Shown: one piece after another, positions 1 to 64,000 of the stretch
How the letters are laid out: every line of letters begins with the position of its first letter
Numbering within the stretch: the first letter of the stretch is position 1
Assembly: GCA_039679645.1 (NCBI GenBank)
Contig: JBDKUO010000029.1
Location: 1 to 64,000 of the forward strand
DNA: 64,000 nucleotides
Direction of reading: 5' to 3'
From: Armatimonadota bacterium
Lineage (GTDB): Bacteria; Armatimonadota; UBA5829
The notes under the pieces: generated by a model
What the model was told of the DNA's origin: nothing
Databases searched by the model: none
Seen by the model: only the letters and a program-made list of their open reading frames with translations
Program-made: the position numbers and the translations under genes

Positions 1-141
1 AAGGCTGAAATACTGCCGGATGTGCCAGTTTGTTGCTCGCTTTTGAACTCTGAGACATTCAAGGCTACTTATGAAATCAGCTGTCGGCATAAAATGCGCT
101 CAAAATAACGTCTATCGCAATTGCCTCAAAATCGTTCTGAT

Positions 142-171
142 TTGACCCGTGGTTACTGCTCACGATATAAT
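142..171 (+). promoter_or_regulatory. sigma70-type promoter of hisG
   Basis: TTGACC at 142-147 and a perfect TATAAT at 166-171 are separated by 18 bp. The predicted start of transcription near 178 leaves a leader of about 27 nt before hisG. The rest of 1-204 shows no coding sequence or other signal that I can support. Confidence 0.75.
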
Positions 172-204
172 GTTGCGGTTGAACATGTATAGAGGTAGAT
201 ATAG

Positions 205-1074
205 TTGATACTTAAGGTTGCATTGCCCAAAGGAAGTCTGCAAGAGGCCACTTTCGGTCTTTTCAGGAAGGCAGGTTGGGATTTTAGAGTCTCTTCACGC
301 TCATATCATCCATCCTGTGATGATAATGAGATAGAAGCTACACTGCTGCGCGCGCAGGAGATAGCACGATACGTTGAAGCTGGAGTGCTGGATGTCGGCA
401 TTACCGGTTATGATAACGTCTGCGAGTGCGAGGCCGACGTTCATGAGGTCTGCGAACTGCACTATTCCAAGGCCACCACAAAACCCTATCGCTGGGTGCT
501 TGCAGCTCCCAAAGATTCGGGGATCAAGGGACCTAAAGACCTCGAAGGAAAGCGTGTTGCGACTGAGCTCGTAAATGTTGCAAAGCGCTACTTTCAAGAG
601 AACGGTGTGAACTGTCATGTCGAGTTCTCATGGGGCGCGACTGAGGTCAAAGTCCCTGAGCTGGTGGATGCAATTGTCGAGGGAACCGAGACAGGCAGCA
701 CACTCAAGGCACATGGTCTGGAGATTATCGATACGCTGCTTGTCTCCACCACCCGTCTGATCGCAAACAAGGATGCCTGGAACGATAAGTGGAAGCGGCG
801 CAAGATCGAAAACATCGCCATGCTGCTGCAGGCTGCGCTCACTGCCGACGGGCTTGTCGGTCTGAAGATGAACATTCCATGCGATAAACTCGATGCCATT
901 CTGGCTGAGCTTCCCAGTCTCAAGAAACCGACCATATCGCCGCTTGCGGACGAGGGTTGGGTCGCGGCTGAGATTATAGTGGAAGAGCATGCAGTTCGCG
1001 AGCTTATCCCAAGCCTCAAACGAGCCGGAGCTTCCGGGATTGTAGAATATGCGCTCAATAAAGTAATTTATTAA
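205..1074 (+). CDS. hisG: ATP phosphoribosyltransferase, long form
   Basis: First enzyme of histidine biosynthesis; it joins ATP and PRPP to give phosphoribosyl-ATP in the cytoplasm. The start is a TTG at 205, placed 8 nt after the Shine-Dalgarno-like AGAGGTAG at 191-198, and gives the usual N-terminus with [10 protein letters not shown]. At 289 residues it is the long form: catalytic domain to about residue 210 and then the C-terminal regulatory domain, which in this family carries histidine feedback inhibition and removes the need for HisZ. The phosphate-binding stretch ending [13 protein letters not shown] lies around residues 160-173. It stands alone, without other his genes nearby, behind its own promoter. 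Confidence 0.95.
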
Positions 1075-1135
1075 TCGCCGGCTTTCTGTCGCCTGCTAAA
1101 GATTACTTAATCGGAAGCAGGCGGCTGTATATTAC

Positions 1136-2365
1136 ATGGAGCAGCAATTGGTATCTTCTAGGTCCAATTATCTCTTCAATCAGTTGATCCCATATATCGG
1201 GAACAAGCGCAAGCTGCTTGATCTCATCGCAAAACCACTGCGAAATACTGGAACCCGCTCAGATGCGACGTTTCTGGACCTCTTTGCAGGTGGCGGGGTG
1301 GTCTCCCGGTTTGCAAAATCTCTGGGTTATCAGGTCATATCAAATGACTGGGAGCCGTATACAAAACCGATCAATACATGCTATGTAGCATGCAACCAAG
1401 CTCCGGCTTTCACAGCACTTGGCGGATATGAAGCATCGATAGATATCTTAAACAGTCTCCCTCCGCGTGTGGACTGGGTAACCGAGCACCTTTGCCCCGA
1501 TGACGACACGGACTACGACATCGCCAGAGACCGAATGTTCTATATGCGCAAAAATGGAATGCGCATAGACGCCATCCGTCATCAGATCGAGCTTTGGAAG
1601 AGCGCCGGGCTAATAGATGATGTGGAAGAGGCATGCCTGCTGGCGCCACTTTTGTATCAGGCGTGTTATAACAGCAACACAAGTGGGGTGTTTAAGGGTT
1701 TCCATAATGGCTGGGGCGGACAGACCAGGACGGCGCTATATCGTATAGCGGGGGACTTGAAATTATCTCCGGCTGTGTTTCATGATAACGGTAAAACCAA
1801 CCTGGTCACATGCCGTGACGCGCAGGAACTGGCGGACGATATGGGTGCAGATAAGGTCGCGGTGGCATATCTTGACCCGCCGTATAACCAGCATCCATAC
1901 GGCAGCAACTATCATGTGCTTAACTCGGTGACCCTGTGGGATAAGCCGAAACTAAGCAAGAAGATTACCCAAGGCACCAAGTCGGCAATCCGTATGGACT
2001 GGCGTGATCTGCGCCGTAGCCCGTATAATTATAAATCCGAAGCCCTGCAGGCATACGGCAGGCTGATAGACTCCATAAACGCGCATTTTATAATGACCAG
2101 CTACAGCACCGACGGCATCATCCCGCTTGATCAGCTCTTGGCCGCGAATGTAGAGCGCGGAAGCGTGCATGTCGAGATGCGCGAGTATAAGAGGTACCGC
2201 GTAAGCTCTCAGAGGTTTTCGACCAAGCCGGTAAATGTCGAGATTGTAGTGGTTGTGGACACGCACAAGGCAAGGAGCGCGTCGGTCGACAAATTGATGG
2301 CCGATATTACGGCGACTGAGAAAGAAGCTCTCAAGGCTCATCCTGAGAGTCAGCGTTGTTCTTAA
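1136..2365 (+). CDS. D12-class DNA adenine-N6 methyltransferase (solitary)
   Basis: Transfers a methyl group from S-adenosylmethionine to adenine in duplex DNA. The N-terminus has YIGNKRKLL and then the SAM-binding motif FLDLFAGGGVVSRFA (about residues 47-61); the catalytic motif IV, DPPYNQ, is at about residues 247-252, so the order matches the alpha-type Dam/D12 family. At 409 residues it is longer than Dam (about 280), with the extra length between the two motifs and at the C-terminus. The ATG at 1136 has no strong ribosome site. No restriction nuclease or specificity subunit lies beside it, so it is either an orphan regulatory/repair methylase or a relic of a restriction system. An 8-bp inverted repeat (1090-1097/1116-1123) lies just upstream. 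Confidence 0.88.
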   Translation: MEQQLVSSRSNYLFNQLIPYIGNKRKLLDLIAKPLRNTGTRSDATFLDLFAGGGVVSRFAKSLGYQVISNDWEPYTKPINTCYVACNQAPAFTALGGYEASIDILNSLPPRVDWVTEHLCPDDDTDYDIARDRMFYMRKNGMRIDAIRHQIELWKSAGLIDDVEEACLLAPLLYQACYNSNTSGVFKGFHNGWGGQTRTALYRIAGDLKLSPAVFHDNGKTNLVTCRDAQELADDMGADKVAVAYLDPPYNQHPYGSNYHVLNSVTLWDKPKLSKKITQGTKSAIRMDWRDLRRSPYNYKSEALQAYGRLIDSINAHFIMTSYSTDGIIPLDQLLAANVERGSVHVEMREYKRYRVSSQRFSTKPVNVEIVVVVDTHKARSASVDKLMADITATEKEALKAHPESQRCS

Positions 2366-2426
2366 AACATATTATTCGTTTTAATAACAGATTTCTTGTT
2401 TTACCCGAGATGGAGAGGATGAACTA

Positions 2427-3029
2427 TTGATTGCACATCTGCATGGCCGACTGGCAAGAGTGGAAGCCGACTACGTCGTGATCGACGTGGGCGGTGTCGG
2501 CTATAAGGCATATCTGCCGCTTGCCACTATAACTCAAATGCCCCAGGTAGGCGATGAGGTCAAGGTCCTGGTCTCTACTATCGTAAAGGAAGACTCAATT
2601 ACCCTCTATGGTTTCATAGACCAGGCCCAGCAGAGCCTATTTGAGCTGCTTTTGACTGTCAGCGGTGTGGGACCGAAGGTTGCACTGAACATTTTGTCCG
2701 TTTTGTCAGTCGAACAGATAGTGAGCGCTATATCCGGCGAGCGTCACCCCGAGCTTAATAGAGTCCCAGGGGTGGGCACGAAGACGGCTCAACGTATCGT
2801 ATTAGAGCTGAAAGAAAAGATCACGACCCTCCAGTGGGCGCAGGCGGCGCGCGGATCGATGCCCGCGGAGCAGCGCAGCCTCGATGACGCCGTGGAAGGC
2901 CTGGTTGCATTGGGTTACAATCGCAATGACGCCCGCAGCGCGTCTCAGGAGGCTGTGAAGTCTCTTAAAGGCACGCCTGATACCGGCAATATAGTCAGGG
3001 CTGCGTTGAAGTTACTGTCAAAGAGTTAA
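2427..3029 (+). CDS. ruvA: Holliday junction branch migration subunit RuvA
   Basis: Binds four-way junctions and loads the RuvB motor during recombination repair. The 200-residue length is typical. The N-terminal OB fold opens with IAHLHGRL, the paired helix-hairpin-helix motifs include VSGVGPKVALNIL (about residues 78-90) and VPGVGTKTAQRIVLELK (about 113-129), and the C-terminal three-helix domain ends ALKLLSKS. Translation starts at a TTG at 2427, with GGAGAGG at 2412-2418 correctly spaced. It is followed at 3252 by ruvB, with a repeat-rich gap between; ruvC is not in this window. Confidence 0.96.
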   Translation: MIAHLHGRLARVEADYVVIDVGGVGYKAYLPLATITQMPQVGDEVKVLVSTIVKEDSITLYGFIDQAQQSLFELLLTVSGVGPKVALNILSVLSVEQIVSAISGERHPELNRVPGVGTKTAQRIVLELKEKITTLQWAQAARGSMPAEQRSLDDAVEGLVALGYNRNDARSASQEAVKSLKGTPDTGNIVRAALKLLSKS

Positions 3030-3047
3030 AGGCTGCAGAACGCTACT

Positions 3048-3083
3048 CCCTCTCCTGGGGGGAGAGGGTTGGGGTGAGGGCGC
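3048..3083 (+). repeat. REP-like hairpin element, family B copy 1
   Basis: A GC-rich imperfect palindrome (CCCTCTCC, spacer, GGAGAGGG) followed by a GGTGAGGGCGC tail. The reverse complement is almost identical to the copy at 59398-59434, and a third copy is at 14902-14936. It lies 18 nt after the ruvA stop codon. Confidence 0.8.
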
Positions 3084-3206
3084 AACCCCGTAGCTTTCGG
3101 GCATTCTAGGTTGTTGACTTATTTGTGATTGCAATCGGAAATTGCGAGATTCTGTTTCGGACCGGATCAGATATCCTGCACGATCGGGAGACGTGAAGGT
3201 GCGTGG

Positions 3207-3243
3207 GCTCTTAGCCCTCCACTCTCAGCTCTCCACTATTTAG
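3207..3243. repeat. degenerate 7-bp tandem array (heptad array)
   Basis: About five 7-bp units of the type GCTCTTA/GCCCTCC/ACTCTCA/GCTCTCC/ACTATTT, ending at the ribosome site of ruvB. On the opposite strand it resembles the ~36-bp unit at 12910 and 58535. The AGGAG used for ruvB (3242-3246) lies at its edge. Confidence 0.7.
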
Positions 3244-3251
3244 GAGAAAGC

Positions 3252-4277
3252 ATGGATTTCGAGGAGCGGCTGATGTCACCGGAGCTTGCGGATGAGGATC
3301 AGGTTGTAGAACTCTCTCTTCGCCCGCGCAGGCTCGACGAGTTTGTCGGTCGCGCAAAGATAAAAGAGAGTCTGAGTGTATTTATTCAGGCCGCGCGAAT
3401 GCGTGCGGAGGCGCTTGACCACGTCCTGCTCTACGGTCCTCCGGGTCTGGGCAAGACCACTCTTGCATATATCATCGCCAACGAGATGGACGTCTCGATC
3501 AGGAGCACGTCCGGTCCCGCCATTGAGCGGCCCGGCGATCTTGCTGCGATCCTCACCAATATCGAGCCGGGCAGTGTGCTGTTTATCGACGAGATCCACA
3601 GGCTCAACCGCGCCGTCGAAGAGATCCTCTACCCTGCTATGGAAGACTATCAGCTCGATCTGGTGATAGGCAAGGGACCGAGCGCAAGGACGATCAAACT
3701 CGATCTGCCCAAGTTCACTCTGATCGGCGCAACTACACGCACAGGTCTGATCACCTCGCCGCTTAGGGCCAGGTTCGGTATTGTCCACAATTTCGAGTTT
3801 TATGATGTAGACAGTCTGAGGACGATAGTATCGAGGTCTGCGGCGATTTTGGGCGTTGCAATCACGGATGACGGCGCGTATGAGATTGCAAGCCGCTCCA
3901 GAGGCACTCCGCGCATCGCTAACAGAGTGCTGCGCAGGGTACGGGATTTTGCTCAGGTCAAGGCGGACGGAGCTATAGACCAGAGCGTGGCCGTGGACGG
4001 TCTCGCGATGCTGGAGATAGACGAATGCGGCCTTGACGATGCGGACAGGCGCCTACTCAAGTGTATAATCGATAAATTCGACGGCGGACCTGTTGGCGTA
4101 GAGACTATCGCTTCTGCGACAGGTGAGGAGCGTGACACTATTGAAGATGCGCACGAACCGTATCTAATCCAGTTGGGTTTTATCAATCGCACGCCGCGCG
4201 GCCGCGTCGCCACCCGGCTTGCTTATGAACATCTTGGCCTGACGCCAAGGAACACGGGCCAATCAGGCTTGTTTTAA
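3252..4277 (+). CDS. ruvB: Holliday junction DNA helicase RuvB
   Basis: AAA+ ATPase that drives branch migration on RuvA-bound junctions. Walker A is GPPGLGKTT, Walker B is LFIDEIHR, followed by the sensor region GATTRTG and the arginine-finger stretch SPLRARFG; the winged-helix domain near the C-terminus has GPVGVETIA and the terminal LTPRN. The reading frame is open from 3129, but the ATG at 3252 is chosen because AGGAG at 3242-3246 precedes it and the resulting 341 residues match the family length; the earlier part would be translated intergenic repeat. Confidence 0.96.
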
Positions 4278-4296
4278 CCGATAACTGAGAATCATT

Positions 4297-5421
4297 ATGA
4301 AATGCCCGAAATGTGGCGCGTATAACGGAAAAACAAATAAGTTCTGCAGAGAATGTGGACTACACCTGGCGTGGGTGGTCGAGGATGACAACCTGCTGGC
4401 AGGCAAGGCCAGTGACGAAGTTGCGCTTGGCGAGGCGCTGGCTGAAGTCTACGACTGCTACGAGTCCGGCGACATGGACGTTGCGCTCGCCGGGGCGGAA
4501 AAGATAGTCTTCAATAATCCCGGCAGCACCTCTGCGCACGGCGTCCTGGCTCTGATTTATGAGCGCAAGGGCGAGTTGGAGCTGGATGCTTATAATGCCC
4601 AGGCAGCTCGTGATTATCTGGAACTTGCCTTAGCCGAATACGAGAAGATCGTAAGTCTCAACCCCGACAGCACCGCCGACAGAGAGAAGCTGGTCGTTTT
4701 ACGCGCAAAACTCAAAGGTAAAAAATCGCGTGTCCCGGTTGTCGGGCGGCAGATCGCGAGGCTTAAAGCTGTCGTGATGTCTGCCCCGCCACAGGCTCTG
4801 GCGGCAGGGATAACGTTTATCGTTGTATTGATGCTTGCGATAATACTTATTCCCGGACCAAAAAAGTCTCTATCACCGAGACGCTCAAAGCTGTCTTCAG
4901 GAAGCATGCCGCAGGCAAGCGTTGTCCCGAGCAATTCTGTCAATACCGGCGCGTCTCAGGGTCTAAAAGTCTACACATTCCCCGCCCCTGCGGCGGCAAC
5001 GCAGGCTCCAACGACTCCCGCGCCTACACCTGCTCCGAGTAATACGCTCGGCGCAAAGCCTCATATTTCAGAGGTCAAACCGGTGAAACTGCCGCCAATA
5101 GGCAATGAGCTTACTATCGTAGCCGAGCCGAAGAAATCCGGAAAAGCAAGCGCTAAGGTCGAGCCGGTTCAACCGAAAATCGTCAAATCCGCCGCTTCGG
5201 CACAAAAAACAGACACAACGCCCAAGGCTAACGGTACCAGCCTGCTTGCGGCTGCAATCCAACTGCGAAACCAGGGCCGGACGCAGGACGCAATCAGCAC
5301 AGCCGAGCAGGCGATAACCCATTTTCAGTCCGAGATCAATTCAGGCTCCAACGCAACAAGCGCTCAGCGTGGAATCGAAAATGCAAGAAAGCTGATCTCG
5401 CTCTGGCAGCAGGCACAATAA
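4297..5421 (+). CDS. zinc-ribbon TPR membrane protein, unknown function
   Basis: Not a named family that I recognise. The N-terminus is a four-cysteine zinc ribbon (CPKC at residues 3-6, CREC at 17-20). Residues about 45-145 form TPR-like helices, one membrane segment (AAGITFIVVLMLAIILIP) lies near residues 168-186, and a long Pro/Ala/Thr/Lys-rich linker follows, then a short C-terminal TPR-like region (about 310-374). The topology suggests a cytoplasmic zinc ribbon and TPR with a periplasmic tail. The stop codon overlaps the start of the next TPR gene (TAATG), so the two are translationally coupled and probably work together. It starts 19 nt after ruvB, but nothing links it to recombination. 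Confidence 0.7.
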   Translation: MKCPKCGAYNGKTNKFCRECGLHLAWVVEDDNLLAGKASDEVALGEALAEVYDCYESGDMDVALAGAEKIVFNNPGSTSAHGVLALIYERKGELELDAYNAQAARDYLELALAEYEKIVSLNPDSTADREKLVVLRAKLKGKKSRVPVVGRQIARLKAVVMSAPPQALAAGITFIVVLMLAIILIPGPKKSLSPRRSKLSSGSMPQASVVPSNSVNTGASQGLKVYTFPAPAAATQAPTTPAPTPAPSNTLGAKPHISEVKPVKLPPIGNELTIVAEPKKSGKASAKVEPVQPKIVKSAASAQKTDTTPKANGTSLLAAAIQLRNQGRTQDAISTAEQAITHFQSEINSGSNATSAQRGIENARKLISLWQQAQ

Positions 5422-7130
5422 TGGTCAGACTTATCTCATTATGGTTGACAACCATCGTATGCATTGTATCTCTCGGCAGCCCTACTATGGCCGAAGAAAA
5501 ATCGCGTCCGGTCGTGCTGCTGTTTCAGACTGAGAAAACCCAGGACTCAGACAATGCATTAGTCAAAGCCGCCACACGCGCGCTCAAGACTTATTTCCGT
5601 GAAACGCAGCGCGTCGAGGTAATGATATTCGACAGCGAGTCGCCGACTGTCGAAAGAGCCATTTTAGACAAGAAACTCAGTGCGGACAGTATCGCCAGCT
5701 ATTCTACCCGCGAACAGAAGATAGAGGTAGCAAAAGTCCTCGGGTTCGACTACGCTTCTTGCGCGGCAATCGCATTTGATACGCCCAAAGGAATCGGTAA
5801 AAAAATACTGAAGATGGACATCTGGCTGGCTGATGTAAATGCCGGTCCCAAAGGAATATGGGAAACGGCGAGCTCGGCAATATATTCGGATACGGACGAT
5901 ATGGCCATTGACAATACTATCCAGTCGGTGGCAAATAAGGCCGTGCTCGAAGTCACCCGCAAAGCGTTCGCCAAGCTGCCGATAATAAGCTCAGTCGATC
6001 CGACCACGGGTGATGAGACCACTGCCATCGGAGGCGCCAATCCCCCAGAGGCCAAACAGCGCAATGCCGGCGATTACAGCTCAAAAGCCGAGGCGAGTGT
6101 CAGCGCCGGAAACTTGGCAGAAGCGATCGAGGAATACTCCGATGCAGTGAACTCCGATCCGTTCAATGGACCTCTAAGAATAAAGCTTGCCGAAGCATAT
6201 GCGCAAAAGAAAATGTTCAAGGAAGCTTTTAATACGCTTAATCGTGCTCTTGGAATAGGCGCTGACAAGAGCCTGGTTGACGCCGCGAGGCAGAGGATAG
6301 AAGTGATGCAAAGCGGTCAGAATGCCTCCACTATCCAGGAGCCTAAGGCCGAGAATACAAAGACGGAACCGAGTGCGCCTGAGTCCGCGTCCAATACTCA
6401 GCAGGCCACACAACCTGTGCAGATCAGTAAAAAAAGCGCGGCCGCAGCAGCCGTTGCGAAGATTGTGGAAGGCGATAAGCTGTGGAACAATGGCGACCCT
6501 GACGAAGCCGCCAAGTCCTACTTGCAAGCTATTGCGCTGAACCCATCCGACTGGCGAGCGCACGAAAGACTTGTAGTGGTCGATGCTTCAATGTCGCTGT
6601 ATGGTGAGAGCCGTAAAGCCTTGGAACAGCTTAAAACAGCTCAGCCTAACCCCTCGGATGCCGTTGTTGCTAATCGCTTCGAGATGCTGCGTAAGATATT
6701 CGACAAATCGTTCGCGATGCTCTTGGATCAGTACGTGTCCGAGTCGGACAATTTCCACACGGGCAAAATAACCCGTGAGAGCTACTACAGCACAATCAAG
6801 GGACTCTCATTGCGCTCTGAGGCTATGGCCAAGTTTCTTGATGCGCTGACGATTCCCCCACAAAAGCAGCCTGCGAGCATTCACCGCAGCCTTGCCTGTG
6901 GTCTTTTTGCCCAGGCATCATCCAGCATGATTGATTATCTGGAGACCAACTCAACTCAGTCCAAAGACAATGCACAAACATTTATGGATCAGGCAAAGAA
7001 AGAGCTAAACCAGGCAGCCATGCTGGACCAGAACAAAACGGTTGTTAAACAGGTGCAGCCTCAGCCTGAACCCGAACCATCGGACCAGGGAGAAGATACG
7101 GAGCCGACTTCGTTCGATTCTACTGACTGA
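5421..7130 (+). CDS. exported TPR-repeat protein
   Basis: 569 residues. The N-terminus is a signal peptide (VRLISLWLTTIVCIVSLG, probable cleavage after TMA near residue 24). Residues 30-190 look like a small alpha/beta domain, perhaps of the GNA1162/CsgG-like type, but I cannot assign it. Two TPR blocks follow, near residues 215-290 (AEASVSAGNLAEAIEEYSDA) and 345-410 (GDKLWNNGDPDEAAKSY). The C-terminus is helical, then acidic with a PEPEPS run. It overlaps the upstream zinc-ribbon gene by one base, so the pair forms a coupled envelope-associated unit. Function unknown. Confidence 0.7.
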   Translation: MVRLISLWLTTIVCIVSLGSPTMAEEKSRPVVLLFQTEKTQDSDNALVKAATRALKTYFRETQRVEVMIFDSESPTVERAILDKKLSADSIASYSTREQKIEVAKVLGFDYASCAAIAFDTPKGIGKKILKMDIWLADVNAGPKGIWETASSAIYSDTDDMAIDNTIQSVANKAVLEVTRKAFAKLPIISSVDPTTGDETTAIGGANPPEAKQRNAGDYSSKAEASVSAGNLAEAIEEYSDAVNSDPFNGPLRIKLAEAYAQKKMFKEAFNTLNRALGIGADKSLVDAARQRIEVMQSGQNASTIQEPKAENTKTEPSAPESASNTQQATQPVQISKKSAAAAAVAKIVEGDKLWNNGDPDEAAKSYLQAIALNPSDWRAHERLVVVDASMSLYGESRKALEQLKTAQPNPSDAVVANRFEMLRKIFDKSFAMLLDQYVSESDNFHTGKITRESYYSTIKGLSLRSEAMAKFLDALTIPPQKQPASIHRSLACGLFAQASSSMIDYLETNSTQSKDNAQTFMDQAKKELNQAAMLDQNKTVVKQVQPQPEPEPSDQGEDTEPTSFDSTD

Positions 7131-7142
7131 GATCTGCTTTGT

Positions 7143-7172
7143 TTGGGTGGCGATTTGGCAACCGCCACCCAA
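7143..7172. terminator. terminator-like hairpin between convergent genes
   Basis: A perfect 10-bp stem (TTGGGTGGCG/CGCCACCCAA) with a 10-nt loop lies between the converging TPR gene and the NRAMP-related gene. Neither side has a clean U-run, so it is a likely but not certain bidirectional terminator. Confidence 0.5.
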
Positions 7173-7264
7173 CACATTCAACATTATTCTTCAACAACCC
7201 TCGGTGCGCTAGCAGCAGCCCTGCAATTGTTGCCGGTTCGGAGTGTTAAGTGTCCTTCGATTAA

Positions 7265-8524
7265 TTACCCAAGCCCTAATGCCAGTCCACCCAGCCAAGC
7301 AGCAGTCATTACAATAAGCACGATAGCCATTGCCCACACGGCTATGTTGTAGGTCTTTGAGTTGGTATAGGCTCCCATTACGTCCTTGCGGTTTATTAAC
7401 TTCAGCATGAAAACAAGTATGACCGGCAGCAGTATGCCGCTGATCGCCTGGGCGTTTATCATAATCTGGATCAGTCCCCTGTTCGGCAGCAGAACGACAG
7501 CCACACCGAAGATGATGCTGAATGTGTAGATACTGTAGAACATCGGCGCTTCTTTGAACTTGCGTGAAACCCCGATCTCCCAGCCGAACGCTTCGCAATA
7601 GGTATAGGCAGTCGAGAGCGGCAGCACTGCCGCAGCCAGGAGCGAAGCGTTAAACAGGCCCACCGCAAACAACACTTCCGCGTATTTGCCCGCTACCGGA
7701 GCCAGAGCCTGGGCAATCTGCGAAGCTGTGACATCGCTGTGCACTTTGCCGTATACAGTCGCGCCGGCAGCTATAATGACAAAGACCGAAACCACATCCG
7801 TCAGAAACGCGCCGATATACACATCCCACTTCTGATACTTGTAGTTCTCAACTCGCACGCCCTTGTCCACAACCGTAGCTTGCAGGAAAAACTGCATCCA
7901 TGGTGTGATCGTCGTCCCTATGACCGCGATTGCCAGGTATATGAACGCAGGGTTGGTGTTCACCCTGGGGACCAGGGTAGCGTGTATTACTTCCGACCAG
8001 TCAGGCTTTGCCATTATCCCGGCTACGATGTAGGTAGTGTATAAGATTGTGAGAGCCATAAAGACACGTTCGACAGTCTTGAACGTGCCCTTCACGACCA
8101 GCAGCCATATTACTATAGCGGCTGCCGGGACTGAGAAGTATCGTGAAATGCCGAAAAGTTCGAGGCTTGCTGCGATGCCCGCGAACTCGGCGGAGGTAGT
8201 TGCGAGGTTAGCAATAAGCAAAGTGCCAAGAGCAAACATTGTCCACTTGACACCGAAGTTTTCGCGGATAAGCTCCCCAAGGCCCTTTTGAGTGACCACG
8301 CCCATCCGCGCGCACATTTCCTGGATCATCGCCAGCACAAACGTGATCAGAACGATAATCCACAGGAGGTCGTAGCGATATAAGGCTCCGGCAACCGAGT
8401 ACGTAGTGATCCCGCCCGCATCGTTGTCCGCCGCAGACGTAATGATCCCTGGTCCAATCACGGCCAAAAACATAAGCAGCCGCTTGCGGCCCAGACGTCT
8501 CATATCGCGAAAACCCCCTTTCAT
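7265..8524 (-). CDS. NRAMP (SLC11)-related divalent metal transporter
   Basis: 419 residues with about eleven hydrophobic helices, placing it in the inner membrane as a proton- or gradient-linked importer of divalent metal. The helix-1 motif DPGN of classic NRAMPs appears here as DAGG (ADNDAGGITTYS), and the helix-6 MPH appears as TPW (TTITPWMQFF). Two metal ligands (Asn and Met) are therefore missing, which changes expected selectivity away from soft transition metals; Mg2+ is one possibility by analogy with the NRMT branch. A second ATG (MRRLGRK) seven codons in is an alternative start. The gene upstream on the same strand is an MgtE-N/CBS protein, supporting a joint metal-handling role. 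Confidence 0.85.
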   Translation of the reverse strand: MKGGFRDMRRLGRKRLLMFLAVIGPGIITSAADNDAGGITTYSVAGALYRYDLLWIIVLITFVLAMIQEMCARMGVVTQKGLGELIRENFGVKWTMFALGTLLIANLATTSAEFAGIAASLELFGISRYFSVPAAAIVIWLLVVKGTFKTVERVFMALTILYTTYIVAGIMAKPDWSEVIHATLVPRVNTNPAFIYLAIAVIGTTITPWMQFFLQATVVDKGVRVENYKYQKWDVYIGAFLTDVVSVFVIIAAGATVYGKVHSDVTASQIAQALAPVAGKYAEVLFAVGLFNASLLAAAVLPLSTAYTYCEAFGWEIGVSRKFKEAPMFYSIYTFSIIFGVAVVLLPNRGLIQIMINAQAISGILLPVILVFMLKLINRKDVMGAYTNSKTYNIAVWAMAIVLIVMTAAWLGGLALGLG

Positions 8525-8526
8525 TT

Positions 8527-8733
8527 AGTATTTGAGATTTTGTATTGATTATTTTATTTGGTGTTAGGTGGGCACACGGCAGTTGTGGCAGTAGTCTCAG
8601 ACTCTCCACTCTCCACTCTCCACTCTCCACTATTGCCGATGGAGGGTTAGGTACGTCGCCGCCCTGATCGGCGCTCTCTATTTTTTGCTCTCCGCTGTCC
8701 GCTTTTCGTTTTCCACTTTCCACTTTCAATCAG
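8527..8733. repeat. heptad-array-filled gap between the metal-transport genes
   Basis: Three 7-bp-period arrays fill most of this gap. 8527-8561 holds units such as AGTATTT/GAGATTT/TGTATTG and abuts the transporter start. 8594-8632 contains four perfect ACTCTCC copies plus flanking variants. 8671-8733 holds nine units (from GCGCTCT through CCACTTT twice to CAATCAG) and runs into the stop codon of the upstream CBS gene at 8730-8732. Confidence 0.85.
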
Positions 8734-9986
8734 CTCCAGATTTTCGGTACCCGCCTGCGTTTGCCTTCGGGCGTAATCTCTTCCAGGACATCGTCCACCG
8801 TGACGATGCCCTGCAGTTCATTCTCTTCATCAACAACCGGGACCGCGAGCAGGTTATAATCGCTCATGGTCTGCTGTATCTTATCAACACCTGCATCAAG
8901 GTGCACATGAATGATCTTAGACACCATAATCTCTTCGATCCTGGTGTCCGGCCGCGCTACAATAAGGTCGCGCAGTGACAAAACCCCCACAAGATGCTCG
9001 GCTGAGTCAACTACATATACATAGTAGACTGTTTCCGCGCTCGGTTCAAGCTCTCTGAGCCGGTCTATCGCCTGCTGAGCGGTCATGTCCCTGGTTACGG
9101 CCACATATTCGGTCGTCATCAACCCGCCCGCGGTATTGTCTTCATAGGCAAGAAGTTCTTTTACATCTTCCGCCTCATCGGGCTGCATCTCTTCGAGAAT
9201 GTCTTCGCGGCGCTCGGCGCTTATATCACCCAAAACGTCAGCAGCCTCATCAGGCTCCATCTCTTCCAAGATATCGGCAGCCAGTTCGTCTTCAAGATTT
9301 TCAACAATCGAAGCCTGAACATCAGGGTCTGCCTCAGTAAGCACCTCCGCTGCGGTCTCAACATCCAGCGTCTGCATTACATCAGCTCTCTGATGCGGAT
9401 CCAGGTCATTGATAATTCGCGCGATATCCGACGGATGCAGGGCTCCGAGCCTTTCGGCTGATACCTTGAGTTTGAGCCGCCCCAGGCCGCGTTCAAAAGC
9501 CTCCATATCATGCCATGCGATCACTCTCGAACTCGGCTTGATCCTGATTATCTTCGAAAGCTTATCGGCTGCATGCATCAGACCCATACGCCGCAGCAAC
9601 CCGCGCGCGCCCGTGTCTACCCCGACCAGATAAAGCCTCCCACCGGAGGGCTCGATACGCACATCGTTGACGCGCACCACGCGATAGTCATGCACATCCA
9701 CGATCTGCTTGTCCATTATATTTGTCTTTAGCAGCAGGTCCTCGTCAGTTATCTCGTAATCCTTAACTTTATCGACATCGACAGCCAAAGAAAAACTTTC
9801 GGACTCCTGGTCATACGAGAACGATTCCCACGCGATGTTGCGCACCTGCTGCCTGCCGGTTTTAACAACCACCGCCGATATGACGGGCAGATGCGGTCCG
9901 GAAGACGCAATAAGATCATCGAGCCTGCCCAGTTCCCTGCCGCCTGGGTCCTTTATGGTTTGTCCGATAACGTATGATAGGTACAT
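8730..9986 (-). CDS. PRC-barrel / MgtE N-domain / CBS-pair protein
   Basis: 418 residues without membrane helices. Residues 1-150 are PRC-barrel-like (LGRLDDLI, VVKTGRQQV). Residues about 180-275 form the right-handed helical MgtE N domain with repeated acidic modules (LEEMEPDEAADVLGDI, LEEMQPDEAEDVKELL). Residues about 285-410 are two CBS domains (AGGLMTTEYVAV, MVSKIIHV, VDDVLEEI). In MgtE this N/CBS part senses cytoplasmic Mg2+ and gates the channel, but the channel domain is absent here. Directly upstream of the NRAMP-related gene, it is most simply a metal-sensing regulator of that transporter. No ribosome site precedes the ATG. Confidence 0.85.
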   Translation of the reverse strand: MYLSYVIGQTIKDPGGRELGRLDDLIASSGPHLPVISAVVVKTGRQQVRNIAWESFSYDQESESFSLAVDVDKVKDYEITDEDLLLKTNIMDKQIVDVHDYRVVRVNDVRIEPSGGRLYLVGVDTGARGLLRRMGLMHAADKLSKIIRIKPSSRVIAWHDMEAFERGLGRLKLKVSAERLGALHPSDIARIINDLDPHQRADVMQTLDVETAAEVLTEADPDVQASIVENLEDELAADILEEMEPDEAADVLGDISAERREDILEEMQPDEAEDVKELLAYEDNTAGGLMTTEYVAVTRDMTAQQAIDRLRELEPSAETVYYVYVVDSAEHLVGVLSLRDLIVARPDTRIEEIMVSKIIHVHLDAGVDKIQQTMSDYNLLAVPVVDEENELQGIVTVDDVLEEITPEGKRRRVPKIWS

Positions 9987-9994
9987 GCCACTAT

Positions 9995-10023
9995 ACTTTA
10001 CATCCAGCCTGGACGGGTGTCAA
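9995..10023 (-). promoter_or_regulatory. sigma70-type promoter of the CBS/metal-transporter operon
   Basis: Read on the minus strand, TTGACA (10023-10018) and TAAAGT (10000-9995) are 17 bp apart. The predicted transcription start falls within about 2 nt of the ATG at 9986, which would make the transcript leaderless. Confidence 0.55.
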
Positions 10024-10076
10024 TCATCATTTTTTGTGTTATGATATGCTAAATGCTTTATCCCCATGGTGTCTCT

Positions 10077-10556
10077 ATGCGCACTTATATCCGGTTAGCT
10101 CTGCTTGCAATAGTGATCTCTTGTGTCATCATCGCCTTTGCGACTGTCGACAGAAACTCTGATGAGACGCAGATACGCACAATGATTCACAGCACCGTGA
10201 CGTCAATCGCCAAGCGCGACCTGGGCGGGACAATTGCCTGCGTATCCAGCAACTATAAAGACTCCACCGGCATGACATATGAGCGCTTAAGAATGCTCGT
10301 AGCCCAGGCTCTGCGCGTAGAGTCCGATTATAATGCCAGCGCAAATATAAAGAGCATACGCATAGACGGCGATAAGGCAGAGGTGGGACTTCATTTCACC
10401 GTGACGGCGACAAAAGGCGGCAGTCCCATTTATGAGCGTGACCTGACATTGCACCTGGCAAAAGAAGACGCAAGACATGCCTGGATTATACCGGTGAAGG
10501 TGTGGCGGGTTACATCCGTGGACGGACTTGCTCTGGAATCTGAAATTAAGCTCTGA
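10077..10556 (+). CDS. small exported protein, possibly NTF2-like
   Basis: About 159 residues from the ATG at 10077; an upstream in-frame ATG at 10053 adds eight residues, and neither has a convincing ribosome site. The N-terminus is a signal anchor or signal peptide (IRLALLAIVISCVIIAFA). The rest, with helices (ETQIRTMIHSTVTSIAKRD) followed by strands ending in a W-rich region, resembles the NTF2/SnoaL cone fold that binds small ligands, but no catalytic residues are recognisable. It is transcribed divergently from the metal-transport operon; a TATGAT at about 10040 may be its -10 box. Confidence 0.6.
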   Translation: MRTYIRLALLAIVISCVIIAFATVDRNSDETQIRTMIHSTVTSIAKRDLGGTIACVSSNYKDSTGMTYERLRMLVAQALRVESDYNASANIKSIRIDGDKAEVGLHFTVTATKGGSPIYERDLTLHLAKEDARHAWIIPVKVWRVTSVDGLALESEIKL

Positions 10557-10576
10557 GCTTTTTGACTCTCTTATGT

Positions 10577-10641
10577 CTCCAGTATCTTACCTGGAGAGTT
10601 ACATATTTAGTATTCCCCTCCAGGTAGGGATACCTGGAGGG
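10577..10641. repeat. CTCCAGG palindromes, family A copies 1 and 2
   Basis: Two hairpins in tandem. The first (10577-10596) is CTCCAGTATC with an imperfect partner. The second (10616-10641) has a perfect 11-bp stem CCCTCCAGGTA/TACCTGGAGGG with the loop GGGA, followed by GATAA. Further copies are at 43627-43651 and 44662-44694. Confidence 0.85.
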
Positions 10642-10660
10642 ATAAACGCATGCTCACGAA

Positions 10661-10700
10661 ACTTTTTGACTTTCAAACTTTTTGACTTTTCAACTCTGCG
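10661..10700. repeat. 8-bp-period array over the phosphodiesterase stop codon
   Basis: Five 8-bp units (ACTTTTTG, ACTTTCAA, ACTTTTTG, ACTTTTCA, ACTCTGCG). The stop codon at 10673-10675 and the last seven codons of the minus-strand phosphodiesterase lie inside the array, so repeat turnover has probably rewritten its C-terminus (ending SQKV). Confidence 0.8.
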
Positions 10701-11242
10701 ATTACAGACCCGTCGTCGATGTTGATGATCTTCGCGCATGTCTCTGTAATGACCCCGACACTCGGGACCGGCCTGCCGTCTAACTCATACTTGGAGATCG
10801 ACGGGCTGCCCGGGTTCATCAGCACAAGACCATCCGCACTCTCCAGCACGGGCATATGAGTATGCCCAGAGACGAAGTAATGCGCCCCATAGCGCTTGCC
10901 GAGATCAATCATCTGCTCGCGTGAGAGCATGTGGCCGTGATTGATCACAATACGCACACCGCAGCATGAAACATACGCATACGGCGACTGCACTGGAATC
11001 TTGAGTAGCTCTTCGTATACCTGAGCATCACAGTTGCCTTGAGCGATTACGATGGGGATATCGGACGAGTTTATGGCCTCGACCAGAGCGGGGATGTCGT
11101 AGCCGTCCATAAAACCCATGCGCGGGGGATGATAGAGCACATCCCCCGCATGGACTATAAGGTCAGCGCCGCCAATAAAGCGCAGAGCCTTTTCATAAGC
11201 GGCAATGCTGCCGTGCGTATCGCTGATTACACCTATCTTCAT
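10673..11242 (-). CDS. YfcE/MJ0936-type metallophosphoesterase
   Basis: 189 residues from the ATG at 11242, which overlaps the htrA stop as ATGA; an extension upstream would only be htrA read in another frame. The calcineurin-like dimetal motifs are all present: SDTHG (residues 8-12), GD near 34, GNCD near 68, NHGH near 102 and GHTH near 127. Members hydrolyse phosphodiesters in vitro with Mn2+ or Mg2+; the physiological substrate is unknown. It is the last gene of the long aroB-to-phosphodiesterase operon and ends inside an 8-bp repeat array. Confidence 0.88.
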   Translation of the reverse strand: MKIGVISDTHGSIAAYEKALRFIGGADLIVHAGDVLYHPPRMGFMDGYDIPALVEAINSSDIPIVIAQGNCDAQVYEELLKIPVQSPYAYVSCCGVRIVINHGHMLSREQMIDLGKRYGAHYFVSGHTHMPVLESADGLVLMNPGSPSISKYELDGRPVPSVGVITETCAKIINIDDGSVIAELKSQKV

Positions 11243-12420
11243 TGCTGCGGCTGGGTCCCATAATCGGCGGGCATCTTGCCGAGCCTCACCGTCACATCGA
11301 CGATCTTGCCGTCCGCGCGGCGCCATATCTGCAGCTTGATAGACTGGCCGATCTTGGATCTCAAGACCTCGTTGCTGACACTCGTCTTTCCGCTTTCGAC
11401 ATGGCTGGAATTAGAAATTGCCTTGCCGTTGACCTTGAGTATTATGTCGCCGACCTGCAGACCAGCCTGCTCGGCAGGGCTGCCTGGGCGCACACCGCGT
11501 ATCTCGGCTCCATCGGCCTTCGGCAGGCCGGAAATTCCACCTTGCTCTAGCTGCTTCCTTCGGTCTGAATCAAATGGGCCATACATAACGCCCAAATACG
11601 GATGATCCACTTTGCCGCTCTTTATCAGCTTTTCCGCCACGTTCTTTGCCGTATTGCTGGGTATCGCAAAACCGATGCCTATGCTGCCGCCGGAAGTCGA
11701 TGCGATCATAGTATTAATGCCGATCAGATTGCCGTTGATATCAGCCAGCGCGCCTCCGCTGTTACCGGGATTTATGGCCGCATCAGTCTGGATGAGTTTC
11801 TCGAGCTGCAGGGTTTGGCCGTTGATATTAAAAGGCCCACGCCGCAGGGCGCTGACAACTCCCACGGTAACTGTAGACTCATACCCCAGCGGGCTGCCGA
11901 CAGCTATCGCCCAATCACCAACCTTGAGGGTATCCGAATTGGAGAACCTGGCATACTTCAACCCATGGGCATCGATCTTAACCACAGCTATATCAGATGC
12001 CGGGTCACGACCGATAAGCCTTGCGGAGTACTGCTTGCCGTTATGCAGAGTGACCTTCATCTGCTCAGCGCCGGCAGCGACATGGTTGTTGGTCACGATA
12101 TAGCCGTCGGAGCTAAATATAACGCCGGAACCCTGGCCCTTCGGCACAACTTTCTCGGGCATGCCGCCGAAGAAATCAAACGGGTTAAACTGAACCGTGG
12201 GCTTGCCGACTGTGTCGATATTGACCACATAATCGCTTACTACAGCCGCAGCCTTGCTCACACTGTTGGAGCCTCCATTGATGACAGCCGGGCCGCCGCG
12301 CGGAATATTGGGAGCGGAGACGGGTCCGGCAGTTGGAGGACCATACCAGCGGTAGAGCACCCCGGCGCAGACAATAAAACCAAGGATAAAAACGACGAAG
12401 TACTCTATAAATCTTTTCAT
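11239..12420 (-). CDS. htrA: HtrA/DegP-family membrane-anchored serine protease
   Basis: Envelope quality-control protease. An N-terminal membrane anchor ([17 protein letters not shown]) is followed by a Gly/Pro-rich linker, a trypsin-like domain with the catalytic triad His in VTNNHVAAG, Asp in ASDIAVVKI and Ser in NPGNSGGAL, and one C-terminal PDZ domain ([24 protein letters not shown]). At 393 residues with a single PDZ it resembles DegS and the Gram-positive HtrAs more than two-PDZ DegP. It overlaps ribH upstream and the phosphodiesterase downstream by four bases each, so it is co-translated with riboflavin genes. Confidence 0.92.
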
Positions 12421-12887
12421 TTACCGATACTCCTGACTAGATTAGCCATTTCTATGGCCGATTCGGCTGCATCAAAGCCCTTGTTGCCTGCTTTGGTTCC
12501 TGCTCGCTCGATAGCCTGCTCGATGCTGTCTGTAGTGAGCACGCCGAAAATGACCGGCACGCCCACAGCCAGTCCGACATTTGCGATTCCTTTTGAGACC
12601 TCTGCAGCGACATAGTCGAAGTGAGGTGTGGAACCCCTGATAACTGCGCCCACGCAGATCACGGCATCGTATTTTCCGGACTCGGCCATCTTCTTGGCGA
12701 TAACCGGTATCTCAAACGCGCCGGGAACCCATGCGATCTCGACATCATCACCGGATGCGCCATGACGTTTGATCGCATCTAGCGCTCCCTCTAGGAGCTT
12801 GGTTGTTATAAACTCGTTAAACCTGCTCGCCACTATACCGAACTTCAAGCCTTTCGCAACGAGCTGACCCTCATATACCTTAGCCAT
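12417..12887 (-). CDS. ribH: 6,7-dimethyl-8-ribityllumazine synthase
   Basis: Condenses the ribityl-aminouracil with dihydroxybutanone phosphate in the penultimate step of riboflavin synthesis. The 156 residues are of normal length. Substrate-binding motifs are visible: ASRFNEFIT near residues 21-29, WVPGAFEIP near 53-61, [14 protein letters not shown] near 80-93, where the His is the catalytic residue, and FGVLTTDS near 113-120. It ends with ATGA overlapping htrA. It follows ribBA after a 140-bp gap packed with repeats. Confidence 0.96.
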
Positions 12888-12909
12888 TTAATTACCCTCC
12901 TTATAAGTA

Positions 12910-13030
12910 GCTGAGAGCGGAGAGTGGAGAGCAAAGAGCCCGGACCATTACCGCTCAGTCAACTTCTTAGCTTCGGGGCATTCGCCCGCGAAGCATAAAT
13001 CAATAATCAATACTAAATCTCAAATACTCA
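12910..13030. repeat. repeat-filled gap between ribBA and ribH
   Basis: 12910-12959 is a copy of the ~36-bp unit beginning GCTGAGAGCGGAGAGTGG, nearly identical to 58535-58584. 12995-13030 is a separate 7-bp-period array (ATAAATC/AATAATC/AATACTA/AATCTCA/AATACTC) that includes the ribBA stop codon. No transcription signal is obvious. Confidence 0.85.
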
Positions 13031-14242
13031 ATCAAGAAGGTGTCCCATTCGGTCACGCTTGGTGTTGAGGTAACGGACGTTGTCCTCGTTTGGAGTGCAG
13101 ACCATGGGCACGCGCTCGACTATCTCCAGATCATAGCCCTGCAGTGCAACATACTTGCCCGGATTGTTGGTCATAAGGCGGATTTTCTTAAGCCCAAGAT
13201 CGACCAGGATCTGCGCGCCCAGGCTGTAGTCTCGCATATCGTTCGGGAAGCCGAGCATATGGTTGGCTTCGATCGTATCAGCGCCATGGTCCTGCAGCAC
13301 GTAGGCTTTGAGTTTGTTCACAATACCGATACCGCGCCCCTCATGATGATAAATATACAGTACTACGCCCTTGCCCTCGTCGGCAACCATCTTCATAGCC
13401 ATGTGAAGCTGTTCGCCGCAGTCGCAGCGCAGTGAACCGAAGACATCGCCGGTCAGACACCCCGAGTGGATGCGCACTAACGTAGGCTCACCGTCGGTGA
13501 CATCACCCATCACCAGCGCTATATATGGGCTGGACTCGACTGTCGACTGATAGCCGTGCGCCATAAACTCGCCATATTCGGTCGGTATGCGGCAGGCGGC
13601 AAACTCAAAGACCAATCGGTCATTCAACCGGCGGTATTTGATGAGGTCGGCTATTGTGACGATCTTCATATTCCACTTTTTGGCGATCTCGATCAGCTCG
13701 GGAAGCCGGGCCATTGTGCCGTCCTCGCTGAGGATCTCGCAGAGCACCCCGCTCGAACCCATATCGGAATGTTTGACCAGATCGACCACCGCCTCAGTGT
13801 GGCCAGCACGGACAAGCACCCCACCCTCCTCCGCGCGCAGCGGGTGGATGTGGCCGGGGCGCGCAAGGTCTTCGGGACGCGCGTCAGGGTCGACAAAGGT
13901 CTTGATTGTGATCGCACGGTCCTGAGCGGAGATGCCTGTAGTGGTGCCGTGAATGGCGTCCACGCTGACGGTGAATGCAGTGCCAAGCCTGGCTGTGTTT
14001 TTTTCAACCATCATCGGCAGGCCCAGCTCTTCCAGGCGTGCAGAAGTTGTCGGCACACATATCAGGCCTCTACCGTGCTTGGCCATGAAGTTGACGGCCT
14101 CGGGCGTAACTGCCTGTGCCGCCATTATAAAGTCGCCCTCGTTCTCTCGATCTTCATCATCGACAACGATAATCATCTTCCCGGCCTTGATATCCTCAAT
14201 GGCTTCGGGAATGGTGGCGAATACTTTCTCAGTGTTGCTCAT
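13028..14242 (-). CDS. ribBA: bifunctional DHBP synthase / GTP cyclohydrolase II
   Basis: Makes both riboflavin precursors. Residues 1-200 are the DHBP synthase (RibB) half, with the acidic metal site in DDEDRENEGDF (about 28-38), HGRGL and GHTEA near 167. Residues about 205-404 are GTP cyclohydrolase II (RibA), with the zinc cysteines in SGCLTGDVFGSLRCDCG and the catalytic stretch HHEGRGIG. Both halves keep their key residues, so both should be active. It starts 13 nt after ribE. Confidence 0.96.
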   Translation of the reverse strand: MSNTEKVFATIPEAIEDIKAGKMIIVVDDEDRENEGDFIMAAQAVTPEAVNFMAKHGRGLICVPTTSARLEELGLPMMVEKNTARLGTAFTVSVDAIHGTTTGISAQDRAITIKTFVDPDARPEDLARPGHIHPLRAEEGGVLVRAGHTEAVVDLVKHSDMGSSGVLCEILSEDGTMARLPELIEIAKKWNMKIVTIADLIKYRRLNDRLVFEFAACRIPTEYGEFMAHGYQSTVESSPYIALVMGDVTDGEPTLVRIHSGCLTGDVFGSLRCDCGEQLHMAMKMVADEGKGVVLYIYHHEGRGIGIVNKLKAYVLQDHGADTIEANHMLGFPNDMRDYSLGAQILVDLGLKKIRLMTNNPGKYVALQGYDLEIVERVPMVCTPNEDNVRYLNTKRDRMGHLLD

Positions 14243-14255
14243 TACAAAATGCCCT

Positions 14256-14894
14256 TCACATAAATCCTGCTTCGCGCAGGAGGTCTTCGCTCACGCCGGT
14301 CGATCCCTTGCGAGCATTCATAAACTTTTCTATATACTTGCCTATAATATCGGCTTCAAGGTTGACGCTGTCACCTGCTCGCCTAAAGCCGAGAGTAGTA
14401 ACTTCCAGAGTGTGCGGGATCACCGACACAGTAAACTCACGGTCATTCTCCGAGGCGACAGTCAGGCTTATCCCATCTATTGCTATGGAGCCTTTCTCGA
14501 CCACATAGCGCATTATCTCCGGCGGCGCGGCTATACGGATCACTATAGACTCGGCCAGCTTGTTGATCGAGACTATTACGCCGATACCATCGACATGACC
14601 CTGCACAAAATGACCGCCGAGCATCTTGCCGGCCCTGAGGCTGGCCTCCAGGTTCACCCTATCGCCCGGGCGCAGAGCCTTTAGCGTGCTCCTGCTTATA
14701 GTCTCCGGCACTGCATCGAAAGTCATCTCATCCGAGCCGATTGACGTAACGGTAAGGCAAGTGCCACTTACCGCCACGCTGTCGCCGACAGACACGTCAT
14801 TAATCACATTACCGGAGCCGACAACAAGCCGCCCCACCGTGCCGCCGGTGAGGCTTTTTACCGTGCCTATTTCTTCTACCAGACCTGTGAACAA
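14256..14894 (-). CDS. ribE: riboflavin synthase, alpha chain
   Basis: Dismutates two lumazine molecules to riboflavin. It has the duplicated lumazine-binding fold: the first half begins FTGLVEEIGTV and the second begins near residue 98 with GHFVQGHVDGIGVI. The TTG at 14894 is chosen because it gives the family N-terminus MFTGLVEE at about 212 residues; a GTG at 14909 would add five residues read from repeat DNA. A GAGGGG in the neighbouring REP-like element is placed to act as its ribosome site. It lies between ribD and ribBA. Confidence 0.93.
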   Translation of the reverse strand: MFTGLVEEIGTVKSLTGGTVGRLVVGSGNVINDVSVGDSVAVSGTCLTVTSIGSDEMTFDAVPETISRSTLKALRPGDRVNLEASLRAGKMLGGHFVQGHVDGIGVIVSINKLAESIVIRIAAPPEIMRYVVEKGSIAIDGISLTVASENDREFTVSVIPHTLEVTTLGFRRAGDSVNLEADIIGKYIEKFMNARKGSTGVSEDLLREAGFM

Positions 14895-14901
14895 AGATGG
14901 C

Positions 14902-14936
14902 CCCCTCACCCTAGCCCTCTCCCCCAGGAGAGGGAA
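14902..14936 (-). repeat. REP-like hairpin element, family B copy 2
   Basis: Same element as 3048-3083 (opposite orientation) with several changes. It sits between the ribD stop and the ribE start and seems to supply the ribE ribosome-binding sequence. Confidence 0.78.
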
Positions 14937-14943
14937 CAGGTGG

Positions 14944-16029
14944 TCATGGATATACTAAGTGTCCCTCGACGGCGATGTCTTCTCCAAACCGTCTTACCCG
15001 GATACGGTCGAGCTTAACCGCGGTAGATATACTCCCCGCACCGACACCCGCAACCGAATCTACCGAATCGCGCCCGCCTATAATAATGGGCGCATGGAAA
15101 TATAATACTTTATCGACCAGGCGTTCCTCTATGGCGGAGGCTGCAATCTGTCCGCCGCCCTCTATGAGCACGCTCAAACACCCGAGTTCGCCAAGCTCAC
15201 GCAGGAGCTTAACCAGCGACAGCCGTCGATCCAACGCATCCAAAATTATTATACGCGCGCCGGTCGCTTCGAGTTTCCTCAATGATGCCGCATTTGCATA
15301 TGGGCCTGCAGCTACAATCGACTCACCCGGCTCGCTGAACAGCTTCAGGTTCGGCGGCAGGTTGCCGGTTCCCGTAACAACCACACGAGTCGGATAATAT
15401 ACTTTTCTGCCGACACGAGCGGTCAAAGCCGGATCATCCGTGCGCGCGGTGTTGCCGCCAACTATTATAGCATCCACCCGGCTCCTGATGCCATGCGCGT
15501 ATGCGCGGGAACGCTCGTTGGTGATCCACTTGGAATCGCCGGTGCGAGTCGCGATCTTGCCGTCCATGCTCATTGCGGACTTGAGGATCACAAACGGCAT
15601 ACCCGTCGTGCGATGCTTGATGTAGGCTTCATTGAGTGTGCGGGCTTTGTCTTCGAGCAGAGGAGTGTGGACTTTGACTCCAGCCGCCACTAGCTCGTCA
15701 AGACCTTTGGATGAAACTTTCGGATCAGGATCGGTCATAGCGGCATATACTTCGGAAATTCCGGCTTTGATGATAGCGCGCGTGCAGGGAGGCGTGCGGC
15801 CCTGGTGGCAGCAGGGTTCGAGCGTGACGTACATGATCGCACCGGCGGCCTGCTCACCTGCATCGCGAAGCGCAAAGACTTCGGCGTGCGGCTCGCCAGC
15901 CTTGGGGTGATAACCTTCGCCAATGATCCTGCCGTCTTTTACAATTACTGCGCCGACCATGGGGTTGGGGCTAGTCCTGCCGCGTTTTGCAAGAACCAGA
16001 GCGCGGCGCATGTAGTCTTCGTGTGTCAC
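14944..16029 (-). CDS. ribD: bifunctional pyrimidine deaminase / reductase
   Basis: Catalyses the second and third steps of riboflavin synthesis. The N-terminal zinc deaminase has PHAEVFAL near residue 48 and the PCCHQGRTPPC zinc motif near residues 73-83. The reductase domain (from about residue 147) carries KSAMSMDGKIAT and IEGGGQIAASAIEE near the C-terminus. 361 residues is standard. Its ATG overlaps the stop of the small membrane protein upstream by four bases, within the same operon. Confidence 0.95.
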   Translation of the reverse strand: MTHEDYMRRALVLAKRGRTSPNPMVGAVIVKDGRIIGEGYHPKAGEPHAEVFALRDAGEQAAGAIMYVTLEPCCHQGRTPPCTRAIIKAGISEVYAAMTDPDPKVSSKGLDELVAAGVKVHTPLLEDKARTLNEAYIKHRTTGMPFVILKSAMSMDGKIATRTGDSKWITNERSRAYAHGIRSRVDAIIVGGNTARTDDPALTARVGRKVYYPTRVVVTGTGNLPPNLKLFSEPGESIVAAGPYANAASLRKLEATGARIIILDALDRRLSLVKLLRELGELGCLSVLIEGGGQIAASAIEERLVDKVLYFHAPIIIGGRDSVDSVAGVGAGSISTAVKLDRIRVRRFGEDIAVEGHLVYP

Positions 16030-16379
16030 TTGCGCTCGTCCTTCTCCACTCCGCGCAGGGCTCGATTAACCGATGAATAACCCCTGAGCACTGCAAGCAG
16101 ATCAAACGTTGCCAAAACAATTACAGCCAAGCCCAGCAGAACGCAAACGAACCAGTATATAAGCTCGGTAAGTTTGCTGACATGAAGTGCAACCCATCCG
16201 CCCGCGAGGATCATTACGAACAGCGCTTCCATAATCGCTATCAGTATGATGCGAAGTATGCGCAGACGCCTGCCGATGATCGAGCCGGGCGATCGCCATT
16301 TGCTAAACTCAACTAGAAAAACTATCGGCATCGCGACAGCGCCGATCAGAGCCACCCACTGGACAAACGAGTCGGGCAT
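16026..16379 (-). CDS. small three-helix membrane protein
   Basis: Not recognised. About 117 residues with three hydrophobic segments (VALIGAVAMPIVFLVEF, IILIAIMEALFVMILAGG, IYWFVCVLLGLAVIVLAT) and a charged C-terminus. The ATG at 16379 is preferred because GGGGAAG lies 6 nt before it and it begins one base after the rpe stop; an upstream start at 16400 would overlap rpe. It is wedged between rpe and ribD with a four-base overlap to ribD. Confidence 0.72.
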   Translation of the reverse strand: MPDSFVQWVALIGAVAMPIVFLVEFSKWRSPGSIIGRRLRILRIILIAIMEALFVMILAGGWVALHVSKLTELIYWFVCVLLGLAVIVLATFDLLAVLRGYSSVNRALRGVEKDERK

Positions 16380-16380
16380 T

Positions 16381-17073
16381 TCAGACTTCCCCGATTGCAA
16401 ATGCGCTCTCGGCAGCGGTCTTTATATCAGCGCATGCCCGGGAGACCGGTTTGCAGTTGCCGAACACTGAGGAGCCCGCAACGAGCACATTGGCTCCCGC
16501 TCGAACGACTCTTGGGGCAGTGTTCACATCGATTCCGCCGTCAACGGCTATGTCTATATCCACACCGGCGTCTTGCGCCATTTCGCGAGCCTTGGCGATC
16601 TTGGGCAGCATAGTCTCTATGAAGCTCTGTCCGCCAAAGCCCGGGTTTACGGTCATGATCAGGACTAGGTCGAGATCGGTTATTACATTCTCAAGGACAC
16701 AAAGCGGAGTGTGCGGGTTCAGAGCGACTCCCGCAGGCACGCCCAAAGCCTTGATGGAACCTATAGTGCGGTGCAGGTGTTTGCATGCCTCGGCATGAAC
16801 GGTTATCTCGCTGGCTCCGGCATTGACAAAATCTTCAATATAGCGCTCAGGCTGCTCTATCATCAGATGCACATCGAGCGGCATGTCCGTGATCTTACGC
16901 ACGGCTTTAATCACCATAGGACCGAAGGTTATGTTCGGAACGAAATGGCCGTCCATAACATCGCAGTGGAGCCAGTCCGCCCCACACTCCTGAGCGGCGA
17001 ATACGTCCTTGCTCAAATTGCTGAAGTCAGCCGACAGCAGTGACGGCGCGATTACTAATCTACTCATACTCAT
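16381..17073 (-). CDS. rpe: ribulose-phosphate 3-epimerase
   Basis: Interconverts ribulose 5-phosphate and xylulose 5-phosphate in the pentose phosphate pathway, in line with supply of ribulose 5-phosphate to the RibB reaction encoded downstream. The TIM barrel shows IAPSLLSADF near residue 8, the metal-binding HCDVMDGHFVPN near 36-47, DVHLMIE near 67, the glycine loop VNPGFGGQSF near 145 and VDGGI near 180. Its start overlaps the PASTA kinase stop as ATGA. Confidence 0.96.
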   Translation of the reverse strand: MSMSRLVIAPSLLSADFSNLSKDVFAAQECGADWLHCDVMDGHFVPNITFGPMVIKAVRKITDMPLDVHLMIEQPERYIEDFVNAGASEITVHAEACKHLHRTIGSIKALGVPAGVALNPHTPLCVLENVITDLDLVLIMTVNPGFGGQSFIETMLPKIAKAREMAQDAGVDIDIAVDGGIDVNTAPRVVRAGANVLVAGSSVFGNCKPVSRACADIKTAAESAFAIGEV

Positions 17074-18755
17074 TCCTGACTGCCGCCTCCAGCCGGAAAC
17101 TCCTTTACCATTTCTCCGCCCACGTAGACTTTTATTGTTGCGTTGTCTCCATATGCAGTTATGGTCTCGGTGAACTTGTCGCCAGGGCTGCGGTTCTCGG
17201 AATATGCCGTTGTCTCACCGCGGCTGTCGTCGACCACTATCTGGACTTCCTGATCACCATCGGCATCAGCGGGAACCTCGACATTTACTCTATAGCGGTG
17301 GGCCTTTCCGGTCGGTGTCGACGACGTCGATGACTCTTCGTCGCTCTCAGGCTTGGGACCATTGCTTAGAACAATATCGATAGCGCTGCCGGGAGCGCGC
17401 TTGACTTCGGCAGGCGGGTCCTGCGTAATGACTGTGTTCGCGGGCACCTTCTCACTGTATTCCTGTTTCACCTTGCCTATGGTAAAACCGGCATGCACGG
17501 CAGTTTCGTTGGCCTGCGCTTCCGGAAGACCTGAGAGGTCCGGTATTTCGACCATACTCGGCCCGGTGCTTATCTTAACTTTTACTACAGGATTGTCTTT
17601 GGATACCATAGAGCCTGTGGCGGGGTTCACATCACATATTTGACCCGCCGGGTAGATGTCACTGAAGGCTCTGCCGTCATCGACGAGCTTAATGTTATTC
17701 TCATCTGCTATACTCTGCGCCTCATCCCAGGTCTTACCAAGCATCGGAGGCACTTTCACCTGCGCCTTACCGCCGATAACGTACATTGTTAAGCCAAGGA
17801 ACAGCATAACAACAGCCACAAAAACGACTACCAGCCAGACAAAGTTTTTCCTCAAGAGCTGCTCAGGCTCAGTCTGGTGTTCCTCGGCAGGCGCTGCGAT
17901 ATGGCGCGGACTTACAGAGGTCGGGTGGCCTGTCCTCATAGACTCGCTGACTGCCTTGATATCGGCCAGCATCGCCGATACGCTCTGATAACGGTCCTGC
18001 GGAGAAGCCTCCATGGCCTGCATCACAATATCACTCAGTGACTTCGGAATCGCCGTATTTATCGAACGCGGCGACGGCGGCACTTCCTTAACTTTTTTGA
18101 GAGCCACTGCAATGGCTGTCGCGCCGCTGAAAGGCAGTTGGCCGGTAAGCATCTCATAAAGAATAACGCCTATTGAATAGATGTCCGAGCTAGGTGTAGG
18201 CGCTGCACCCTCAGTGATTTCAGGCGCCTGATAGTGGACTGAGCGCATCGCACACTTATCCGCTACGGCCCGGCAGCCGCTCACCGTAGGCCACAAGCCA
18301 AAATCGGTGAGTTTGACCTCTCCATCGGGACTGACGATTATATCCTGCGGAGCAATGTCTCCATGGATAATGCGGTTTGCGTGCGCATACTCAACAGCAG
18401 TAAGCACGGGCAAGATGATATCTAAAGCATTAGGGGCTCCAATAGGTCCGGCTCTGCGAATTCGCTCTTTTACATTGATTCCACGCGCGAACTCACACGC
18501 AACAAAAAACTCGGACTCGGTGCGGTCGACATCAAGCACTCTGACAATATTCGGGTGCGCAAGCGAAGCCGCACTCCGGTAGCCGGAGAGCATTGTCTGA
18601 GTGCAATCGCTGTCATTCGTCAGTTCCTTCGCCAGCACTTTGAGCGCAACCAGCCGGTTAAGCACTTTGTCGCGCGCCTTATATACGGAGAAAACAGGCC
18701 CGTCGCCCATTTTTTCCAAAACTTCGTATCTATGATTCACAATATGTCCTATCAA
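17070..18755 (-). CDS. PASTA-domain Ser/Thr protein kinase (PrkC/PknB type)
   Basis: Membrane sensor kinase. The kinase domain covers residues 1-270: glycine loop GDGPVFSVYKARD, lysine in VALKVL, catalytic loop IIHGDIAPQDI and DFG. The catalytic loop has HGD where most members have HRD, so the usual RD arginine is absent. One membrane helix (VWLVVVFVAVVMLFLGLTMYV) lies near residue 315, then two PASTA domains (about 335-400 and 402-470), which in this family bind peptidoglycan fragments, and a hydrophilic beta-type tail. It is coupled to rpe, as in the Bacillus prkC region, but the phosphatase and RsgA genes normally between are not here. Confidence 0.9.
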   Translation of the reverse strand: MIGHIVNHRYEVLEKMGDGPVFSVYKARDKVLNRLVALKVLAKELTNDSDCTQTMLSGYRSAASLAHPNIVRVLDVDRTESEFFVACEFARGINVKERIRRAGPIGAPNALDIILPVLTAVEYAHANRIIHGDIAPQDIIVSPDGEVKLTDFGLWPTVSGCRAVADKCAMRSVHYQAPEITEGAAPTPSSDIYSIGVILYEMLTGQLPFSGATAIAVALKKVKEVPPSPRSINTAIPKSLSDIVMQAMEASPQDRYQSVSAMLADIKAVSESMRTGHPTSVSPRHIAAPAEEHQTEPEQLLRKNFVWLVVVFVAVVMLFLGLTMYVIGGKAQVKVPPMLGKTWDEAQSIADENNIKLVDDGRAFSDIYPAGQICDVNPATGSMVSKDNPVVKVKISTGPSMVEIPDLSGLPEAQANETAVHAGFTIGKVKQEYSEKVPANTVITQDPPAEVKRAPGSAIDIVLSNGPKPESDEESSTSSTPTGKAHRYRVNVEVPADADGDQEVQIVVDDSRGETTAYSENRSPGDKFTETITAYGDNATIKVYVGGEMVKEFPAGGGSQE

Positions 18756-18952
18756 TCCTCAGATCTCCCGCACATCTTGTACGAAATCGCCCGCATGACC
18801 GATAGAGATGCACTGGCCACGCCAGCGACAAGAGCAACTATATATACGCATCGGCCAGCAACTCGCAGTTCCATAAACGGGCTCAATACGAAAAATGCGC
18901 CCATCACTACAATCCATACGGCTATCGCCGAATCCAGGATAAATCTTTTCAT
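18752..18952 (-). CDS. very small two-helix membrane protein
   Basis: 66 residues from the ATG at 18952, whose A is shared with the aroB stop (TAATG); an upstream start would read aroB in another frame. Two hydrophobic stretches (FILDSAIAVWIVVMGAFFVL and VYIVALVAGVASASLSVM) suggest a hairpin in the membrane. It overlaps the kinase start by four bases, so it is translated with aroB and the kinase. Function unknown. Confidence 0.7.
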   Translation of the reverse strand: MKRFILDSAIAVWIVVMGAFFVLSPFMELRVAGRCVYIVALVAGVASASLSVMRAISYKMCGRSED

Positions 18953-20046
18953 TAGAACAAAGCTTTGTGTTTGTCTATTGCGCGGGCAAGCATCTCGCGA
19001 TCTATATCGGCGACGATCCTGCACTCGCCCAGCTTCACCGGCAGCGCCATGCGGATGGCGCCGCCCATGGTCTTCTTGTCCAGCTCGATTGCCCTAACAA
19101 CATCGTTCGTATCCAGGCAAGCATTAAACTTCACAGGCAAATGCACTTTGCACAGGACGGCTGCGATCTTATCTGTTATGCCGGGCTCGGCCAGGGAGTT
19201 CTCCTCTGCCAGCAGCGCTTCCGTAACCATAGCTATTGAAGACGCCTCACCGTGCCGATACTTGCCATATCCGCTCAAGACTTCGATTGCATGGCCGACC
19301 GTATGACCATAGTTCAATATGGCTCGAACGCCCAATTCGCGTTCATCGGCCTGGACAACATCACGCTTGATCTCCACAGACCTGCAAACCGTATACTCGA
19401 GCTTATCCATATCTCTGGCAAGTAAATCGGCGGCGTTTTCATCGATATAGTCAAAATACTCTCTGTCATAAATTATACCATGCTTGACTACCTCGGCAAA
19501 ACCGGAGCGCAGTTCACGCGCGGGCAGACTGCCGAGCGTCAATATGTCCATGATGACCGCCCTCGGCTGATGAAAAGCGCCGACAAGGTTCTTGCCCTGC
19601 GGCAGATCCACTCCGGTCTTGCCGCCCACGCTCGCATCCACCTGGGCCAAAAGTGTAGTCGGGACTTGAACAAAATCGATGCCGCGCATATATGTAGCTG
19701 CTGCGAAACCGGCCATATCGCCAATCACACCGCCGCCTAACGCCACAACCACACCACGACGATCCATCTTCATATCCAGCAGACCATCGTATATTTTGCC
19801 CACGCTGCGCAGGGTCTTGAAGCGTTCACCCGCCGGAATAACTATCTTATTCGTGCGAATACCAGCATTCTCAAGACTCGCTAATGCCTCCGCGGCATAA
19901 TGCTTTACAATCGTTGGGTTGGAAATAACCGCAGCGGATGTGGGAGCACATACGGATGAGACGATCTCGCCTATGCGGTCAAGAACTCCCGCTCCTATGG
20001 TAATAACGTATGAGCGTTCCTGCAGGTTGACATTGATTTCAGGCAT
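18952..20046 (-). CDS. aroB: 3-dehydroquinate synthase
   Basis: Second step of the shikimate pathway to aromatic amino acids; NAD- and metal-dependent. 364 residues. Diagnostic motifs are GGGVIGDMAGFAAATYMRG near residues 104-122, the stretch from PTTLLAQVDASVGGKTG near 128-144, and the metal ligands Glu (SGFAEVVKHG), His (YGHTVGHAIE) and His (RHGEA). First gene of the operon that runs through the kinase, rpe and the rib genes to the phosphodiesterase; 83 bp separate it from the secretin gene upstream. Confidence 0.96.
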   Translation of the reverse strand: MPEINVNLQERSYVITIGAGVLDRIGEIVSSVCAPTSAAVISNPTIVKHYAAEALASLENAGIRTNKIVIPAGERFKTLRSVGKIYDGLLDMKMDRRGVVVALGGGVIGDMAGFAAATYMRGIDFVQVPTTLLAQVDASVGGKTGVDLPQGKNLVGAFHQPRAVIMDILTLGSLPARELRSGFAEVVKHGIIYDREYFDYIDENAADLLARDMDKLEYTVCRSVEIKRDVVQADERELGVRAILNYGHTVGHAIEVLSGYGKYRHGEASSIAMVTEALLAEENSLAEPGITDKIAAVLCKVHLPVKFNACLDTNDVVRAIELDKKTMGGAIRMALPVKLGECRIVADIDREMLARAIDKHKALF

Positions 20047-20077
20047 TTTCCCTCACAAGACCGGCGTACATGGAACA

Positions 20078-20105
20078 AAGGGGATTGCATGATTGCAACC
20101 CCCTT
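20078..20105 (-). terminator. probable terminator after the pilus operon
   Basis: AAGGGG/CCCCTT outer stem with an inner TTGCA/TGCAA pairing; on the minus strand it lies about 25 nt after the secretin stop codon and is followed by TTTGTT. It would separate the pilus operon from aroB. Confidence 0.55.
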
Positions 20106-20129
20106 CAATCGCCTAATTACATTGCAAGA

Positions 20130-21839
20130 TTACGGAACAAGAGACTCACCCACAACACCGGTGCCTGATGGGGAAATGATGGTCGGTGTTATGAAGATCA
20201 GCAGTTCACGGTCATCAGTCGAGTTCGAATGAGTCCTGAACAGACTGCCTACAATAGGAAGATCGCATAGGATAGGAATACTCTTATAGCTGTTTGAATC
20301 AGTCTTTCTGACAAATCCGCCAACTACGACGGTCTCTCCGTTTGCTACACGTCTCTGACAATAAAGCGACTGAATACGCTCCTCAGGAATCTGAGAGCCA
20401 TCAGGACCCGTATACATTGTGCCCTGGTCAGATACCTGCGGATACATTGTCATCGTGATTGTATTGTCACCATTTACCCGGGGCATAACTGAGAACATAC
20501 TCTGAATTTGCAAATAATTTACAGAATATGAGGTGTTAGTGGCACTCTCGGAGTAAACAGTCACACTCTGCCAGGTTGGAATTTGATCCCCTATCTGTAT
20601 CATAGCAGTCTGATTGTTTATTGTCGAGACAATAGGCGCATTGACGACTCGTCCGACTTCACTAGTAAGCTCAGCCTTAAGCTGAGCAGTAAGGTTGCCG
20701 CTGGTAAAGCCTACGATGATATTGCCTTCGGGGTTAAACGCTGTGTTGAAACTATCATTGATCCTCTCAAGGCTCCAGTCAATTCCGAATTTTTTAACGT
20801 CGCTCGTTGAAACTTCAATAAACTCAGCCTTAATCTGAACCTGCTTTGGAGGCACATCAAGCATTCGCACTGTCTTTTTGAATGCCTCTATCCCGTCCTC
20901 AGTGCCTTTTACAATGATAGAGTTGTCGAGGTCGAACGGCTTCACATCATCGACACCGTCTGGAATAAGGAAATTGCCGTCGCCGGATGTGCCGGACTGC
21001 GATGCAGTAGTGGTTCCCGGCCTGTTATATGATTGCTGGCCGCCGTAGTACCCGCCGGAATTATATCCGCCGCCGGGACCATAGCCGCCAGGCCGGTAAG
21101 CGCCGGCATCGGGATACTGGGATGCGCCTGTCACTTGATCGGCTGTCCTTCCTGACCCTCGACTCAAACTGCTCGGATCAATTGACGGAACAACCGGCTG
21201 GCTGTTTTGATTGCGTATGGTTAAATTGGGATCGTATATCAGGCCGTTTTGGTTCATATTAGTCGATGGCCTTGCGCTATCTCCAGATGTTGTATGGGTA
21301 TTGCTTAAGTATTCGGGAGATATTGATTCACAGTTGGGCATGGGATTTATGCCATTCCAGCCGATAAGTCTCAATAACTCGCTGGGCCTGGAATGAATAA
21401 GCTTTACAACAACAATCTGTTTTTCCTGATTATTCACACTCTGAGATGCAGTCAACTCGACCGGAGGAAGTGCGGCAGCTACATCCGTCAACGAAACAGC
21501 AGGCTCATCGGCTATATCAGCGCCAATTATATATGTGCCGTCGTCCGCTTTTTTGTAAGAAACCCCTGCGCCCTTTACGACATAATCAAGGGCCTTCTCA
21601 ATAGGAATATCATTGAGAGATGCGGTTATCTTCTTATCAAGCTTGGAGTCATCCGCGATGACAATGTTGGTACCGCTCTGTTGAGTGAGCAACATCACCA
21701 CTTCCTTCAACGAAAGATCCTTAATTTGAAGCGATATTGCATCCGCACTACCAGCAATCGCCAGCACGGCAAGAGCCATTCCGGCAACTGAGAAAGCCCT
21801 GGCCCTAAAAGAGCACCATGGCTTTAATATTTGAAGCAT
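20130..21839 (-). CDS. pilQ: type IV pilus / type II secretion secretin
   Basis: Forms the outer-membrane pore through which a pilus or secreted protein passes. It has a signal peptide (VAGMALAVLAIAGSADA), an N0/STN domain (about residues 35-110), an N1-like domain (IVVVKLIHSRPSELLRLIGW, about 145-165), a long Tyr/Gly/Ser/Pro-rich linker (about 225-280), another N-type subdomain, and the C-terminal secretin domain with VNAPIVSTINNQTAMIQIGD, VANGETVVVGGF and DLPIVGSLFR. GGAGGAGG precedes the ATG. Last gene of the pilM-N-O-P run. Confidence 0.92.
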   Translation of the reverse strand: MLQILKPWCSFRARAFSVAGMALAVLAIAGSADAISLQIKDLSLKEVVMLLTQQSGTNIVIADDSKLDKKITASLNDIPIEKALDYVVKGAGVSYKKADDGTYIIGADIADEPAVSLTDVAAALPPVELTASQSVNNQEKQIVVVKLIHSRPSELLRLIGWNGINPMPNCESISPEYLSNTHTTSGDSARPSTNMNQNGLIYDPNLTIRNQNSQPVVPSIDPSSLSRGSGRTADQVTGASQYPDAGAYRPGGYGPGGGYNSGGYYGGQQSYNRPGTTTASQSGTSGDGNFLIPDGVDDVKPFDLDNSIIVKGTEDGIEAFKKTVRMLDVPPKQVQIKAEFIEVSTSDVKKFGIDWSLERINDSFNTAFNPEGNIIVGFTSGNLTAQLKAELTSEVGRVVNAPIVSTINNQTAMIQIGDQIPTWQSVTVYSESATNTSYSVNYLQIQSMFSVMPRVNGDNTITMTMYPQVSDQGTMYTGPDGSQIPEERIQSLYCQRRVANGETVVVGGFVRKTDSNSYKSIPILCDLPIVGSLFRTHSNSTDDRELLIFITPTIISPSGTGVVGESLVP

Positions 21840-21888
21840 CTAATATTTCCTCCTCCGGTCAAAGGCACAAATCATTTCAGTAATTATC

Positions 21889-22542
21889 CTACCAGCTTCT
21901 ACTACTGCCGCTGCTGCCCCAACTGCTGCCGCTGCTGCCGCCAAAGCTGCTGCCGCCACCAAAGCTGCTGCCGCCGCCGAAACCACTCATGCCACTCATG
22001 CCACTCATGCCACCCATGCCACCCATGCCGCTCATGCCCATGCCGCTTGAGCCGTAGCCGTTTGTGCTGTTGGTATTGCCGTTCATCATATTGAGCAGCT
22101 CGCTTGCGCCGGTGTGGTTCAGCGGCACTTTGTCGATAATCGACTCGGATGTCGTGGTTGTGTCAACTTGCGGGATTTCGGCCGGCACTTCGGAAGCACG
22201 GTTCATATCTGTCGTCTCGGGCTTCTTGCCGATAATATAAACGCCATTATCCACACGATATACAAGGCCGGCGGTTTTTGCCAATATCTTCAGAGCAACA
22301 TCAAACGCCGTGTCTTTTACAGAGAATGATGATATCGTCATGCCCGCCGCCTGCGAGTCAACCGCATACCCAATGCCCGTGCCGGCAAATAACGCATCAA
22401 TTGCCGTCTTTGCATCTATATCCTTGAGATCAATAGTGACAGACTCATCTTTACCGGCGGCAAAGCCGATTGAACATATAAGTCCCGAGGCCATTACTGC
22501 TATCATCAGCGCAACAATTAACCTCTTCAATTGCTTGACCAT
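21889..22542 (-). CDS. secretin-N0-like protein with glycine/methionine-rich tail
   Basis: 217 residues from the ATG at 22542, which has AGGAGG six bases before it. The protein has a signal peptide (VALMIAVMASGLICSIGFA), one N0/STN domain (about residues 32-105, DLKDIDAKTAIDALFAGTG to GVYIIGKK), and the beginning of an N1-like unit (VPLNHTGASELLNMMNGN). It lacks the secretin pore and ends in about 60 residues of SGMGGM and SFGGGS repeats, encoded by a 9-bp tandem repeat at 21987-22050. It lies 49 bp before the full secretin and is probably a duplicated, truncated partner of it. Role unknown. Confidence 0.75.
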   Translation of the reverse strand: MVKQLKRLIVALMIAVMASGLICSIGFAAGKDESVTIDLKDIDAKTAIDALFAGTGIGYAVDSQAAGMTISSFSVKDTAFDVALKILAKTAGLVYRVDNGVYIIGKKPETTDMNRASEVPAEIPQVDTTTTSESIIDKVPLNHTGASELLNMMNGNTNSTNGYGSSGMGMSGMGGMGGMSGMSGMSGFGGGSSFGGGSSFGGSSGSSWGSSGSSRSW

Positions 22543-22654
22543 TTCAAACCTCCTGCGCATACTACACGAGCAATGCGACTCCCAAGCCGAAGCTTACATT
22601 TGATATGACTTGCTTTCACAAATCAAGGTTCCGCTTAGGACTTCATACTTTACT

Positions 22655-23407
22655 TTACATCGTTGGCCGCGTCCTGGCTCCCCTCGGCATCGGCGGTATT
22701 GTGCCTGCACCACCGGGAGTAGACTGACCCGAACTTGCCCCTGCGCCGATATCCGTCCTCGGTGAAGAAGCCATTCTAACAACTATATACCTGGGCCTTT
22801 TATCTGTCGTCTTAAGGATCACTTTGTCCTGCTCGATCTTCACAACTCTAGCCAGATGATCCTTGAGCTCTTGACCCGGCTGGACAATTTCAGTAGACCC
22901 ATTAGTCTCTATGATCGCATAAACTCGCTTGTTAAGCAATAGCCCAGCCATTCGCCTGATCGGCTGTTGAGCCTCTTGATAATCAACCGTTGAATGCTCA
23001 ACCCTTGGAAGCAGGACAGAAGGAAAAGGAAAATCCACGATGGGCACCTTTCTTACAATCCGTTTCTTGGGCGGCTTGTAGCCTACGGGCAGGAACGGGT
23101 CGGACCGCCACGCCATCATGGGAGTTGCGCCGCTGGAAGCCTGAGCAGTCTGGGTCGGCTGAGCCGTCGCACTTGCATCGGGCGTCGCAGGCGCGCCGGG
23201 CGTTGTTGTCGGACCCGGCGTCGGGCCCGCCGCATTCGGATCCGCGGCCGGCTGCGCCGTCATATCCGGTGACGTCTGAGCAGCAGTATCATTCGCTTTA
23301 TTGCCAAAGATTACCGGACGAAGAAAAAATATAAGCACACCAACGATGATCACAGACAGCACAGTCACGATAATCGGCTGGTTCTTCTTATCCTTAAGCC
23401 AATCCAT
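22655..23407 (-). CDS. pilP: PilP-like inner-membrane lipoprotein-equivalent / secretin linker
   Basis: 250 residues: a short cytoplasmic start, one membrane helix (IIVTVLSVIIVGVLIFFL), a long Pro/Ala/Thr linker (about residues 45-95), then a beta-rich domain (about 145-205; LLLNKRVYAIIETNG, VQPGQELKDH, VVKIEQDKVILKT) typical of PilP or the GspC homology region, which touches secretin N0. Unlike proteobacterial PilP it has a membrane helix rather than a lipobox. The C-terminal tail is Gly/Pro-rich. It lies between pilO and the N0-like gene. Confidence 0.75.
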   Translation of the reverse strand: MDWLKDKKNQPIIVTVLSVIIVGVLIFFLRPVIFGNKANDTAAQTSPDMTAQPAADPNAAGPTPGPTTTPGAPATPDASATAQPTQTAQASSGATPMMAWRSDPFLPVGYKPPKKRIVRKVPIVDFPFPSVLLPRVEHSTVDYQEAQQPIRRMAGLLLNKRVYAIIETNGSTEIVQPGQELKDHLARVVKIEQDKVILKTTDKRPRYIVVRMASSPRTDIGAGASSGQSTPGGAGTIPPMPRGARTRPTM

Positions 23408-23437
23408 TAAATTTCAACTCCCAATATTCGCGTCATC

Positions 23438-24151
23438 TCAAGGCGCTCCCGGCGTAGGCGGCATTCCCGGAGCAGCCGGAGTAGCGCCTGCAGCGGCTGC
23501 GCCGCCACCGGCCATCTGTATCTTGTCGCCGCCTTTTGCTGCAGGGAATATATAACACGTAAGAGCATAACTCGCCGTCAGATGCGGGCTTATCCCACTG
23601 AGTACCGGCTGCGAGACCATTACAAGCCTGCTGCAGTTATTCCAGCGGCATATGTTTGCCATAAGGTCTTTGAAATCACCCTGGACCACAACCGTTCCAA
23701 GCTGAAACACCAGCACATCCTGATCGAACACAGGATCGTTTGGATTAGCCGGGGGAGCCGGAAGTGAAAACTTGGCGTTAATTACCTTTACCTTCTTGTC
23801 TTTTGCAAAACTCTCCAGCAGTGGACCCAGTGTGCTTATCTGTTCGTGCCAGAGTTGAAGCATTCCCAGGTCACGCCGTGCAAAGTTTAGATTAGGCATA
23901 CGCCTTTTCATCTCAGTATTCAAAGACATCTGAGTGTTGTTTGTCTCGCGAATAGCATTATTCAAAGCCTCGATTGCTTGATTCTCGGCTCCCTGGTTCG
24001 CAAGCGTGCATTTATCGACTCGCGCCTGCGCAGCTTTTAAGGCCACTTGCTTGGGTTTTATAAGCAGCATAAAAACACCGACAACAGCAAGTATGCACAA
24101 GAACGCGCCGATTATTATGACGTGTATCTGTTTCAGTTTGGAAAAACTCAT
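23438..24151 (-). CDS. pilO: type IV pilus alignment protein PilO
   Basis: 237 residues: an N-terminal helix (IIIGAFLCILAVVGVFMLLI), a coiled-coil (about 35-90), and a ferredoxin-like periplasmic domain ending near residue 205 (LTCYIFPAAK), then a Gly/Ala/Pro tail. The plan matches PilO, which pairs with PilN in the inner membrane. Sequence identity to known PilO is not obvious by eye; assignment rests on architecture and position between pilN and the PilP-like gene (39 and 30 bp gaps). Confidence 0.8.
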   Translation of the reverse strand: MSFSKLKQIHVIIIGAFLCILAVVGVFMLLIKPKQVALKAAQARVDKCTLANQGAENQAIEALNNAIRETNNTQMSLNTEMKRRMPNLNFARRDLGMLQLWHEQISTLGPLLESFAKDKKVKVINAKFSLPAPPANPNDPVFDQDVLVFQLGTVVVQGDFKDLMANICRWNNCSRLVMVSQPVLSGISPHLTASYALTCYIFPAAKGGDKIQMAGGGAAAAGATPAAPGMPPTPGAP

Positions 24152-24190
24152 TATGATTCCTTAAAATAGTCCGCCGAATTAATATCTGAG

Positions 24191-24970
24191 CTAAGGCCCA
24201 CCCGGCGCGCCAGGTGTCGCCCCAGGAGCACCAGCAGCTCCTGCACCAGCAAAAGAAGGAGCTGTAATGGGAGTCTTGAGCTTACAAACAACAGTAAAAT
24301 CTATCCAGCCATTTTGGCCGGGCACTTTTTGCATTGATGAGCTGATCGCATCAATACCCGCAAGCGACGATTGACCGCCACTCGGGGTAAATGACGGACC
24401 AGGCACGGGCGGCATGGACGGCGACGGCATTGCACCAGGCATAGTCCCGGCAGAACCGGAGTCTGTCAGATTCTGTGAATCCTTGCCGTATCCCGGCACC
24501 CCGGATATCGTTACCTCAGTAAAAAGATCGGTTGCGCGGTACATATTCAGCAGATATCTGCCCAAGTAATCGAGATTCTTCGTTCGTGCCGCAATTACTA
24601 CCTGAGTGCCGTCACAGGCTATGCCGGTATACATGACTTTTTCATAAGTCCACTTGGCAACTTCGGCATAGAGCTTGGGATATACACCGTTGAACTTGAG
24701 AACGGCATTGATAAAGTCGAGCTTGTCCTTGATCGGCTTGATGGACGATTGCTGGTCCTGGGCCTGCTTTTGAATGCCCTCGACCCTGCTCTGCCAAGCC
24801 TCCGCCGCCTGAGCCTCGGATTCCTTTTGTGTGACCTGATTGCCCAGGTTAGAGGCATACGTAAGCCCGCCCACAACAATAGCGATCAGAACCACAGCAA
24901 AAGCTATCGCTGTGTTTCTGATAACCGCCTTCTCGTTTATGGTACGCGGCAGCAAGTTTATTTTGATCAT
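24191..24970 (-). CDS. pilN: type IV pilus assembly protein PilN
   Basis: 259 residues. The first residues, MIKINLLP, are the conserved INLLP segment with which PilN binds the cytoplasmic PilM. A membrane helix (AIAFAVVLIAIVVGGLTYA), a coiled coil (about 45-85) and a ferredoxin-like domain follow, then a Gly/Pro/Ala-rich C-terminal tail as in PilO and the PilP-like protein. It is 31 bp after pilM. Confidence 0.88.
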   Translation of the reverse strand: MIKINLLPRTINEKAVIRNTAIAFAVVLIAIVVGGLTYASNLGNQVTQKESEAQAAEAWQSRVEGIQKQAQDQQSSIKPIKDKLDFINAVLKFNGVYPKLYAEVAKWTYEKVMYTGIACDGTQVVIAARTKNLDYLGRYLLNMYRATDLFTEVTISGVPGYGKDSQNLTDSGSAGTMPGAMPSPSMPPVPGPSFTPSGGQSSLAGIDAISSSMQKVPGQNGWIDFTVVCKLKTPITAPSFAGAGAAGAPGATPGAPGGP

Positions 24971-25001
24971 TTGCTTGCGTTACTCCATCGATCAGCTCAA
25001 T

Positions 25002-26636
25002 CTAGCCGATCATATCTCTAATCGCCAAGCCTATACATACGGAAAAGACCGGCGAGATATCCTTTAGGTATTGTGGTGAAGCCGCGGGCACATTTACCCG
25101 CAGGTCTTTCATCGGATCAGCCACTTCGCATGGAACTCCGAGTTCTCTGCTCAGAAACTTGTCCAGGTTCGGCATTTTGGCAGTCCCACCACAAAGGTAT
25201 ATCCGCTGCGGAGGATTTGCGTACTTGGTGCCGTAATAATCAAGCGAACGGCGCAGCTCTACGGCAAGGTCCGTCAGCACGCCTGAGATCGCCTTGAAAA
25301 CATTACTCTCCATCGACCCGGGCTGCGGTGAGCTGGGCGCATGAACAGGAACCACGGCCTCTTCACCAGGATCGGCATTTTGACTGGTATCACTCAGATC
25401 AAAATTCGGGTCCACTTTTTCAGGTTCCATGGACGGTGTGTCGTCCTGGTCATCGAGGTCAAATGACGGCTTTATCTGTTCATTGGCAGTCTCGCCGCCG
25501 CCAAGATCAAACGCCTGTCCTTCGTCTTCAGGTTCGTCCGACCCAAAATCAAACGCCGGACCATTTTGAGTCGACTCGCCGCCAAGATCAAACGCGGGCT
25601 TTGAAGCAGCAGGCTCGGGTGAACCAAATGTTATCCCACCCAGCGGATCATCTGAACCGAAATCCGGGCCGTCTATAGTATTTGCGAAACTTCCGGGCTG
25701 CACCGTTTCGGTGCCGGCATCGCCCGCCGCAGGAGCGGAACCCGGCTCGTCCATATCAAACGATAGACCACCGGCTGCGTTATCCGGGCCGACGGAAGTC
25801 CCGAAGGAAGTCGGCTCAGAACCAAAACTAAACCCGCTCCGATCATCGGCTGCGCTGTCCGCAAAACCGTCCAGGTCCACAGCGGCGTATTCCTTCTTCG
25901 TGATCTCGGCCTGGTCAAGACTTTGACCCAACGCCTCGGCAATCTCCTGGGTGAATGTCATGCCCGCAATACCGAGCGGAGGACTTGGAAAAGTAAGAAT
26001 GCCGTTCTCGAAGATGCCAAGGTCGGTGTTATGCGCGCCTATGTTGACAATAGCTACGACTTCGTTCTTAGCGCCGTTGGTGGAGGTCTCCACAAGCGCC
26101 CGGCTTGCCGCGAGAGACTCTATATCTATCGCCATGGGCTTGAGTCCGGCTGCCATGAGCGTTTGAACATGACTGTCTATAAGCTCCTGCTGCGCAACCG
26201 CAAGCAGGACCTCCATGTTTTGCGCATTCGGGTCCGCACTGGGTCGCTCGACAGGTTGAAAGTCCATCACGATCTCATTCGGAGGAAACGGGACATGCCT
26301 TTCGACTTCCCACTTGACCGTCTCAGCCAGTTCTTTACCGCTCATCTTGGGAACATCGATCACACGCACGACAACCCGTGACTGTCCCGCCACTGAACTG
26401 ACGCTCTTTTTCGTCTTTATTCCGCTCTCCGCAAGCAGAGCCTTGACAGCGCTGCCCAGAGCCTTGGAATCGACAATTACTTCGTTTTCCACCACACCTT
26501 CGGGAAGGGGGGCAACGCCCAGACCGGTTATGGTTATGCCGTCCTTGGTTTTCTTGGCCTCGGCAACTTTGATGGTATCAGTGCCGATGTCCAGGCCCAC
26601 AACTGCGGAAGGCGCGGATTTGGGTGACGGACTCAT
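25002..26636 (-). CDS. pilM: type IV pilus assembly ATPase-like PilM with large acidic insert
   Basis: Cytoplasmic actin-fold protein that binds the PilN tail. The fold is recognisable in two parts: residues about 8-235 (VGLDIGTDTIKVAEA, VERHVPFPP, VNIGAHNTDLGIF) and about 440-544 (LRRSLDYYG, IYLCGGTAKMPNLDKFL). Between them is an insert of about 190 residues that is acidic, Gly/Ser-rich and carries repeated FD[LFM] motifs (SFDMDEPGS, AFDLGGES, AFDFGSDE, AFDLGGGE, SFDLDDQD, NFDLSDTS). Ordinary PilM is about 350 residues. The insert keeps frame and does not break motifs, so the protein is probably functional. Confidence 0.9.
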   Translation of the reverse strand: MSPSPKSAPSAVVGLDIGTDTIKVAEAKKTKDGITITGLGVAPLPEGVVENEVIVDSKALGSAVKALLAESGIKTKKSVSSVAGQSRVVVRVIDVPKMSGKELAETVKWEVERHVPFPPNEIVMDFQPVERPSADPNAQNMEVLLAVAQQELIDSHVQTLMAAGLKPMAIDIESLAASRALVETSTNGAKNEVVAIVNIGAHNTDLGIFENGILTFPSPPLGIAGMTFTQEIAEALGQSLDQAEITKKEYAAVDLDGFADSAADDRSGFSFGSEPTSFGTSVGPDNAAGGLSFDMDEPGSAPAAGDAGTETVQPGSFANTIDGPDFGSDDPLGGITFGSPEPAASKPAFDLGGESTQNGPAFDFGSDEPEDEGQAFDLGGGETANEQIKPSFDLDDQDDTPSMEPEKVDPNFDLSDTSQNADPGEEAVVPVHAPSSPQPGSMESNVFKAISGVLTDLAVELRRSLDYYGTKYANPPQRIYLCGGTAKMPNLDKFLSRELGVPCEVADPMKDLRVNVPAASPQYLKDISPVFSVCIGLAIRDMIG

Positions 26637-26754
26637 ATATAATTCCTAATCTCCATTAACAACATGCACGAGGAATATCGTAGCATCAAACCCAGCAGAA
26701 TGTCAACAAACTAACGCTTCGGCCGGTCGCCATAAATATGATAAACAAACCTCC

Positions 26755-26778
26755 GGCCCCATGCATATGCACGGGGCC
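26755..26778 (-). terminator. hairpin after the giant exoprotein gene
   Basis: GGCCCC/GGGGCC stem extended by the self-complementary TGCATATGCA, 20 nt after the stop of the giant gene and followed on the minus strand by GGAGGTTTGTTTATC. It may partly terminate transcription between the giant gene and pilM. Confidence 0.5.
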
Positions 26779-26798
26779 ATAGGTATTACAAGCCGGAC

Positions 26799-29700
26799 TT
26801 AATCGGCGGCAAAGCTCGGACTCACGGTCTCCCAGAACAAATCCGAGGTGCCGCTGCGGGTGCTCGTCCAGAACACCCATATCTTTGAAGAAATAGCGGG
26901 CACTAAAGTTCCACTTGAGTTGGAATATACTGGGTCTGCAAACGCATATATGCTGTCTTCGTTGACATTGCCGTCTGCGGAAAAGCCAAAAAGCGATTGC
27001 TCAGGTGTCTCCTCGATCCAGTATACATCTTTTGGGGTCACGGTTATCTGCGAGCCTGTCCCGCTGGATGCACTGGGAGTATAGGTGATCGTGATATCCG
27101 GCGGGGGTGTATCAAACAACGTGCCGCTCATTCTTTTCAGTGACTCATAACGCTCGTCAACCTCGCTGAAATAAATCTTGGTTCCGGCTCGGTTTACCTC
27201 CCAAGGACCCCTGTTATTGCCCACGCTCAGGCTTGCGGAAGGGTTGACACTACCGACAGCAGTTCCCAAAACATTGCGCTGTGTGACCATAGGGATCGGC
27301 GGATAGCTCTCGCCTGTCGCGGGATCAATGAGCTTTGTAAGGTCGACTCCGACACGATAGGTCTTGTAGTATATCGTGCTGGTCTTGACGCCCGTTCCCG
27401 CCTTGCGCCAGAACACCCACAGTCTGTCTACCGGCGCGCTCGAACCGCTGAAATCTCCCATACCGGGATTGATCGTAGTGTTCATATTCGTGCGTTCGAT
27501 AAACGCCCTGGGGCTGTTATCAACGGCTTCATCCGTAGTCAGCCGCCAGGTCTGAGGAGTATAATCCGCCCGGACCTCCGGCGTAATGAAGCTATCGCCG
27601 GCTTTGACCTCTGTCAATGGCTGAGTGAACCGGACTACGCCTCCTGAGAAATCGACCAGCATCTTGCCCAGAATAGCCGTTGTGATGGCGCTGGGATATT
27701 CATAGGTATAAATACCGGTCGCTTCGTCATAGGTCGGGACCAGCGCCTGTGGAGCAACCTCGGTGCCGTTAATTTTCACAGAGCCGTCTGTGGCGCTGAC
27801 GACCGCGCCGCCCGAACCGACCGTGACATCGCCGCTCGGCAGCTTCAGGACATACTTTTCAGGAAAGACTACGTGTATATACGGCACTTCCGGTGTCGAG
27901 CCGTAGTATGCATCTGTGCCCCAACTGTCCGTAACGGGCGACTCCGGAGACGGCTTTACCCACGCCAGGTGCTGCGAGAGATAGAAACCATACTTGGGAT
28001 CGCGCCTGAGCTGCTCGTTGAAGACTCTGGGCATAGGCTGGGCAACTTTACTCGGGAGCGCATTTTCCAACGCTTCCTTAACAGTTGCATCAGTCTGGTT
28101 GTTAATGTCAATCTGATTTGCTGCAATATAGCGGCCAAGCAGAATATCGGAGTTCTGGCTGAATTTGTTTGTTCCGGCGTATACGATATCCAGAAGCTGC
28201 TTGCAGCCGGAATAGTTCGGGCTCGTATTCAGGTCTCCCCAAAACCGGCGGAATATGCAGTTTGGCGAACTCATTGAAGATAAACAACTCGGAACGGCGA
28301 GCATGCTGTCATCCGTCCACCCATCCATCGAGAGTCCGCCGGTGTCGTTGGTCGAATACATGAGCGATAGCTTTCCGTTACTGCCGCCCTGCCAGAACAA
28401 CCAAGCACGGTCATTATAAACAGCCATGCTCGGTGAACGCTTGATCATGCTGGGATCATGCTTGATATAGTTTATCGTGGTGTCACTGGAAGTGACATCT
28501 CCTCCGGTCACATTTGTATAGAAGATCAGATGATCCTGTGTAACTTTATTGGCGCTGCTTTCCACATCAGCGTCTCCCGCCCAGACCAGCCATGTGGGCC
28601 AACCGGAACTTGAGCTGCCGGATGAGCTTGACCCGGAACTGTCGTAACCGGTAACCGAGTTTGACGTGAGCTTGCTGGTTATAACAGGCGAATGATGACG
28701 CACTGAATAGAAATCGGTCGCGCTGCCATCAAGTGTCCACATCATTGGCGTAGACATATCGACAGGCCACTGTTTGCTCTTGGGAGGCAGTGTGGCGTCC
28801 GAGTCACTCGTTGGCACCTTCCACCACTGATTTTTTGGCGTTGTCTGAGCCGATTGCCATTTTCCGCTATCCCAGCTCAACTTCGCACGATCGATAAACC
28901 ACGGAGCATTGGCAAAGTCCGTGCGTTTAGGATCAGTAGTGCTGGACCAGTCGGGATATAGACTGCTGTCGAACATCCTGTTGCTGGACCAGAAGAGATA
29001 GACATTGCCCGATGCCGGGTCCCTGAATGCGGCTGGAGTCGAGTCGCCTATCCTGGGGGTCGAGTCGCTATCGATCTGCGGCAGTGTAAGTGTTGTGACA
29101 CCGCCCGTAAGCTGGTTTTCACGCACGCTTGCATTGAGTTGGAAGCTGGTCTCGGCTACAGGCTCGGCCACAGGATCAAGATACCCGTTGCGGTTACGGT
29201 CGGCGAACACAGGCACGTACGGCAGGCCGTATGCAGTGTCATAACTGTGATACGCGCCTATCGGCTGAGTCAGAGGAACCTCCAAACTCACTTTCACCGG
29301 CAGAGGCTCATCGGTGTCGAGACTCGTACCGAATGTCTTGTTGAGAGATGTCAACACACCTTTGGTGTAATCTTTGGTGTAAAGCGAAGTATTTTTGTCA
29401 TAGTAGTTCATATCCCATTTGCGCTTATCGGGTATTGTCATTATGCTCGGATCAGGATCGCCGACTACCGATTTGGTGAGCGTATAGCCAAGGACCGGAC
29501 CGGCCATATTAACACTACTTGAGTCTGTCGTAATGAACGGGTCCTTTCTGAAGACATCAAATGCACTGGGACCGCTCAAGTCAAGAGAGCTTGTGATGCA
29601 GCCATAGGGCACCGGAGAAACGGAGCCTGACTGATCGCTAAAGAGGCGGACCTGGCGGCCAATGTACATATCGGGTATGTTCACATTGCCGGCGTTCTTG

Positions 29701-32700
29701 ATAGTGACCGTCTTAAACCACTGCGAGACATCGGGATTTGGATTGTACGCGCTGAACGCCTGTGCGTTTGTAAGCCCAACACCCAGGCCATGAGGCGCGC
29801 GGCCTATATCGATAGTCTGCTGCTCTACCTCTATCTTAGGATCGGGCGGAACAAAGACGCCGACACGGAACCTGCGATACGCCTCCTGATATGTGCTGGG
29901 TTTGCCGTTGGTCACGTTTCCGTCGTCCCAGCTTCCTTTGCCGTTCGAATCTATGTATGCCTCAACACGCTTGCTGTAACCCGAGATCGAATTGGCAGGC
30001 TGGAAACGCGGCACATCAACAGATACAAGCACAGCCTCCGGCAGCAAGGTGCAATCATCATAACTAAGCGGCGCAATCCCGCTGGCTTCATACACACCCG
30101 CCAGGCTGGTGTTGTTGTTTGCGGGGTCGCCGCCGTCGCGGGCCTTCTGATAGCTTTGATGCTGCTTTGAGATATTCGGATAATCAGCCGAGCCGATGCC
30201 GAACTCCCAGGGAAATTTGACTCCACCTGAAGGTCTAATCGCGTCGATGCCGCCGTTCCAGCCAAGCTGGTCCGCATTGATCCTGAAGTTGGGAAGAGCA
30301 TTCCAAATGCCCGATTTGCTCTGAATAGTTCCGGTCGCGCTTCTGTCCATTACCCATAGCCTGGCCTGACGTGAAGTCGTGCCATGGTTTACTCCCTGCA
30401 GATTGACCTCAGGCAATACACCGGAGGTGTATGTGGCAGTTGAACCTGTTGTATCCAGTGTGGCATTGCCGTTGAAATGCGCCTCAGGATCGTATCTGGA
30501 CTTGTGTTCACTATTGGACCAGGCCGCATTGCTCGTAGTACGAAAATCGGTCGTGGTGCCGCTCTTGTCCGGCCATGCAATTGACAAAGGCGTGCTCTGA
30601 TCGTCCATAATGGCAAGAGGATTGTTGACTCCGATGTCCTGCTCCTGGAAGACCTCGTCCGCAACAAACGGCTTCGGAGGCGTGCCTGCGATCAGGCGTG
30701 CGATAGGATAGGTCTTGGTAGTAAATGCTGCGCCTTTGGCGGTGCTGTCCCGGCTGGTAACCATAACCTTAAGTATCCATCCGGGACCGGGACTCGGCGG
30801 GTCGTCGCCGTTCACTTTTGTGTAGTTAATCTTAAGGTCGAGATACGCGTAGGTGCGCTTGACCGGTGTCCCACTAGAATATTTTAGCAGAGGCGCCGTA
30901 GTGCCGCCGCCGCTGCCGTCAAGAACATTGTATTCCTTCACCGTAAAATGTTTTGTGGTCTTGATACTGCCGGCGCTGGCGCCGCCGCTGGAGTTTGTCA
31001 TGGACAGCGTGAATGCCGAAGAGCCTCTGCTTTTAAGATACGTCTTGGCGGGAAGGTTCCATAATATGATATTTATCGTTTCGCCCCACTCGAAATAGAC
31101 CGGTTTGTCTTTGGTCCGGATATCTTCGTCGCCAAAGTAATATACACGCTGCGCCTTCGCTGCCGTGAGGAGTTTTGCATCCACATCCGCATCAAAAGCA
31201 GCGCCCGTGCTCGTCGGCACATTTGTAATCCATTTCATATCGGGGCTTACCATCCACTTTTTTGTCGGCCAGTCAACCCAGGCAGTAGATGTGTTGCTCG
31301 GAGTATCGTACGTAGCAGGTGCAGTGGCGGATGCGATACTGGTCTGAGGATTCTTGTTTGCCGAGTTCTGGAAGAAATCCGAGTTGAAAATCTCACACTG
31401 GACTTCAGGGTCGGATTCCACCCCCTCAGATTTAATAGTATCATCAGGGAACGGCCAGTAGTCTCCACCTGCCCAACTGCCGCCCCATGCGCCGCCGTAA
31501 TCGGAGAAGGCATACACGCGGCCATCCGAACAACCCACATAGACGTAGCTTGTGGGATTGCTTGAAGTCTCATACTTGAACTGCGTGACGTTGGGCGATG
31601 AAAAAAGCTCTCCCATTGTCTGCATGTACTGGTAGTTCTTGCCCTTTTTATTATTTTTATCGATGTAAAGCTGCGCCTGCGTTGCATTCGGGTTATCCGA
31701 ATCATAGCGCCAGTCGCTGCGGCCCGAGTTGGCGCTGAGCCAGTGAAGCTTGCCCTCCATATCACCGGCATACATAGTCATCGTGTTGTTTATAGGCACT
31801 TTCGAACCGTCCGATGATCTTGTGTAATAGGTGGGATCACTGCTTGGAGCTGCGGCATCGAATGCGACCGAACCCTGAATAGGTGAAAGCAATGGCAATT
31901 CGGTATAATCGGCGCCATAAACATTGCGCTTGCTTGTATCGTTTGTATCGGGATAGTCGACATATAAACGGCGATTGTCCGCACTAATGCCTGCATCAGT
32001 CCCCGCATTGAAGCTGTATACGTGACCGTCAGTGCTGCCTATCCATGCCCGGTGCATAATCGTAGAAACGGCCCGGCCGTCCGAAGCATCGCCGACAACA
32101 GTAGTCGAATACCTGAATGCGCCGAGAGGCGTCTTGGTGCTGCCGTAATCAGGATATCTCCATAAAGGCTTACCATCTGCATCAGGACCGCTTAACGCAT
32201 TGATACAGTAAAAATAACCCGTTGTAGAACCTATAAGGAGCTGATCGTTATCGTCGTCAATAGTCGGGGTCGAGGTAAACCCGCCCATGCTGACTGAGTC
32301 TCCGAAAGATGTGCCGGATTTGTCCTGGTCGAAAAACGTCCATTTAGTCCTGGCTATGTCATCCATTGCGTTGTTCATTGCATCAAGGCAATAGATATGG
32401 CCATCGAGAGCCGCAACATACAGATATGGCGCGCTCTTATCCCAATAGGTAGGAGTGGCACCTATCGAGCCTAAAGGATCCGCGTCGGCATCGTCCGAGC
32501 CGCTGACCAGGCGCTTATTGCGAATCTTGGGATAGACCCAGTTTACCTCGCAAAGCTTGGCTGTAATTATGTCGGAACCTCCGTCGGCATCGAACGACAA
32601 CACCCGTCCGGATTCTGTGACGGCATAGATTGTATCGGCGATCATGTCTTTCGTATCAGTCATAGTGTCGTCATAGTCTTCCAATGACTTCTTGATATTG

Positions 32701-34466
32701 GCAACAGGGCTGCAATAGCTGAATGTGCCAATGCTGTCGGGGACGACCATTACTGCATCGGCAATCACGGTCCTGCCGGAAGAAACCGGTTCAAGTTTGA
32801 CATTTGTGACATTGAAATACGACGAGCCGAGCTGGACCCATTTGCCCTGGTTCGTCTGATCCGACTGATCGATTGTAACTGTAGCAGTGGTTGTTGAACC
32901 ACTGCTGTTTTCGTAATCAATGGAATACTCGCCTTTGCCTCGGGCCTTAGTTTCACCATAACCGACCGGAGGTATCCAGGCATATACGCTGTATGACCAG
33001 CCGTCGCCGCGGCCATCTCTTGTAGAGTCCAAAGTACCATAGAATGGCCAGTTTGTAGTGGCAGTGGAAGAAGTGGCATACCAAATGTTGCCGCCGAAGG
33101 CATCATCTCGACAGGTAATTTCTTTCCATCCGCCACCAATGCTGCATTGCTCACCGACAGTCTGGCCGGGGCCCTTCCATAGAAGCTTACCTGTTGTGGC
33201 ATCCAAAGCGTAGATCTGCCTGTCGCAGCCCGTCATAAAACACACAAGGGTGGGCTCGTCACCTATCAGCACATGAGCCAAAGTAGGTGTGGAATAAAAC
33301 CCGCCCTCTACCGGGCCTTCGAGAGGATCGCGAACACTGAAATCAGCACGATCAGGCTCCCAAGAAGGCTTTTCTTCACCAGGTGCAAGCACACGCGATG
33401 GATAGCGCCAGATAGCGGTGCCGAGCCTCTCCGAAAGCTCCTTGTATTGCGGGTTATTGGCAAGCGTATCGTTGATGGGTGTTACGGAGTTTACACAATA
33501 CACTGCCCCCGTTTCGGGAGCATTTTTGTAGTTTGATAACGGCTGCTCGACAGTGCCGATGTAGACCACAGGAGACTTGCCGTTATAGCCCTGCTGAGTA
33601 GTGTCATAGGTCTTACTGGGATCATGAACCATGTCATATTTAACCGTAGCGCTTACCGGAGAAGAGTATATCTCCATACCGGTGCCCCTGACGAACTTGA
33701 CCGCGTCGGCTGCAACACGAACGCCGCTGACACTGGTATCGCCGGTCACGTTTGAGAGAACGACTTTGTAATTGCTGGTCTTGGTCTTATCTCTGAATGA
33801 AAACTGTTTATCGGTCAAGAGCTGCCAGGAACCGCCGTCTGACTGATCGAAAGTGACCTGGGTGCTGCCGGTGTCGTCGTAGACCGTATAGATCGCGTTT
33901 TTAGTGAATGTAAAAGTATCAGTGATGGTGACCGTCGGGACCCACACATATACGTAGTAGTAACCGAGCGACACGCTCGGTCTGTTGGAATCACCGTAGG
34001 GGAATGTCCAGATAGCTTCGTCCGTTTTACCAGTAGAACTCGATGAGACAGCGCCCAAATAATGGTAACTATATGTTTCGGTATTGTCGGCGTAATCATC
34101 TTCGGCTGTGTCCGATACATAGCTGTAATCCCATGCATCTTCGGCTGTTGCCTCATTCCATAATCCATAGTACGTCTTGAACCAACTGACGCCCTTTTCC
34201 GGGGCAGCGTCATCTATAGCGGTATCCGCTTCAGTGGCATAATTCGCATCGGGACGCGGAAAGACCCAGATCACATCGAGCGAGGCGGGGTTCTCCAGAT
34301 CGTTCGAGTGAGGATTGCGGCCTATATGCATCATATCCGCATGGAACTCAGGCCACACAGGCCATGGTTCCGACACTGTGTCCGCACGTCCGGTACTCGC
34401 CAAAATGACTACCCAGACTGTTATGATAACTATTGGGATAAGAAAACGCGCTTTGCTTCCCTTCAT
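26799..34466 (-). CDS. giant exported PQQ-propeller/golvesin-domain protein, PilY1-like candidate
   Basis: About 2,555 residues from the ATG at 34466 (GGAGGG upstream), with a signal peptide (FLIPIVIITVWVVILASTGRA). Two golvesin/xanthan-lyase-like beta domains lie near residues 95-265 and 440-580 (YVYVWVPTV, VDAVKF-like ends VRVAADAVKFV and VIADAVMVV). PQQ-type beta-propeller blades are scattered between about 270 and 1030 (IYALDATTGKLLWKG, IYCLDAMNNAMDD, FYCINALSG, RVYAFSDYGGAWGG). Later regions show CARDB-like segments and repeated LWVFW/WLFW/IWVFW strands near the C-terminus. There is no visible sorting tail. It is the first gene of the pilM-N-O-P-Q strand, suggesting a pilus-tip or secreted adhesin role, but this is inferred from position and propeller content only. 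Confidence 0.75.
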   Translation of the reverse strand: MKGSKARFLIPIVIITVWVVILASTGRADTVSEPWPVWPEFHADMMHIGRNPHSNDLENPASLDVIWVFPRPDANYATEADTAIDDAAPEKGVSWFKTYYGLWNEATAEDAWDYSYVSDTAEDDYADNTETYSYHYLGAVSSSSTGKTDEAIWTFPYGDSNRPSVSLGYYYVYVWVPTVTITDTFTFTKNAIYTVYDDTGSTQVTFDQSDGGSWQLLTDKQFSFRDKTKTSNYKVVLSNVTGDTSVSGVRVAADAVKFVRGTGMEIYSSPVSATVKYDMVHDPSKTYDTTQQGYNGKSPVVYIGTVEQPLSNYKNAPETGAVYCVNSVTPINDTLANNPQYKELSERLGTAIWRYPSRVLAPGEEKPSWEPDRADFSVRDPLEGPVEGGFYSTPTLAHVLIGDEPTLVCFMTGCDRQIYALDATTGKLLWKGPGQTVGEQCSIGGGWKEITCRDDAFGGNIWYATSSTATTNWPFYGTLDSTRDGRGDGWSYSVYAWIPPVGYGETKARGKGEYSIDYENSSGSTTTATVTIDQSDQTNQGKWVQLGSSYFNVTNVKLEPVSSGRTVIADAVMVVPDSIGTFSYCSPVANIKKSLEDYDDTMTDTKDMIADTIYAVTESGRVLSFDADGGSDIITAKLCEVNWVYPKIRNKRLVSGSDDADADPLGSIGATPTYWDKSAPYLYVAALDGHIYCLDAMNNAMDDIARTKWTFFDQDKSGTSFGDSVSMGGFTSTPTIDDDNDQLLIGSTTGYFYCINALSGPDADGKPLWRYPDYGSTKTPLGAFRYSTTVVGDASDGRAVSTIMHRAWIGSTDGHVYSFNAGTDAGISADNRRLYVDYPDTNDTSKRNVYGADYTELPLLSPIQGSVAFDAAAPSSDPTYYTRSSDGSKVPINNTMTMYAGDMEGKLHWLSANSGRSDWRYDSDNPNATQAQLYIDKNNKKGKNYQYMQTMGELFSSPNVTQFKYETSSNPTSYVYVGCSDGRVYAFSDYGGAWGGSWAGGDYWPFPDDTIKSEGVESDPEVQCEIFNSDFFQNSANKNPQTSIASATAPATYDTPSNTSTAWVDWPTKKWMVSPDMKWITNVPTSTGAAFDADVDAKLLTAAKAQRVYYFGDEDIRTKDKPVYFEWGETINIILWNLPAKTYLKSRGSSAFTLSMTNSSGGASAGSIKTTKHFTVKEYNVLDGSGGGTTAPLLKYSSGTPVKRTYAYLDLKINYTKVNGDDPPSPGPGWILKVMVTSRDSTAKGAAFTTKTYPIARLIAGTPPKPFVADEVFQEQDIGVNNPLAIMDDQSTPLSIAWPDKSGTTTDFRTTSNAAWSNSEHKSRYDPEAHFNGNATLDTTGSTATYTSGVLPEVNLQGVNHGTTSRQARLWVMDRSATGTIQSKSGIWNALPNFRINADQLGWNGGIDAIRPSGGVKFPWEFGIGSADYPNISKQHQSYQKARDGGDPANNNTSLAGVYEASGIAPLSYDDCTLLPEAVLVSVDVPRFQPANSISGYSKRVEAYIDSNGKGSWDDGNVTNGKPSTYQEAYRRFRVGVFVPPDPKIEVEQQTIDIGRAPHGLGVGLTNAQAFSAYNPNPDVSQWFKTVTIKNAGNVNIPDMYIGRQVRLFSDQSGSVSPVPYGCITSSLDLSGPSAFDVFRKDPFITTDSSSVNMAGPVLGYTLTKSVVGDPDPSIMTIPDKRKWDMNYYDKNTSLYTKDYTKGVLTSLNKTFGTSLDTDEPLPVKVSLEVPLTQPIGAYHSYDTAYGLPYVPVFADRNRNGYLDPVAEPVAETSFQLNASVRENQLTGGVTTLTLPQIDSDSTPRIGDSTPAAFRDPASGNVYLFWSSNRMFDSSLYPDWSSTTDPKRTDFANAPWFIDRAKLSWDSGKWQSAQTTPKNQWWKVPTSDSDATLPPKSKQWPVDMSTPMMWTLDGSATDFYSVRHHSPVITSKLTSNSVTGYDSSGSSSSGSSSSGWPTWLVWAGDADVESSANKVTQDHLIFYTNVTGGDVTSSDTTINYIKHDPSMIKRSPSMAVYNDRAWLFWQGGSNGKLSLMYSTNDTGGLSMDGWTDDSMLAVPSCLSSMSSPNCIFRRFWGDLNTSPNYSGCKQLLDIVYAGTNKFSQNSDILLGRYIAANQIDINNQTDATVKEALENALPSKVAQPMPRVFNEQLRRDPKYGFYLSQHLAWVKPSPESPVTDSWGTDAYYGSTPEVPYIHVVFPEKYVLKLPSGDVTVGSGGAVVSATDGSVKINGTEVAPQALVPTYDEATGIYTYEYPSAITTAILGKMLVDFSGGVVRFTQPLTEVKAGDSFITPEVRADYTPQTWRLTTDEAVDNSPRAFIERTNMNTTINPGMGDFSGSSAPVDRLWVFWRKAGTGVKTSTIYYKTYRVGVDLTKLIDPATGESYPPIPMVTQRNVLGTAVGSVNPSASLSVGNNRGPWEVNRAGTKIYFSEVDERYESLKRMSGTLFDTPPPDITITYTPSASSGTGSQITVTPKDVYWIEETPEQSLFGFSADGNVNEDSIYAFADPVYSNSSGTLVPAISSKIWVFWTSTRSGTSDLFWETVSPSFAAD

Positions 34467-34562
34467 CAGGCCCTCCACATGCACTTGCCTATGAAATTCC
34501 ACTTATTTCGACTTAGCCTATATATCAATTGTTCCGTTACCGGGCATATATGGCAGCCACAC

Positions 34563-34568
34563 ATTATA
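34563..34568 (-). promoter_or_regulatory. possible -10 box of the pilus operon
   Basis: A perfect TATAAT on the minus strand (34568-34563), about 97 nt before the giant gene start. No good -35 sequence is found at 16-18 bp, where a heptad array (34583-34617) lies. Confidence 0.3.
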
Positions 34569-34582
34569 CCATGTTAGAGGCT

Positions 34583-34617
34583 GGAAGTAAGAAATTGGAA
34601 GTTTGAAACAGGATAAC
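34583..34617. repeat. heptad array between divergent genes
   Basis: Five 7-bp units (GGAAGTA/AGAAATT/GGAAGTT/TGAAACA/GGATAAC) in the divergent gap between the giant gene and the PEP-CTERM gene. Confidence 0.6.
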
Positions 34618-34694
34618 TCATCAATACAGTATTGGCACGGATTGTGCACACTATACATGTGAATGGCGCACAACACGTGACAGGAGCAATATTG

Positions 34695-35834
34695 ATGAAA
34701 AAAAGAATAATCGGACTATTTTTGGCTGCCACACTGCTGATCGCAACCTGCGGCATAGCAGTGGCTGCGCAGTATGCTGTCGCGGTAAGCTCATCTAAGC
34801 TATATCAAGTGAGAGTGAGCGGCTCCAGTATGTCCTATAAAAAGATATTCGATCTTGGGGATAGCAGTTGGGCACGCTCGATTGCAACATACGGCAATAA
34901 GATACTGGTAACAGAAGTAGGCAGCGGCGGCAGCTCACTGCGCGCGTTTACACTCGCCGGCGGTGGAGTCACAGAAGAGGCATCAATATCTATGAGCGGG
35001 ATATCATATGCCAATTCAGTCGCAGTGGATTCCAATGGAGGAATCTATGTAACCGACGGATCGAGCACAAGCTCAGCTTACGCATATATGTCATCTCTGT
35101 CGGACACGGCACATGTGCGCACAATCGGCACAGGTTATGCGCCTCTGATGGATGTTGCCACATCAGATAACTCCGCAGTCATTATCAGCAAGCATAGGAA
35201 TGATGTTGACGATCAAAGCAATATTACAACACTTGCGGGCGGGAGTGTCGGAACTACAATATCGCTTCAGAGCGGCACCAATTACCCACGATATCCGGTG
35301 GCAGTCGCCGCTAAAAGCGGTTATGCGTATGTTGTCAGTGAAGTCTATAACAATGTCGGCACAAACAGCGCCGCTTTGAGCAGATACAGCATCTCGGCAA
35401 ATACTGTCGATACTCCGACACAACTGGCAGGTTTTGTCCCCACGGACATCATTACATACACCTCAGGGCCTATCGATTACCTGGCAATGATAGGGCGCAC
35501 AACAAGCGGAACGCTGCAGGCCAGGAGGACGATGCTTATTGACGGCGCTATTACTACTTGGACCACCAAGGACCTTGGGACAGATGGGGGCGTTGACTTC
35601 CAATGCGCTGCGTCCGCGGACGGCAGCCTGCTGTGGTACAGCAGCGCGGGGGGAGAATATGTGGGTGCAACTTCATGGACCAATAGTCTGGCTACGGGCA
35701 CGGGCGACGATATATCAGGGCTTGTAGCGTTCACGACAGAAATGACACCAGTGCCCGAGCCATCAAGCCTTTTGGCTCTAGCAAGCTTTGGAGTGGGCGC
35801 ATTTGGGTTCCTCATAAAGAGAAAAGGCGCGTAA
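34695..35834 (+). CDS. PEP-CTERM sorted exported protein
   Basis: 379 residues from the ATG at 34695 (CAGGAG upstream). It has a signal peptide (IIGLFLAATLLIATCGIAVAA), a beta-rich body that may form a propeller (repeats such as NSVAVDSNGGIYVTDG), and a C-terminal PEP-CTERM signal: VPEPSSLLALA, a hydrophobic helix and the basic end KRKGA. Such proteins are processed by an exosortase (EpsH/XrtA type) and released to the surface or matrix. No exosortase gene is present here. A terminator follows at 35860. Confidence 0.9.
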   Translation: MKKRIIGLFLAATLLIATCGIAVAAQYAVAVSSSKLYQVRVSGSSMSYKKIFDLGDSSWARSIATYGNKILVTEVGSGGSSLRAFTLAGGGVTEEASISMSGISYANSVAVDSNGGIYVTDGSSTSSAYAYMSSLSDTAHVRTIGTGYAPLMDVATSDNSAVIISKHRNDVDDQSNITTLAGGSVGTTISLQSGTNYPRYPVAVAAKSGYAYVVSEVYNNVGTNSAALSRYSISANTVDTPTQLAGFVPTDIITYTSGPIDYLAMIGRTTSGTLQARRTMLIDGAITTWTTKDLGTDGGVDFQCAASADGSLLWYSSAGGEYVGATSWTNSLATGTGDDISGLVAFTTEMTPVPEPSSLLALASFGVGAFGFLIKRKGA

Positions 35835-35858
35835 GCAGATTGCACTAACAAAAACACT

Positions 35859-35892
35859 AAAATCCCTCGGCAGGTGTCCGGGGGATTTATTT
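35859..35892 (+). terminator. Rho-independent terminator of the PEP-CTERM gene
   Basis: Stem AAATCCC (35860-35866) pairs with GGGATTT (35882-35888), followed by ATTTTAT. It is 25 nt after the stop codon. From here to the IS left end (36097), about 205 bp, I see no gene. Confidence 0.75.
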
Positions 35893-36096
35893 TATCTACT
35901 TATTCTGACGCCACATGTATCCGAAGGGACACTCCGCGAATTCACCCGCCGGGCTTCAACCTACCTATTCTCATAACCCATTCACAACCCGTGAACAACA
36001 TTTAACTAAAATACCATGGTCCGTTAACTACATTTTGGCCAAGTTGTCGTACTGTTATTATGGAAGGGTAAAATTTTCGGATGCTTCGCGGACGAA

Positions 36097-37704
36097 GAAG
36101 CTGTCTCAAAAAGAATAAGCGAAGAGACATGAATTTGCGGTATAGTTGTCGAACTCCTATATGGGAGGATTGATGTAATGCCGCGATTCAAGGAAATGCC
36201 ACAGGACCCGAAGCAGATATGGCTTATGTCTCCAAGTCTGGATGATATGATATCGGAAGATAATGAGGTGCGTGCTTTATCTGAGGTAATGGATAGTTTA
36301 GACTGGAAGATTCTGGAGGACACCTATGTGGAACGTGGAGCACCGGCCTATCCGCCGAAGGTTATGGCTAAGATTCTTGTATTTGCCTATTCCAATGGAA
36401 TAAGGAGCAGCCGGAAGATAGAAGAATTGTTGGCAAGTGATGTTCGATATATGTGGCTGGCTGGTTGTTTGAAGCCCGATTTCCATACCATTGCGCGATT
36501 CCGAAAAGAGAAGTTCGAGTCTTTGAGCAGGCTATTCGCCGACAGTGTAAGATTGTGTAAGTCTTTAGGCCTGCTGAATCTGAACATAGCTGCGTTTGAT
36601 GGCACAAAGGTGTCAGCAAACGCTTCTAAGAGGTCACTTTATGATCGGAAGCGTATAGATAAGGAACTTGAGGCAGCTCGCAAGATTTTGGAAGAAGCGG
36701 ATGATGTGGATGCAAATGAAGATGCCAAGTTTGGTGAACAAAATGGCAGAAAGATTCCCGAGCATCTGCGTGATGCGAAGAAGCGTAAAGAAGCTTTAGA
36801 AGAACTCAAAAAGAAGCTGAATGCGAGCAATTCCAAGCTCATATCTTCTTCTGACACGGATTGCCGCTTGATGAAGACCAGGGATGGGTTCAGACCAGCT
36901 TTTAACGTTCAGGCAGCCGTTGACAGTGAGCATCAAGTAGTATTGGGAATGCAAGTAACGAACTCGGAGAATGATCACGGTCAGTTGCCCGGGATGTTGG
37001 CCGAGGTGAAGACGAACTGTGGTATGTCTGCTGTGATGGCTTTGGCAGACACTGGTTATTGTGATGAGAAAACTCTGTTGGCTTTTGCAGATATGGGTCA
37101 GGACGCGCTTATAGCGCAAAGCAGAAAGCTAGGAAAGACAGATAAAAATAATCTCTTCGACAGCAAATGTTTTCTTGCTGATGATGAGCGTGATGTGCTT
37201 ATATGTCCGGCGGGACGTGAACTGAACTTTGCAGGTGAATATCAATGTGGCAGTGGCAGATATCGATTATATAGTGCGCACGGATGTGTAAGTTGTTCGT
37301 TTAGAAACCGGTGTGTAAAATCGGGTCGCGGAAGTCGTCGGGTATCCATTAGCTGTAAAGAAAGATTTTACCACCGGATGCGGGAGAAAATGAGCAGGCC
37401 TGGTTGTAAGACCCTCTACGGACTGCGCAAACAAATAATTGAGCCGGTATTTGGTCAGGTAAAGCACAACAGAGGATTCAGGAAGTTTCTTTTGCGCGGG
37501 GTAAATGGCGCAACTGCTGAGATGGCGCTGATATTTCTGGTCCACAACCTATTAAAATGCATAGGTAAGGCGGCAATTTCGTCATTGGTTGCCTGTTTTA
37601 GCAGCATTGATAGATTTATACACTTGTGTTGTCGCCGAATCGGGGAACTTGGAATGTGTTTCAATAATTCTTCGTATCTTAGCGAAGCATTCTGAGACAG
37701 CTTC
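36097..37704 (+). mobile_element. IS1182-family insertion sequence
   Basis: About 1.6 kb bounded by 12-bp terminal inverted repeats, GAAGCTGTCTCA at 36097-36108 and its complement TGAGACAGCTTC at 37693-37704, with one transposase gene. The right repeat overlaps the transposase stop codon. No target duplication is clear. It lies between the PEP-CTERM gene and the gyrA terminator, disrupting nothing visible. Confidence 0.85.
36178..37695 (+). CDS. IS1182-family transposase
   Basis: 505 residues, apparently intact. The N-terminal DUF772-type region (PPKVMAKILVFAYSNGIRSSRKIEELLASD written in parts: PPKVMAKILVF, SRKIEELL) is followed by a DDE domain with the first Asp in AAFDGTKV, the second in ALADTGYC and the Glu in IIEPVFGQVKHN. 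A coiled, charged insert lies near residues 155-225 and a cysteine cluster (CVSCSFRNRCV) near 370. GGGAGGA precedes the ATG. Its codon use is more AT-rich than neighbouring genes, in line with recent arrival. Confidence 0.92.
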   Translation: MPRFKEMPQDPKQIWLMSPSLDDMISEDNEVRALSEVMDSLDWKILEDTYVERGAPAYPPKVMAKILVFAYSNGIRSSRKIEELLASDVRYMWLAGCLKPDFHTIARFRKEKFESLSRLFADSVRLCKSLGLLNLNIAAFDGTKVSANASKRSLYDRKRIDKELEAARKILEEADDVDANEDAKFGEQNGRKIPEHLRDAKKRKEALEELKKKLNASNSKLISSSDTDCRLMKTRDGFRPAFNVQAAVDSEHQVVLGMQVTNSENDHGQLPGMLAEVKTNCGMSAVMALADTGYCDEKTLLAFADMGQDALIAQSRKLGKTDKNNLFDSKCFLADDERDVLICPAGRELNFAGEYQCGSGRYRLYSAHGCVSCSFRNRCVKSGRGSRRVSISCKERFYHRMREKMSRPGCKTLYGLRKQIIEPVFGQVKHNRGFRKFLLRGVNGATAEMALIFLVHNLLKCIGKAAISSLVACFSSIDRFIHLCCRRIGELGMCFNNSSYLSEAF

Positions 37705-37726
37705 AGGGTCTCCCGAAACAACTGTA

Positions 37727-37751
37727 AAAGCCCCCAGTTTCCCAGGGGCTT
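37727..37751 (-). terminator. Rho-independent terminator of gyrA
   Basis: Minus-strand stem AGCCCC/GGGGCT with a 10-nt loop followed by TTTTAC, 12 nt after the gyrA stop. Confidence 0.8.
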
Positions 37752-37762
37752 GATTCTACCAA

Positions 37763-40333
37763 TTACTCTTCGGATTCCTCTTCGGTCTCTTCCTCTTCGA
37801 TATCATCAACATCTTCGATGACATCTTCTTCCATTTCCATATCATCTACAAGGTCGACTTTCGACTTCTTAGGCTTGAGCTTTGGCTTAAGCGTTTCCTC
37901 AGGAGCCTCTGCTTTTGGTATTCTCGCCAGACTGCTCACGGTATCGCCATGAGTGAGATTGATCAATTTGACACCCTGAGTGCTGCGACCGCATGAGCGA
38001 ATTTCCTGCACTCTTATTTTGAGCATGATTCCATGGGTGGTGATTATGACGATTTTGTCCGTATTGTCTACCACGGCGGTCTCCACGATTCGCCCTGTTT
38101 TATCGCTCAGGTTCATCGTTTTGATGCCCTTGCCGCCCCTGGTCTGCTTGCGATACATATCCAGCGGTGTGCGCTTACCGAAGCCCTTTTCGGTAGCTAC
38201 CAGCAGTTCGCAGTCGTCGCGAGCAAGTGTCATACCGACAACCTTGTCATCACTCGCAAGCTTAATGCCTCTCACGCCGCCTGCCGCACGTCCCGCGCTC
38301 CGTAAGTCTTTCTCGTGGAAGCGAATGGACATACCCCCGGCAGTGACCAGCGCAACTTCGTTATCGCCGTTGGAGACGCCAACCCACTTCAGCGAATCGC
38401 CTTCTTCTATATCGAACGCACGCAGGCCATTAGATCGCAGGTTGTGGAACTCAGCCAGATCGGTCTTCTTGACCTCACCCATCTCAGTTGCCATGACCAT
38501 ATAGCCCTGCTGCTCCATGTCGCGGACCGCAATGGTTGCTGTGATCTTGTCACCAGGCTCTATTGATATCAGGTTTATGATAGCCGTGCCCATAGCCTGC
38601 CGCGAGGTCTGCGGAATCTCATAGGCTTTGAGCCGATATACCCGGCCTCGGTCCGTAAAGAAGAGGATGTAATGATGCGTAGTGGCCACAAACAGATGGG
38701 CCATCTTGTCCTCTTCTTTGGCAGTTGCGCCGATTATGCCCTTGCCGCCCCGCTTCTGAGCACGGTAGGTATCGATAGGGACGCGCTTAATATAGCCGTC
38801 GCGGGTGATGGTGATGATAGTTTCCTCATCAGGAATGACATCCTCATCGCCGATCTCGTTGGCTTCCATCGCCACTATGCGGGTCTTACGCGCGTCGCCG
38901 TATTTGTCTTTAAGATATTTGAGATCGGCCTTGATCACATCAAGAATCTTTTGCGGATCGGAGAGCAAATCTTCGAGAGCCGCGATTTTCTTGAGCAGGT
39001 CTTTGTACTCTTCTTCGATCTTGTCGCGCTCCAGAGCGGTGAGCTGCCTGAGCATCATATTCAGAATTGCATCAGCCTGAATCTGTGAGAGGCCGAACTT
39101 GCTCATCAACTGAATGCGCGCAACCTCGCTGTTTGCCGAAGCGCGTATGATCCGAATGATCTCGTCCATGTGGTCCAGCGCAATACGCAAACCCTCGAGA
39201 ATATGCGCCCTGCGCAGAGCCGCCCTGAGGTCGAACTTAGTGCGGCGGACGATTACGTCGTAGCGGTGGTCGATATAGTGCTGCATCACCTGCTTGAGAG
39301 TAAGAATCCTCGGCGTGTTGTCCACAAGGGCAAGCATGATCACACCGAATGTCTTGCGCAGGTCGGTGTGCTTCAGAAGGAAGTTTAGGACCTTGCGTGG
39401 ATGCGCGTCTCGCTTAAGCTCGATCTGGATTCGGATTCCAGTGCGGTCGGAGTAGTCGAATATGTCGGTGACGCCGTCGATCTTGCGCTCTTTCGCGAGC
39501 TGGGCTATTTTATCGATGAGAGGCTTCTTGTAACACTGATACGGCAGCTCAGTGACCACAATCGCGGACTTGCCGCCCTCCAGGACCTCGATATTGGTCT
39601 CGGCCTGCATAACGATCTGACCACGGCCCGTCTCATATGCGCTACGGATACCCTTGGTGCCCAGGATCAGACCGGATGTAGGGAAGTCCGGACCTTTGAC
39701 AAACTGCATGAGCTGCTCAACGCTAGCATCAGGATTATCGGCCAGATAGCTCAGGCCATCGCATATTTCGGTGAGATTTTGCGGTGGAATCTTTGTCGCC
39801 ATACCGACCGCGATCCCCAGAGCGCCGTTTGCCAGCAAATTCGGAAACTTACCGGGCAGGACTATCGGTTCCATGCGGGTCTGGTCGTAATTGTCTGTCC
39901 AGTCGACAGTATCTTTTTCGAGATCGTCGAGCAGTTCGACTGCATACGGCGACATCCTCATCTCGGTATATCGCATAGCCGCCGGAGGATCGGGGTCAAT
40001 CGAACCCATATTACCCTGACCGTCGATCATAGGATAGCGCGAGTTGAAGTCCTGCGCCATTCGGACCATTGTCATGTATATGGCAACATCGCCGTGCGGA
40101 TGGTAATTACCCATGACCTCACCGGTAAGCTTGGCTGACTTTCTGTGCTGAGCCGATGGCCCGAGGTGCAGATCGTTTAGCGCAGCGAAGATCCGCCGTT
40201 CGACGGGCTTTAGGCCGTCCCTTACATCAGGAAGCGCTCTCGATATGATTACGCTCATCGCATAATCCATATAGGAGCGCTTCAGTTCGTCTTCAATATT
40301 TACAGGGATTAGTTCCCGCGCAATGTTGCTCAA
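37763..40333 (-). CDS. gyrA: DNA gyrase subunit A
   Basis: 856 residues. The breakage-reunion domain has YMDYAMSVIISRALPDVRDG near residue 21 and the catalytic Tyr in AAMRYTE near 124. The C-terminal beta-pinwheel contains the GyrA box QKRGGKGI near 545, which marks it as gyrase rather than topoisomerase IV, and ends in a very acidic tail. In the quinolone region the sequence is HPHGDVAIYMT, so the positions of E. coli Ser83 and Asp87 are Val and Met. The start is a TTG at 40333, with AAGAGGG upstream and a strong promoter at 40369-40397. Confidence 0.95.
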   Translation of the reverse strand: MSNIARELIPVNIEDELKRSYMDYAMSVIISRALPDVRDGLKPVERRIFAALNDLHLGPSAQHRKSAKLTGEVMGNYHPHGDVAIYMTMVRMAQDFNSRYPMIDGQGNMGSIDPDPPAAMRYTEMRMSPYAVELLDDLEKDTVDWTDNYDQTRMEPIVLPGKFPNLLANGALGIAVGMATKIPPQNLTEICDGLSYLADNPDASVEQLMQFVKGPDFPTSGLILGTKGIRSAYETGRGQIVMQAETNIEVLEGGKSAIVVTELPYQCYKKPLIDKIAQLAKERKIDGVTDIFDYSDRTGIRIQIELKRDAHPRKVLNFLLKHTDLRKTFGVIMLALVDNTPRILTLKQVMQHYIDHRYDVIVRRTKFDLRAALRRAHILEGLRIALDHMDEIIRIIRASANSEVARIQLMSKFGLSQIQADAILNMMLRQLTALERDKIEEEYKDLLKKIAALEDLLSDPQKILDVIKADLKYLKDKYGDARKTRIVAMEANEIGDEDVIPDEETIITITRDGYIKRVPIDTYRAQKRGGKGIIGATAKEEDKMAHLFVATTHHYILFFTDRGRVYRLKAYEIPQTSRQAMGTAIINLISIEPGDKITATIAVRDMEQQGYMVMATEMGEVKKTDLAEFHNLRSNGLRAFDIEEGDSLKWVGVSNGDNEVALVTAGGMSIRFHEKDLRSAGRAAGGVRGIKLASDDKVVGMTLARDDCELLVATEKGFGKRTPLDMYRKQTRGGKGIKTMNLSDKTGRIVETAVVDNTDKIVIITTHGIMLKIRVQEIRSCGRSTQGVKLINLTHGDTVSSLARIPKAEAPEETLKPKLKPKKSKVDLVDDMEMEEDVIEDVDDIEEEETEEESEE

Positions 40334-40368
40334 TATGAGGCCCTCTTCCGATCAATTTGTATACCTTA

Positions 40369-40397
40369 ATTATATCGGTTTGAGCACTACCGGTCAA
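40369..40397 (-). promoter_or_regulatory. sigma70-type promoter of gyrA
   Basis: Minus-strand TTGACC (40397-40392) and TATAAT (40374-40369) with a 17-bp spacer, about 36 nt before the TTG start. Confidence 0.8.
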
Positions 40398-40495
40398 GGA
40401 AGAGGAAAGGCTGGGCAATCGGGTGCATCCCACAATCAAGGTATTCTGTGGGAATGGCAGCTTTCGCTAGCGCAATTAATTTGGATAAACATCAA

Positions 40496-40529
40496 TTCCC
40501 GCAGTAAATGCGCGCTGTAGCTGCGGGAA
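40496..40529. other. inverted repeat in the gap upstream of gyrA
   Basis: A 9-bp perfect stem TTCCCGCAG/CTGCGGGAA with a 16-nt loop. It may end transcription from the membrane-protein gene at 40724, but lacks a U-run. The rest of 40398-40723 holds nothing I can identify. Confidence 0.4.
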
Positions 40530-40723
40530 CTCAGGTATGTGATAACCCATTAAAAGTAATAACCGTCGTTCCGCGCAGCATAATGTTGAAATTACCATTA
40601 CTTTGGAATGCACCCGAAAGGCTGCGCAGTTGTGATTTGAAATCGCAGAGTTTTTTAGCTGTCGAGACCGGATATCGCGCCGATCTCAATTCGTGGCAGC
40701 AGTTTCAACCGCGGAGATATTCG

Positions 40724-42058
40724 TCATTTCACTATTTGCCAGACAATGTCACCGGTCGTAGAACCGGAAGAATTTGCGGGACAAGGACATCCGCCGTCAT
40801 CTCTCATGTTCGGACCAAGGCTATATAGAAAAAAACCTTTGCCTTGGCGCTTATAGACAAGGTTCTTTCCGCTGAACGGATCAATCGGCAGTTGCCATTT
40901 GAGTTTTGAACGTAATTCATTAAGCGTGGCCGGATATGAGCCGAATCTGCTTTTATAAGCTTGCAGTCCCAAACAGACACGGGCACATGATATGTCGGCA
41001 GTGGCTGCATCGCGTAATTTACGAACACGACCATATACAGGTGTGAGCAGCGCCGACATCACTGCATAATGCGGCGGATTAAACGAAGGAGATATATGCC
41101 TTGCTTTAACCTCTCTGTAGGTTAATGAAACATTTTCTATCTCTGACTTCATCATTCTCAGATAATATAATTCATCTTGGTTAATGAAAGTCTTCATCAT
41201 CACATTGTTGCCTGCAGCCGATGCGGAACCGGACGAACCCATGAGCCCGCGGTAGCCCACTGAACGCACCTGATCAAAACACCAGATGCCCATCGCTCTC
41301 TCGCCAATCATGACACACGTAGAATGCGACGCCAGGTCTATCTTGGCAAGAGCATTGTCAATTGATTTTGCCTGAGATTCATTAAATGTGATCTCATTCA
41401 TCGTTTTTCGCAGTGCGCTGGTGCTTATTCTCAACATTGCGTTGCGCACAAGCAACGCGATCAGCGTCGGCTCATCGCGGATCGAGTCTGATATACAAAT
41501 ACTCATCTTCAACGCTTCAGCACACTCTTTTGCCTCACCGTTGTGCGCCGCAACAACTGCACGTGCTGACATATATCTGCTCAGCTCCCGGAGCCTAACC
41601 AGATGAGGAAATAATGCCCCTACCCCGCTCGACCAATTGACTGGAAACTTGCACACCGGTTTGGATATCGCTCGCTCAACTAACGGCACAACAGACTCGA
41701 AATGCTTGGCCGCTTGGCCAGTTTCTTCCCATTGCAATCGAGTGAACGGTTTGGATGCTGAATCAAACAGTTTTTCATATTTCGTCTTATATGCATCTGC
41801 ACTAGGAGCGGAAAGGATTGCAAATGCCGAGGCGTAGTCATTAGCTGCATTTTGTGAGGCAGGAACAGGAGAGCCGCCAAGTTGGGATACGTCCACAGGC
41901 TCGCCTTTTGCCGCAATCGCCGCTAATTCAGCCTTTACCTGCTGCCCTGCCCCGGCTATCTTGAACGCAAATATCAAAACTGCCAAAAGTAAAAGCCCTA
42001 TCAGAGAAAGTGCGACCGTCCAGCCGATACTGATCTTGCCAGTTTGCTTGATGCGCAT
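40724..42058 (-). CDS. membrane-anchored protein with pseudopilin-like C-terminus
   Basis: About 444 residues from the ATG at 42058, with GGAGG six bases upstream. It has a short basic N-terminus, one membrane helix (ISIGWTVALSLIGLLLLAVLIFAF) and a largely helical extracytoplasmic region. The last 80 residues (GLQAYKSRFGSYPATLNEL, LPIDPFSGKNLVY, LYSLGPNMRDDGG) resemble the C-terminal domain of major type II secretion pseudopilins, but without a prepilin leader. Similar proteins occur in planctomycete-like genomes with no assigned role. Transcribed towards gyrA. Confidence 0.65.
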   Translation of the reverse strand: MRIKQTGKISIGWTVALSLIGLLLLAVLIFAFKIAGAGQQVKAELAAIAAKGEPVDVSQLGGSPVPASQNAANDYASAFAILSAPSADAYKTKYEKLFDSASKPFTRLQWEETGQAAKHFESVVPLVERAISKPVCKFPVNWSSGVGALFPHLVRLRELSRYMSARAVVAAHNGEAKECAEALKMSICISDSIRDEPTLIALLVRNAMLRISTSALRKTMNEITFNESQAKSIDNALAKIDLASHSTCVMIGERAMGIWCFDQVRSVGYRGLMGSSGSASAAGNNVMMKTFINQDELYYLRMMKSEIENVSLTYREVKARHISPSFNPPHYAVMSALLTPVYGRVRKLRDAATADISCARVCLGLQAYKSRFGSYPATLNELRSKLKWQLPIDPFSGKNLVYKRQGKGFFLYSLGPNMRDDGGCPCPANSSGSTTGDIVWQIVK

Positions 42059-42240
42059 GATATGCCTCCACACCTTTGTAACAATCAATATTGTCATTTC
42101 CAAAATATCAGACGCCCGAATTCATACTCTTTTTGTATCCCACTCTTTGAGAATGCTCATTTGCCCGAAATTTTCGGTTCAGCAGGAGGTTCGCCCTCCC
42201 GATATGGCTCGTACTTATTGGAATCAAGGCATGCCTTTTG

Positions 42241-42303
42241 GCTCTCCGCTAAGAATGAGTATTTGGAGTCTGGGCTCTCTGCTCTCCACTCTCCGCCCTC
42301 AGC
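42241..42303. repeat. heptad array including a ~36-bp unit copy
   Basis: Nine 7-bp units from GCTCTCC through TCTCTGC, TCTCCAC, TCTCCGC and CCTCAGC. Its reverse complement matches the core of the units at 12910 and 58535. It occupies the divergent gap (42059-42392) between the membrane protein and miaA; a TATACT at 42353 is a weak candidate -10 box for miaA. Confidence 0.75.
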
Positions 42304-42392
42304 CATTTTCTTACCTCGCTTGATTGGGGTTCGCGTTTTCGTGATGATATGTTATACTTTTATGATCAACATATGCAAGGGTGGCAGACACA

Positions 42393-43319
42393 TTGAGCGA
42401 TGTGATCGCGATAGTCGGACCCACAGCAGTGGGTAAGACGGCTGTGGCGATAGAACTTGTGACGCTTATCGGCGGAGAGATTGTCTCGGCAGACTCGATG
42501 GCCGTATACAAAGGTATGGACATCGGGACTGCCAAACCGACCGCCGAGGAACAGTCACGCGCTCGATTTCATCTTATAGATGTGTCCGACCCGGCAAAGT
42601 CATTTAACGTGGGCGAGTTTCAGCAGCTTGCGCATGATGCGATAGACGATATAGTCCGTAGGAACCCACCGGCATTGGTGGTGGGAGGCAGCGGGCTATA
42701 CGTGCGGGCTGCTATAGACGGGCTGGACACGTCGATTCCCGCCGACAATCAAGAATTTCGGCAAAAGATGGTTGAACAGGCGCGTCTATATGGTAATGAA
42801 TACGTGCACGGCCTGCTCGCGAAGGTCGATCAGGCGTCGGCACAGCGAATTCATCCTAACAACCTGAAAAGAGTAATACGAGCGCTGGAGATTTATGAGC
42901 AGACAGGCTCCAGACCCTCGGATATCTTTGATGCAGATTCCAGGCGTCAGTCTCGTTATTCTGACGTTCGTTTTTTCGGTCTCATGATGGACCGCAAGAA
43001 GCTTTACGCGCGAATAGAGCAGCGCGTGGATATAATGATAGAAACCGGCCTTGTCGAGGAAGTCTCGCGGCTCATGGAAATGGGAGTCGACCCAAACACG
43101 ACCGCGATGCAGGGCCTGGGCTATAAGGAAATAGCCGGCTATCTGGGAGGAAAACGGGGCTTTGACGAGACCGTCGAACTCCTCAAAAAGAACACCAGAC
43201 GGTTTGCCAAGAGGCAATACACTTGGTTCCGTGCCGACCCGCGAGTTCAATGGATTGATGTGGGTGGACGAACCGCCGCAGAGGTGTCACTAATAATAAA
43301 GGAGTCCTTAGACAAATGA
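42393..43319 (+). CDS. miaA: tRNA dimethylallyltransferase
   Basis: Transfers a dimethylallyl group to A37 of tRNAs that read UNN codons. The P-loop is GPTAVGKT, then the substrate motif [18 protein letters not shown], the DVSDP stretch and the C-terminal [11 protein letters not shown]. The TTG at 42393 is preferred (AAGGGTGG lies 8 nt before, giving the usual short lead to IAIVGPTA); the GTG at 42381 would lie directly on that ribosome site. About 308 residues. The stop overlaps the hfq start as ATGA. Confidence 0.94.
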
Positions 43320-43582
43320 ACAAGGCGCAGATGAACCTGCAGGACACGTTCCTGAACCAGGTTAGAAAAGAAAACATTCCCGTCACTATCTACCTCACAA
43401 GCGGTGTGCAACTTAAGGGGCTGGTTCGCGGGTTCGACTCGTTTACACTGGTCCTCGAAACGCCGGGCAAACCGTCGCAGCTTGTATATAAGCACGCAAT
43501 GGCGTCAGTGGTCCCGCTCAAGTTCGTACAGCTTGCACCTCGTGATGAGCGCGGTACTGCTGCCGAAGAAGAAACCTCCTAG
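43316..43582 (+). CDS. hfq: RNA chaperone Hfq
   Basis: Hexameric Sm-like protein that helps small RNAs pair with targets. 88 residues: the Sm1 motif is [19 protein letters not shown] (about 26-44) and the Sm2 motif [12 protein letters not shown] (about 55-66) has KHA at the proximal-face uridine pocket. The proximal-face QDTFLN stretch is present near residue 9. The acidic tail ends EEETS. It is coupled to miaA as in many bacteria. A heptad array begins two bases after the stop. Confidence 0.95.
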
Positions 43583-43584
43583 AT

Positions 43585-43651
43585 ATTCTGAATTTCGACT
43601 TGTGAAATCTAAAAAAGGCTTTTAATGCCTCCAGGTACCTTACCTGGAGGC
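43585..43651. repeat. heptad array followed by CTCCAGG palindrome (family A copy 3)
   Basis: 43585-43612 holds ATTCTGA/ATTTCGA/CTTGTGA/AATCTAA; the first two units are identical to those at 47150. 43627-43651 is a perfect 11-bp stem GCCTCCAGGTA/TACCTGGAGGC with loop CCT. A half-copy (GGATACCTGGAGAGATAA) follows at about 43667-43684, reaching close to dapF. Confidence 0.85.
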
Positions 43652-43717
43652 CATAGTATGATTCAGGATACCTGGAGAGATAAGTATTAAAAAAACTAAC
43701 AATCAGGAACGAGAACT

Positions 43718-44587
43718 GTGAGATTTACAAAGATGCATGGCGCCGGTAATGATTTTGTTGTGATTGACGGCGCAAAAGAAATAATACCGGAAGAGCAACT
43801 CCCATCTATTGCAAAACACGCCTGTGACCGCAATTTTGGCGTCGGAGGAGACGGGATTATTCTCGTCCTGCCCTCGCGCACCGCTAACTTCCACATGCGC
43901 ATGTTTAACCCGGACGGCAGTGAAGCCGAGATGTGCGGTAATGGAATCCGATGCTTCGCAAAATATTTATTTGACCGAAAGTTTCACACTGACGTCGTCA
44001 TGACTGTAGAGACTCTAGGCGGAGTCAAGACCTTGAAGCTCAATGCGGCCGGTGGCAAAGTGCAGACAGTGCGCGTGGACATGGGCGAGCCGGGGCTGCT
44101 GCGGTCTGAAATCCCAATGAAGGGCACGGCAGCCGACAGGGTAATCGCCGAACCGCTTAAGATCGCCGGAAAGAAAATCGAGATCACATGCGTGTCGATG
44201 GGAAATCCGCACTGCATAACGTTCGTAGACCATGTAGACGAGGTCCCGGTAGAGAAGATCGGTCCGGAGGTGGAAAACCACTCGTCGTTTCCGCAGCGGA
44301 CAAATGTTGAGTTCATAGAAGTCTTGAACCAGCAGGAGATCAAGATGCGCGTATGGGAGCGCGGAGCAGGCGAGACTCTAGCATGCGGAACCGGCGCATG
44401 CGCGTCGGCTGTCGCATCCATGCTAAATGACAAAGTGCAGAAAAAGGTAACCGTCCACCTCAGGGGCGGAGACCTGTTCATAGAATGGCTCGGCGACAAC
44501 AAAGTTTATATGACCGGCCCCGCGGAAGAAGTCTTTGAGGGGAAGGTAATACCGGCTGAGTTCAAGAAGTGGATTACTGAGGGATAG
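43718..44587 (+). CDS. dapF: diaminopimelate epimerase
   Basis: Converts LL- to meso-diaminopimelate for lysine and peptidoglycan. 289 residues from a GTG start with AGGAACGAG upstream. Both active-site cysteines are present: NPDGSEAEMCGNGIRC (about 65-80) and ACGTGACAS (about 225-233). The N-terminus FTKMHGAGNDFVVID is typical. A strong terminator follows, so it is probably not co-transcribed with dapL, though functionally linked. Confidence 0.96.
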   Translation: MRFTKMHGAGNDFVVIDGAKEIIPEEQLPSIAKHACDRNFGVGGDGIILVLPSRTANFHMRMFNPDGSEAEMCGNGIRCFAKYLFDRKFHTDVVMTVETLGGVKTLKLNAAGGKVQTVRVDMGEPGLLRSEIPMKGTAADRVIAEPLKIAGKKIEITCVSMGNPHCITFVDHVDEVPVEKIGPEVENHSSFPQRTNVEFIEVLNQQEIKMRVWERGAGETLACGTGACASAVASMLNDKVQKKVTVHLRGGDLFIEWLGDNKVYMTGPAEEVFEGKVIPAEFKKWITEG

Positions 44588-44612
44588 CCGAAAGCAATTT
44601 AGAAATTAAAAG

Positions 44613-44643
44613 CGCCGTTCGGCAGACTGCCGGGCGGCGTTTT
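44613..44643 (+). terminator. Rho-independent terminator of dapF
   Basis: A 13-bp stem (CGCCGTTCGGCAG/CTGCCGGGCGGCG, with two G-U pairs) closed by a single A, followed by TTTT. Steric limits mean the real loop is larger. Confidence 0.88.
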
Positions 44644-44661
44644 GCATAAAACGTAATTCTG

Positions 44662-44694
44662 TTATCCCTCCAGGAAAGATTCCTGGAGGGATAA
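44662..44694. repeat. CTCCAGG palindrome, family A copy 4 (longest)
   Basis: A perfect 15-bp stem TTATCCCTCCAGGAA/TTCCTGGAGGGATAA with a three-base loop. It lies 18 bp after the dapF terminator and before dapL. Confidence 0.88.
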
Positions 44695-44797
44695 AGCTGA
44701 ATCCGTTCAGAGTAGGTTCGGGCACGATATCTGGATCGCGACCGGAAAAGAAACCAGCGATTTCAAATCGCGAACTTTTCACAGCATAGGAGAAAGC

Positions 44798-45976
44798 ATG
44801 GAAAGAGCAAAGAGACTTGACCTTATACCGCCATATCTGTTCGGTGAGATATCTCGATTAAAGGCAAAGGCAGTCGCCGAAGGTAAAGACCTTGTCGATC
44901 TTGGAATCGGCGACCCCGATCAGCCCACCCCGCAGGCTGTGATCGACAGGCTCTGCAAGGCCGCGAACGACCCGGAAACACATCGCTATGATGAGACCGA
45001 GGCCGGCTGGCCGCTTTTTCTCGAAGCTGCTTCCAGGTGGTATAAGAAACGCTTCAATGTCGACATCGACCCAAAGTCGGAGGCTATGCTTCTGCTCGGT
45101 TCAAAAGATGGGCTTGCTCACCTGTGCTGGGCAATGATTAACCCCGGCGATATCAGCCTTGTTCCTGACCCCGGATATACTGTCTATAAGGTCAATACAC
45201 TTATGGCGGGCGGCAATATCCATCAGATGCCGCTGCTTGAGAAAAACGGGTTTGTGCCCTCTCTTGATGACATACCCACGGATGTCGCCAAGAAGGCCAA
45301 ACTCATGTTCCTGAACTACCCGAACAACCCGACAGGCGCAACTGCAACGCTCGATTTTTATAACGATGTGGTGCGCTTTGCGAAGCAATACGATATTGCG
45401 GTCTGCAGCGACCTGGCATACTCGGAAGTAACATATGACGGTTATAGAGCGCCGAGTATGCTTCAAGCCGATGGAGCCAAAGATGTGGTAATTGAAATGC
45501 ATTCGCTCTCGAAAACGTATAACATGACCGGGTGGCGGATCGGGTTTGCGGTAGGAAACGAAGATCTGATCACGCATCTGAATAAACTGAAGTCGAACAT
45601 CGATTCACGGCAGTTCCCGGCAATAGACATCGCCGCAGCATATGCTCTGGAGAATGTGTCCAACCAGCCTACACTCGATCTGTATAAAAAGAGAAGAGAC
45701 ATATTGATTGATGGTCTCAATGGGTTGGGTTGGAAGGTAAAGAAGCCGATCGCATCACTTTACGTATGGGCAAAAGTGCCGGAAGGCTATACTTCGGCTG
45801 ATTTCGCAAAAAAGCTGCTCACCGATGCCGGTGTGCTCGTAATCCCCGGCAACGGATATGGAGAATACGGCGAGGGTTATGTACGCATGTCGCTTACCGT
45901 TTCAGGCGACATGGACGGCGACAGAATGGCTGAAGCTGTGCGGAGAATCAAAGAAATACAAATAAAATGGAGTTAG
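44798..45976 (+). CDS. dapL: LL-diaminopimelate aminotransferase, copy 1
   Basis: PLP enzyme of fold type I that makes LL-diaminopimelate directly from tetrahydrodipicolinate, bypassing DapC/D/E. 392 residues; GIGDPDQPTP near residue 36, the PNNPTGA motif near 175, the cofactor Asp in AVCSDLAYSEV and the Schiff-base Lys in HSLSKTYNMTGWRIGF near 235. AGGAG precedes the ATG. The next gene is a close paralogue. With dapF nearby, a DapL role is likely, but other class I/II aminotransferase substrates cannot be excluded. Confidence 0.85.
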   Translation: MERAKRLDLIPPYLFGEISRLKAKAVAEGKDLVDLGIGDPDQPTPQAVIDRLCKAANDPETHRYDETEAGWPLFLEAASRWYKKRFNVDIDPKSEAMLLLGSKDGLAHLCWAMINPGDISLVPDPGYTVYKVNTLMAGGNIHQMPLLEKNGFVPSLDDIPTDVAKKAKLMFLNYPNNPTGATATLDFYNDVVRFAKQYDIAVCSDLAYSEVTYDGYRAPSMLQADGAKDVVIEMHSLSKTYNMTGWRIGFAVGNEDLITHLNKLKSNIDSRQFPAIDIAAAYALENVSNQPTLDLYKKRRDILIDGLNGLGWKVKKPIASLYVWAKVPEGYTSADFAKKLLTDAGVLVIPGNGYGEYGEGYVRMSLTVSGDMDGDRMAEAVRRIKEIQIKWS

Positions 45977-45980
45977 TAAG

Positions 45981-47156
45981 TTGAAAAAAGCAAAGAGACT
46001 GGGCAAAATACCGCCCTATCTGTTCATGGAGATATCACGTTTGAAAGCCAAGGTCATGGCTGAGGGCAGAGACATTATAGACCTTGGAATCGGCGACCCG
46101 GACCAGCCTACACCTGAACCAATAGTAGACAGGCTCTGTGAAGCGGCGAGAGAAGCTGAATATCACAGGTATGACGAGTCTGAAGTCGGCTGCCCCGCAC
46201 TTATGGAAACAGCGGCAAGGTGGTATAAAAAGCGCTTTGGCGTGGATATCGACCCATGCAGCGAGACGGTAATGCTTATCGGCTCGATAGACGGACTTGC
46301 TCATCTTTGCTGGACTATGATCGACCCGGGCGACGTAAGTCTTGTGCCTGACCCGGGTTACACCGTCTACTGGGTAAATACGGCTATGGCAGGCGGCGAG
46401 CCTGTGCCTATGCCTCTGCTCGAAAAGAACAATTTCCTGCCTGACCTCACCGCCATACCGACTGATAAAGCCAAGGCCGCAAAGTTGATGTTCATTAACT
46501 ACCCGAACAACCCGACCGGCGCCGTGGCTGATCTTGACTTTTATAAAGATGTCGTCGAATTTGCAAGGCAATACGACATAGCTGTCTGCAGCGATCTGGC
46601 ATATTCGGAAGTCACATACGATGGTTATAAAGCGCCCAGTATCCTGCAGGTTCCCGGAGCAAAAGACTACTGCATTGAGATGAACACTCTCTCCAAGACA
46701 TTCAATATGACAGGCTGGAGAATAGGCTTTGGCGCAGGTAACAGCGAACTTGTCGGAGCGCTGAACGAGCTCAAGACCAATGTCGATTCGAGGCAGTTCC
46801 AACCTATCGGGCTCGCCGCTGCATTTGCTCTGGAAAATGTTTCTAATAAGAGCATGCTCGATCTATATAGTAAGAGAAGAGACATTCTGGTCGACGGGCT
46901 CAATGCTCTGGGATGGAACCTCAAAAAGCCCAAGGCGTCGCTCTATGTGTGGGCAAAAGTACCCGATGGATATACTTCCACTGAGTTCGCAAAGATGCTG
47001 CTTAAGGACGCCGGAGTGCTTGTGATTCCGGGTAACAGCTACGGCAGTTACGGCGAAGGATACGTCCGGATGTCGCTCACGGTGCTTGGAGATAAAGACG
47101 GCGACCGCATGACCGAGGCTGTGCGGCGGATCAAGAGCCTAAAAATTAAATTCTGA
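45981..47156 (+). CDS. dapL: LL-diaminopimelate aminotransferase paralogue, copy 2
   Basis: 391 residues, about two thirds identical to copy 1 along its length, starting at a TTG four bases after the copy 1 stop; the GGAG in the copy 1 tail is the likely ribosome site. Catalytic residues are kept: PNNPTGA, AVCSDLAYSEV and the Lys in NTLSKTFNMTGWRIGF. Differences around the active site entrance (YKVNTLMAGG versus YWVNTAMAGG) leave open a shift in substrate. The stop codon is inside a heptad array. Confidence 0.85.
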   Translation: MKKAKRLGKIPPYLFMEISRLKAKVMAEGRDIIDLGIGDPDQPTPEPIVDRLCEAAREAEYHRYDESEVGCPALMETAARWYKKRFGVDIDPCSETVMLIGSIDGLAHLCWTMIDPGDVSLVPDPGYTVYWVNTAMAGGEPVPMPLLEKNNFLPDLTAIPTDKAKAAKLMFINYPNNPTGAVADLDFYKDVVEFARQYDIAVCSDLAYSEVTYDGYKAPSILQVPGAKDYCIEMNTLSKTFNMTGWRIGFGAGNSELVGALNELKTNVDSRQFQPIGLAAAFALENVSNKSMLDLYSKRRDILVDGLNALGWNLKKPKASLYVWAKVPDGYTSTEFAKMLLKDAGVLVIPGNSYGSYGEGYVRMSLTVLGDKDGDRMTEAVRRIKSLKIKF

Positions 47157-47177
47157 ATTTCGAACTCCGAATTTTGA
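47150..47177. repeat. heptad array over the second dapL stop codon
   Basis: Four 7-bp units ATTCTGA/ATTTCGA/ACTCCGA/ATTTTGA; the first contains the TGA stop of the second dapL (47154-47156). Confidence 0.75.
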
Positions 47178-47203
47178 GTTTTTCTATTCGTGCACTCACT
47201 GGG

Positions 47204-47215
47204 CATGATATCATG
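47204..47215. promoter_or_regulatory. candidate operator of the toxin-antitoxin pair
   Basis: A perfect 12-bp palindrome CATGATATCATG, 30 bp before the antitoxin ATG. Ribbon-helix-helix antitoxins commonly bind such palindromes to repress their own operon; binding here is inferred. Confidence 0.5.
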
Positions 47216-47245
47216 TAGTAAATTCTGTAATCACAGGAGATCACT

Positions 47246-47494
47246 ATGGTAAGAACTCAGATACAGTTGACCCAAAAACAGTATCAGAGGCTTAAGAAGA
47301 TTGCAGGCCAAAAAGGGGTATCGGTGGCGGAGATTATACGTCGGTCGGTGGACAATACGCTTGCCAGTGAATCGCTGCCTGACATGGACGAGATGAAAGC
47401 TAAAGCCCGCGCGGTATTTGGCGCTTATCAGGACAGCCAATCGGACGTGTCTGAAAACCATGATCGTTATCTGTCCGAGGCATTTGGAGCATGA
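47246..47494 (+). CDS. ribbon-helix-helix antitoxin (CopG/VapB-like)
   Basis: 82 residues. The N-terminal beta strand VRTQIQLTQKQYQRLKKIA followed by GVSVAEIIRRSVD is the ribbon-helix-helix DNA-binding fold; the C-terminal part should wrap the toxin. AGGAG lies upstream and the stop overlaps the PIN gene as ATGA. The order antitoxin then toxin and the coupling are typical of a type II system. Confidence 0.82.
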   Translation: MVRTQIQLTQKQYQRLKKIAGQKGVSVAEIIRRSVDNTLASESLPDMDEMKAKARAVFGAYQDSQSDVSENHDRYLSEAFGA

Positions 47495-47889
47495 ATAGCG
47501 TATTCATCGACACATCCGCATTTTACGCAGTGCTATCAAGCACGGACAAGAATCACGATAGAGCCGTTGCCGATTGGAACGCTCTGCTGGACGATGATGT
47601 TGTTAGGCTGTGTACGTCCAACTATGTGGTTGTAGAAACATGCGCTCTTGTCAGAAATCGACTGGGCGATGATGCAATGCGTAGTTTTCTAGATAGCCTC
47701 TTGCCTCTGATGATGGTAATCTGGGTCGATCAGAAAGCCCATGCATCTGCGACTGCTGCAATGCTGGCATATGGAAAGAATGGACCGAGCCTCGTCGATT
47801 GTGCTTCTTTTGTAGTGATGCGTGATTCTGCCATCATCAAGGCTCTGGCATATGATAGACATTTCGCCGAAGAAGACTTCACTGCCTAA
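47491..47889 (+). CDS. PIN-domain toxin (VapC-like RNase)
   Basis: 132 residues. The acidic Mg2+ site of PIN nucleases is visible: Asp in VFIDTSAFYA (residue 7), Glu in VVVETCALV (about 47), Asp in SLVDCASF (about 101) and Asp in AYDRHF (about 120). VapC toxins cut tRNA or rRNA loops and are blocked by the paired antitoxin upstream. The fold looks complete. Confidence 0.86.
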   Translation: MNSVFIDTSAFYAVLSSTDKNHDRAVADWNALLDDDVVRLCTSNYVVVETCALVRNRLGDDAMRSFLDSLLPLMMVIWVDQKAHASATAAMLAYGKNGPSLVDCASFVVMRDSAIIKALAYDRHFAEEDFTA

Positions 47890-47914
47890 ACTGAGATATT
47901 CCAATCAAAACGAC

Positions 47915-48412
47915 ATGCTTATCCGACCGGCAACAATTGAAGATGCGGCAAGCATTGCTAAAGTGGGTGTAGATACTTGGCGAAGCGCTTACCGCGGCTT
48001 GGTGGATGATGATCACCTCGATAACTTGAGCTATGAACGCTCAGAGGTTAGATGGAAAATCGGGCTGGCTGAAGAGAATTGCTTTACGTTCGTGGCAGTC
48101 GGCGACGATGGCAGTATCATTGGTTTTGCTCATGCAGGACCCGAAAGAGATGGCGATCCGATCCATAAGGGCGAACTCTATGCCATATACGTTTTGCAAG
48201 AATATCAAGGCAGGGGTATAGGTAAGGCTCTGTTCGATAAAGTTGCTGAGAGATTCATGGCAGACGGCACCGAAGGCATGGTTATTTGGGTGCTTACGGA
48301 AAACAAATCGCGCTGGTTCTACGAGCACATAAACGGCCGCTTTATAAGGCGTAAAACCCTCACCATTGGCGGGCGTGAGCTTGAGGCTAGCGCATATGGT
48401 TGGAATATCTAG
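47915..48412 (+). CDS. GNAT-family N-acetyltransferase
   Basis: About 165 residues from the ATG at 47915, giving the common N-terminus MLIRPATIEDAASIAKV; starts further upstream would overlap the PIN gene. The acetyl-CoA loop is EYQGRGIGKALFDK (about 102-115), preceded by ELYAIYVL. Substrate unknown. The ribosome site is weak and it follows the toxin closely, so it may be read with it. It overlaps hflX by about 13 bases. Confidence 0.82.
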   Translation: MLIRPATIEDAASIAKVGVDTWRSAYRGLVDDDHLDNLSYERSEVRWKIGLAEENCFTFVAVGDDGSIIGFAHAGPERDGDPIHKGELYAIYVLQEYQGRGIGKALFDKVAERFMADGTEGMVIWVLTENKSRWFYEHINGRFIRRKTLTIGGRELEASAYGWNI

Positions 48413-49692
48413 TGCTTCTTAATGATATCAGCACAACCGATAAAGCACTTCTCGTGGTCATTGATCCCAAGGACCGCTGGGAAGCCGACGCCAATACCGA
48501 AGAGCTGCGCGAACTCGTGGACAGCGCCGGTATTGAGATCGCCGATGAGATGCATATCCGCCGCGATGACCCTGACCCGCGTTTCTATATAGGCAAGGGC
48601 AATGCAGAGGAGGCTTATCTGCGCGCGACAGACTCTGACGCGTCGGTCGTAATAATAGGTGAAGACCTCTCCCCTACCCAACAGCGAAATGTCGGCGACG
48701 CGACCAAGTGTGAAGTGATCGACCGCACACAGCTCATCCTCGACATATTTGCTCAGCGCGCCCGCACAAGCGAAGGAAACCTGCAGGTCGAGCTTGCTCA
48801 GCTCCAATATCTGCTCCCGAGGCTCACCGGACAGGGCACGTCGATGTCACGTATCGGCGGCGGCAGCGCGGGTGGGATCGCAACACGCGGGCCGGGTGAA
48901 ACCAAACTTGAAACAGACCGCAGGCGCGTGCGTAAACGGATATCGGTACTGCGCGATGAGCTTGACGAAGTCGTTCAGCACCGCAAAGTCCAAAAACGAT
49001 CCAGGCGCAAACTCATGGTTCCCAATGCCTCACTGGTCGGCTACACCAGCGCTGGTAAATCCACTCTCATGAACCTGCTGGCGGGAACCGACGTCTCTGC
49101 GAATGCGAGGTTATTCGAAACACTCGACCCAACGACGAGGCGGGTCGACATGGAGGGCCAGTGCTCGATTATACTATCGGACACAGTCGGTTTTTTGCGC
49201 AAGTTGCCGCATGGCCTAATTGCGGCGTTTCGCGCAACACTTGAAGAGGTAGTCGATGCGGATTTTCTGATACATGTGGTCGATGTGGCTCATCCGTTCT
49301 TCAAACAGCAATATGTCGCTGTCATTGAAGTGCTCGCCGAACTGGATATTGAGGACAAACCGATCATTACGGTCTTCAACAAGAGCGATTTGGTAAAGGA
49401 TCAATATGAGCTCAGGAGAATGGTTGCAGAGATACCTGACTCGTGCTATATGTCCGCGGGCACAGGCGATGGAGTGAAATACCTGCACCGGCTGTTATGC
49501 AAGGTTATTGGCGAGATGATGAACCGGATCGAGGCTCTTCTGCCTTATGACCGCGGCGATCTGCTGGCGATGTGCCACGACAGAGGCCGAGTGCTGGCGC
49601 AGGAATATCTGCCGGAAGGGGTGCGCATTGAGGTGGAGCTGTCGCCCGATCTGGCGGATAGAATAAAAGCATTTGAGATTCAAGAAAGTTAG
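48400..49692 (+). CDS. hflX: ribosome-associated GTPase HflX
   Basis: Binds and splits stalled or idle ribosomes. About 430 residues from a TTG at 48400; a GTG at 48412, immediately after the GNAT stop, is an equal candidate. The N-terminal HflX domain holds PRFYIGKGNAEE and the glycine-rich GTSMSRIGGGSAGG-ATRGPGE region (about 145-165). The GTPase domain has G1 GYTSAGKST, G3 DTVGF and G4 NKSD. In many bacteria miaA, hfq and hflX are neighbours; here dap and toxin genes lie between hfq and hflX. Confidence 0.94.
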   Translation: MEYLVLLNDISTTDKALLVVIDPKDRWEADANTEELRELVDSAGIEIADEMHIRRDDPDPRFYIGKGNAEEAYLRATDSDASVVIIGEDLSPTQQRNVGDATKCEVIDRTQLILDIFAQRARTSEGNLQVELAQLQYLLPRLTGQGTSMSRIGGGSAGGIATRGPGETKLETDRRRVRKRISVLRDELDEVVQHRKVQKRSRRKLMVPNASLVGYTSAGKSTLMNLLAGTDVSANARLFETLDPTTRRVDMEGQCSIILSDTVGFLRKLPHGLIAAFRATLEEVVDADFLIHVVDVAHPFFKQQYVAVIEVLAELDIEDKPIITVFNKSDLVKDQYELRRMVAEIPDSCYMSAGTGDGVKYLHRLLCKVIGEMMNRIEALLPYDRGDLLAMCHDRGRVLAQEYLPEGVRIEVELSPDLADRIKAFEIQES

Positions 49693-49696
49693 GGTA

Positions 49697-50104
49697 ATGA
49701 AAGCGCTTTCAGTTAAGCAGCCCGCAGCAAACAAAATTGCATCGGGTGAAAAAACCGTCGAACTTCGCACTTGGCCTACAAAATATAGAGGTCCGGTGCT
49801 GATCGTATCCTCAAAAAGGCCTGATATCGAACCCGCAGGTTGTGCACTGGCAATAGTTGATATAGCTGATTGCCAACCGATGCGCCAGGAACATGTGGCT
49901 TCTGCCTGCTGCGGTCAGCTATATCCCGAATGCTTCGCATGGATACTAACTAATGTGCAGAAAATTAAGCCATTTCCAATGCGCGGTTCGCTGGGATTAT
50001 ACGAAGTCGATATAGATCAATTTAGCCTGGATAATAATGATCGTCTTAAGATAAAGGATCGACTGACCAAATGCGCAGTCAATCTTGCATTTGATATTGA
50101 GTAA
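49697..50104 (+). CDS. ASCH-domain protein
   Basis: 135 residues from the ATG at 49697, four bases after the hflX stop. The ASCH fold starts MKALSVKQPAANKIASGEKT and has the ELRTW and GPVLIVSS strands, then AIVDIADC. ASCH proteins share the PUA-like fold and are thought to bind RNA or modified nucleosides; a few deaminate or hydrolyse acetylated bases. No specific role can be given. Confidence 0.78.
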   Translation: MKALSVKQPAANKIASGEKTVELRTWPTKYRGPVLIVSSKRPDIEPAGCALAIVDIADCQPMRQEHVASACCGQLYPECFAWILTNVQKIKPFPMRGSLGLYEVDIDQFSLDNNDRLKIKDRLTKCAVNLAFDIE

Positions 50105-50121
50105 TTCTGCTGGAGGAATAA

Positions 50122-51342
50122 ATGTCTGAGCTTGCAATATTCGGGGCAGAAAAGTCCTGTAACTGCCAGTGGCCAAGTTGGCCTGTACATGGAGATGAAG
50201 AGCGAACCGCACTGCTGGAAGTGCTTGAATCGGGTAAATGGTGGTACGGCGAGAAGGTCAAAGAATTTGAGAGCAAATACGCCGGGTTTCAAAACGCGAA
50301 ATTCGGGGTGACGGCCACTAGCGGAACCACCGCCCTCGAAGCGGCACTCGATGCGCTGGGAATCGGCGCGGGCGATGAAGTGATAGTCCCGCCGTATACG
50401 TTTATGGCAACCGCAAGCGCAGTGCTGCGAGTCAACGCAATCCCGATATTTGCTGACATCGAGCCGGACACATTTTGCATAGACCCGGAAGATGTCAAGC
50501 GCAAAGTCACTGATAAAACAAAAGCTATTATACCAGTGCACCTGGGCGGGTATGTCGCCGATATGGACAGGCTCTGGAAAATTGCCCGCGAACACGATCT
50601 GTATTTGATCGAAGACGCATGCCACGCCTGGGGCAGTCAGTGGAAAGGAAAAGGGGTCGGCGCTATCGGTCACTGCGGGGTGTTCAGTTTTCAGGCATCG
50701 AAAAACATCAACAGCGCCGAGGGTGGAATCATGCTCACCGACGATGAACGGATCGCAGACGCGTGCCGCAGCATCACTAACTGTGGACGCTCCAAGACAG
50801 GCGCGTGGTACGAGCATCATGTAATCGGCTCCAATCTCAGGCTGACTGAGTTTCAGGCCGCAATACTTCTGGCGCAGCTCACCAGGCTTGAATCACAGAT
50901 AATCAAGCGTATGCAAAGCGTACAGATAATCGAGGATGTGCTCAATGATGCACCGGGGATTCGTCTGACCCGACACGATAACCGAATGACAAGACGCAGT
51001 TATCATTTCTATCCGTTCAGACTTGATATGAGTATATCGCGAGCACGATTTATCGAGGCTTGCGAGGCTGAGGGGATCCAGCTCTCACCGGGTTATACAA
51101 CGCCGCTGTATAAGAACACGATGTTCCGGCAGGAGAAAGAAGGCTCGGCGAACTGCCCGTTCTCATGTCCTTATTACGGCAGGAAGATCGATTACAGCAT
51201 CGTAAAATGCCCTGTCTGTGAAGAAGTCTGCAATGATACGTGCTGGATACCGCAGACAATGCTGCTGGCGGATGAGAAAAATGTGCTCGCTCTGGCAAAT
51301 GGAATCAGGAAAGTCTGTGAGAATGCGGGGGAATTAGTGTAA
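50122..51342 (+). CDS. DegT/DnrJ/EryC1 aminotransferase
   Basis: 406 residues, PLP-dependent fold type I. GTTALEAALDALGIGAGDEVIVPP is split here as GTTALEAAL (about 70) and GDEVIVPPYTF (about 88); the internal Lys is in FSFQASKNINSAEGG (about 190) and EDACHAWG carries the cofactor Asp. The family transaminates keto sugars, or acts as dehydratases. A Cys-rich stretch near residue 355 (CPFSCPYY, CPVCEEVC) may bind metal, unusual for the family. The gene is coupled to the ceramidase-type gene (TAATG overlap), suggesting one pathway. Confidence 0.88.
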   Translation: MSELAIFGAEKSCNCQWPSWPVHGDEERTALLEVLESGKWWYGEKVKEFESKYAGFQNAKFGVTATSGTTALEAALDALGIGAGDEVIVPPYTFMATASAVLRVNAIPIFADIEPDTFCIDPEDVKRKVTDKTKAIIPVHLGGYVADMDRLWKIAREHDLYLIEDACHAWGSQWKGKGVGAIGHCGVFSFQASKNINSAEGGIMLTDDERIADACRSITNCGRSKTGAWYEHHVIGSNLRLTEFQAAILLAQLTRLESQIIKRMQSVQIIEDVLNDAPGIRLTRHDNRMTRRSYHFYPFRLDMSISRARFIEACEAEGIQLSPGYTTPLYKNTMFRQEKEGSANCPFSCPYYGRKIDYSIVKCPVCEEVCNDTCWIPQTMLLADEKNVLALANGIRKVCENAGELV

Positions 51343-52646
51343 TGTCGCTATTTAGAGCATCGGCAACACAAACAAACCTTGAGCCTTGGCCGGGCGTATG
51401 GATGACCGGCTACGGAGCCAGAACCAAACCCGCCGAGGGCACGCACGACCCGATCATGGCTCGCGCACTTATGATAGATGCCGATGGAGTATTTTTTGTA
51501 ATTGTCTCGTGTGATCTGCTCGGTATTGGCACACAGGATGTCAACGACATACGCAGGTGCATTCATCAGCGTGCCGGTATACCGGAAAGTGCAATTATGG
51601 TCGCGGGCACTCACACGCACTCAGGCCCAGCCACGCAGTATCAACGTGGAGTCATGGGTGTGCTCAACCCCGAATGGCTCGCAAAGGCGAAGGAGAAGAT
51701 TGTCGAGGCTGTCTGCACACTGCCGGGCAAGCTGGAACCTGCTACATTTTCATACGCAAAGTCAAAAATCGAAGGCTTCGGTTACAACAGAGCGGATAAA
51801 ACTCGCACTATTGACGAGGATTTCATAGTCTTTAGCGTAGACTCCTGGGCAGGGACGAACATAGCGACCCTCATCAACTTCTCTACTCATGCGGTCACTA
51901 TGGGTCCCAAGAATTTGCTGTTCTCGGGAGACTTCCCGGGCGCGGCTTGCAGGAAACTGAGTGAGACTAGAGGCGGCATCGGGCTGTATCTGGCTGGAGC
52001 TGGAGGCGACGCCGATCCTGTAATAAACCGCGACAGGGGCTGGGGAACCGGCACATTTGAGGACGTCGAAGCATTCGGTAATATGCTTGCAGGCAAAGCC
52101 GATGAACTCCTAGGCAGCGCTCAAAAGGTCTGCACAGTGAAGATCAAAACTCTGAGCAGGACAGTAGATATGCCGATGGCTGAGCCTGTCTCAGATGATG
52201 AACTTGCTGGACTGATAGCCGAGTATGAGTCGGCCATAGCTAAGGCAGGCGAGGCGGGGAAGACAAGCATCGAGTCGGCTATGCTGGTATGGGCAAACGA
52301 TCTTAAAAATGCGATCCATAACAACTCGGTCCCTAAAACAACTCCTGTCGAGATATTCGCGGCAAAGATAAATGACTTCAGCCTTGTCGGTGTGCCCGTC
52401 GAGCCTTATTCGGATATAGCGCTGGCTGTTAAAGCAGATATGTCGCCGTCGGTCTGCGCATTCGTGGGTTACTCGAACGGGCTCTACTGCTACATACCAG
52501 CGAAGTGGGAATATGAGCAGGGCGGTTACGCATCAACGGCTTATCGTTGGTTTGAAGGGATGATGACAGGCTTCTGCGAAGATGCGGACAGCCGCCTGGT
52601 ATCGGCAGTTGCGGAGATATTCTCGCAAATGGATGCGCAGGAATAG
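51342..52646 (+). CDS. neutral/alkaline ceramidase-family protein
   Basis: 434 residues, matching only the N-terminal catalytic domain of neutral ceramidases. Zinc-ligand-like motifs are seen: GTHTHSGPATQY (about 88-99), NFSTHAVTMG (about 181-190) and the active-site-type region LYLAGAGGDADP (about 212-223). There is no signal peptide, so it should be cytoplasmic, unlike true secreted ceramidases. Coupled to the DegT aminotransferase, a hydrolase acting on an N-acyl or amino-sugar compound is more likely than ceramide cleavage. Confidence 0.8.
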   Translation: MSLFRASATQTNLEPWPGVWMTGYGARTKPAEGTHDPIMARALMIDADGVFFVIVSCDLLGIGTQDVNDIRRCIHQRAGIPESAIMVAGTHTHSGPATQYQRGVMGVLNPEWLAKAKEKIVEAVCTLPGKLEPATFSYAKSKIEGFGYNRADKTRTIDEDFIVFSVDSWAGTNIATLINFSTHAVTMGPKNLLFSGDFPGAACRKLSETRGGIGLYLAGAGGDADPVINRDRGWGTGTFEDVEAFGNMLAGKADELLGSAQKVCTVKIKTLSRTVDMPMAEPVSDDELAGLIAEYESAIAKAGEAGKTSIESAMLVWANDLKNAIHNNSVPKTTPVEIFAAKINDFSLVGVPVEPYSDIALAVKADMSPSVCAFVGYSNGLYCYIPAKWEYEQGGYASTAYRWFEGMMTGFCEDADSRLVSAVAEIFSQMDAQE

Positions 52647-52706
52647 AAGCCGATTGCGGCTAAGGCATATTGGGTATACATGAGCAAACTCACCCGGAGG
52701 TAGTAA

Positions 52707-53630
52707 TTGAACACAAATACACGCAGCGCTTGCGTTGATAATATTCTCGATCTTGTTGGAAACACTCCTATGCTGCACCTGTGTAAGATAGCAGGCGGCA
52801 ATGTTTGGGCCAAAGCCGAATTTCTGAACCCGGCGGGAAGTGTAAAAGACAGGGTCGCTAAGTATATAATTGAACAAGCTGAAATCACCGGTAAGCTTAA
52901 GCCGGGCTCTACAATAGTCGAGGCGACAAGCGGCAATACAGGAATTGCACTGGCGTTTGTCGGCAGACTTAAAGGCTACAAGGTCATAATATGTATGCCG
53001 TCGGATATGAGCGAGGAACGCAAGAAGATCATACGGGCACTCGGAGCCGAATTAGTCGAGACCCCCGCCCAGGAGAGCATCGCAGGATCAGTGGCTAAAG
53101 CTGAGGACATCAGACGCCAAATACCCGACTCGTTTTTGATGGGGCAGTTCGTGAACCCACTCAACCCTGAGATCCACTACAAGACCACCGCAGTAGAGAT
53201 ATGGGAACAGATGGAAGGTCACGTAGACGGCTATTGCGCCGGTGTTGGAAGCGGCGGTACTCTGGGTGGAGTTGCCAAGTTTCTCAAGGAAAAGAACCCC
53301 AATGTGCGAATAGCGGCTGTGGAGCCGAGAAACTCTGCCGCCCTACTCGGACATGAGCCGGGGCTGCATCAGATTCAAGGAATAGGTGATGGGTTCGTGC
53401 CTCCTGTGCTGGACGTAGAACTCATTGACGAGGTCATCACCGTAACCGACGACGATGCCATTAACACTACCCGAAGCCTCGCAAGCATAGAAGGTGCGCT
53501 TGTCGGCACATCATCAGGAGCAAACGTTTGGGCGGCGATGCAGCTTGTCAAAAAGCTCGGACCCAGCGCCAGAGTGGCTACTGTTATGCCGGACCGCGTT
53601 GAGAGATATTTCAGCACAAGCCTTATCTAG
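52707..53630 (+). CDS. cysK: cysteine synthase (O-acetylserine sulfhydrylase)
   Basis: 307 residues. Forms cysteine from O-acetylserine and sulfide. The PLP Lys is in NPAGSVKDRVAKY (about 42), the substrate loop is EATSGNTGIAL (about 70), the phosphate loop is GVGSGGTLGG (about 175) and GTSSGAN lies near 263. Start is a TTG at 52707 with GGAGG seven bases before it. The stop overlaps the convergent methyltransferase stop by four bases. Cystathionine beta-synthase-like activity cannot be excluded. Confidence 0.93.
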   Translation: MNTNTRSACVDNILDLVGNTPMLHLCKIAGGNVWAKAEFLNPAGSVKDRVAKYIIEQAEITGKLKPGSTIVEATSGNTGIALAFVGRLKGYKVIICMPSDMSEERKKIIRALGAELVETPAQESIAGSVAKAEDIRRQIPDSFLMGQFVNPLNPEIHYKTTAVEIWEQMEGHVDGYCAGVGSGGTLGGVAKFLKEKNPNVRIAAVEPRNSAALLGHEPGLHQIQGIGDGFVPPVLDVELIDEVITVTDDDAINTTRSLASIEGALVGTSSGANVWAAMQLVKKLGPSARVATVMPDRVERYFSTSLI

Positions 53631-54364
53631 CATTTGCGAAACAGACCTACCCAAAGGAATGGTTCACCAAATAGATCGCCCTTGGAGTGCTTACACATCT
53701 GTCGCAATTCAAGCACATCAAAATACGGGCTGAAGATGTTCATCAGCCTTTGCTTTGAATATCCCAGGCCACCGTGCATACTGCGATCTCTATAGACTTG
53801 CCAGTCGGTAATATCAGCTCCGCCCATCTCCTCAGGCGGCGCTGCGCCCATACAGGTCAAGCCAAATGCTCCGCCGGGTTTGAGCGCAGTAGTTATCAGC
53901 GAGGTAAAAGACATCCTGCGATGCGGTGGTATATGATGGAAGCACCCACAATCATAGACTAAGTCATAGCATCCGGCTTCAATTGGAAAGTCAAAAATAG
54001 AGGAGCATATGAAATTAACATCGACCCCGGCCTCTGCAGCTCTCTCCTTAGCCCATTCGATTGATACGGGTGATATATCTATCGCATCTACACTGCAGCC
54101 CTGCATTGCCATATATATTGCATTTCTACCCGCGCCACAACCAAGTTCGAGCACTCGACCCGGCTGCAACTGATTGCCATCGAACCAGCTAACCAGACTC
54201 TCGTCAGGAGCATCTATGAAGAATGGAATCTGTTTAGACCTGTCAGAATAAAATGAGTCCCACCACTGCGATTCATTGCGCAACAAAGAATCCAGCATAA
54301 GCATGAGATCATCATCGCTGAGAATTGTTTCGTCAGGATTATCGTTCTGCCAGATATAGCTCAA
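53627..54364 (-). CDS. class I SAM-dependent methyltransferase
   Basis: 245 residues. The SAM-binding motif I is VLELGCGAGRNAIYMA (about 70-85), then AIDISPVSIEWA (about 92-103), the acidic motif in YDLVYDCGCFHHI, and ALKPGGAFGL. It resembles TehB/UbiE-type small-molecule methyltransferases (tellurite- or thiol-methylating) in the DCGCFHHIPP stretch, but the substrate is not assignable. It converges with cysK. Confidence 0.85.
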   Translation of the reverse strand: MSYIWQNDNPDETILSDDDLMLMLDSLLRNESQWWDSFYSDRSKQIPFFIDAPDESLVSWFDGNQLQPGRVLELGCGAGRNAIYMAMQGCSVDAIDISPVSIEWAKERAAEAGVDVNFICSSIFDFPIEAGCYDLVYDCGCFHHIPPHRRMSFTSLITTALKPGGAFGLTCMGAAPPEEMGGADITDWQVYRDRSMHGGLGYSKQRLMNIFSPYFDVLELRQMCKHSKGDLFGEPFLWVGLFRKC

Positions 54365-54428
54365 CCGGACCCCCTAACAAAAAAACCGCGCTCACAAAAT
54401 CTATTGCAAGTACGGTTTTTAATCTGAC

Positions 54429-54503
54429 TGGTGGGTCGGCTGGGATTCGAACCCAGGACTCTCGCCTTAAAAGGGCGATACTCTACCACTGAGTTACCGA
54501 CCC
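54429..54503 (-). tRNA. tRNA-Lys (anticodon UUU), CCA encoded
   Basis: A 75-nt cloverleaf: acceptor GGGTCGG/CCGACCC, D stem ACTC/GAGT, anticodon stem TCGCC/GGCGA with loop CTTTTAA (anticodon TTT), T stem CTGGG/CCCAG with TTCGAAT, discriminator A and encoded CCA. All stems pair fully. A weak inverted repeat AAAAACCG/CGGTTTTT at about 54378-54420 may terminate it. Confidence 0.97.
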
Positions 54504-54523
54504 GTCGCCACTGCGACTGTAAA

Positions 54524-54553
54524 ATTATACCATCTTTGGCCGGGCACGGTCAA
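54524..54553 (-). promoter_or_regulatory. sigma70-type promoter of tRNA-Lys
   Basis: Minus-strand TTGACC (54553-54548) and TATAAT (54529-54524) with an 18-bp spacer, 20 bp before the tRNA. Confidence 0.82.
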
Positions 54554-54626
54554 CGCTTGCGCGCATTGATTTTAGATTGATTCGTAAGGCGGCTTGGGCA
54601 TCGGGGTTACAATAAACAAGAAAACA

Positions 54627-54650
54627 GCCCGGCGCTTGATTGCGCCGGGC
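54627..54650 (-). terminator. Rho-independent terminator of the pilin gene
   Basis: Perfect 9-bp GC stem GCCCGGCGC/GCGCCGGGC with a 6-nt loop, followed on the minus strand by TGTTTTCTTGTTT. Confidence 0.88.
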
Positions 54651-54685
54651 CGAATTCTTTTCATCCAAATCGAAAAGCAAAATAC

Positions 54686-55063
54686 TTATTCGAGACCGTG
54701 ATAATTGTAGTCACCCAGAGCCGCGCCCGGATTGTTCGGGCATGTTGCAACAGTACCGATTGCATTAATAGTATTTGCATAGGATGCACCAGTTGACGGA
54801 CAAGTCGGCTCCTGCTTGATATAGTCAGGCCAGAGCGTGCCTGCAATGACGCCGCCATCGGAAAGCTTATTGTCCATTGCATACTGCTCTTTCGCCGTCT
54901 CGATCTGCCGCAGGTTGGCGCAGCAGCTCTTTGCTCGCGATGTTTCTCTTGCGCGCATGAAGTTCGGGATTGCGATGGCAAGCAATATGCCAATGATCAA
55001 AACCACGATCATGATTTCAATCAGGGTGAAACCTCTGCGCCTCTTAGCTGTGAATCTACTCAT
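54686..55063 (-). CDS. type IV prepilin / pseudopilin
   Basis: 125 residues with a prepilin leader MSRFTAKRRRG cut before FTLIEIMIVVLIIGILLAIAIP, including the conserved Glu5. The mature protein is about 114 residues: N-terminal helix (ARETSRAKSCCANLRQIETAKEQYAMDN), then a short globular part with CPSTGASY and CPNNPGA, where cysteines can form a disulfide. It is likely the pilin or a major pseudopilin for the machinery encoded at 20-27 kb. Single gene with strong terminator. Confidence 0.92.
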   Translation of the reverse strand: MSRFTAKRRRGFTLIEIMIVVLIIGILLAIAIPNFMRARETSRAKSCCANLRQIETAKEQYAMDNKLSDGGVIAGTLWPDYIKQEPTCPSTGASYANTINAIGTVATCPNNPGAALGDYNYHGLE

Positions 55064-55237
55064 TTTGTACGAATACCTCCTCCGATTGTTACTGAGCGTT
55101 GGATATAACTTTTTTCCTAAGAGGTTCTTCCATACGCCGATAAGTGTTTAACACATCTTAAACGTGGAGCATACAAAACCGGTAATTGTGCGGGGAAAAA
55201 GGCGTAGATAGTAAACGGGCTGCTGTCGAAACGCATT

Positions 55238-55325
55238 AAAAGCAGATTCCCCACTAATCCGAATTGCAGCTACATCTTCTTGATAAACAAATTCTGCAAT
55301 TCGGATTACAAGTTCGGAATGACAG
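55238..55325. repeat. GATTCC..GGAATGACA element with nested 15-bp inverted repeat
   Basis: Outer arms AAAGCAGATTCC and TTCGGAATGACAG match the compact copy at 60424-60459. Inside lies a perfect 15-bp inverted repeat TAATCCGAATTGCAG/CTGCAATTCGGATTA (55255-55269/55294-55308). The rest of the 55064-55339 gap shows only the pilin leader region. Confidence 0.75.
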
Positions 55326-55339
55326 TAGCGGCCATATGT

Positions 55340-55705
55340 TCAGGCGGAGAATGCGTTTTGAATGATGTCGGACACATGAAGCTTGCCATCCCGGCTCGAT
55401 ACTTCAACCACGTCGAACCTGCACTCGCAATCTCCCAAATTCGACTCTTGCAGATAGTGGCGGGCAGTGATTATCAGCTTTTGCTGTTTGGCAAGCGTGA
55501 CAGACTCGGCAGGGGTGCCGTATTCATCAGTTCGCCTGCACCTGACCTCCACGAACACCAGGCAGTCGCCATCACGCGTGATCAGGTCAATCTCGCCCTG
55601 ACGGCAGCGGTAGTTGGACGCAATTATCCTATAGCCGCGGCTGCCCAGTTCGGCGGCGGCGGCTATCTCGGCGCTTCTGCCTTTTCTAGACCTGGGAGAA
55701 GGCAA
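55340..55705 (-). CDS. YraN/UPF0102 nuclease-fold protein
   Basis: 121 residues from a TTG start, AAGGA upstream, overlapping rnhB by 43 bases. The restriction-endonuclease-like core is RCRQGEIDLIT (about 33-43) and DCLVFVEVRCR (about 47-57), with Asp and Glu-X-Arg at the expected positions. The family is a usual neighbour of rnhB; its function has not been settled. Confidence 0.88.
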   Translation of the reverse strand: MPSPRSRKGRSAEIAAAAELGSRGYRIIASNYRCRQGEIDLITRDGDCLVFVEVRCRRTDEYGTPAESVTLAKQQKLIITARHYLQESNLGDCECRFDVVEVSSRDGKLHVSDIIQNAFSA

Positions 55706-56328
55706 TTTGCGTTCCTTTCAGAGATCGGCGAGAACGTTTTACGATGGCAAGGGCACGGACCCAGGCGCTCAATAGCCTCAATATGAGACTTACAGCCGTA
55801 GCCTTTGTGTTTAGCGAAGCCGTAGCCGGGATACTGCTGGTCCAGATCGACCATGATCGCGTCCCTGGTAACTTTTGCAATAATCGACGCTGCGCCGATA
55901 GAGACGCATTTGCTGTCGCCCTTGACTATAGCCAGGGTCGGAGCGCCAAGGCCGCTTACGGAGAGGCCGTCGACCAGAACATAGTCATATGGTGCGCCCA
56001 TGTTTTCGAGAGCCAGTCGCATAGCCTGATGCGTCGCGCGGAGTATGTTGATCCGATCAATCTCTTCGGGTCCGACAATACCGACACCTACTGCCGCAGC
56101 CTCACTTGATATCCTCTCGAACATCATCTCACGTTTGGCAGGGGTAAGCTTTTTGGAGTCGTCGATGCCCGTCGGGTCGAAACATTCAGGCAAAATTACC
56201 GCCGCTGCCACTACCGGTCCCGCGAGTGGGCCTCTACCGGCCTCGTCCAACCCAGCTATGCTCTCATAACCAATCGAGCGGGCCTGGTTTTCGTAGACCC
56301 ATATGTCAGTGTCCAATTTATTCACCAT
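55663..56328 (-). CDS. rnhB: ribonuclease HII
   Basis: Removes ribonucleotides and RNA primers from DNA. 221 residues. GLDEAGRGPLAGPVVAAAVI (about 26-45) carries the first Asp and Glu, VLVDGL near 116 the third acid, and SIIAKVTRDAIMVDL near 147 the last Asp. The C-terminal HRKTFSPI is typical. It starts nine bases after the lepB stop region and belongs to the ffh-to-yraN operon. Confidence 0.95.
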   Translation of the reverse strand: MVNKLDTDIWVYENQARSIGYESIAGLDEAGRGPLAGPVVAAAVILPECFDPTGIDDSKKLTPAKREMMFERISSEAAAVGVGIVGPEEIDRINILRATHQAMRLALENMGAPYDYVLVDGLSVSGLGAPTLAIVKGDSKCVSIGAASIIAKVTRDAIMVDLDQQYPGYGFAKHKGYGCKSHIEAIERLGPCPCHRKTFSPISERNANCLLPGLEKAEAPR

Positions 56329-56336
56329 ATATCAGG

Positions 56337-57212
56337 TTATCGGGAGAATGATTCCCCCAAGCGGCTGAGAGGCCAAAAGATTAACATCGCTTTGCCCTCC
56401 AGACGTTTTCGGTCCAAGAGGCCCCAGCGCCGGGCATCATCCGAGAAATTGCGATTGTCACCCATCACCAGCAGCCGACCCTTTGGAATTTTGACGACCC
56501 TTGAGCCGTCTTTATCCACACCAATCCATTTTTTAGGTGTCAATTCACTGGGATAGGGCTGATCGCTATCCTCGGAAGTGTAGCTTTCATTCAAGGGTTT
56601 GCCGTTCACATATACTTTTCCAGGAATGACTCTCACGCTTGCCCCGGGTTTACCCATAGCCGCTGCGACTTGTGCGCAGCCGACCTGCCTGCCGTTTGCA
56701 TATATCTTACCATTTTGCAGCTTAACCGAGCACTCGTCTTCTTCCTTCCGACAAGGTGCCAAGGCGATGCGAAGGTCATCATGATAGTAAGGGATGTGAC
56801 CTATGAGAACATATCCGGCAGTCACACGAACACTGTCGCCAGGAACGCCCATCACGCGCTTGATATAGTCGGCTTCGTTATGACCTGCTGATTTGGGAGA
56901 CTTAAAGACAACTACATCGCCCAGTCTCGGCTCTCGGAAACGATATATGAGCTTATTTACCAGGATGCGATCATTTACCCGAAGTGTAGGGACCATGGAT
57001 GCTGAGGGAATATAGAATGCCTGCACCAAAAAAGGCCTTATGAGCAAAAACACAAGGCCAATCGCAAGCGCCAAAGACTCTGCAATCTCGGCTACAGCCT
57101 TTGCATGTGCAAATCGCTGCCGGATGAGTATAAACCTGGCAGCGATCAGAACTGTGATCAAACCGATCACGGTATATATATTGAGGTTTGCAAGTCTCTC
57201 GGTAATGCTCAT
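56337..57212 (-). CDS. lepB: signal peptidase I, copy 1 (downstream)
   Basis: About 291 residues from the ATG at 57212, which gives [10 protein letters not shown], identical to the first residues of copy 2. Two N-terminal helices (IYTVIGLITVLIAARFILI and [17 protein letters not shown]), catalytic Ser in IPSASMVPTL, catalytic Lys in DYIKRVMGVPGD, and the GDNRNFSDDARRWG box. It cleaves signal peptides on the outer face of the inner membrane. No clear ribosome site; upstream sequence is repeat-like. Confidence 0.92.
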   Translation of the reverse strand: MSITERLANLNIYTVIGLITVLIAARFILIRQRFAHAKAVAEIAESLALAIGLVFLLIRPFLVQAFYIPSASMVPTLRVNDRILVNKLIYRFREPRLGDVVVFKSPKSAGHNEADYIKRVMGVPGDSVRVTAGYVLIGHIPYYHDDLRIALAPCRKEEDECSVKLQNGKIYANGRQVGCAQVAAAMGKPGASVRVIPGKVYVNGKPLNESYTSEDSDQPYPSELTPKKWIGVDKDGSRVVKIPKGRLLVMGDNRNFSDDARRWGLLDRKRLEGKAMLIFWPLSRLGESFSR

Positions 57213-57220
57213 AATTACGT

Positions 57221-57267
57221 AACAGGCAACAGGCAATAGAACTGCTGCCTATTGCCTGAGGCCTGAT
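57221..57267. repeat. inverted heptad array between the signal peptidase genes
   Basis: AACAGGC/AACAGGC/AATAGAA on the left faces GCCTATT/GCCTGAG/GCCTGAT on the right, so the array folds as a hairpin (GGCAATAG/CTATTGCC). It fills most of the 62-bp gap. Confidence 0.8.
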
Positions 57268-57274
57268 TACTGCG

Positions 57275-58168
57275 TTAGTGAATCCATCGGATGCGAGTTA
57301 GCGGCCAGAAAATAAACATCGCCTTGCCGAGCATGCGTTTTCGGTCCAGAAGACCCCAGAAACGTGCGTCATTGGAATTGTTACGATTGTCACCCATAAC
57401 CAGGAGTCTGCCCTGAGGAATCTTTACGGCAGGCTTACCCTGGTATTTTACAATCCACTTCTCCGGCGTGGCCTTCTCACCCGAAAGCATTGGATACGGC
57501 AGATCGGGGTCCTCAGCGATATAAGGCTCGTCGATCGCTTTGCCGTTGATATAGACCTTGCCCGGGAACACTTTTACCTTCGCTTTAGGGTCGTTGGCGG
57601 CAGCGGCTATCTCTGCATGAGTTACGCGACGGCCATCGACATAGACATCATTGCCCTTTAGGAGCACGCACACATCCACATCGCCATCGGGCTTGGCATA
57701 AGTGCCCAGCAAATCACGCAGATCGACGTGAGTATACTTCATATCGCCGATCATAATGTAGCCCGCCGTTATCCTGATCTTATCACCCGGCACGCCAATA
57801 ACACGCTTGATAAAGTCCTTTTCGACCGGCTCACCGGGTGTCGCCTCAGGCGGAGCCTTGAAGACTACAACATCATCAAGCTTTGGCTCCTCAAAACGGT
57901 ATATAAACTTGTTGACAAGTATATGGTCTTGCTCAAGGAGTGTCGGGTGCATGGACGCCGATGGAATAAAAAACGCCTGCACGATAAACGGCCTGATCAA
58001 CAAAAAGACAAGCGCCATCGCTACCGCAAGCGATTCGGCGATCTCAGCAACCGACTTTGCAAACGGATGTTTTAATTTCAGCAGCACAAACCTGATTATC
58101 AGCAAAACAATAACCGTAATAATCACGGTCGGTATGCTGAGGTTTGCGAGCCGTTCGGTAATGCTCAT
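57275..58168 (-). CDS. lepB: signal peptidase I, copy 2 (upstream)
   Basis: 297 residues, a close paralogue of the following gene. Two membrane helices, Ser in [10 protein letters not shown], Lys in [12 protein letters not shown], and [14 protein letters not shown]. Extra residues include a [12 protein letters not shown] stretch before the Lys. The ATG overlaps the rplS stop by four bases with GGGAG upstream, so expression is coupled to the ribosomal protein. Confidence 0.93.
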
Positions 58169-58515
58169 CTTGCTCCCTGGCGTTCCTTGATCTTGGTGGC
58201 CTTTCCGACTTTCTCACGCAGGTAGTAAAGCTTGGCTCTGCGCACCGCGCCTCTGCGGGTCACTTCAATCTTGGCGATCCTGGGAGAATGCAGCATAAAC
58301 GTGCGCTCCACGCCTATGCCATGCGCGATTTTGCGGACGGTAAACGACGCTCGCACACCACCGTCTTTCTTGCCGATGACAACGCCCTCGAATACCTGTA
58401 TTCGCTCTTTGTTGCCCTCGATGACGCGGTTGTGTACGCGAACCGTATCGCCCGGTCCGAAGACCGGCGCGTCGATCCTAAGCTGCTCAAACTCTATCTG
58501 GTCAATTATCTGCAC
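58165..58515 (-). CDS. rplS: 50S ribosomal protein L19
   Basis: 116 residues at the 30S-50S interface. [20 protein letters not shown], shown here in two pieces [10 protein letters not shown] and [15 protein letters not shown], and [36 protein letters not shown] are diagnostic. GTG start with AGGAGG six bases before. Confidence 0.97.
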
Positions 58516-58534
58516 TTGAATCCTCCTAAAAAAA

Positions 58535-58584
58535 GCTGAGAGCGGAGAGTGGAGAGCTAAGAGCCCGGAACTGCCACCGCTCAG
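58535..58584. repeat. ~50-bp dispersed repeat, near-identical to 12910-12959
   Basis: Begins GCTGAGAGCGGAGAGTGG, continues in 7-bp steps and ends CCGCTCAG, so the two ends can pair. About 45 of 50 bases match the copy at 12910. A second small hairpin, CGGGAC/GTCCCG, lies at 58603-58619 next to the trmD stop. Confidence 0.85.
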
Positions 58585-58620
58585 TTATGCCTAGAGTTAC
58601 TGCCGGGACCAAATGTCCCG

Positions 58621-59379
58621 TTATTCGTGATTCACTTTACGCTGGTTATCAGACTCCAGCATGCGTATTAAATCTTTATCTTCTTCTGTCAGCGGCGCGC
58701 TCACAAGCAGATCAGGCCGCCTTTTGAGCGTTCTCTCTAGTGATTTCTCGCGACGCCACTGCGCTATTTTGGCATGATTGCCGGACACCAAAACCTCGGG
58801 CACGCTCATACCGCGAAAGTCTACGGGCCGAGTATACTGCGGGTACTCCAACAGCCCACTCGAAAACGAATCAGTCTCGGGCGATGTCTCATCTCCCAGC
58901 ACTCCCGGTATCAACCTGGACACGGCATCGGCAATCACAAGCGCCGCAAGCTCCCCGCCCGTCAACACATAATCGCCAATTGAGACCTCATCGGTCGCCA
59001 GATGCTCGCGTATACGCTCATCTACGCCCTCATAACGTCCACATATAATAATTACGTGACTCTCGCGCGCAAGTTCCGCTGCCATTTTCTGATCGAACCT
59101 CCGGCCCTGCGGAGTCATCAGAAGTATTCTCGGCTTAATGCCGGGCACGCGGGCTTTCAAAGACTCAACGGCCTCAAAGACCGGCTCAGGCTTCATCACC
59201 ATCCCCGGTCCTCCGCCGAACGGAGCATCGTCCGTAGTGCGATGCTTGTCGTGCGTAAAATCGCGCAAATTGACCGCGTTTATCTCGATCAAACCTCGCT
59301 GCCTTGCTCGACCGAGTATGCTCTCGCCTGTCACCGCATCGATCATCTGCGGGATGGTCGTTATTATTTCTATGCGCAT
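58621..59379 (-). CDS. trmD: tRNA (guanine37-N1)-methyltransferase
   Basis: 252 residues. Methylates G37 in tRNAs reading CNN and prevents frameshifts. SPOUT-fold knot residues are present: [10 protein letters not shown] (about 54-63), [10 protein letters not shown] near 87, [10 protein letters not shown] near 114 and [14 protein letters not shown] near 135, with the LEYPQYTRP stretch near 178. Part of the rimM-trmD-rplS block. Confidence 0.96.
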
Positions 59380-59397
59380 ATTTATCTGCGAAAGGGT

Positions 59398-59434
59398 GCG
59401 CCCTCACCCCAACCCTCTCCCCCAGGAGAGGGAG
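59398..59434 (-). repeat. REP-like hairpin element, family B copy 3
   Basis: GCGCCCTCACCCCAACCCTC start, then CTCCCCCAGGAGAGGGAG; almost identical to the reverse complement of 3048-3083. It ends two bases before the rimM stop codon. Confidence 0.82.
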
Positions 59435-59436
59435 AA

Positions 59437-59952
59437 TTACTCCTCCGGCAATAATCCGGGGATGGGATGGATCACCATTAGCCCTTTTTTAATGTCAATT
59501 TTCACAATGATCTGCTTGATAGCCGGTATAAGCACACCCGCGCTCGTCTCATAGACATCATTCGCGCCGCCCTGCATTATTTCGACTATCTCGCCAAGTT
59601 CTCGGCCATCGTCAGTCACTACTTTCAAGCCGATCAGATCAAAGAGATAAAAGCTGCCCTCGGGAAGCTCGCCGACTTCGGAGCGGTCTATCACAAACTC
59701 TGCGCCCCTTAGGTCCTCCGCCGCATTTCGGTCGTCAATTCCCTCAATCTTGAGAGTAATGCCGCCCTTGTGCGAAATATTCCGCTCGACTTTTGACGTA
59801 AAACGCCTGCCCTTGACGGTCTTCACTGCAACAGGCCGGCCCTTATCGAAGCGCTCAGGAAAATCGGTGCGGATCATAACCTTTAACTCGCCCCGCACAC
59901 CGAACGGCGCAACGACTGTGCCTATAACGATATCTGCGTTATTTTCCGGCAT
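59437..59952 (-). CDS. rimM: ribosome maturation factor RimM
   Basis: 171 residues from the ATG at 59952; it binds S19 and helps assemble the 30S head. The N-terminal RimM domain has IGTVVAPFGVRGELKV (about 10-25) and the C-terminal PRC barrel has GSFYLFDLIGLKVV and GANDVYET, LIPAIKQII. Overlaps ylqD by 14 bases. Confidence 0.94.
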   Translation of the reverse strand: MPENNADIVIGTVVAPFGVRGELKVMIRTDFPERFDKGRPVAVKTVKGRRFTSKVERNISHKGGITLKIEGIDDRNAAEDLRGAEFVIDRSEVGELPEGSFYLFDLIGLKVVTDDGRELGEIVEIMQGGANDVYETSAGVLIPAIKQIIVKIDIKKGLMVIHPIPGLLPEE

Positions 59953-60331
59953 AGCCGCCCCGTATCTCCACAACCTTTTCGTCTTTGACCACTATCTCAC
60001 AGGCTGAGACTTTGGAGAAGTCGTCACCGACTTCGATCTCCACCTCGCCCTCAAGAACACCGCGCTCATACTCCGAACCGATTTCCATCGAGGAAATCTT
60101 GCTCATCTCGCGGACAAGCGCGGCTTTAGCTTCATCCGATTTACGCTGTTCGGCACGAAGCCGTTCGACTATGCTCTCAGGCGTAGCCGGACTATCAATC
60201 TGCGCCCCCAAGCGCCTGGAGACTTCCTCCAGCCTGAGTTGAGCCGCGCGCATTTCGGTCATGCGGTGCTCTTTGAACTGCTCCGTCACGATAACCTTTA
60301 CGCGAACAGGTCTCTTGATGACTATGCCCAT
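59939..60331 (-). CDS. YlqD-like protein
   Basis: 130 residues, placed between the KH protein and rimM exactly as ylqD is in Bacillus. It opens with a short strand (RPVRVKVIVTEQFKEH), follows with a coiled-coil (MRAAQLRLEEVSRRLG and later helices to about residue 80) and ends with a small strand-rich domain (VEIEVGDDF, CEIVVKDEKVVEIRGG). Function is not known; the position suggests a ribosome- or RNA-linked role. Confidence 0.75.
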   Translation of the reverse strand: MGIVIKRPVRVKVIVTEQFKEHRMTEMRAAQLRLEEVSRRLGAQIDSPATPESIVERLRAEQRKSDEAKAALVREMSKISSMEIGSEYERGVLEGEVEIEVGDDFSKVSACEIVVKDEKVVEIRGGYAGK

Positions 60332-60423
60332 ATACCTCTAACCGGCGAACGTGTAAAGTGGAAAGCCCGGAACAGACTTCCTTATGCATTCCACCGCTAT
60401 ACCAGATTTTGAAACGTCCGCGC

Positions 60424-60459
60424 AAAGCAGATTCCTCGACTTCGCCCGGAATGACAATG
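60424..60459. repeat. GATTCC..GGAATGACA element, compact copy
   Basis: AAAGCAGATTCC, a 12-nt centre and CGGAATGACA; GATTCC/GGAATG can pair. Same outer arms as 55238-55325. At about 60355-60377 a partial AAAGTGGAAAGCCCGGAAC resembles the end of the ~36-bp unit. The 60332-60482 gap holds nothing else. Confidence 0.7.
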
Positions 60460-60482
60460 TGCGAACACATTGATCTTACGGA

Positions 60483-60716
60483 CTAGGGCAGTATCTTTAC
60501 GTAGACGTTCTTATGGCTCTTCAAGGCTGCGGCCTTTGCGACCGTGCGCAGAGCGTTTGCTACCCTACCCTGCTTGCCGATCACCTTGCCCAGGTCATCC
60601 GGGTCGACAGTCACCTCAAAAGTCACTGCCGACGGCCCTTCATCGATCTCTTTTACATCGACACTATCCGGACTGTCTACAAGCGCCTTTACCAGAATTT
60701 CAATTAGACTCTTCAA
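60483..60716 (-). CDS. khpA: KH-domain RNA-binding protein KhpA (YlqC)
   Basis: 77 residues, start TTG with GAGGGAG seven bases before. The KH nucleic-acid loop is LGKVIGKQGRVANALRTV (about 42-59), with the GKQG turn. KhpA pairs with KhpB to bind many RNAs and, in Gram-positives, affects cell size. Position between rpsP and ylqD matches the Firmicute order. Confidence 0.93.
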   Translation of the reverse strand: MKSLIEILVKALVDSPDSVDVKEIDEGPSAVTFEVTVDPDDLGKVIGKQGRVANALRTVAKAAALKSHKNVYVKILP

Positions 60717-60738
60717 ACCACCACTCCCTCAATCAGTA

Positions 60739-60810
60739 TGAGTTGTGAGCTATAGGTTATGAGTTGCGGATTATCACATAGCATTCAACTCATGACACTC
60801 TACGCATAAC
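60739..60810. repeat. heptad array after rpsP
   Basis: TGAGTTG/TGAGCTA/TAGGTTA/TGAGTTG units, then an opposing part with CAACTCAT, ending about five bases from the rpsP stop. The arms ATGAGTTG/CAACTCAT can pair. Confidence 0.72.
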
Positions 60811-60814
60811 CCAC

Positions 60815-61165
60815 TTACTCCTCTGCGGCGGCCTCAGTTGCAGGCTCTGCTGTCGGCGCTGCTTCTGCCGCAGCTTCTTCCTTCTTGGACTTCTTGGCGG
60901 CCTTAGGTTTCTTTTCGGTCAAACCGCCGAGGAACCCCTGAGTCTTCAAAAGCCACCGAGCCGTATCACTCGGCTGAGCGCCCGTGCCGAGCCAATAGTC
61001 GATGCGTTCCTTGTTCACATTGATCGCGGGCGGGTCCAGATTCGGATCGTATGTGCCTACCAGCTCTATAAATCTTCCATTGCGAGCGGTGCGGCTGTCG
61101 GCGACCACGATTCTGTAGAACGGTCTTTTCTTTGCACCCATCCGTCTGAGTCTAATTTTAACCAC
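60815..61165 (-). CDS. rpsP: 30S ribosomal protein S16 with Ala/Glu/Lys tail
   Basis: 116 residues. The conserved body is [20 protein letters not shown] split as [12 protein letters not shown] and [12 protein letters not shown], then LVGTYDP, and TDTARWLLK-type [15 protein letters not shown] low-complexity tail from about residue 82 ([19 protein letters not shown] and on) lengthens it beyond the usual 80-90. GTG start with GGAGGAG upstream. Confidence 0.95.
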
Positions 61166-61221
61166 GTGTTGTCTCCTCCGATTTGCGTCTTCGCATCATA
61201 ACGTCGTGCGTCCCCGCGTCT

Positions 61222-61261
61222 TGACGTTTTGACGCAATGACGTTGCGACGTTATGACGCTA
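61222..61261. repeat. 8-bp-period array at the ffh stop codon
   Basis: Five units TGACGTTT/TGACGCAA/TGACGTTG/CGACGTTA/TGACGCTA; the ffh stop (61261-61259) lies in the last. Looser GCGT-containing units extend back to about 61198. Confidence 0.82.
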
Positions 61262-62599
61262 GAATGGAAAGTTCGGCATTCGTTTTCGCCGCTTCCCCGA
61301 TACTTCCGCGCCGGTCATGGCACGAATCATCTTTTTCATATCGTTGAACTGGTTGATAAGCCGGTTCACTTCCTGCACACTGGTGCCGCTGCCGTCCGCT
61401 ATACGACGCCTGCGACTGCCGTTGAGGATGGTCGGATCGTGACGCTCATCGTTTGTCATCGAGCACAATATTGCCTCGACTCTTCCAAACTCCTTCTCGT
61501 CGATCTTCGCATCCTTGAGCTTGGACATATTGCCAAGCCCCGGGATCATACCCAGTATCTGGTCCAGCGGGCCCATCTTTCGCATCTGGCGGAGCTGGCC
61601 TAGATAATCGTTCAGGTCGAACCTGTTCTCCCTGAACTTGCGCTCCATAGCCGTCGCCTGCTCCTCATCGAAGGTCTCCTGAGCCTTTTCAATAAGACTC
61701 AGAACATCCCCCATTCCGAGGATCCTCGAGGCCATGCGGTCGGGATAGAACGGCTCTATGCCGTCCATCTTCTCGCTGGTGCCTATAAACTTTATCGGCT
61801 TGCCGGTGATGGCCTTGATCGAAAGAGCAGCCCCACCACGCGCATCGCCGTCCATCTTAGTCATTATGACGCCGTCGAGAGAGAGCGCATCATTGAACTG
61901 CTGCGCCACATTCACGGCGTCCTGACCGGTCATTGCATCGACTACCAGTAAAACTTCGGTAACATCAATAGCCTGCCGCAGGCGCTTAAGCTCGGACATC
62001 ATCTCTTCATCGATGTGAAGCCGGCCTGCTACGTCGATAAGCACAGGATCGTTTCCGCTCGATCTAGCCGCATTCATTGCGGCCTTGGACACGGCAACTG
62101 CGTCCTGCTTATCACCTATATCAAAGACATCGACACCGATCTGCTCACCAAGAGTCTGAAGCTGTAGGATTGCAGCCGGACGATACACGTCACCCGCCAC
62201 CAAAAGCGGCTTCTTGCCCTGTTTCTTGAACATCAGAGCGAGCTTGGCGACGTTGGTCGTCTTACCCGCGCCGTGCAGACCCGAGACCATTATTACAGTC
62301 GGCGGCCGCTCGGCAATTTTGAGCTTAGCCTGCTCGCCTCCGAGCAGCGCTATAAGCTCTTCATTTACAATCTTTATAACCTGCTGCGCGGGATTAAGAC
62401 CCTTAAGAACCTCTTCTCCGATTGCGCGCTCTTTTATACGACCGACGAAGTCCTTGACGACCTTAAAGTTGACGTCGGCCTCAAGCAGAACCAGCCGAAC
62501 CTCGCGCAGAGCCTCATTGACTTCCTGTTCGGTAAGGCCGCCCCTGCTCCTGAGCTTGGCAAAGACATTCTGCAGTTTTTCAGATAGACTTTCGAACAA
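61259..62599 (-). CDS. ffh: signal recognition particle protein Ffh
   Basis: 446 residues; GTPase that binds signal peptides and 4.5S RNA to target membrane proteins. N domain 1-90, G domain about 95-295 with G1 GLHGAGKTT, DVYRPAA, G3 DVAGRLH and G4 TKMDGDARGGAAL, then the Met-rich M domain with MGPLDQILGMIPG and SGTSVQEVNRLINQF. G3 has Val where Thr is usual (DTAGR). TTG start with GGGAGA upstream. First gene of the rpsP-trmD operon. Confidence 0.95.
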   Translation of the reverse strand: MFESLSEKLQNVFAKLRSRGGLTEQEVNEALREVRLVLLEADVNFKVVKDFVGRIKERAIGEEVLKGLNPAQQVIKIVNEELIALLGGEQAKLKIAERPPTVIMVSGLHGAGKTTNVAKLALMFKKQGKKPLLVAGDVYRPAAILQLQTLGEQIGVDVFDIGDKQDAVAVSKAAMNAARSSGNDPVLIDVAGRLHIDEEMMSELKRLRQAIDVTEVLLVVDAMTGQDAVNVAQQFNDALSLDGVIMTKMDGDARGGAALSIKAITGKPIKFIGTSEKMDGIEPFYPDRMASRILGMGDVLSLIEKAQETFDEEQATAMERKFRENRFDLNDYLGQLRQMRKMGPLDQILGMIPGLGNMSKLKDAKIDEKEFGRVEAILCSMTNDERHDPTILNGSRRRRIADGSGTSVQEVNRLINQFNDMKKMIRAMTGAEVSGKRRKRMPNFPF

Positions 62600-62632
62600 G
62601 CTATTCTCCCGTACAACACGACAGGAAGCAAC

Positions 62633-62665
62633 TGAGGGAAGAGATCGATCAGGTCCCTTCCCTCA
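62633..62665. other. stem-loop upstream of ffh
   Basis: TGAGGGAAG/CTTCCCTCA, 9-bp perfect stem with a 15-nt loop, 34 bp before the ffh start. No U-run; it could be a leader structure or a terminator of the upstream kinase. Confidence 0.45.
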
Positions 62666-62765
62666 ATCGCTTCGGTCCGCCAGTCGTATCAAGTTAGTAT
62701 ATCGATTCAGGCGTGTCTTGTCAATCCAAATTCGCTAGAGGCTCCAAATAAAGACCATTTCATAT

Positions 62766-62832
62766 CGTATGATCGTGGCAGCGTGGATCGTTGAACCACT
62801 TCATCCACGATCAAACGATAAACGATCATACG
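62766..62832. repeat. inverted heptad array after the sensor kinase
   Basis: Left units CGTATGA/TCGTGGC/AGCGTGG/ATCGTTG face right units of the ACGATCA/AACGATA type. The outer arms CGTATGATCGT/ACGATCATACG pair over 11 bp. It ends five bases from the kinase stop codon. Confidence 0.8.
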
Positions 62833-62837
62833 AATCT

Positions 62838-64000
62838 TTATATCCTAATTTTAGCCCAGTCAAAATCCTCAATGGCTGCCTTTACATCTGAACGCTTATG
62901 CAATCTCATTTCAATGCCGACTGTCGTGCCCTGGTCGCTCGTGGCAATATAGACATGGTCGGAAAGAGAAATCATAATCTTATAACCCATGCCCAGAGTT
63001 CCGGCGGTCGTATAGCCCTTGACAAATGCGACCTGTGGAATGGTCATGGCTTCGATTCCGGGACCATGATCGGTAACTATAAACATCATCGAATCCTCAC
63101 TGTGGTGAATGGACCCCTCACCCCCGCTCGCATGCTTGAGAGCGTTTGTGCATACCTCACCAATTGAAACAGCAAAATCATGAATGTCGGAATCATCCAT
63201 ACCCGCGCCACAGGCAATTTCAACTACGGCAGCCCGTATCGCACCGATATCCTCACTGCGCTTGATCTCATACTCGGCAATAGTTGGACCCGCAGATTTG
63301 TAGATTTCGTCTTTTTCGGTCATCATCAGCTTACCGTCTGTGGCGGCCATGATCGTACGCCGATAAAACTCTTTTTTATACTCCTCGGCAAGTTTACGCT
63401 CAGTAACATCCCGCACAGATTCTATGGCGCCGATTACTCTACCTTTTGTATCATATAATGGTGTCGATCTGAACCATAAATACGCGCCACTGGGCTTTAA
63501 TATGGGTGTGTAAGTCTCCGCGACAAGAGTCTCCCCCTCTATCTTAACGCTGTTGTATATGGCTTTTATCTCATCGACAGGTTTCAGAACAATGTCCAGA
63601 AGCATTGGTCTTTTATAGCCATAGAACGCGATGGAATATTCTTGATCGCATTTGCCGATCATGTCCGCAGCTTTCACGCCTGTCATTTCTTCTGTGGCAC
63701 GGTTCCAGGCGATTACTCTGCCCTCAGTATCAATCGCAAAAGTTGGATCGGGAAGAAAGTCTATGATATCGGAGAGACGACGCTCTGAGTCTTTCAGAGC
63801 CGATTCGGCGCGCTTACGTTCAGTGATATCGCGCACTATTGCCCAGTAACCAACAGCTTTTCCTTCATCATCGCGCATCAGATAAGTACGAAGTTCCACT
63901 GGAAATATTGTGCCGTCTTTTCGTATGTATTCTTTTTCAAAAAGGTCGGAGTCGCCCCTCTTAAGCACCTGCTCTTCGATAATTTGTTCTTCTATGTCAT
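62838..64000 (-). CDS. PAS sensor with RsbW-like ATPase domain (5' end outside the window)
   Basis: The frame stays open through the window edge (GAC, ATA, GAA codons upstream of a GTG at 63968), so the N-terminus is missing. At least 387 residues are seen: the end of one PAS/PAC (VGYWAIVRDITERKRAE), a second PAS/PAC (LPDPTFAIDTEGRVIAWN to GAIESVRDVTERKLAEE), then an HATPase domain of the RsbW/RsbT type (VSIGEVCTNALKHA, VTDHGPGIEA, GTLGMGYKIMISL) with no dimerisation/His domain. It probably phosphorylates or sequesters a partner protein (anti-sigma/anti-anti-sigma style) rather than a response regulator. Confidence 0.82.
   Translation of the reverse strand, partial: DIEEQIIEEQVLKRGDSDLFEKEYIRKDGTIFPVELRTYLMRDDEGKAVGYWAIVRDITERKRAESALKDSERRLSDIIDFLPDPTFAIDTEGRVIAWNRATEEMTGVKAADMIGKCDQEYSIAFYGYKRPMLLDIVLKPVDEIKAIYNSVKIEGETLVAETYTPILKPSGAYLWFRSTPLYDTKGRVIGAIESVRDVTERKLAEEYKKEFYRRTIMAATDGKLMMTEKDEIYKSAGPTIAEYEIKRSEDIGAIRAAVVEIACGAGMDDSDIHDFAVSIGEVCTNALKHASGGEGSIHHSEDSMMFIVTDHGPGIEAMTIPQVAFVKGYTTAGTLGMGYKIMISLSDHVYIATSDQGTTVGIEMRLHKRSDVKAAIEDFDWAKIRI

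Follow-up and report, generated by a model that had tools for sequence, protein, structure and literature searches.

The stretch of DNA analysed here (the window) comprises 64,000 nucleotides from a bacterium of the phylum Armatimonadota. On its minus strand it carries a pilM gene whose product is split by a long acidic insert rich in phenylalanine (F). The pilM-N-O-P-Q order is present, with the genes downstream of pilM at 20130-24970; pilN, pilO and pilP are named by position and the secretin by Pfam. The features are as follows:

25002-26636, minus: pilM, 544 amino acids, split by the insert (PilM_2 189.8 bits, cut-off 27; TIGR01175 221 bits, cut-off 133)
25875-26636, minus: N-terminal part of the PilM core, residues 1-254 (PilM_2 profile positions 1-236; phmmer matches to M. 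xanthus, T. thermophilus and P. aeruginosa-type PilM chains)
25314-25874, minus: acidic F-rich insert, residues about 255-441, about 187 amino acids (no profile match; disordered side by charge-hydropathy; orthologous insert in 51/61 genomes)
25002-25313, minus: C-terminal part of the PilM core, residues 442-544 plus stop (PilM_2 profile positions 251-339)
24191-24970, minus: pilN-like gene, 259 amino acids, product starting MIKINLLP (named by its place after pilM and the N-terminal INLLP motif; no Pfam or NCBIfam hit)
23438-24151, minus: pilO-like gene, 237 amino acids (gene order alone; no family hit)
22655-23407, minus: pilP-like gene, 250 amino acids (gene order alone; no family hit)
21889-22560, minus: STN-domain protein, 223 amino acids (PF07660, 42.5 bits)
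20130-21839, minus: PilQ-type secretin, 569 amino acids (Secretin 128.6 bits; best NCBIfam match TIGR02515 PilQ at 176.8 bits, below its cut-off of 284)

The INLLP segment is presumably the PilM-binding motif of PilN. The STN-only ORF that precedes the secretin as a separate gene (together 20130-22560, minus) has a G/S/M-rich tail, and a similar short ORF occurs in the relatives G004, G015 and G027. Directly upstream of pilM (26799-34502, minus) is the gene for a 2567-residue protein with a Golvesin_C domain and a weak beta-propeller match, possibly a PilY1-like pilus adhesin; G004, G015, G019 and G027 likewise encode giant proteins in this position. The gene after the secretin is one that we take, from its sequence, to be aroB-like, and a PASTA-domain Ser/Thr kinase (17070-18755, minus) lies beside it and the pil genes.

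The window ORF is a bona fide PilM, since it exceeds the curated cut-offs of both PF11104 and TIGR01175. The PilM_2 profile (PF11104) aligns in two segments, positions 1-236 and 251-339 of 340, and the core is therefore complete by sequence with a single interruption. The observation of the earlier note that a long insert splits PilM holds; the core sequence is left intact, and the actin-like core would be complete apart from the insert. Scores against the models for FtsA (TIGR01174, 57.1 bits) and for the Amuc_1101 PilM-like protein (NF045709, 132.5 bits) stay below the respective curated cut-offs of 175.85 and 650.

The insert had been placed at 25320-25890 and measures 25314-25874, with ends set by local alignment that may be off by several residues. 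Its composition over 186 residues is highly skewed (26 D, 14 E, 14 F, 26 G, 21 P, 3 K, 1 R and no W, Y or C), which gives a net charge of about -36 (40 acidic vs 4 basic residues). The charge-hydropathy rule classes it as disordered (-0.060) and both parts of the core as folded (+0.079 and +0.088), in line with the disorder that the earlier note had proposed; AlphaFold run on the window PilM with an alignment of just three sequences gave a mean pLDDT of 33, too poor to inform on disorder or fold. The insert is thus probably disordered, as judged from its composition. A sequencing or frame artefact was considered as its source and ruled out by the in-frame insert in orthologues from 51 genomes. 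Likewise, the insert does not share the make-up of flexible tails in the operon: in chosen stretches of PilN, PilO and PilP, F numbers 3, 0 and 1, and acidic residues number 2, 1 and 5.

Within the insert, short F-centred motifs recur:

25791-25805, minus: FGTSV, residues 278-282 (F[DG]T[ASPVQ][VFA], in 13/15 order-level inserts)
25749-25760, minus: FDMD, residues 293-296 (FD[LFM] motif scan)
25659-25688, minus: FANTIDGPDF, residues 317-326 ([FY]..T.[DE]GP.F, in 13/51 inserts; DNA pattern in class genomes)
25581-25592, minus: FDLG, residues 349-352 (FD[LFM] motif scan)
25542-25553, minus: FDFG, residues 362-365 (FD[LFM] motif scan)
25500-25511, minus: FDLG, residues 376-379 (FD[LFM] motif scan)
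25452-25463, minus: FDLD, residues 392-395 (FD[LFM] motif scan)
25392-25403, minus: FDLS (within FDLSD), residues 412-415 (FD[LFM] motif scan)

The earlier note had described six regular FD[LFM] motifs, each followed by an acidic residue or glycine. Six are indeed present, starting at residues 293, 349, 362, 376, 392 and 412. The spacings of 56, 13, 14, 16 and 20 make just the last five fairly regular, and the following residue is D or G in five of six, the last (FDLSD) having S. The FGTSV and FANTIDGPDF motifs and five FG pairs, all in the window insert, had escaped that account.

The motifs are far more frequent than composition predicts. Six FD[LFMI] are observed vs 0.25 expected, and none of 200,000 shuffles reaches six; for plain FD the figures are six vs 1.96, with 1,207 of 200,000 shuffles reaching six. 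Among 109 predicted proteins of the same genome, the next-densest has two FD[LFMI] per 187-residue stretch. We also considered FDL pairs as a motif repeated across the genome. A DNA pattern for paired FD[L/F] has 17 matches there, three of them overlapping in pilM; five of the other 14 fall in an open frame, each as a single pair, and nine do not, which rules this out. As a separate matter, recurrent short TTTGACTTT / AACTTT-type repeats are scattered in G000 (contigs C15, C22, C34, C39, C55 and C56; L067, L069, L070, L074, L075, L077 and L078).

To place the insert in its lineage, we used 61 genomes: the window's own and relatives from genus to phylum level, three of which are named (two Armatimonadetes MAGs and one bacterium MAG). 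The window PilM has a match in 59 of them, and the best-match locus was taken from each genome with a long-type PilM match. In 51 genomes the same PilM lineage carries an insert at the same point, giving 51 distinct orthologues with inserts of 43-357 residues (median 139). This count includes G036 (L058), whose N-terminal half matches weakly (31.8 bits) and which was kept out of the trees; G003, with a scaffold gap within the insert, and G041, whose frame is broken, were left out of the insert measurements. The earlier note had held that an insert missing from the closest relatives, or random in them, would speak against it, and this is not what the genomes show. A long-insert PilM was not seen in eight of the 61 (G013, G014, G017, G020, G023, G025, G055 and G056), seven of which are at most 92% complete. 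The eighth, G020, is a whole genome at 99% completeness where the matches come from other PilM-like genes only. Moreover, a second sample centred on G042 shows split PilM_2 matches likewise in many further genomes.

The 51 inserts are generally F-rich and acidic. Pooled, their 7,478 residues include 484 F vs 8 W and 47 Y, 1,521 D+E vs 136 K+R, and no C; the median F-F gap is 11. FD occurs 164 times vs 47.8 in shuffles (45/51 inserts), and FD[LIV] followed by an acidic residue/S/G/N pair 66 times vs 0.70 (26/51). Individual inserts hold 0-10 FD, six have none, and those at chance level include L032, L046, L057 and L028. Among genus members the number is steady (6, 6, 6 and 8 FD in four, and 5 in a fifth beside a scaffold gap), so the expectation of a conserved motif number stands at close range; beyond the order it varies. 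The type of motif differs by lineage as well, with FDL in the window's class, NPF in G042 and FG in G032 and G059, and FSF also occurs beyond the order. The exact six motifs are therefore not fixed: across the phylum the number and type of motif drift, and F-richness and acidity persist.

Two longer patterns mark the closer relatives. Thirteen of the 51 inserts contain [FY]..T.[DE]GP.F (shuffle mean 0.00), two of these being outside the class, and it occurs in 11 of the 15 inserts from the order; F[DG]T[ASPVQ][VFA] is in 13 of the 15 order inserts (shuffle mean 0.21). Both were derived from the sequences scored, and these shuffle figures express specificity and cannot stand for a blind test. 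Searched as DNA, the F form of the former gives 13 matches, spread over 12 of 28 class genomes; 12 of the matches lie in pilM, and the reversed control gives six.

The insert is restricted to one PilM lineage. The window's own genome has additional PilM-like genes, and insertless paralogues hold 3-23 residues at the site in 19 of 20 loci fetched (the remaining one, L105, has no C-terminal-half match and went unmeasured). In particular, the second PilM of this genome, on contig C33, is likewise a full PilM_2 match with pilN-to-pilC-like genes adjoining (pilMNOPQ, then B, T and C-like), and it differs in having no insert; on contig C13, a GspE-like ATPase and prepilins belong to a system of their own. 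A tree built from 71 cores has one branch (100/100) that separates 50 long from 21 short proteins. When five PilMs from other phyla are added, these sit between the two groups and the long-insert branch becomes weak (78/66). A single gain of the insert is likely, though short of proven.

Selection on the insert is uneven. Motif codons were defined as F and its two following codons, and the window pilM was compared with G004, for which synonymous change is high yet measurable (against more distant species it is near or past saturation). The dN values are 0.042 for motif codons, 0.138 for spacers and 0.029 for the core, with dN/dS of 0.04, 0.13 and 0.04, respectively. That is, relative to the nearest relative, motif codons change about as slowly as the core and spacers about three times faster. 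F is retained at 14/14 positions in G001 and 12/14 in G002, and spacer positions at 92 of 143 aligned and 61 of 137. The short hydrophobic-acidic motifs reported earlier are thus real and under purifying selection.

The gene clusters of relatives narrow down what such motifs might bind. In both G019 and G027, a single cluster holds the long-insert pilM and, about 20 kb away, pilB-pilT-pilC; it comprises aroE-like, pilB, pilT, pilC, prepilin-peptidase-like, prepilins, giant surface-type proteins, pilMNOP and secretin (names mostly from N-terminal sequence and order; pilB by Pfam). In the window's own genome, contig C1 carries the pilB-T-C part next to an aroE-like gene, and pilM to secretin are in the window. 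The relatives' pil clusters encode no further obvious soluble protein. A PilB-like ATPase (Pfam) is also encoded at 6620-8353 of L133 (G000:C61), with no other pil gene recognised in the 12 kb around it.

Taken together, we tentatively read the insert as a multivalent array of short docking motifs on the pilus platform, a reading to which we give a little less than an even chance. Its motifs are repeated above chance and under selection, and composition argues for disorder. By analogy with FtsA-like folds, the insert site is presumably the loop joining two helices of lobe IIB. An acidic flexible tether would leave the PilM fold at this loop of the second (FtsA-like IIB) lobe and would present its F-centred motifs (FDL, FGTSV, FxxTxDGPxF) to a cytoplasmic partner. 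With PilM in a ring beneath the pilus platform, dozens of weak sites could be displayed, and such a ring may capture, concentrate or exchange the partner. The likeliest candidates would be the extension motor PilB, the retraction motor PilT and the cytoplasmic domains of PilC, given the lack of another obvious soluble protein in the relatives' clusters and the coupling of PilM to the motor in Thermus: T. thermophilus PilM is reported to bind the motor PilF (PMC6325625). A regulator or PilM itself would be further candidates. Simple electrostatic docking to PilB is unsupported because the N-terminal region of PilB is itself acidic (net charge -11, and -13 and -7 in two relatives). Counted against docking are the drifting number and type of motifs, the six inserts of 51 without FD, the 11 of 51 that the charge-hydropathy rule classes as folded, and G020.

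The same drift would suit a model without a single partner, in which F residues act as weak self-associating stickers and acidic spacers keep the chain soluble, so that PilM rings gather into foci/condensates (e.g. at the pole). Composition is kept as FDL gives way to NPF or FG, as this model would have it. On the other hand, generic stickers would hardly be expected to show patterns as specific as FxxTxDGPxF and F[DG]T[AS][VF] are within the order, motif codons are constrained about like the core, and the high net negative charge opposes self-association; we consider the model possible, if unlikely. Length and charge would suffice if the insert were a passive spacer or entropic brush that blocks FtsA-like polymerisation of PilM or spaces its rings. 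The range of lengths (43 to 357) and the free evolution of the spacers fit a brush, which has no need for conserved F motifs, and the excess of FD (164 vs 48 in shuffles) and the constrained F codons make it improbable.

The more specific motifs invite two further explanations. The conserved T320 of FxxTx[DE]GPxF might be phosphorylated by a Ser/Thr kinase and then read by a polarity/signalling protein, switching pilus assembly. This would fit the Thr-centred motif in 13 inserts (Thr being built into the search pattern) and the PASTA-domain kinase on the same strand beyond aroB. However, a kinase-like gene stands next to aroB in the window and in G004 (by its start sequence alone) and not in G015 or G027, and the motif is missing from 38 of the 51 inserts; a phospho-switch is accordingly quite doubtful. 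Alternatively, a motif could dock on the PilM core itself, for example in the PilN groove in competition with PilN. Its sole support is the presence of motifs and core on a single polypeptide, and the motifs are unlike the INLLP segment of PilN, so that we hold such intramolecular regulation to be very improbable.

Returning to the docking array, its widest form would make Armatimonadota PilM a multivalent scaffold ring, keeping motor ATPases, or else PilC or a polarity protein, under each pilus and serving motor exchange or pilus clustering. We offer this extension as speculative, and we know of no other type IV pilus with motor exchange or clustering of this kind. The insert itself is a phylum-wide, selected feature of a known protein, and the long acidic motif loop hints at a so far unnoticed site for docking or clustering on a widespread nanomachine. 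It bears on the exchange of extension and retraction motors under a pilus and on the placement and clustering of pilus machines. Moreover, a motif-bearing flexible arm kept across a phylum is a ready bait for finding its partner. More generally, domain models can overlook a large region of regulatory appearance even in a core component that looks minimal.

By titles and the opening of abstracts, none of the papers in the literature searched (which includes PMC13039148, PMC6145873 and PMC6325625) describes such a PilM insert; subscription papers lie largely outside this coverage, so the silence is weak evidence of absence. Our comparison beyond the phylum covers PDB chains and three plasmid-borne PilMs (340, 355 and 351 amino acids) rather than a broad scan. 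The PilMs of Thermus (2ych), Myxococcus (3jc8) and the Pseudomonas type (5eox) belong to the same family and align over both halves. They differ at the insert site, which spans about 21 residues in the first, 4 in the second and no more than about 18 in the third, and they have no acidic F-rich insert. Thermus PilM thus binds its motor without any such insert, which counts against the docking array.

FtsA has the actin-like fold in common with PilM, at a score below the family cut-off. The Amuc_1101 PilM-like protein of Akkermansia (NF045709, 608 positions) is also a PilM core with added length. This type of extension was rejected, as NF045709 aligns to the core halves at 5-249 and 244-352 and its extra length therefore lies elsewhere than this site. 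Hydrophobic or F-centred motifs in acidic flexible sequence are found in the SSB tail, the endocytic DPF/NPF/FxDxF tails and the FimV/HubP repeats. Those arrays belong to other proteins with other partners, and it is by description that the PilM insert resembles them.

Follow-up and report, generated by a model that had tools for sequence, protein, structure and literature searches.

EXO, a giant propeller protein of the Armatimonadota pilus locus and a probable subunit of a type IVa pilus tip/priming complex

EXO, a secreted protein of 2,555 residues encoded 5' of pilM in an Armatimonadota genome, is probably a giant propeller subunit of the tip/priming complex of a type IVa pilus, in which it would share the slot of PilY1 with another giant protein, referred to as A. 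In the usual description of type IVa pili, PilY1 is at the tip, whereas most Armatimonadota genomes encode a complete machine (PilB, T, C, M, N, O, P and Q and minor pilins) with two giant propeller proteins at the place of PilY1. If A and EXO form the tip, this module can be exchanged, and a calcium switch like the one proposed for PilY1 may have a counterpart in another protein. Attachment in this little-studied phylum also gains a named target in the EXO family. The genome paper of Fimbriimonas ginsengisoli, a species reported to bear fimbriae, lists PilB, C, D, Q, M and PilT as the annotated pilus proteins and offers attachment by pili only as a guess (PMC4072686). The stretch of DNA analysed, hereafter the window, comprises 64,000 nucleotides, and its features are summarized in Table 1.

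Reading frame and domain anatomy of EXO

The sequence-only reading had described a 2,555-residue exoprotein with PQQ-type blades and two golvesin-like domains, and both parts of this description were borne out. The minus-strand frame starts with an ATG at 34466, immediately preceded by GGAGG, ends with a stop at 26799, and encodes a Sec-type signal peptide at the N-terminus (MKGSKARFLIPIVIITVWVVILASTGRAD). An alternative GTG start at 34502 would give 2,567 aa. The plus-strand reading of 26799–34466 was rejected because it contains many stops. Full-length relatives were found phylum-wide with identities from 74% down to ~23%, so the frame did not arise by chance. A Pfam search with the window EXO gave two Golvesin_C domains (E 2.8e-12, above the cut-off) together with PQQ/ACSF4 blades and no other family, and an NCBIfam search of EXO gave no match. 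PF25275 was matched by 25 of 30 EXO members. The C-terminal half of EXO, the upstream gene for A, and the promoter-like site and terminator-like hairpin between EXO and pilM had all been overlooked in the sequence-only reading.

Table 1. Positions of EXO, its domains, the pil genes and putative transcription signals in the window.
Feature	Position	Strand	Basis
EXO (2,555-aa secreted giant protein)	26799..34466	-	ORF, RBS, signal peptide; single copy in own genome
PQQ/BamB-type propeller, residues 30-1000, ~8 blades, two golvesin insertions	31467..34379	-	AF2, Foldseek, PDB profile
Golvesin domain 1, after blade 1	33687..34085	-	PF25275 E 1.7e-7
Golvesin domain 2, after blade 3	32742..33152	-	PF25275 E 1.6e-9
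Beta-sandwich region, residues 1362-1800, conserved (predicted)	29067..30383	-	alignment A2, conservation, weak Pfam GEVED
Sialidase/GH43/GH32-like propeller with FWxSxR blades, residues 1801-2555 (predicted)	26802..29066	-	AF2, Foldseek
Extended -10-like box TGGTATAAT, 97-105 bases 5' of EXO ATG	34563..34571	-	read by eye
Terminator-like hairpin (11 bp), directly 3' of EXO stop	26754..26779	-	RNA fold z -2.45
Promoter-like TTGACA-18-TACGAT (TG-extended), 5' of pilM	26677..26706	-	consensus scan
pilM	25002..26636	-	TIGR01175 E 2.2e-65
pilN-like	24191..24970	-	position, one TM, conservation across phylum
pilO-like	23438..24151	-	weak T2SSM match, position
pilP-like	22655..23407	-	weak T2SSC/PilP match, position
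STN-domain protein, Gly/Ser/Met-rich tail	21889..22560	-	PF07660 E 5.6e-11
pilQ secretin	20130..21839	-	PF00263 E 2.3e-37, TIGR02515 E 7e-52
aroB	18952..20046	-	3' of pilQ, likewise in many other Armatimonadota genomes

The structure of EXO was predicted by segments, as had been proposed, using AlphaFold with two alignments, one of 30 and one of 32 relatives. This gave two usable models, one of residues 30–1100 with the N-terminal propeller (pLDDT 77, pTM 0.82) and one of residues 1362–2555 with the beta-sandwich region and the C-terminal propeller (pLDDT 82.6, pTM 0.78). The N-terminal region was identified as a PQQ/BamB-type propeller by both PQQ-repeat profile and fold: the model matched BamB in Foldseek (E 4e-11), and the sequence profile gave PQQ/BamB matches in the PDB. 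The number of blades was counted on the consensus sequence and not on the model. EXO thus shares the propeller fold and the sequence profile of BamB/PQQ_2 proteins (PF13360, PF13570); however, BamB is a small lipoprotein, whereas the propeller of EXO lies within a 2,555-aa protein and is broken by two golvesin domains. Compared with other Golvesin_C proteins (PF25275), EXO is distinguished by carrying its two domains as insertions in the propeller of a pilus-locus protein.

The middle of EXO contains its most conserved stretch, with the signatures VPRFQPAN, YxDxN..G..D and NxGNVN in residues 1362–1800; the second of these corresponds to a weak Pfam match to GEVED, which was found in 6 of 32 members. 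The C-terminal half is predicted to consist of beta-sandwiches and a sialidase/GH43-like propeller. The model matched sialidases in Foldseek (E 7.6e-6, prob 0.99) with low whole-model TM-scores, the sequence profile gave nothing significant in the PDB, and a viral fold library returned generic sialidase and tail-protein matches only. Since no Pfam family was found for this half in the relatives, its likeness to sialidases and to GH43/GH32 glycosidases is one of fold only. The signal peptide and the two propellers are compatible with EXO as a surface protein.

Genomic context of EXO and co-occurrence with A

A profile search found the EXO family in 201 of 237 Armatimonadota genomes (~85% of those sampled), mostly as one copy per genome, and a search with the single sequence found relatives in 38 of 61 near genomes. 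Scanning named genomes with the single EXO protein gave nothing, and a rescan with alignment A2 gave matches. All named EXO-encoding records were either bacterial bins without classification or Armatimonadota, among them Fimbriimonadales and Chthonomonadales; the scan of named records used one short conserved pattern, so the family may also occur outside the phylum.

Among 104 distinct EXO sequences, 81 had both flanks long enough to judge. Forty-two of these had A upstream and pilM downstream, 27 had A only, 9 had pilM only, and 3 had neither (one on a broken contig, another a weak match of 125 bits, and the third in genome G012). Either A or pilM adjoined EXO in ~20 families, and in the Fimbriimonadales and other clades EXO lay away from pilM, yet still adjoined A. 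A is a protein of ~1,350–1,700 aa encoded 5' of EXO, with genes for PilX-like and PilW-like pilins 5' of its own; it contains DUF4159 in 28 of 30 cases, plus PQQ and NHL propeller signals. A literature search retrieved no paper on DUF4159.

On a single contig of a congener (G001), the genes are arranged as pilB-pilT-pilC-minor pilins-PilW-PilX-A-EXO-pilM-N-O-P-STN-Q, with one divergent PEP-CTERM-type gene as the sole gene between A and EXO. This is taken to be the ancestral order, and the presence of both extension and retraction ATPases within it identifies the machine as a type IVa pilus. In the window's genome, the same genes are distributed over three contigs: aroE-pilB-pilT-pilC(start), pilC(end)-peptidase-like-pilins-PilW-PilX-A, and EXO-pilM...Q-aroB. 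The first two probably join, since each carries a fragment of pilC, and the split of the locus appears to be derived, given the near-contiguous order in G001. EXO is thus encoded with type IVa minor pilins at the family level (PilW-PilX-A-EXO), whereas in its own genome it has been split off. An IS1182-family transposase gene (36178–37695) lies near the EXO side of this break. A divergent PEP-CTERM-type NHL protein is encoded at 34695–35831, and the same gene occurs on the opposite strand between A and EXO in G001 and in G006. Diverged proteins of 1,810–3,811 aa still hold the position of EXO. Very diverged or enlarged proteins in the slot between A and pilM are a 2,120-aa ORF with a lipobox-like start in G035 (L091 11121–17480) and a protein of 3,811 aa in G052 (L190 3059–14491).

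A was found in 220 of the 237 genomes. Both proteins were present in 197, EXO only in 4, A only in 23 (of which ~11 had marginal A scores), and neither in 13, which gave an odds ratio of 28 (Fisher p 4e-9, uncorrected for phylogeny). The joint absence of the two suggests that they work together. These counts and the phylum-wide synteny strongly support EXO as a pilus-linked protein. The sequence-only reading had held that the link would be contradicted by relatives carrying the pil operon without the gene, or by a gene located mostly away from pil genes. Lineages of the former kind do occur, but EXO is not mostly away from pil genes. pilM–Q was found without EXO and A in G031, G045 and G058, and without EXO and with a marginal A score in G050; in G048, which lacks EXO, pilM lies directly 3' of the PilX-like gene and A is a marginal profile match. 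These lineages suggest that the pilus machine can exist without both proteins.

EXO had also been said to lead the pilus operon. This holds for its position, on the same strand and directly 5' of pilM-N-O-P-STN-Q, but is probably wrong for transcription. Of 57 loci, 46 contained a TTGACA-17/18-TAnnAT site between EXO and pilM and 16 contained terminator-like hairpins there, compared with 5.5 and 2.7 expected, respectively, from mononucleotide shuffles. The promoter-like site and the hairpin suggest that EXO is the end of a pilB-...-A-EXO unit rather than the head of the pilM operon, and pilM–Q seems, from these motifs, to have its own promoter. This apparent promoter and the pil lineages without A and EXO suggest that some such machines do without EXO. 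In the window, EXO may in turn be transcribed from the TGGTATAAT box, which was not reported by the consensus scan, as the scan requires a -35 box.

Comparison with PilY1 and proposed role of EXO

PilY1/PilC proteins are located at the pilus tip and are needed for priming and adhesion. The comparison of EXO with them, made in the sequence-only reading, was a good lead. EXO is likewise a secreted multidomain propeller protein from a minor-pilin/pilus locus. It is, however, ~2 times the usual size of PilY1, its PQQ propeller is N-terminal, a second, sialidase-like propeller is C-terminal, and the slot holds two giant proteins (A and EXO), neither of which matched the PilY1 domain PF05567. No match to PF05567 was obtained at E ≤ 1 in either A or the window EXO, and the domain was absent among the matches listed for EXO relatives at E ≤ 0.1 (one list giving 25 of 37 families). 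A search for PF05567 across 61 genomes also gave nothing, a weak result because no control genome matched either. A search of the literature for Armatimonad- together with PilY1 retrieved only a glacier metagenome survey, whose abstract deals with other matters.

A is closer to PilY1 than EXO is. The PilY1 gene lies beside pilX, the protein has been modelled on PilX at the tip, and Dx(D/N)xDGxxD is its motif 1 (PMC13190605). A is encoded 3' of the PilX-like gene, and 37 of 46 A sequences (40 of 46 with a relaxed pattern) carry this calcium motif at a single position of the alignment. Its position after PilX and the motif make A the better PilY1 analogue and EXO an extra giant. In regards to EXO, the window protein offers no more than DRNRNGYLD and DSNGKGSWD, and across the family the motif occurs inconsistently; a calcium switch in EXO itself was therefore dropped from consideration. 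Whether as an independently built or an extremely diverged tip, a phylum-wide replacement of PilY1 by A and EXO on outsized PilX-/PilW-like minor pilins has, in our estimation, slightly less than an even chance of being correct.

From synteny, co-occurrence, domain type and the analogy with PilY1, we infer that EXO would form a complex with A and the pilins, be located at the tip, bind a ligand and act in adhesion. In the main type IVa pilus machine of the phylum, EXO and A would sit atop a PilV/W/X-like minor-pilin complex and hence belong to the tip/priming complex, of which PilY1 is a component elsewhere. Sec would carry EXO into the periplasm, where the minor pilins and A would recruit it to the growing filament; extension of the pilus through PilQ would then be driven by PilM-N-O-P together with PilB/PilC, so that EXO would reach the surface and its golvesin and sialidase-like domains could touch polysaccharide or a surface, before PilT retracts the pilus. 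This reading is weakened by the lack of a PilY1 domain in EXO, by the clades in which EXO is away from pilM, and by a second complete type IV pilus locus without EXO in the window's genome.

EXO had alternatively been suggested to be the main substrate of the secretin, for which we found no specific support. Passing through PilQ or retained by it, EXO would be a glycan-binding or glycan-cleaving surface enzyme outside the filament, which fits the resemblance of its C-terminal half to sialidases and GH43/GH32 enzymes, its golvesin domains and its signal peptide. We consider this unlikely, because EXO is single-copy and almost invariably encoded in the pilus locus, with A on one side and pilM on the other, and its close linkage to PilX-A is unexpected for a free enzyme. 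The PQQ/BamB-type propeller and the location beside pilM could also suit a periplasmic or outer-membrane BamB-like scaffold that helps to assemble PilQ or align it with PilM-N-O-P; however, the conserved promoter-like site parts EXO from pilM–Q, split loci keep EXO with A more often than with pilM (27 vs 9), and PilMNOPQ lineages without EXO exist, which make such a role quite improbable. Finally, the neighbourhood could reflect shared ancestry or co-regulation only, with EXO acting in an unrelated surface process such as an S-layer or sheath. The pilus locus can split, and some clades have lost the EXO-pilM linkage, but the recurrence of A or pilM beside EXO in ~20 families and the significant joint presence and absence with A leave this explanation very little room. 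A role of EXO in the tip/priming complex is therefore preferred.

Other pilus genes of the genome and further genes of the window

The STN-domain protein encoded between pilP and pilQ is kept phylum-wide, and this small protein may be a split-off N-domain of the secretin. The second complete locus of the window's genome, pilM-N-O-P-Q-B-T-C on contig C33 (L080 8315–18220), encodes a longer secretin and neither EXO nor A, and the genome also holds a further PilM/PilQ/PilB locus. Contig C6 encodes a PilX-like protein of 937 aa and a PilW-like protein of 604 aa (L079 14368–17181 and 17364–19178), which are conserved across Armatimonadota and unusually large, as minor pilins tend to be much shorter. 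An isolated type IV pilin gene (RRRGFTLIEIMIVVLIIGILLAIAIPNFMRARE) at 54689–55063 on the minus strand of the window is a candidate for the major pilin. Two tandem, near-alike genes at 56340–58168 (291 and 297 aa) resemble signal peptidase I duplicates, and two tandem, similar aminotransferase-like genes at 44798–47153 both contain the DLGIGDPDQPTP motif.
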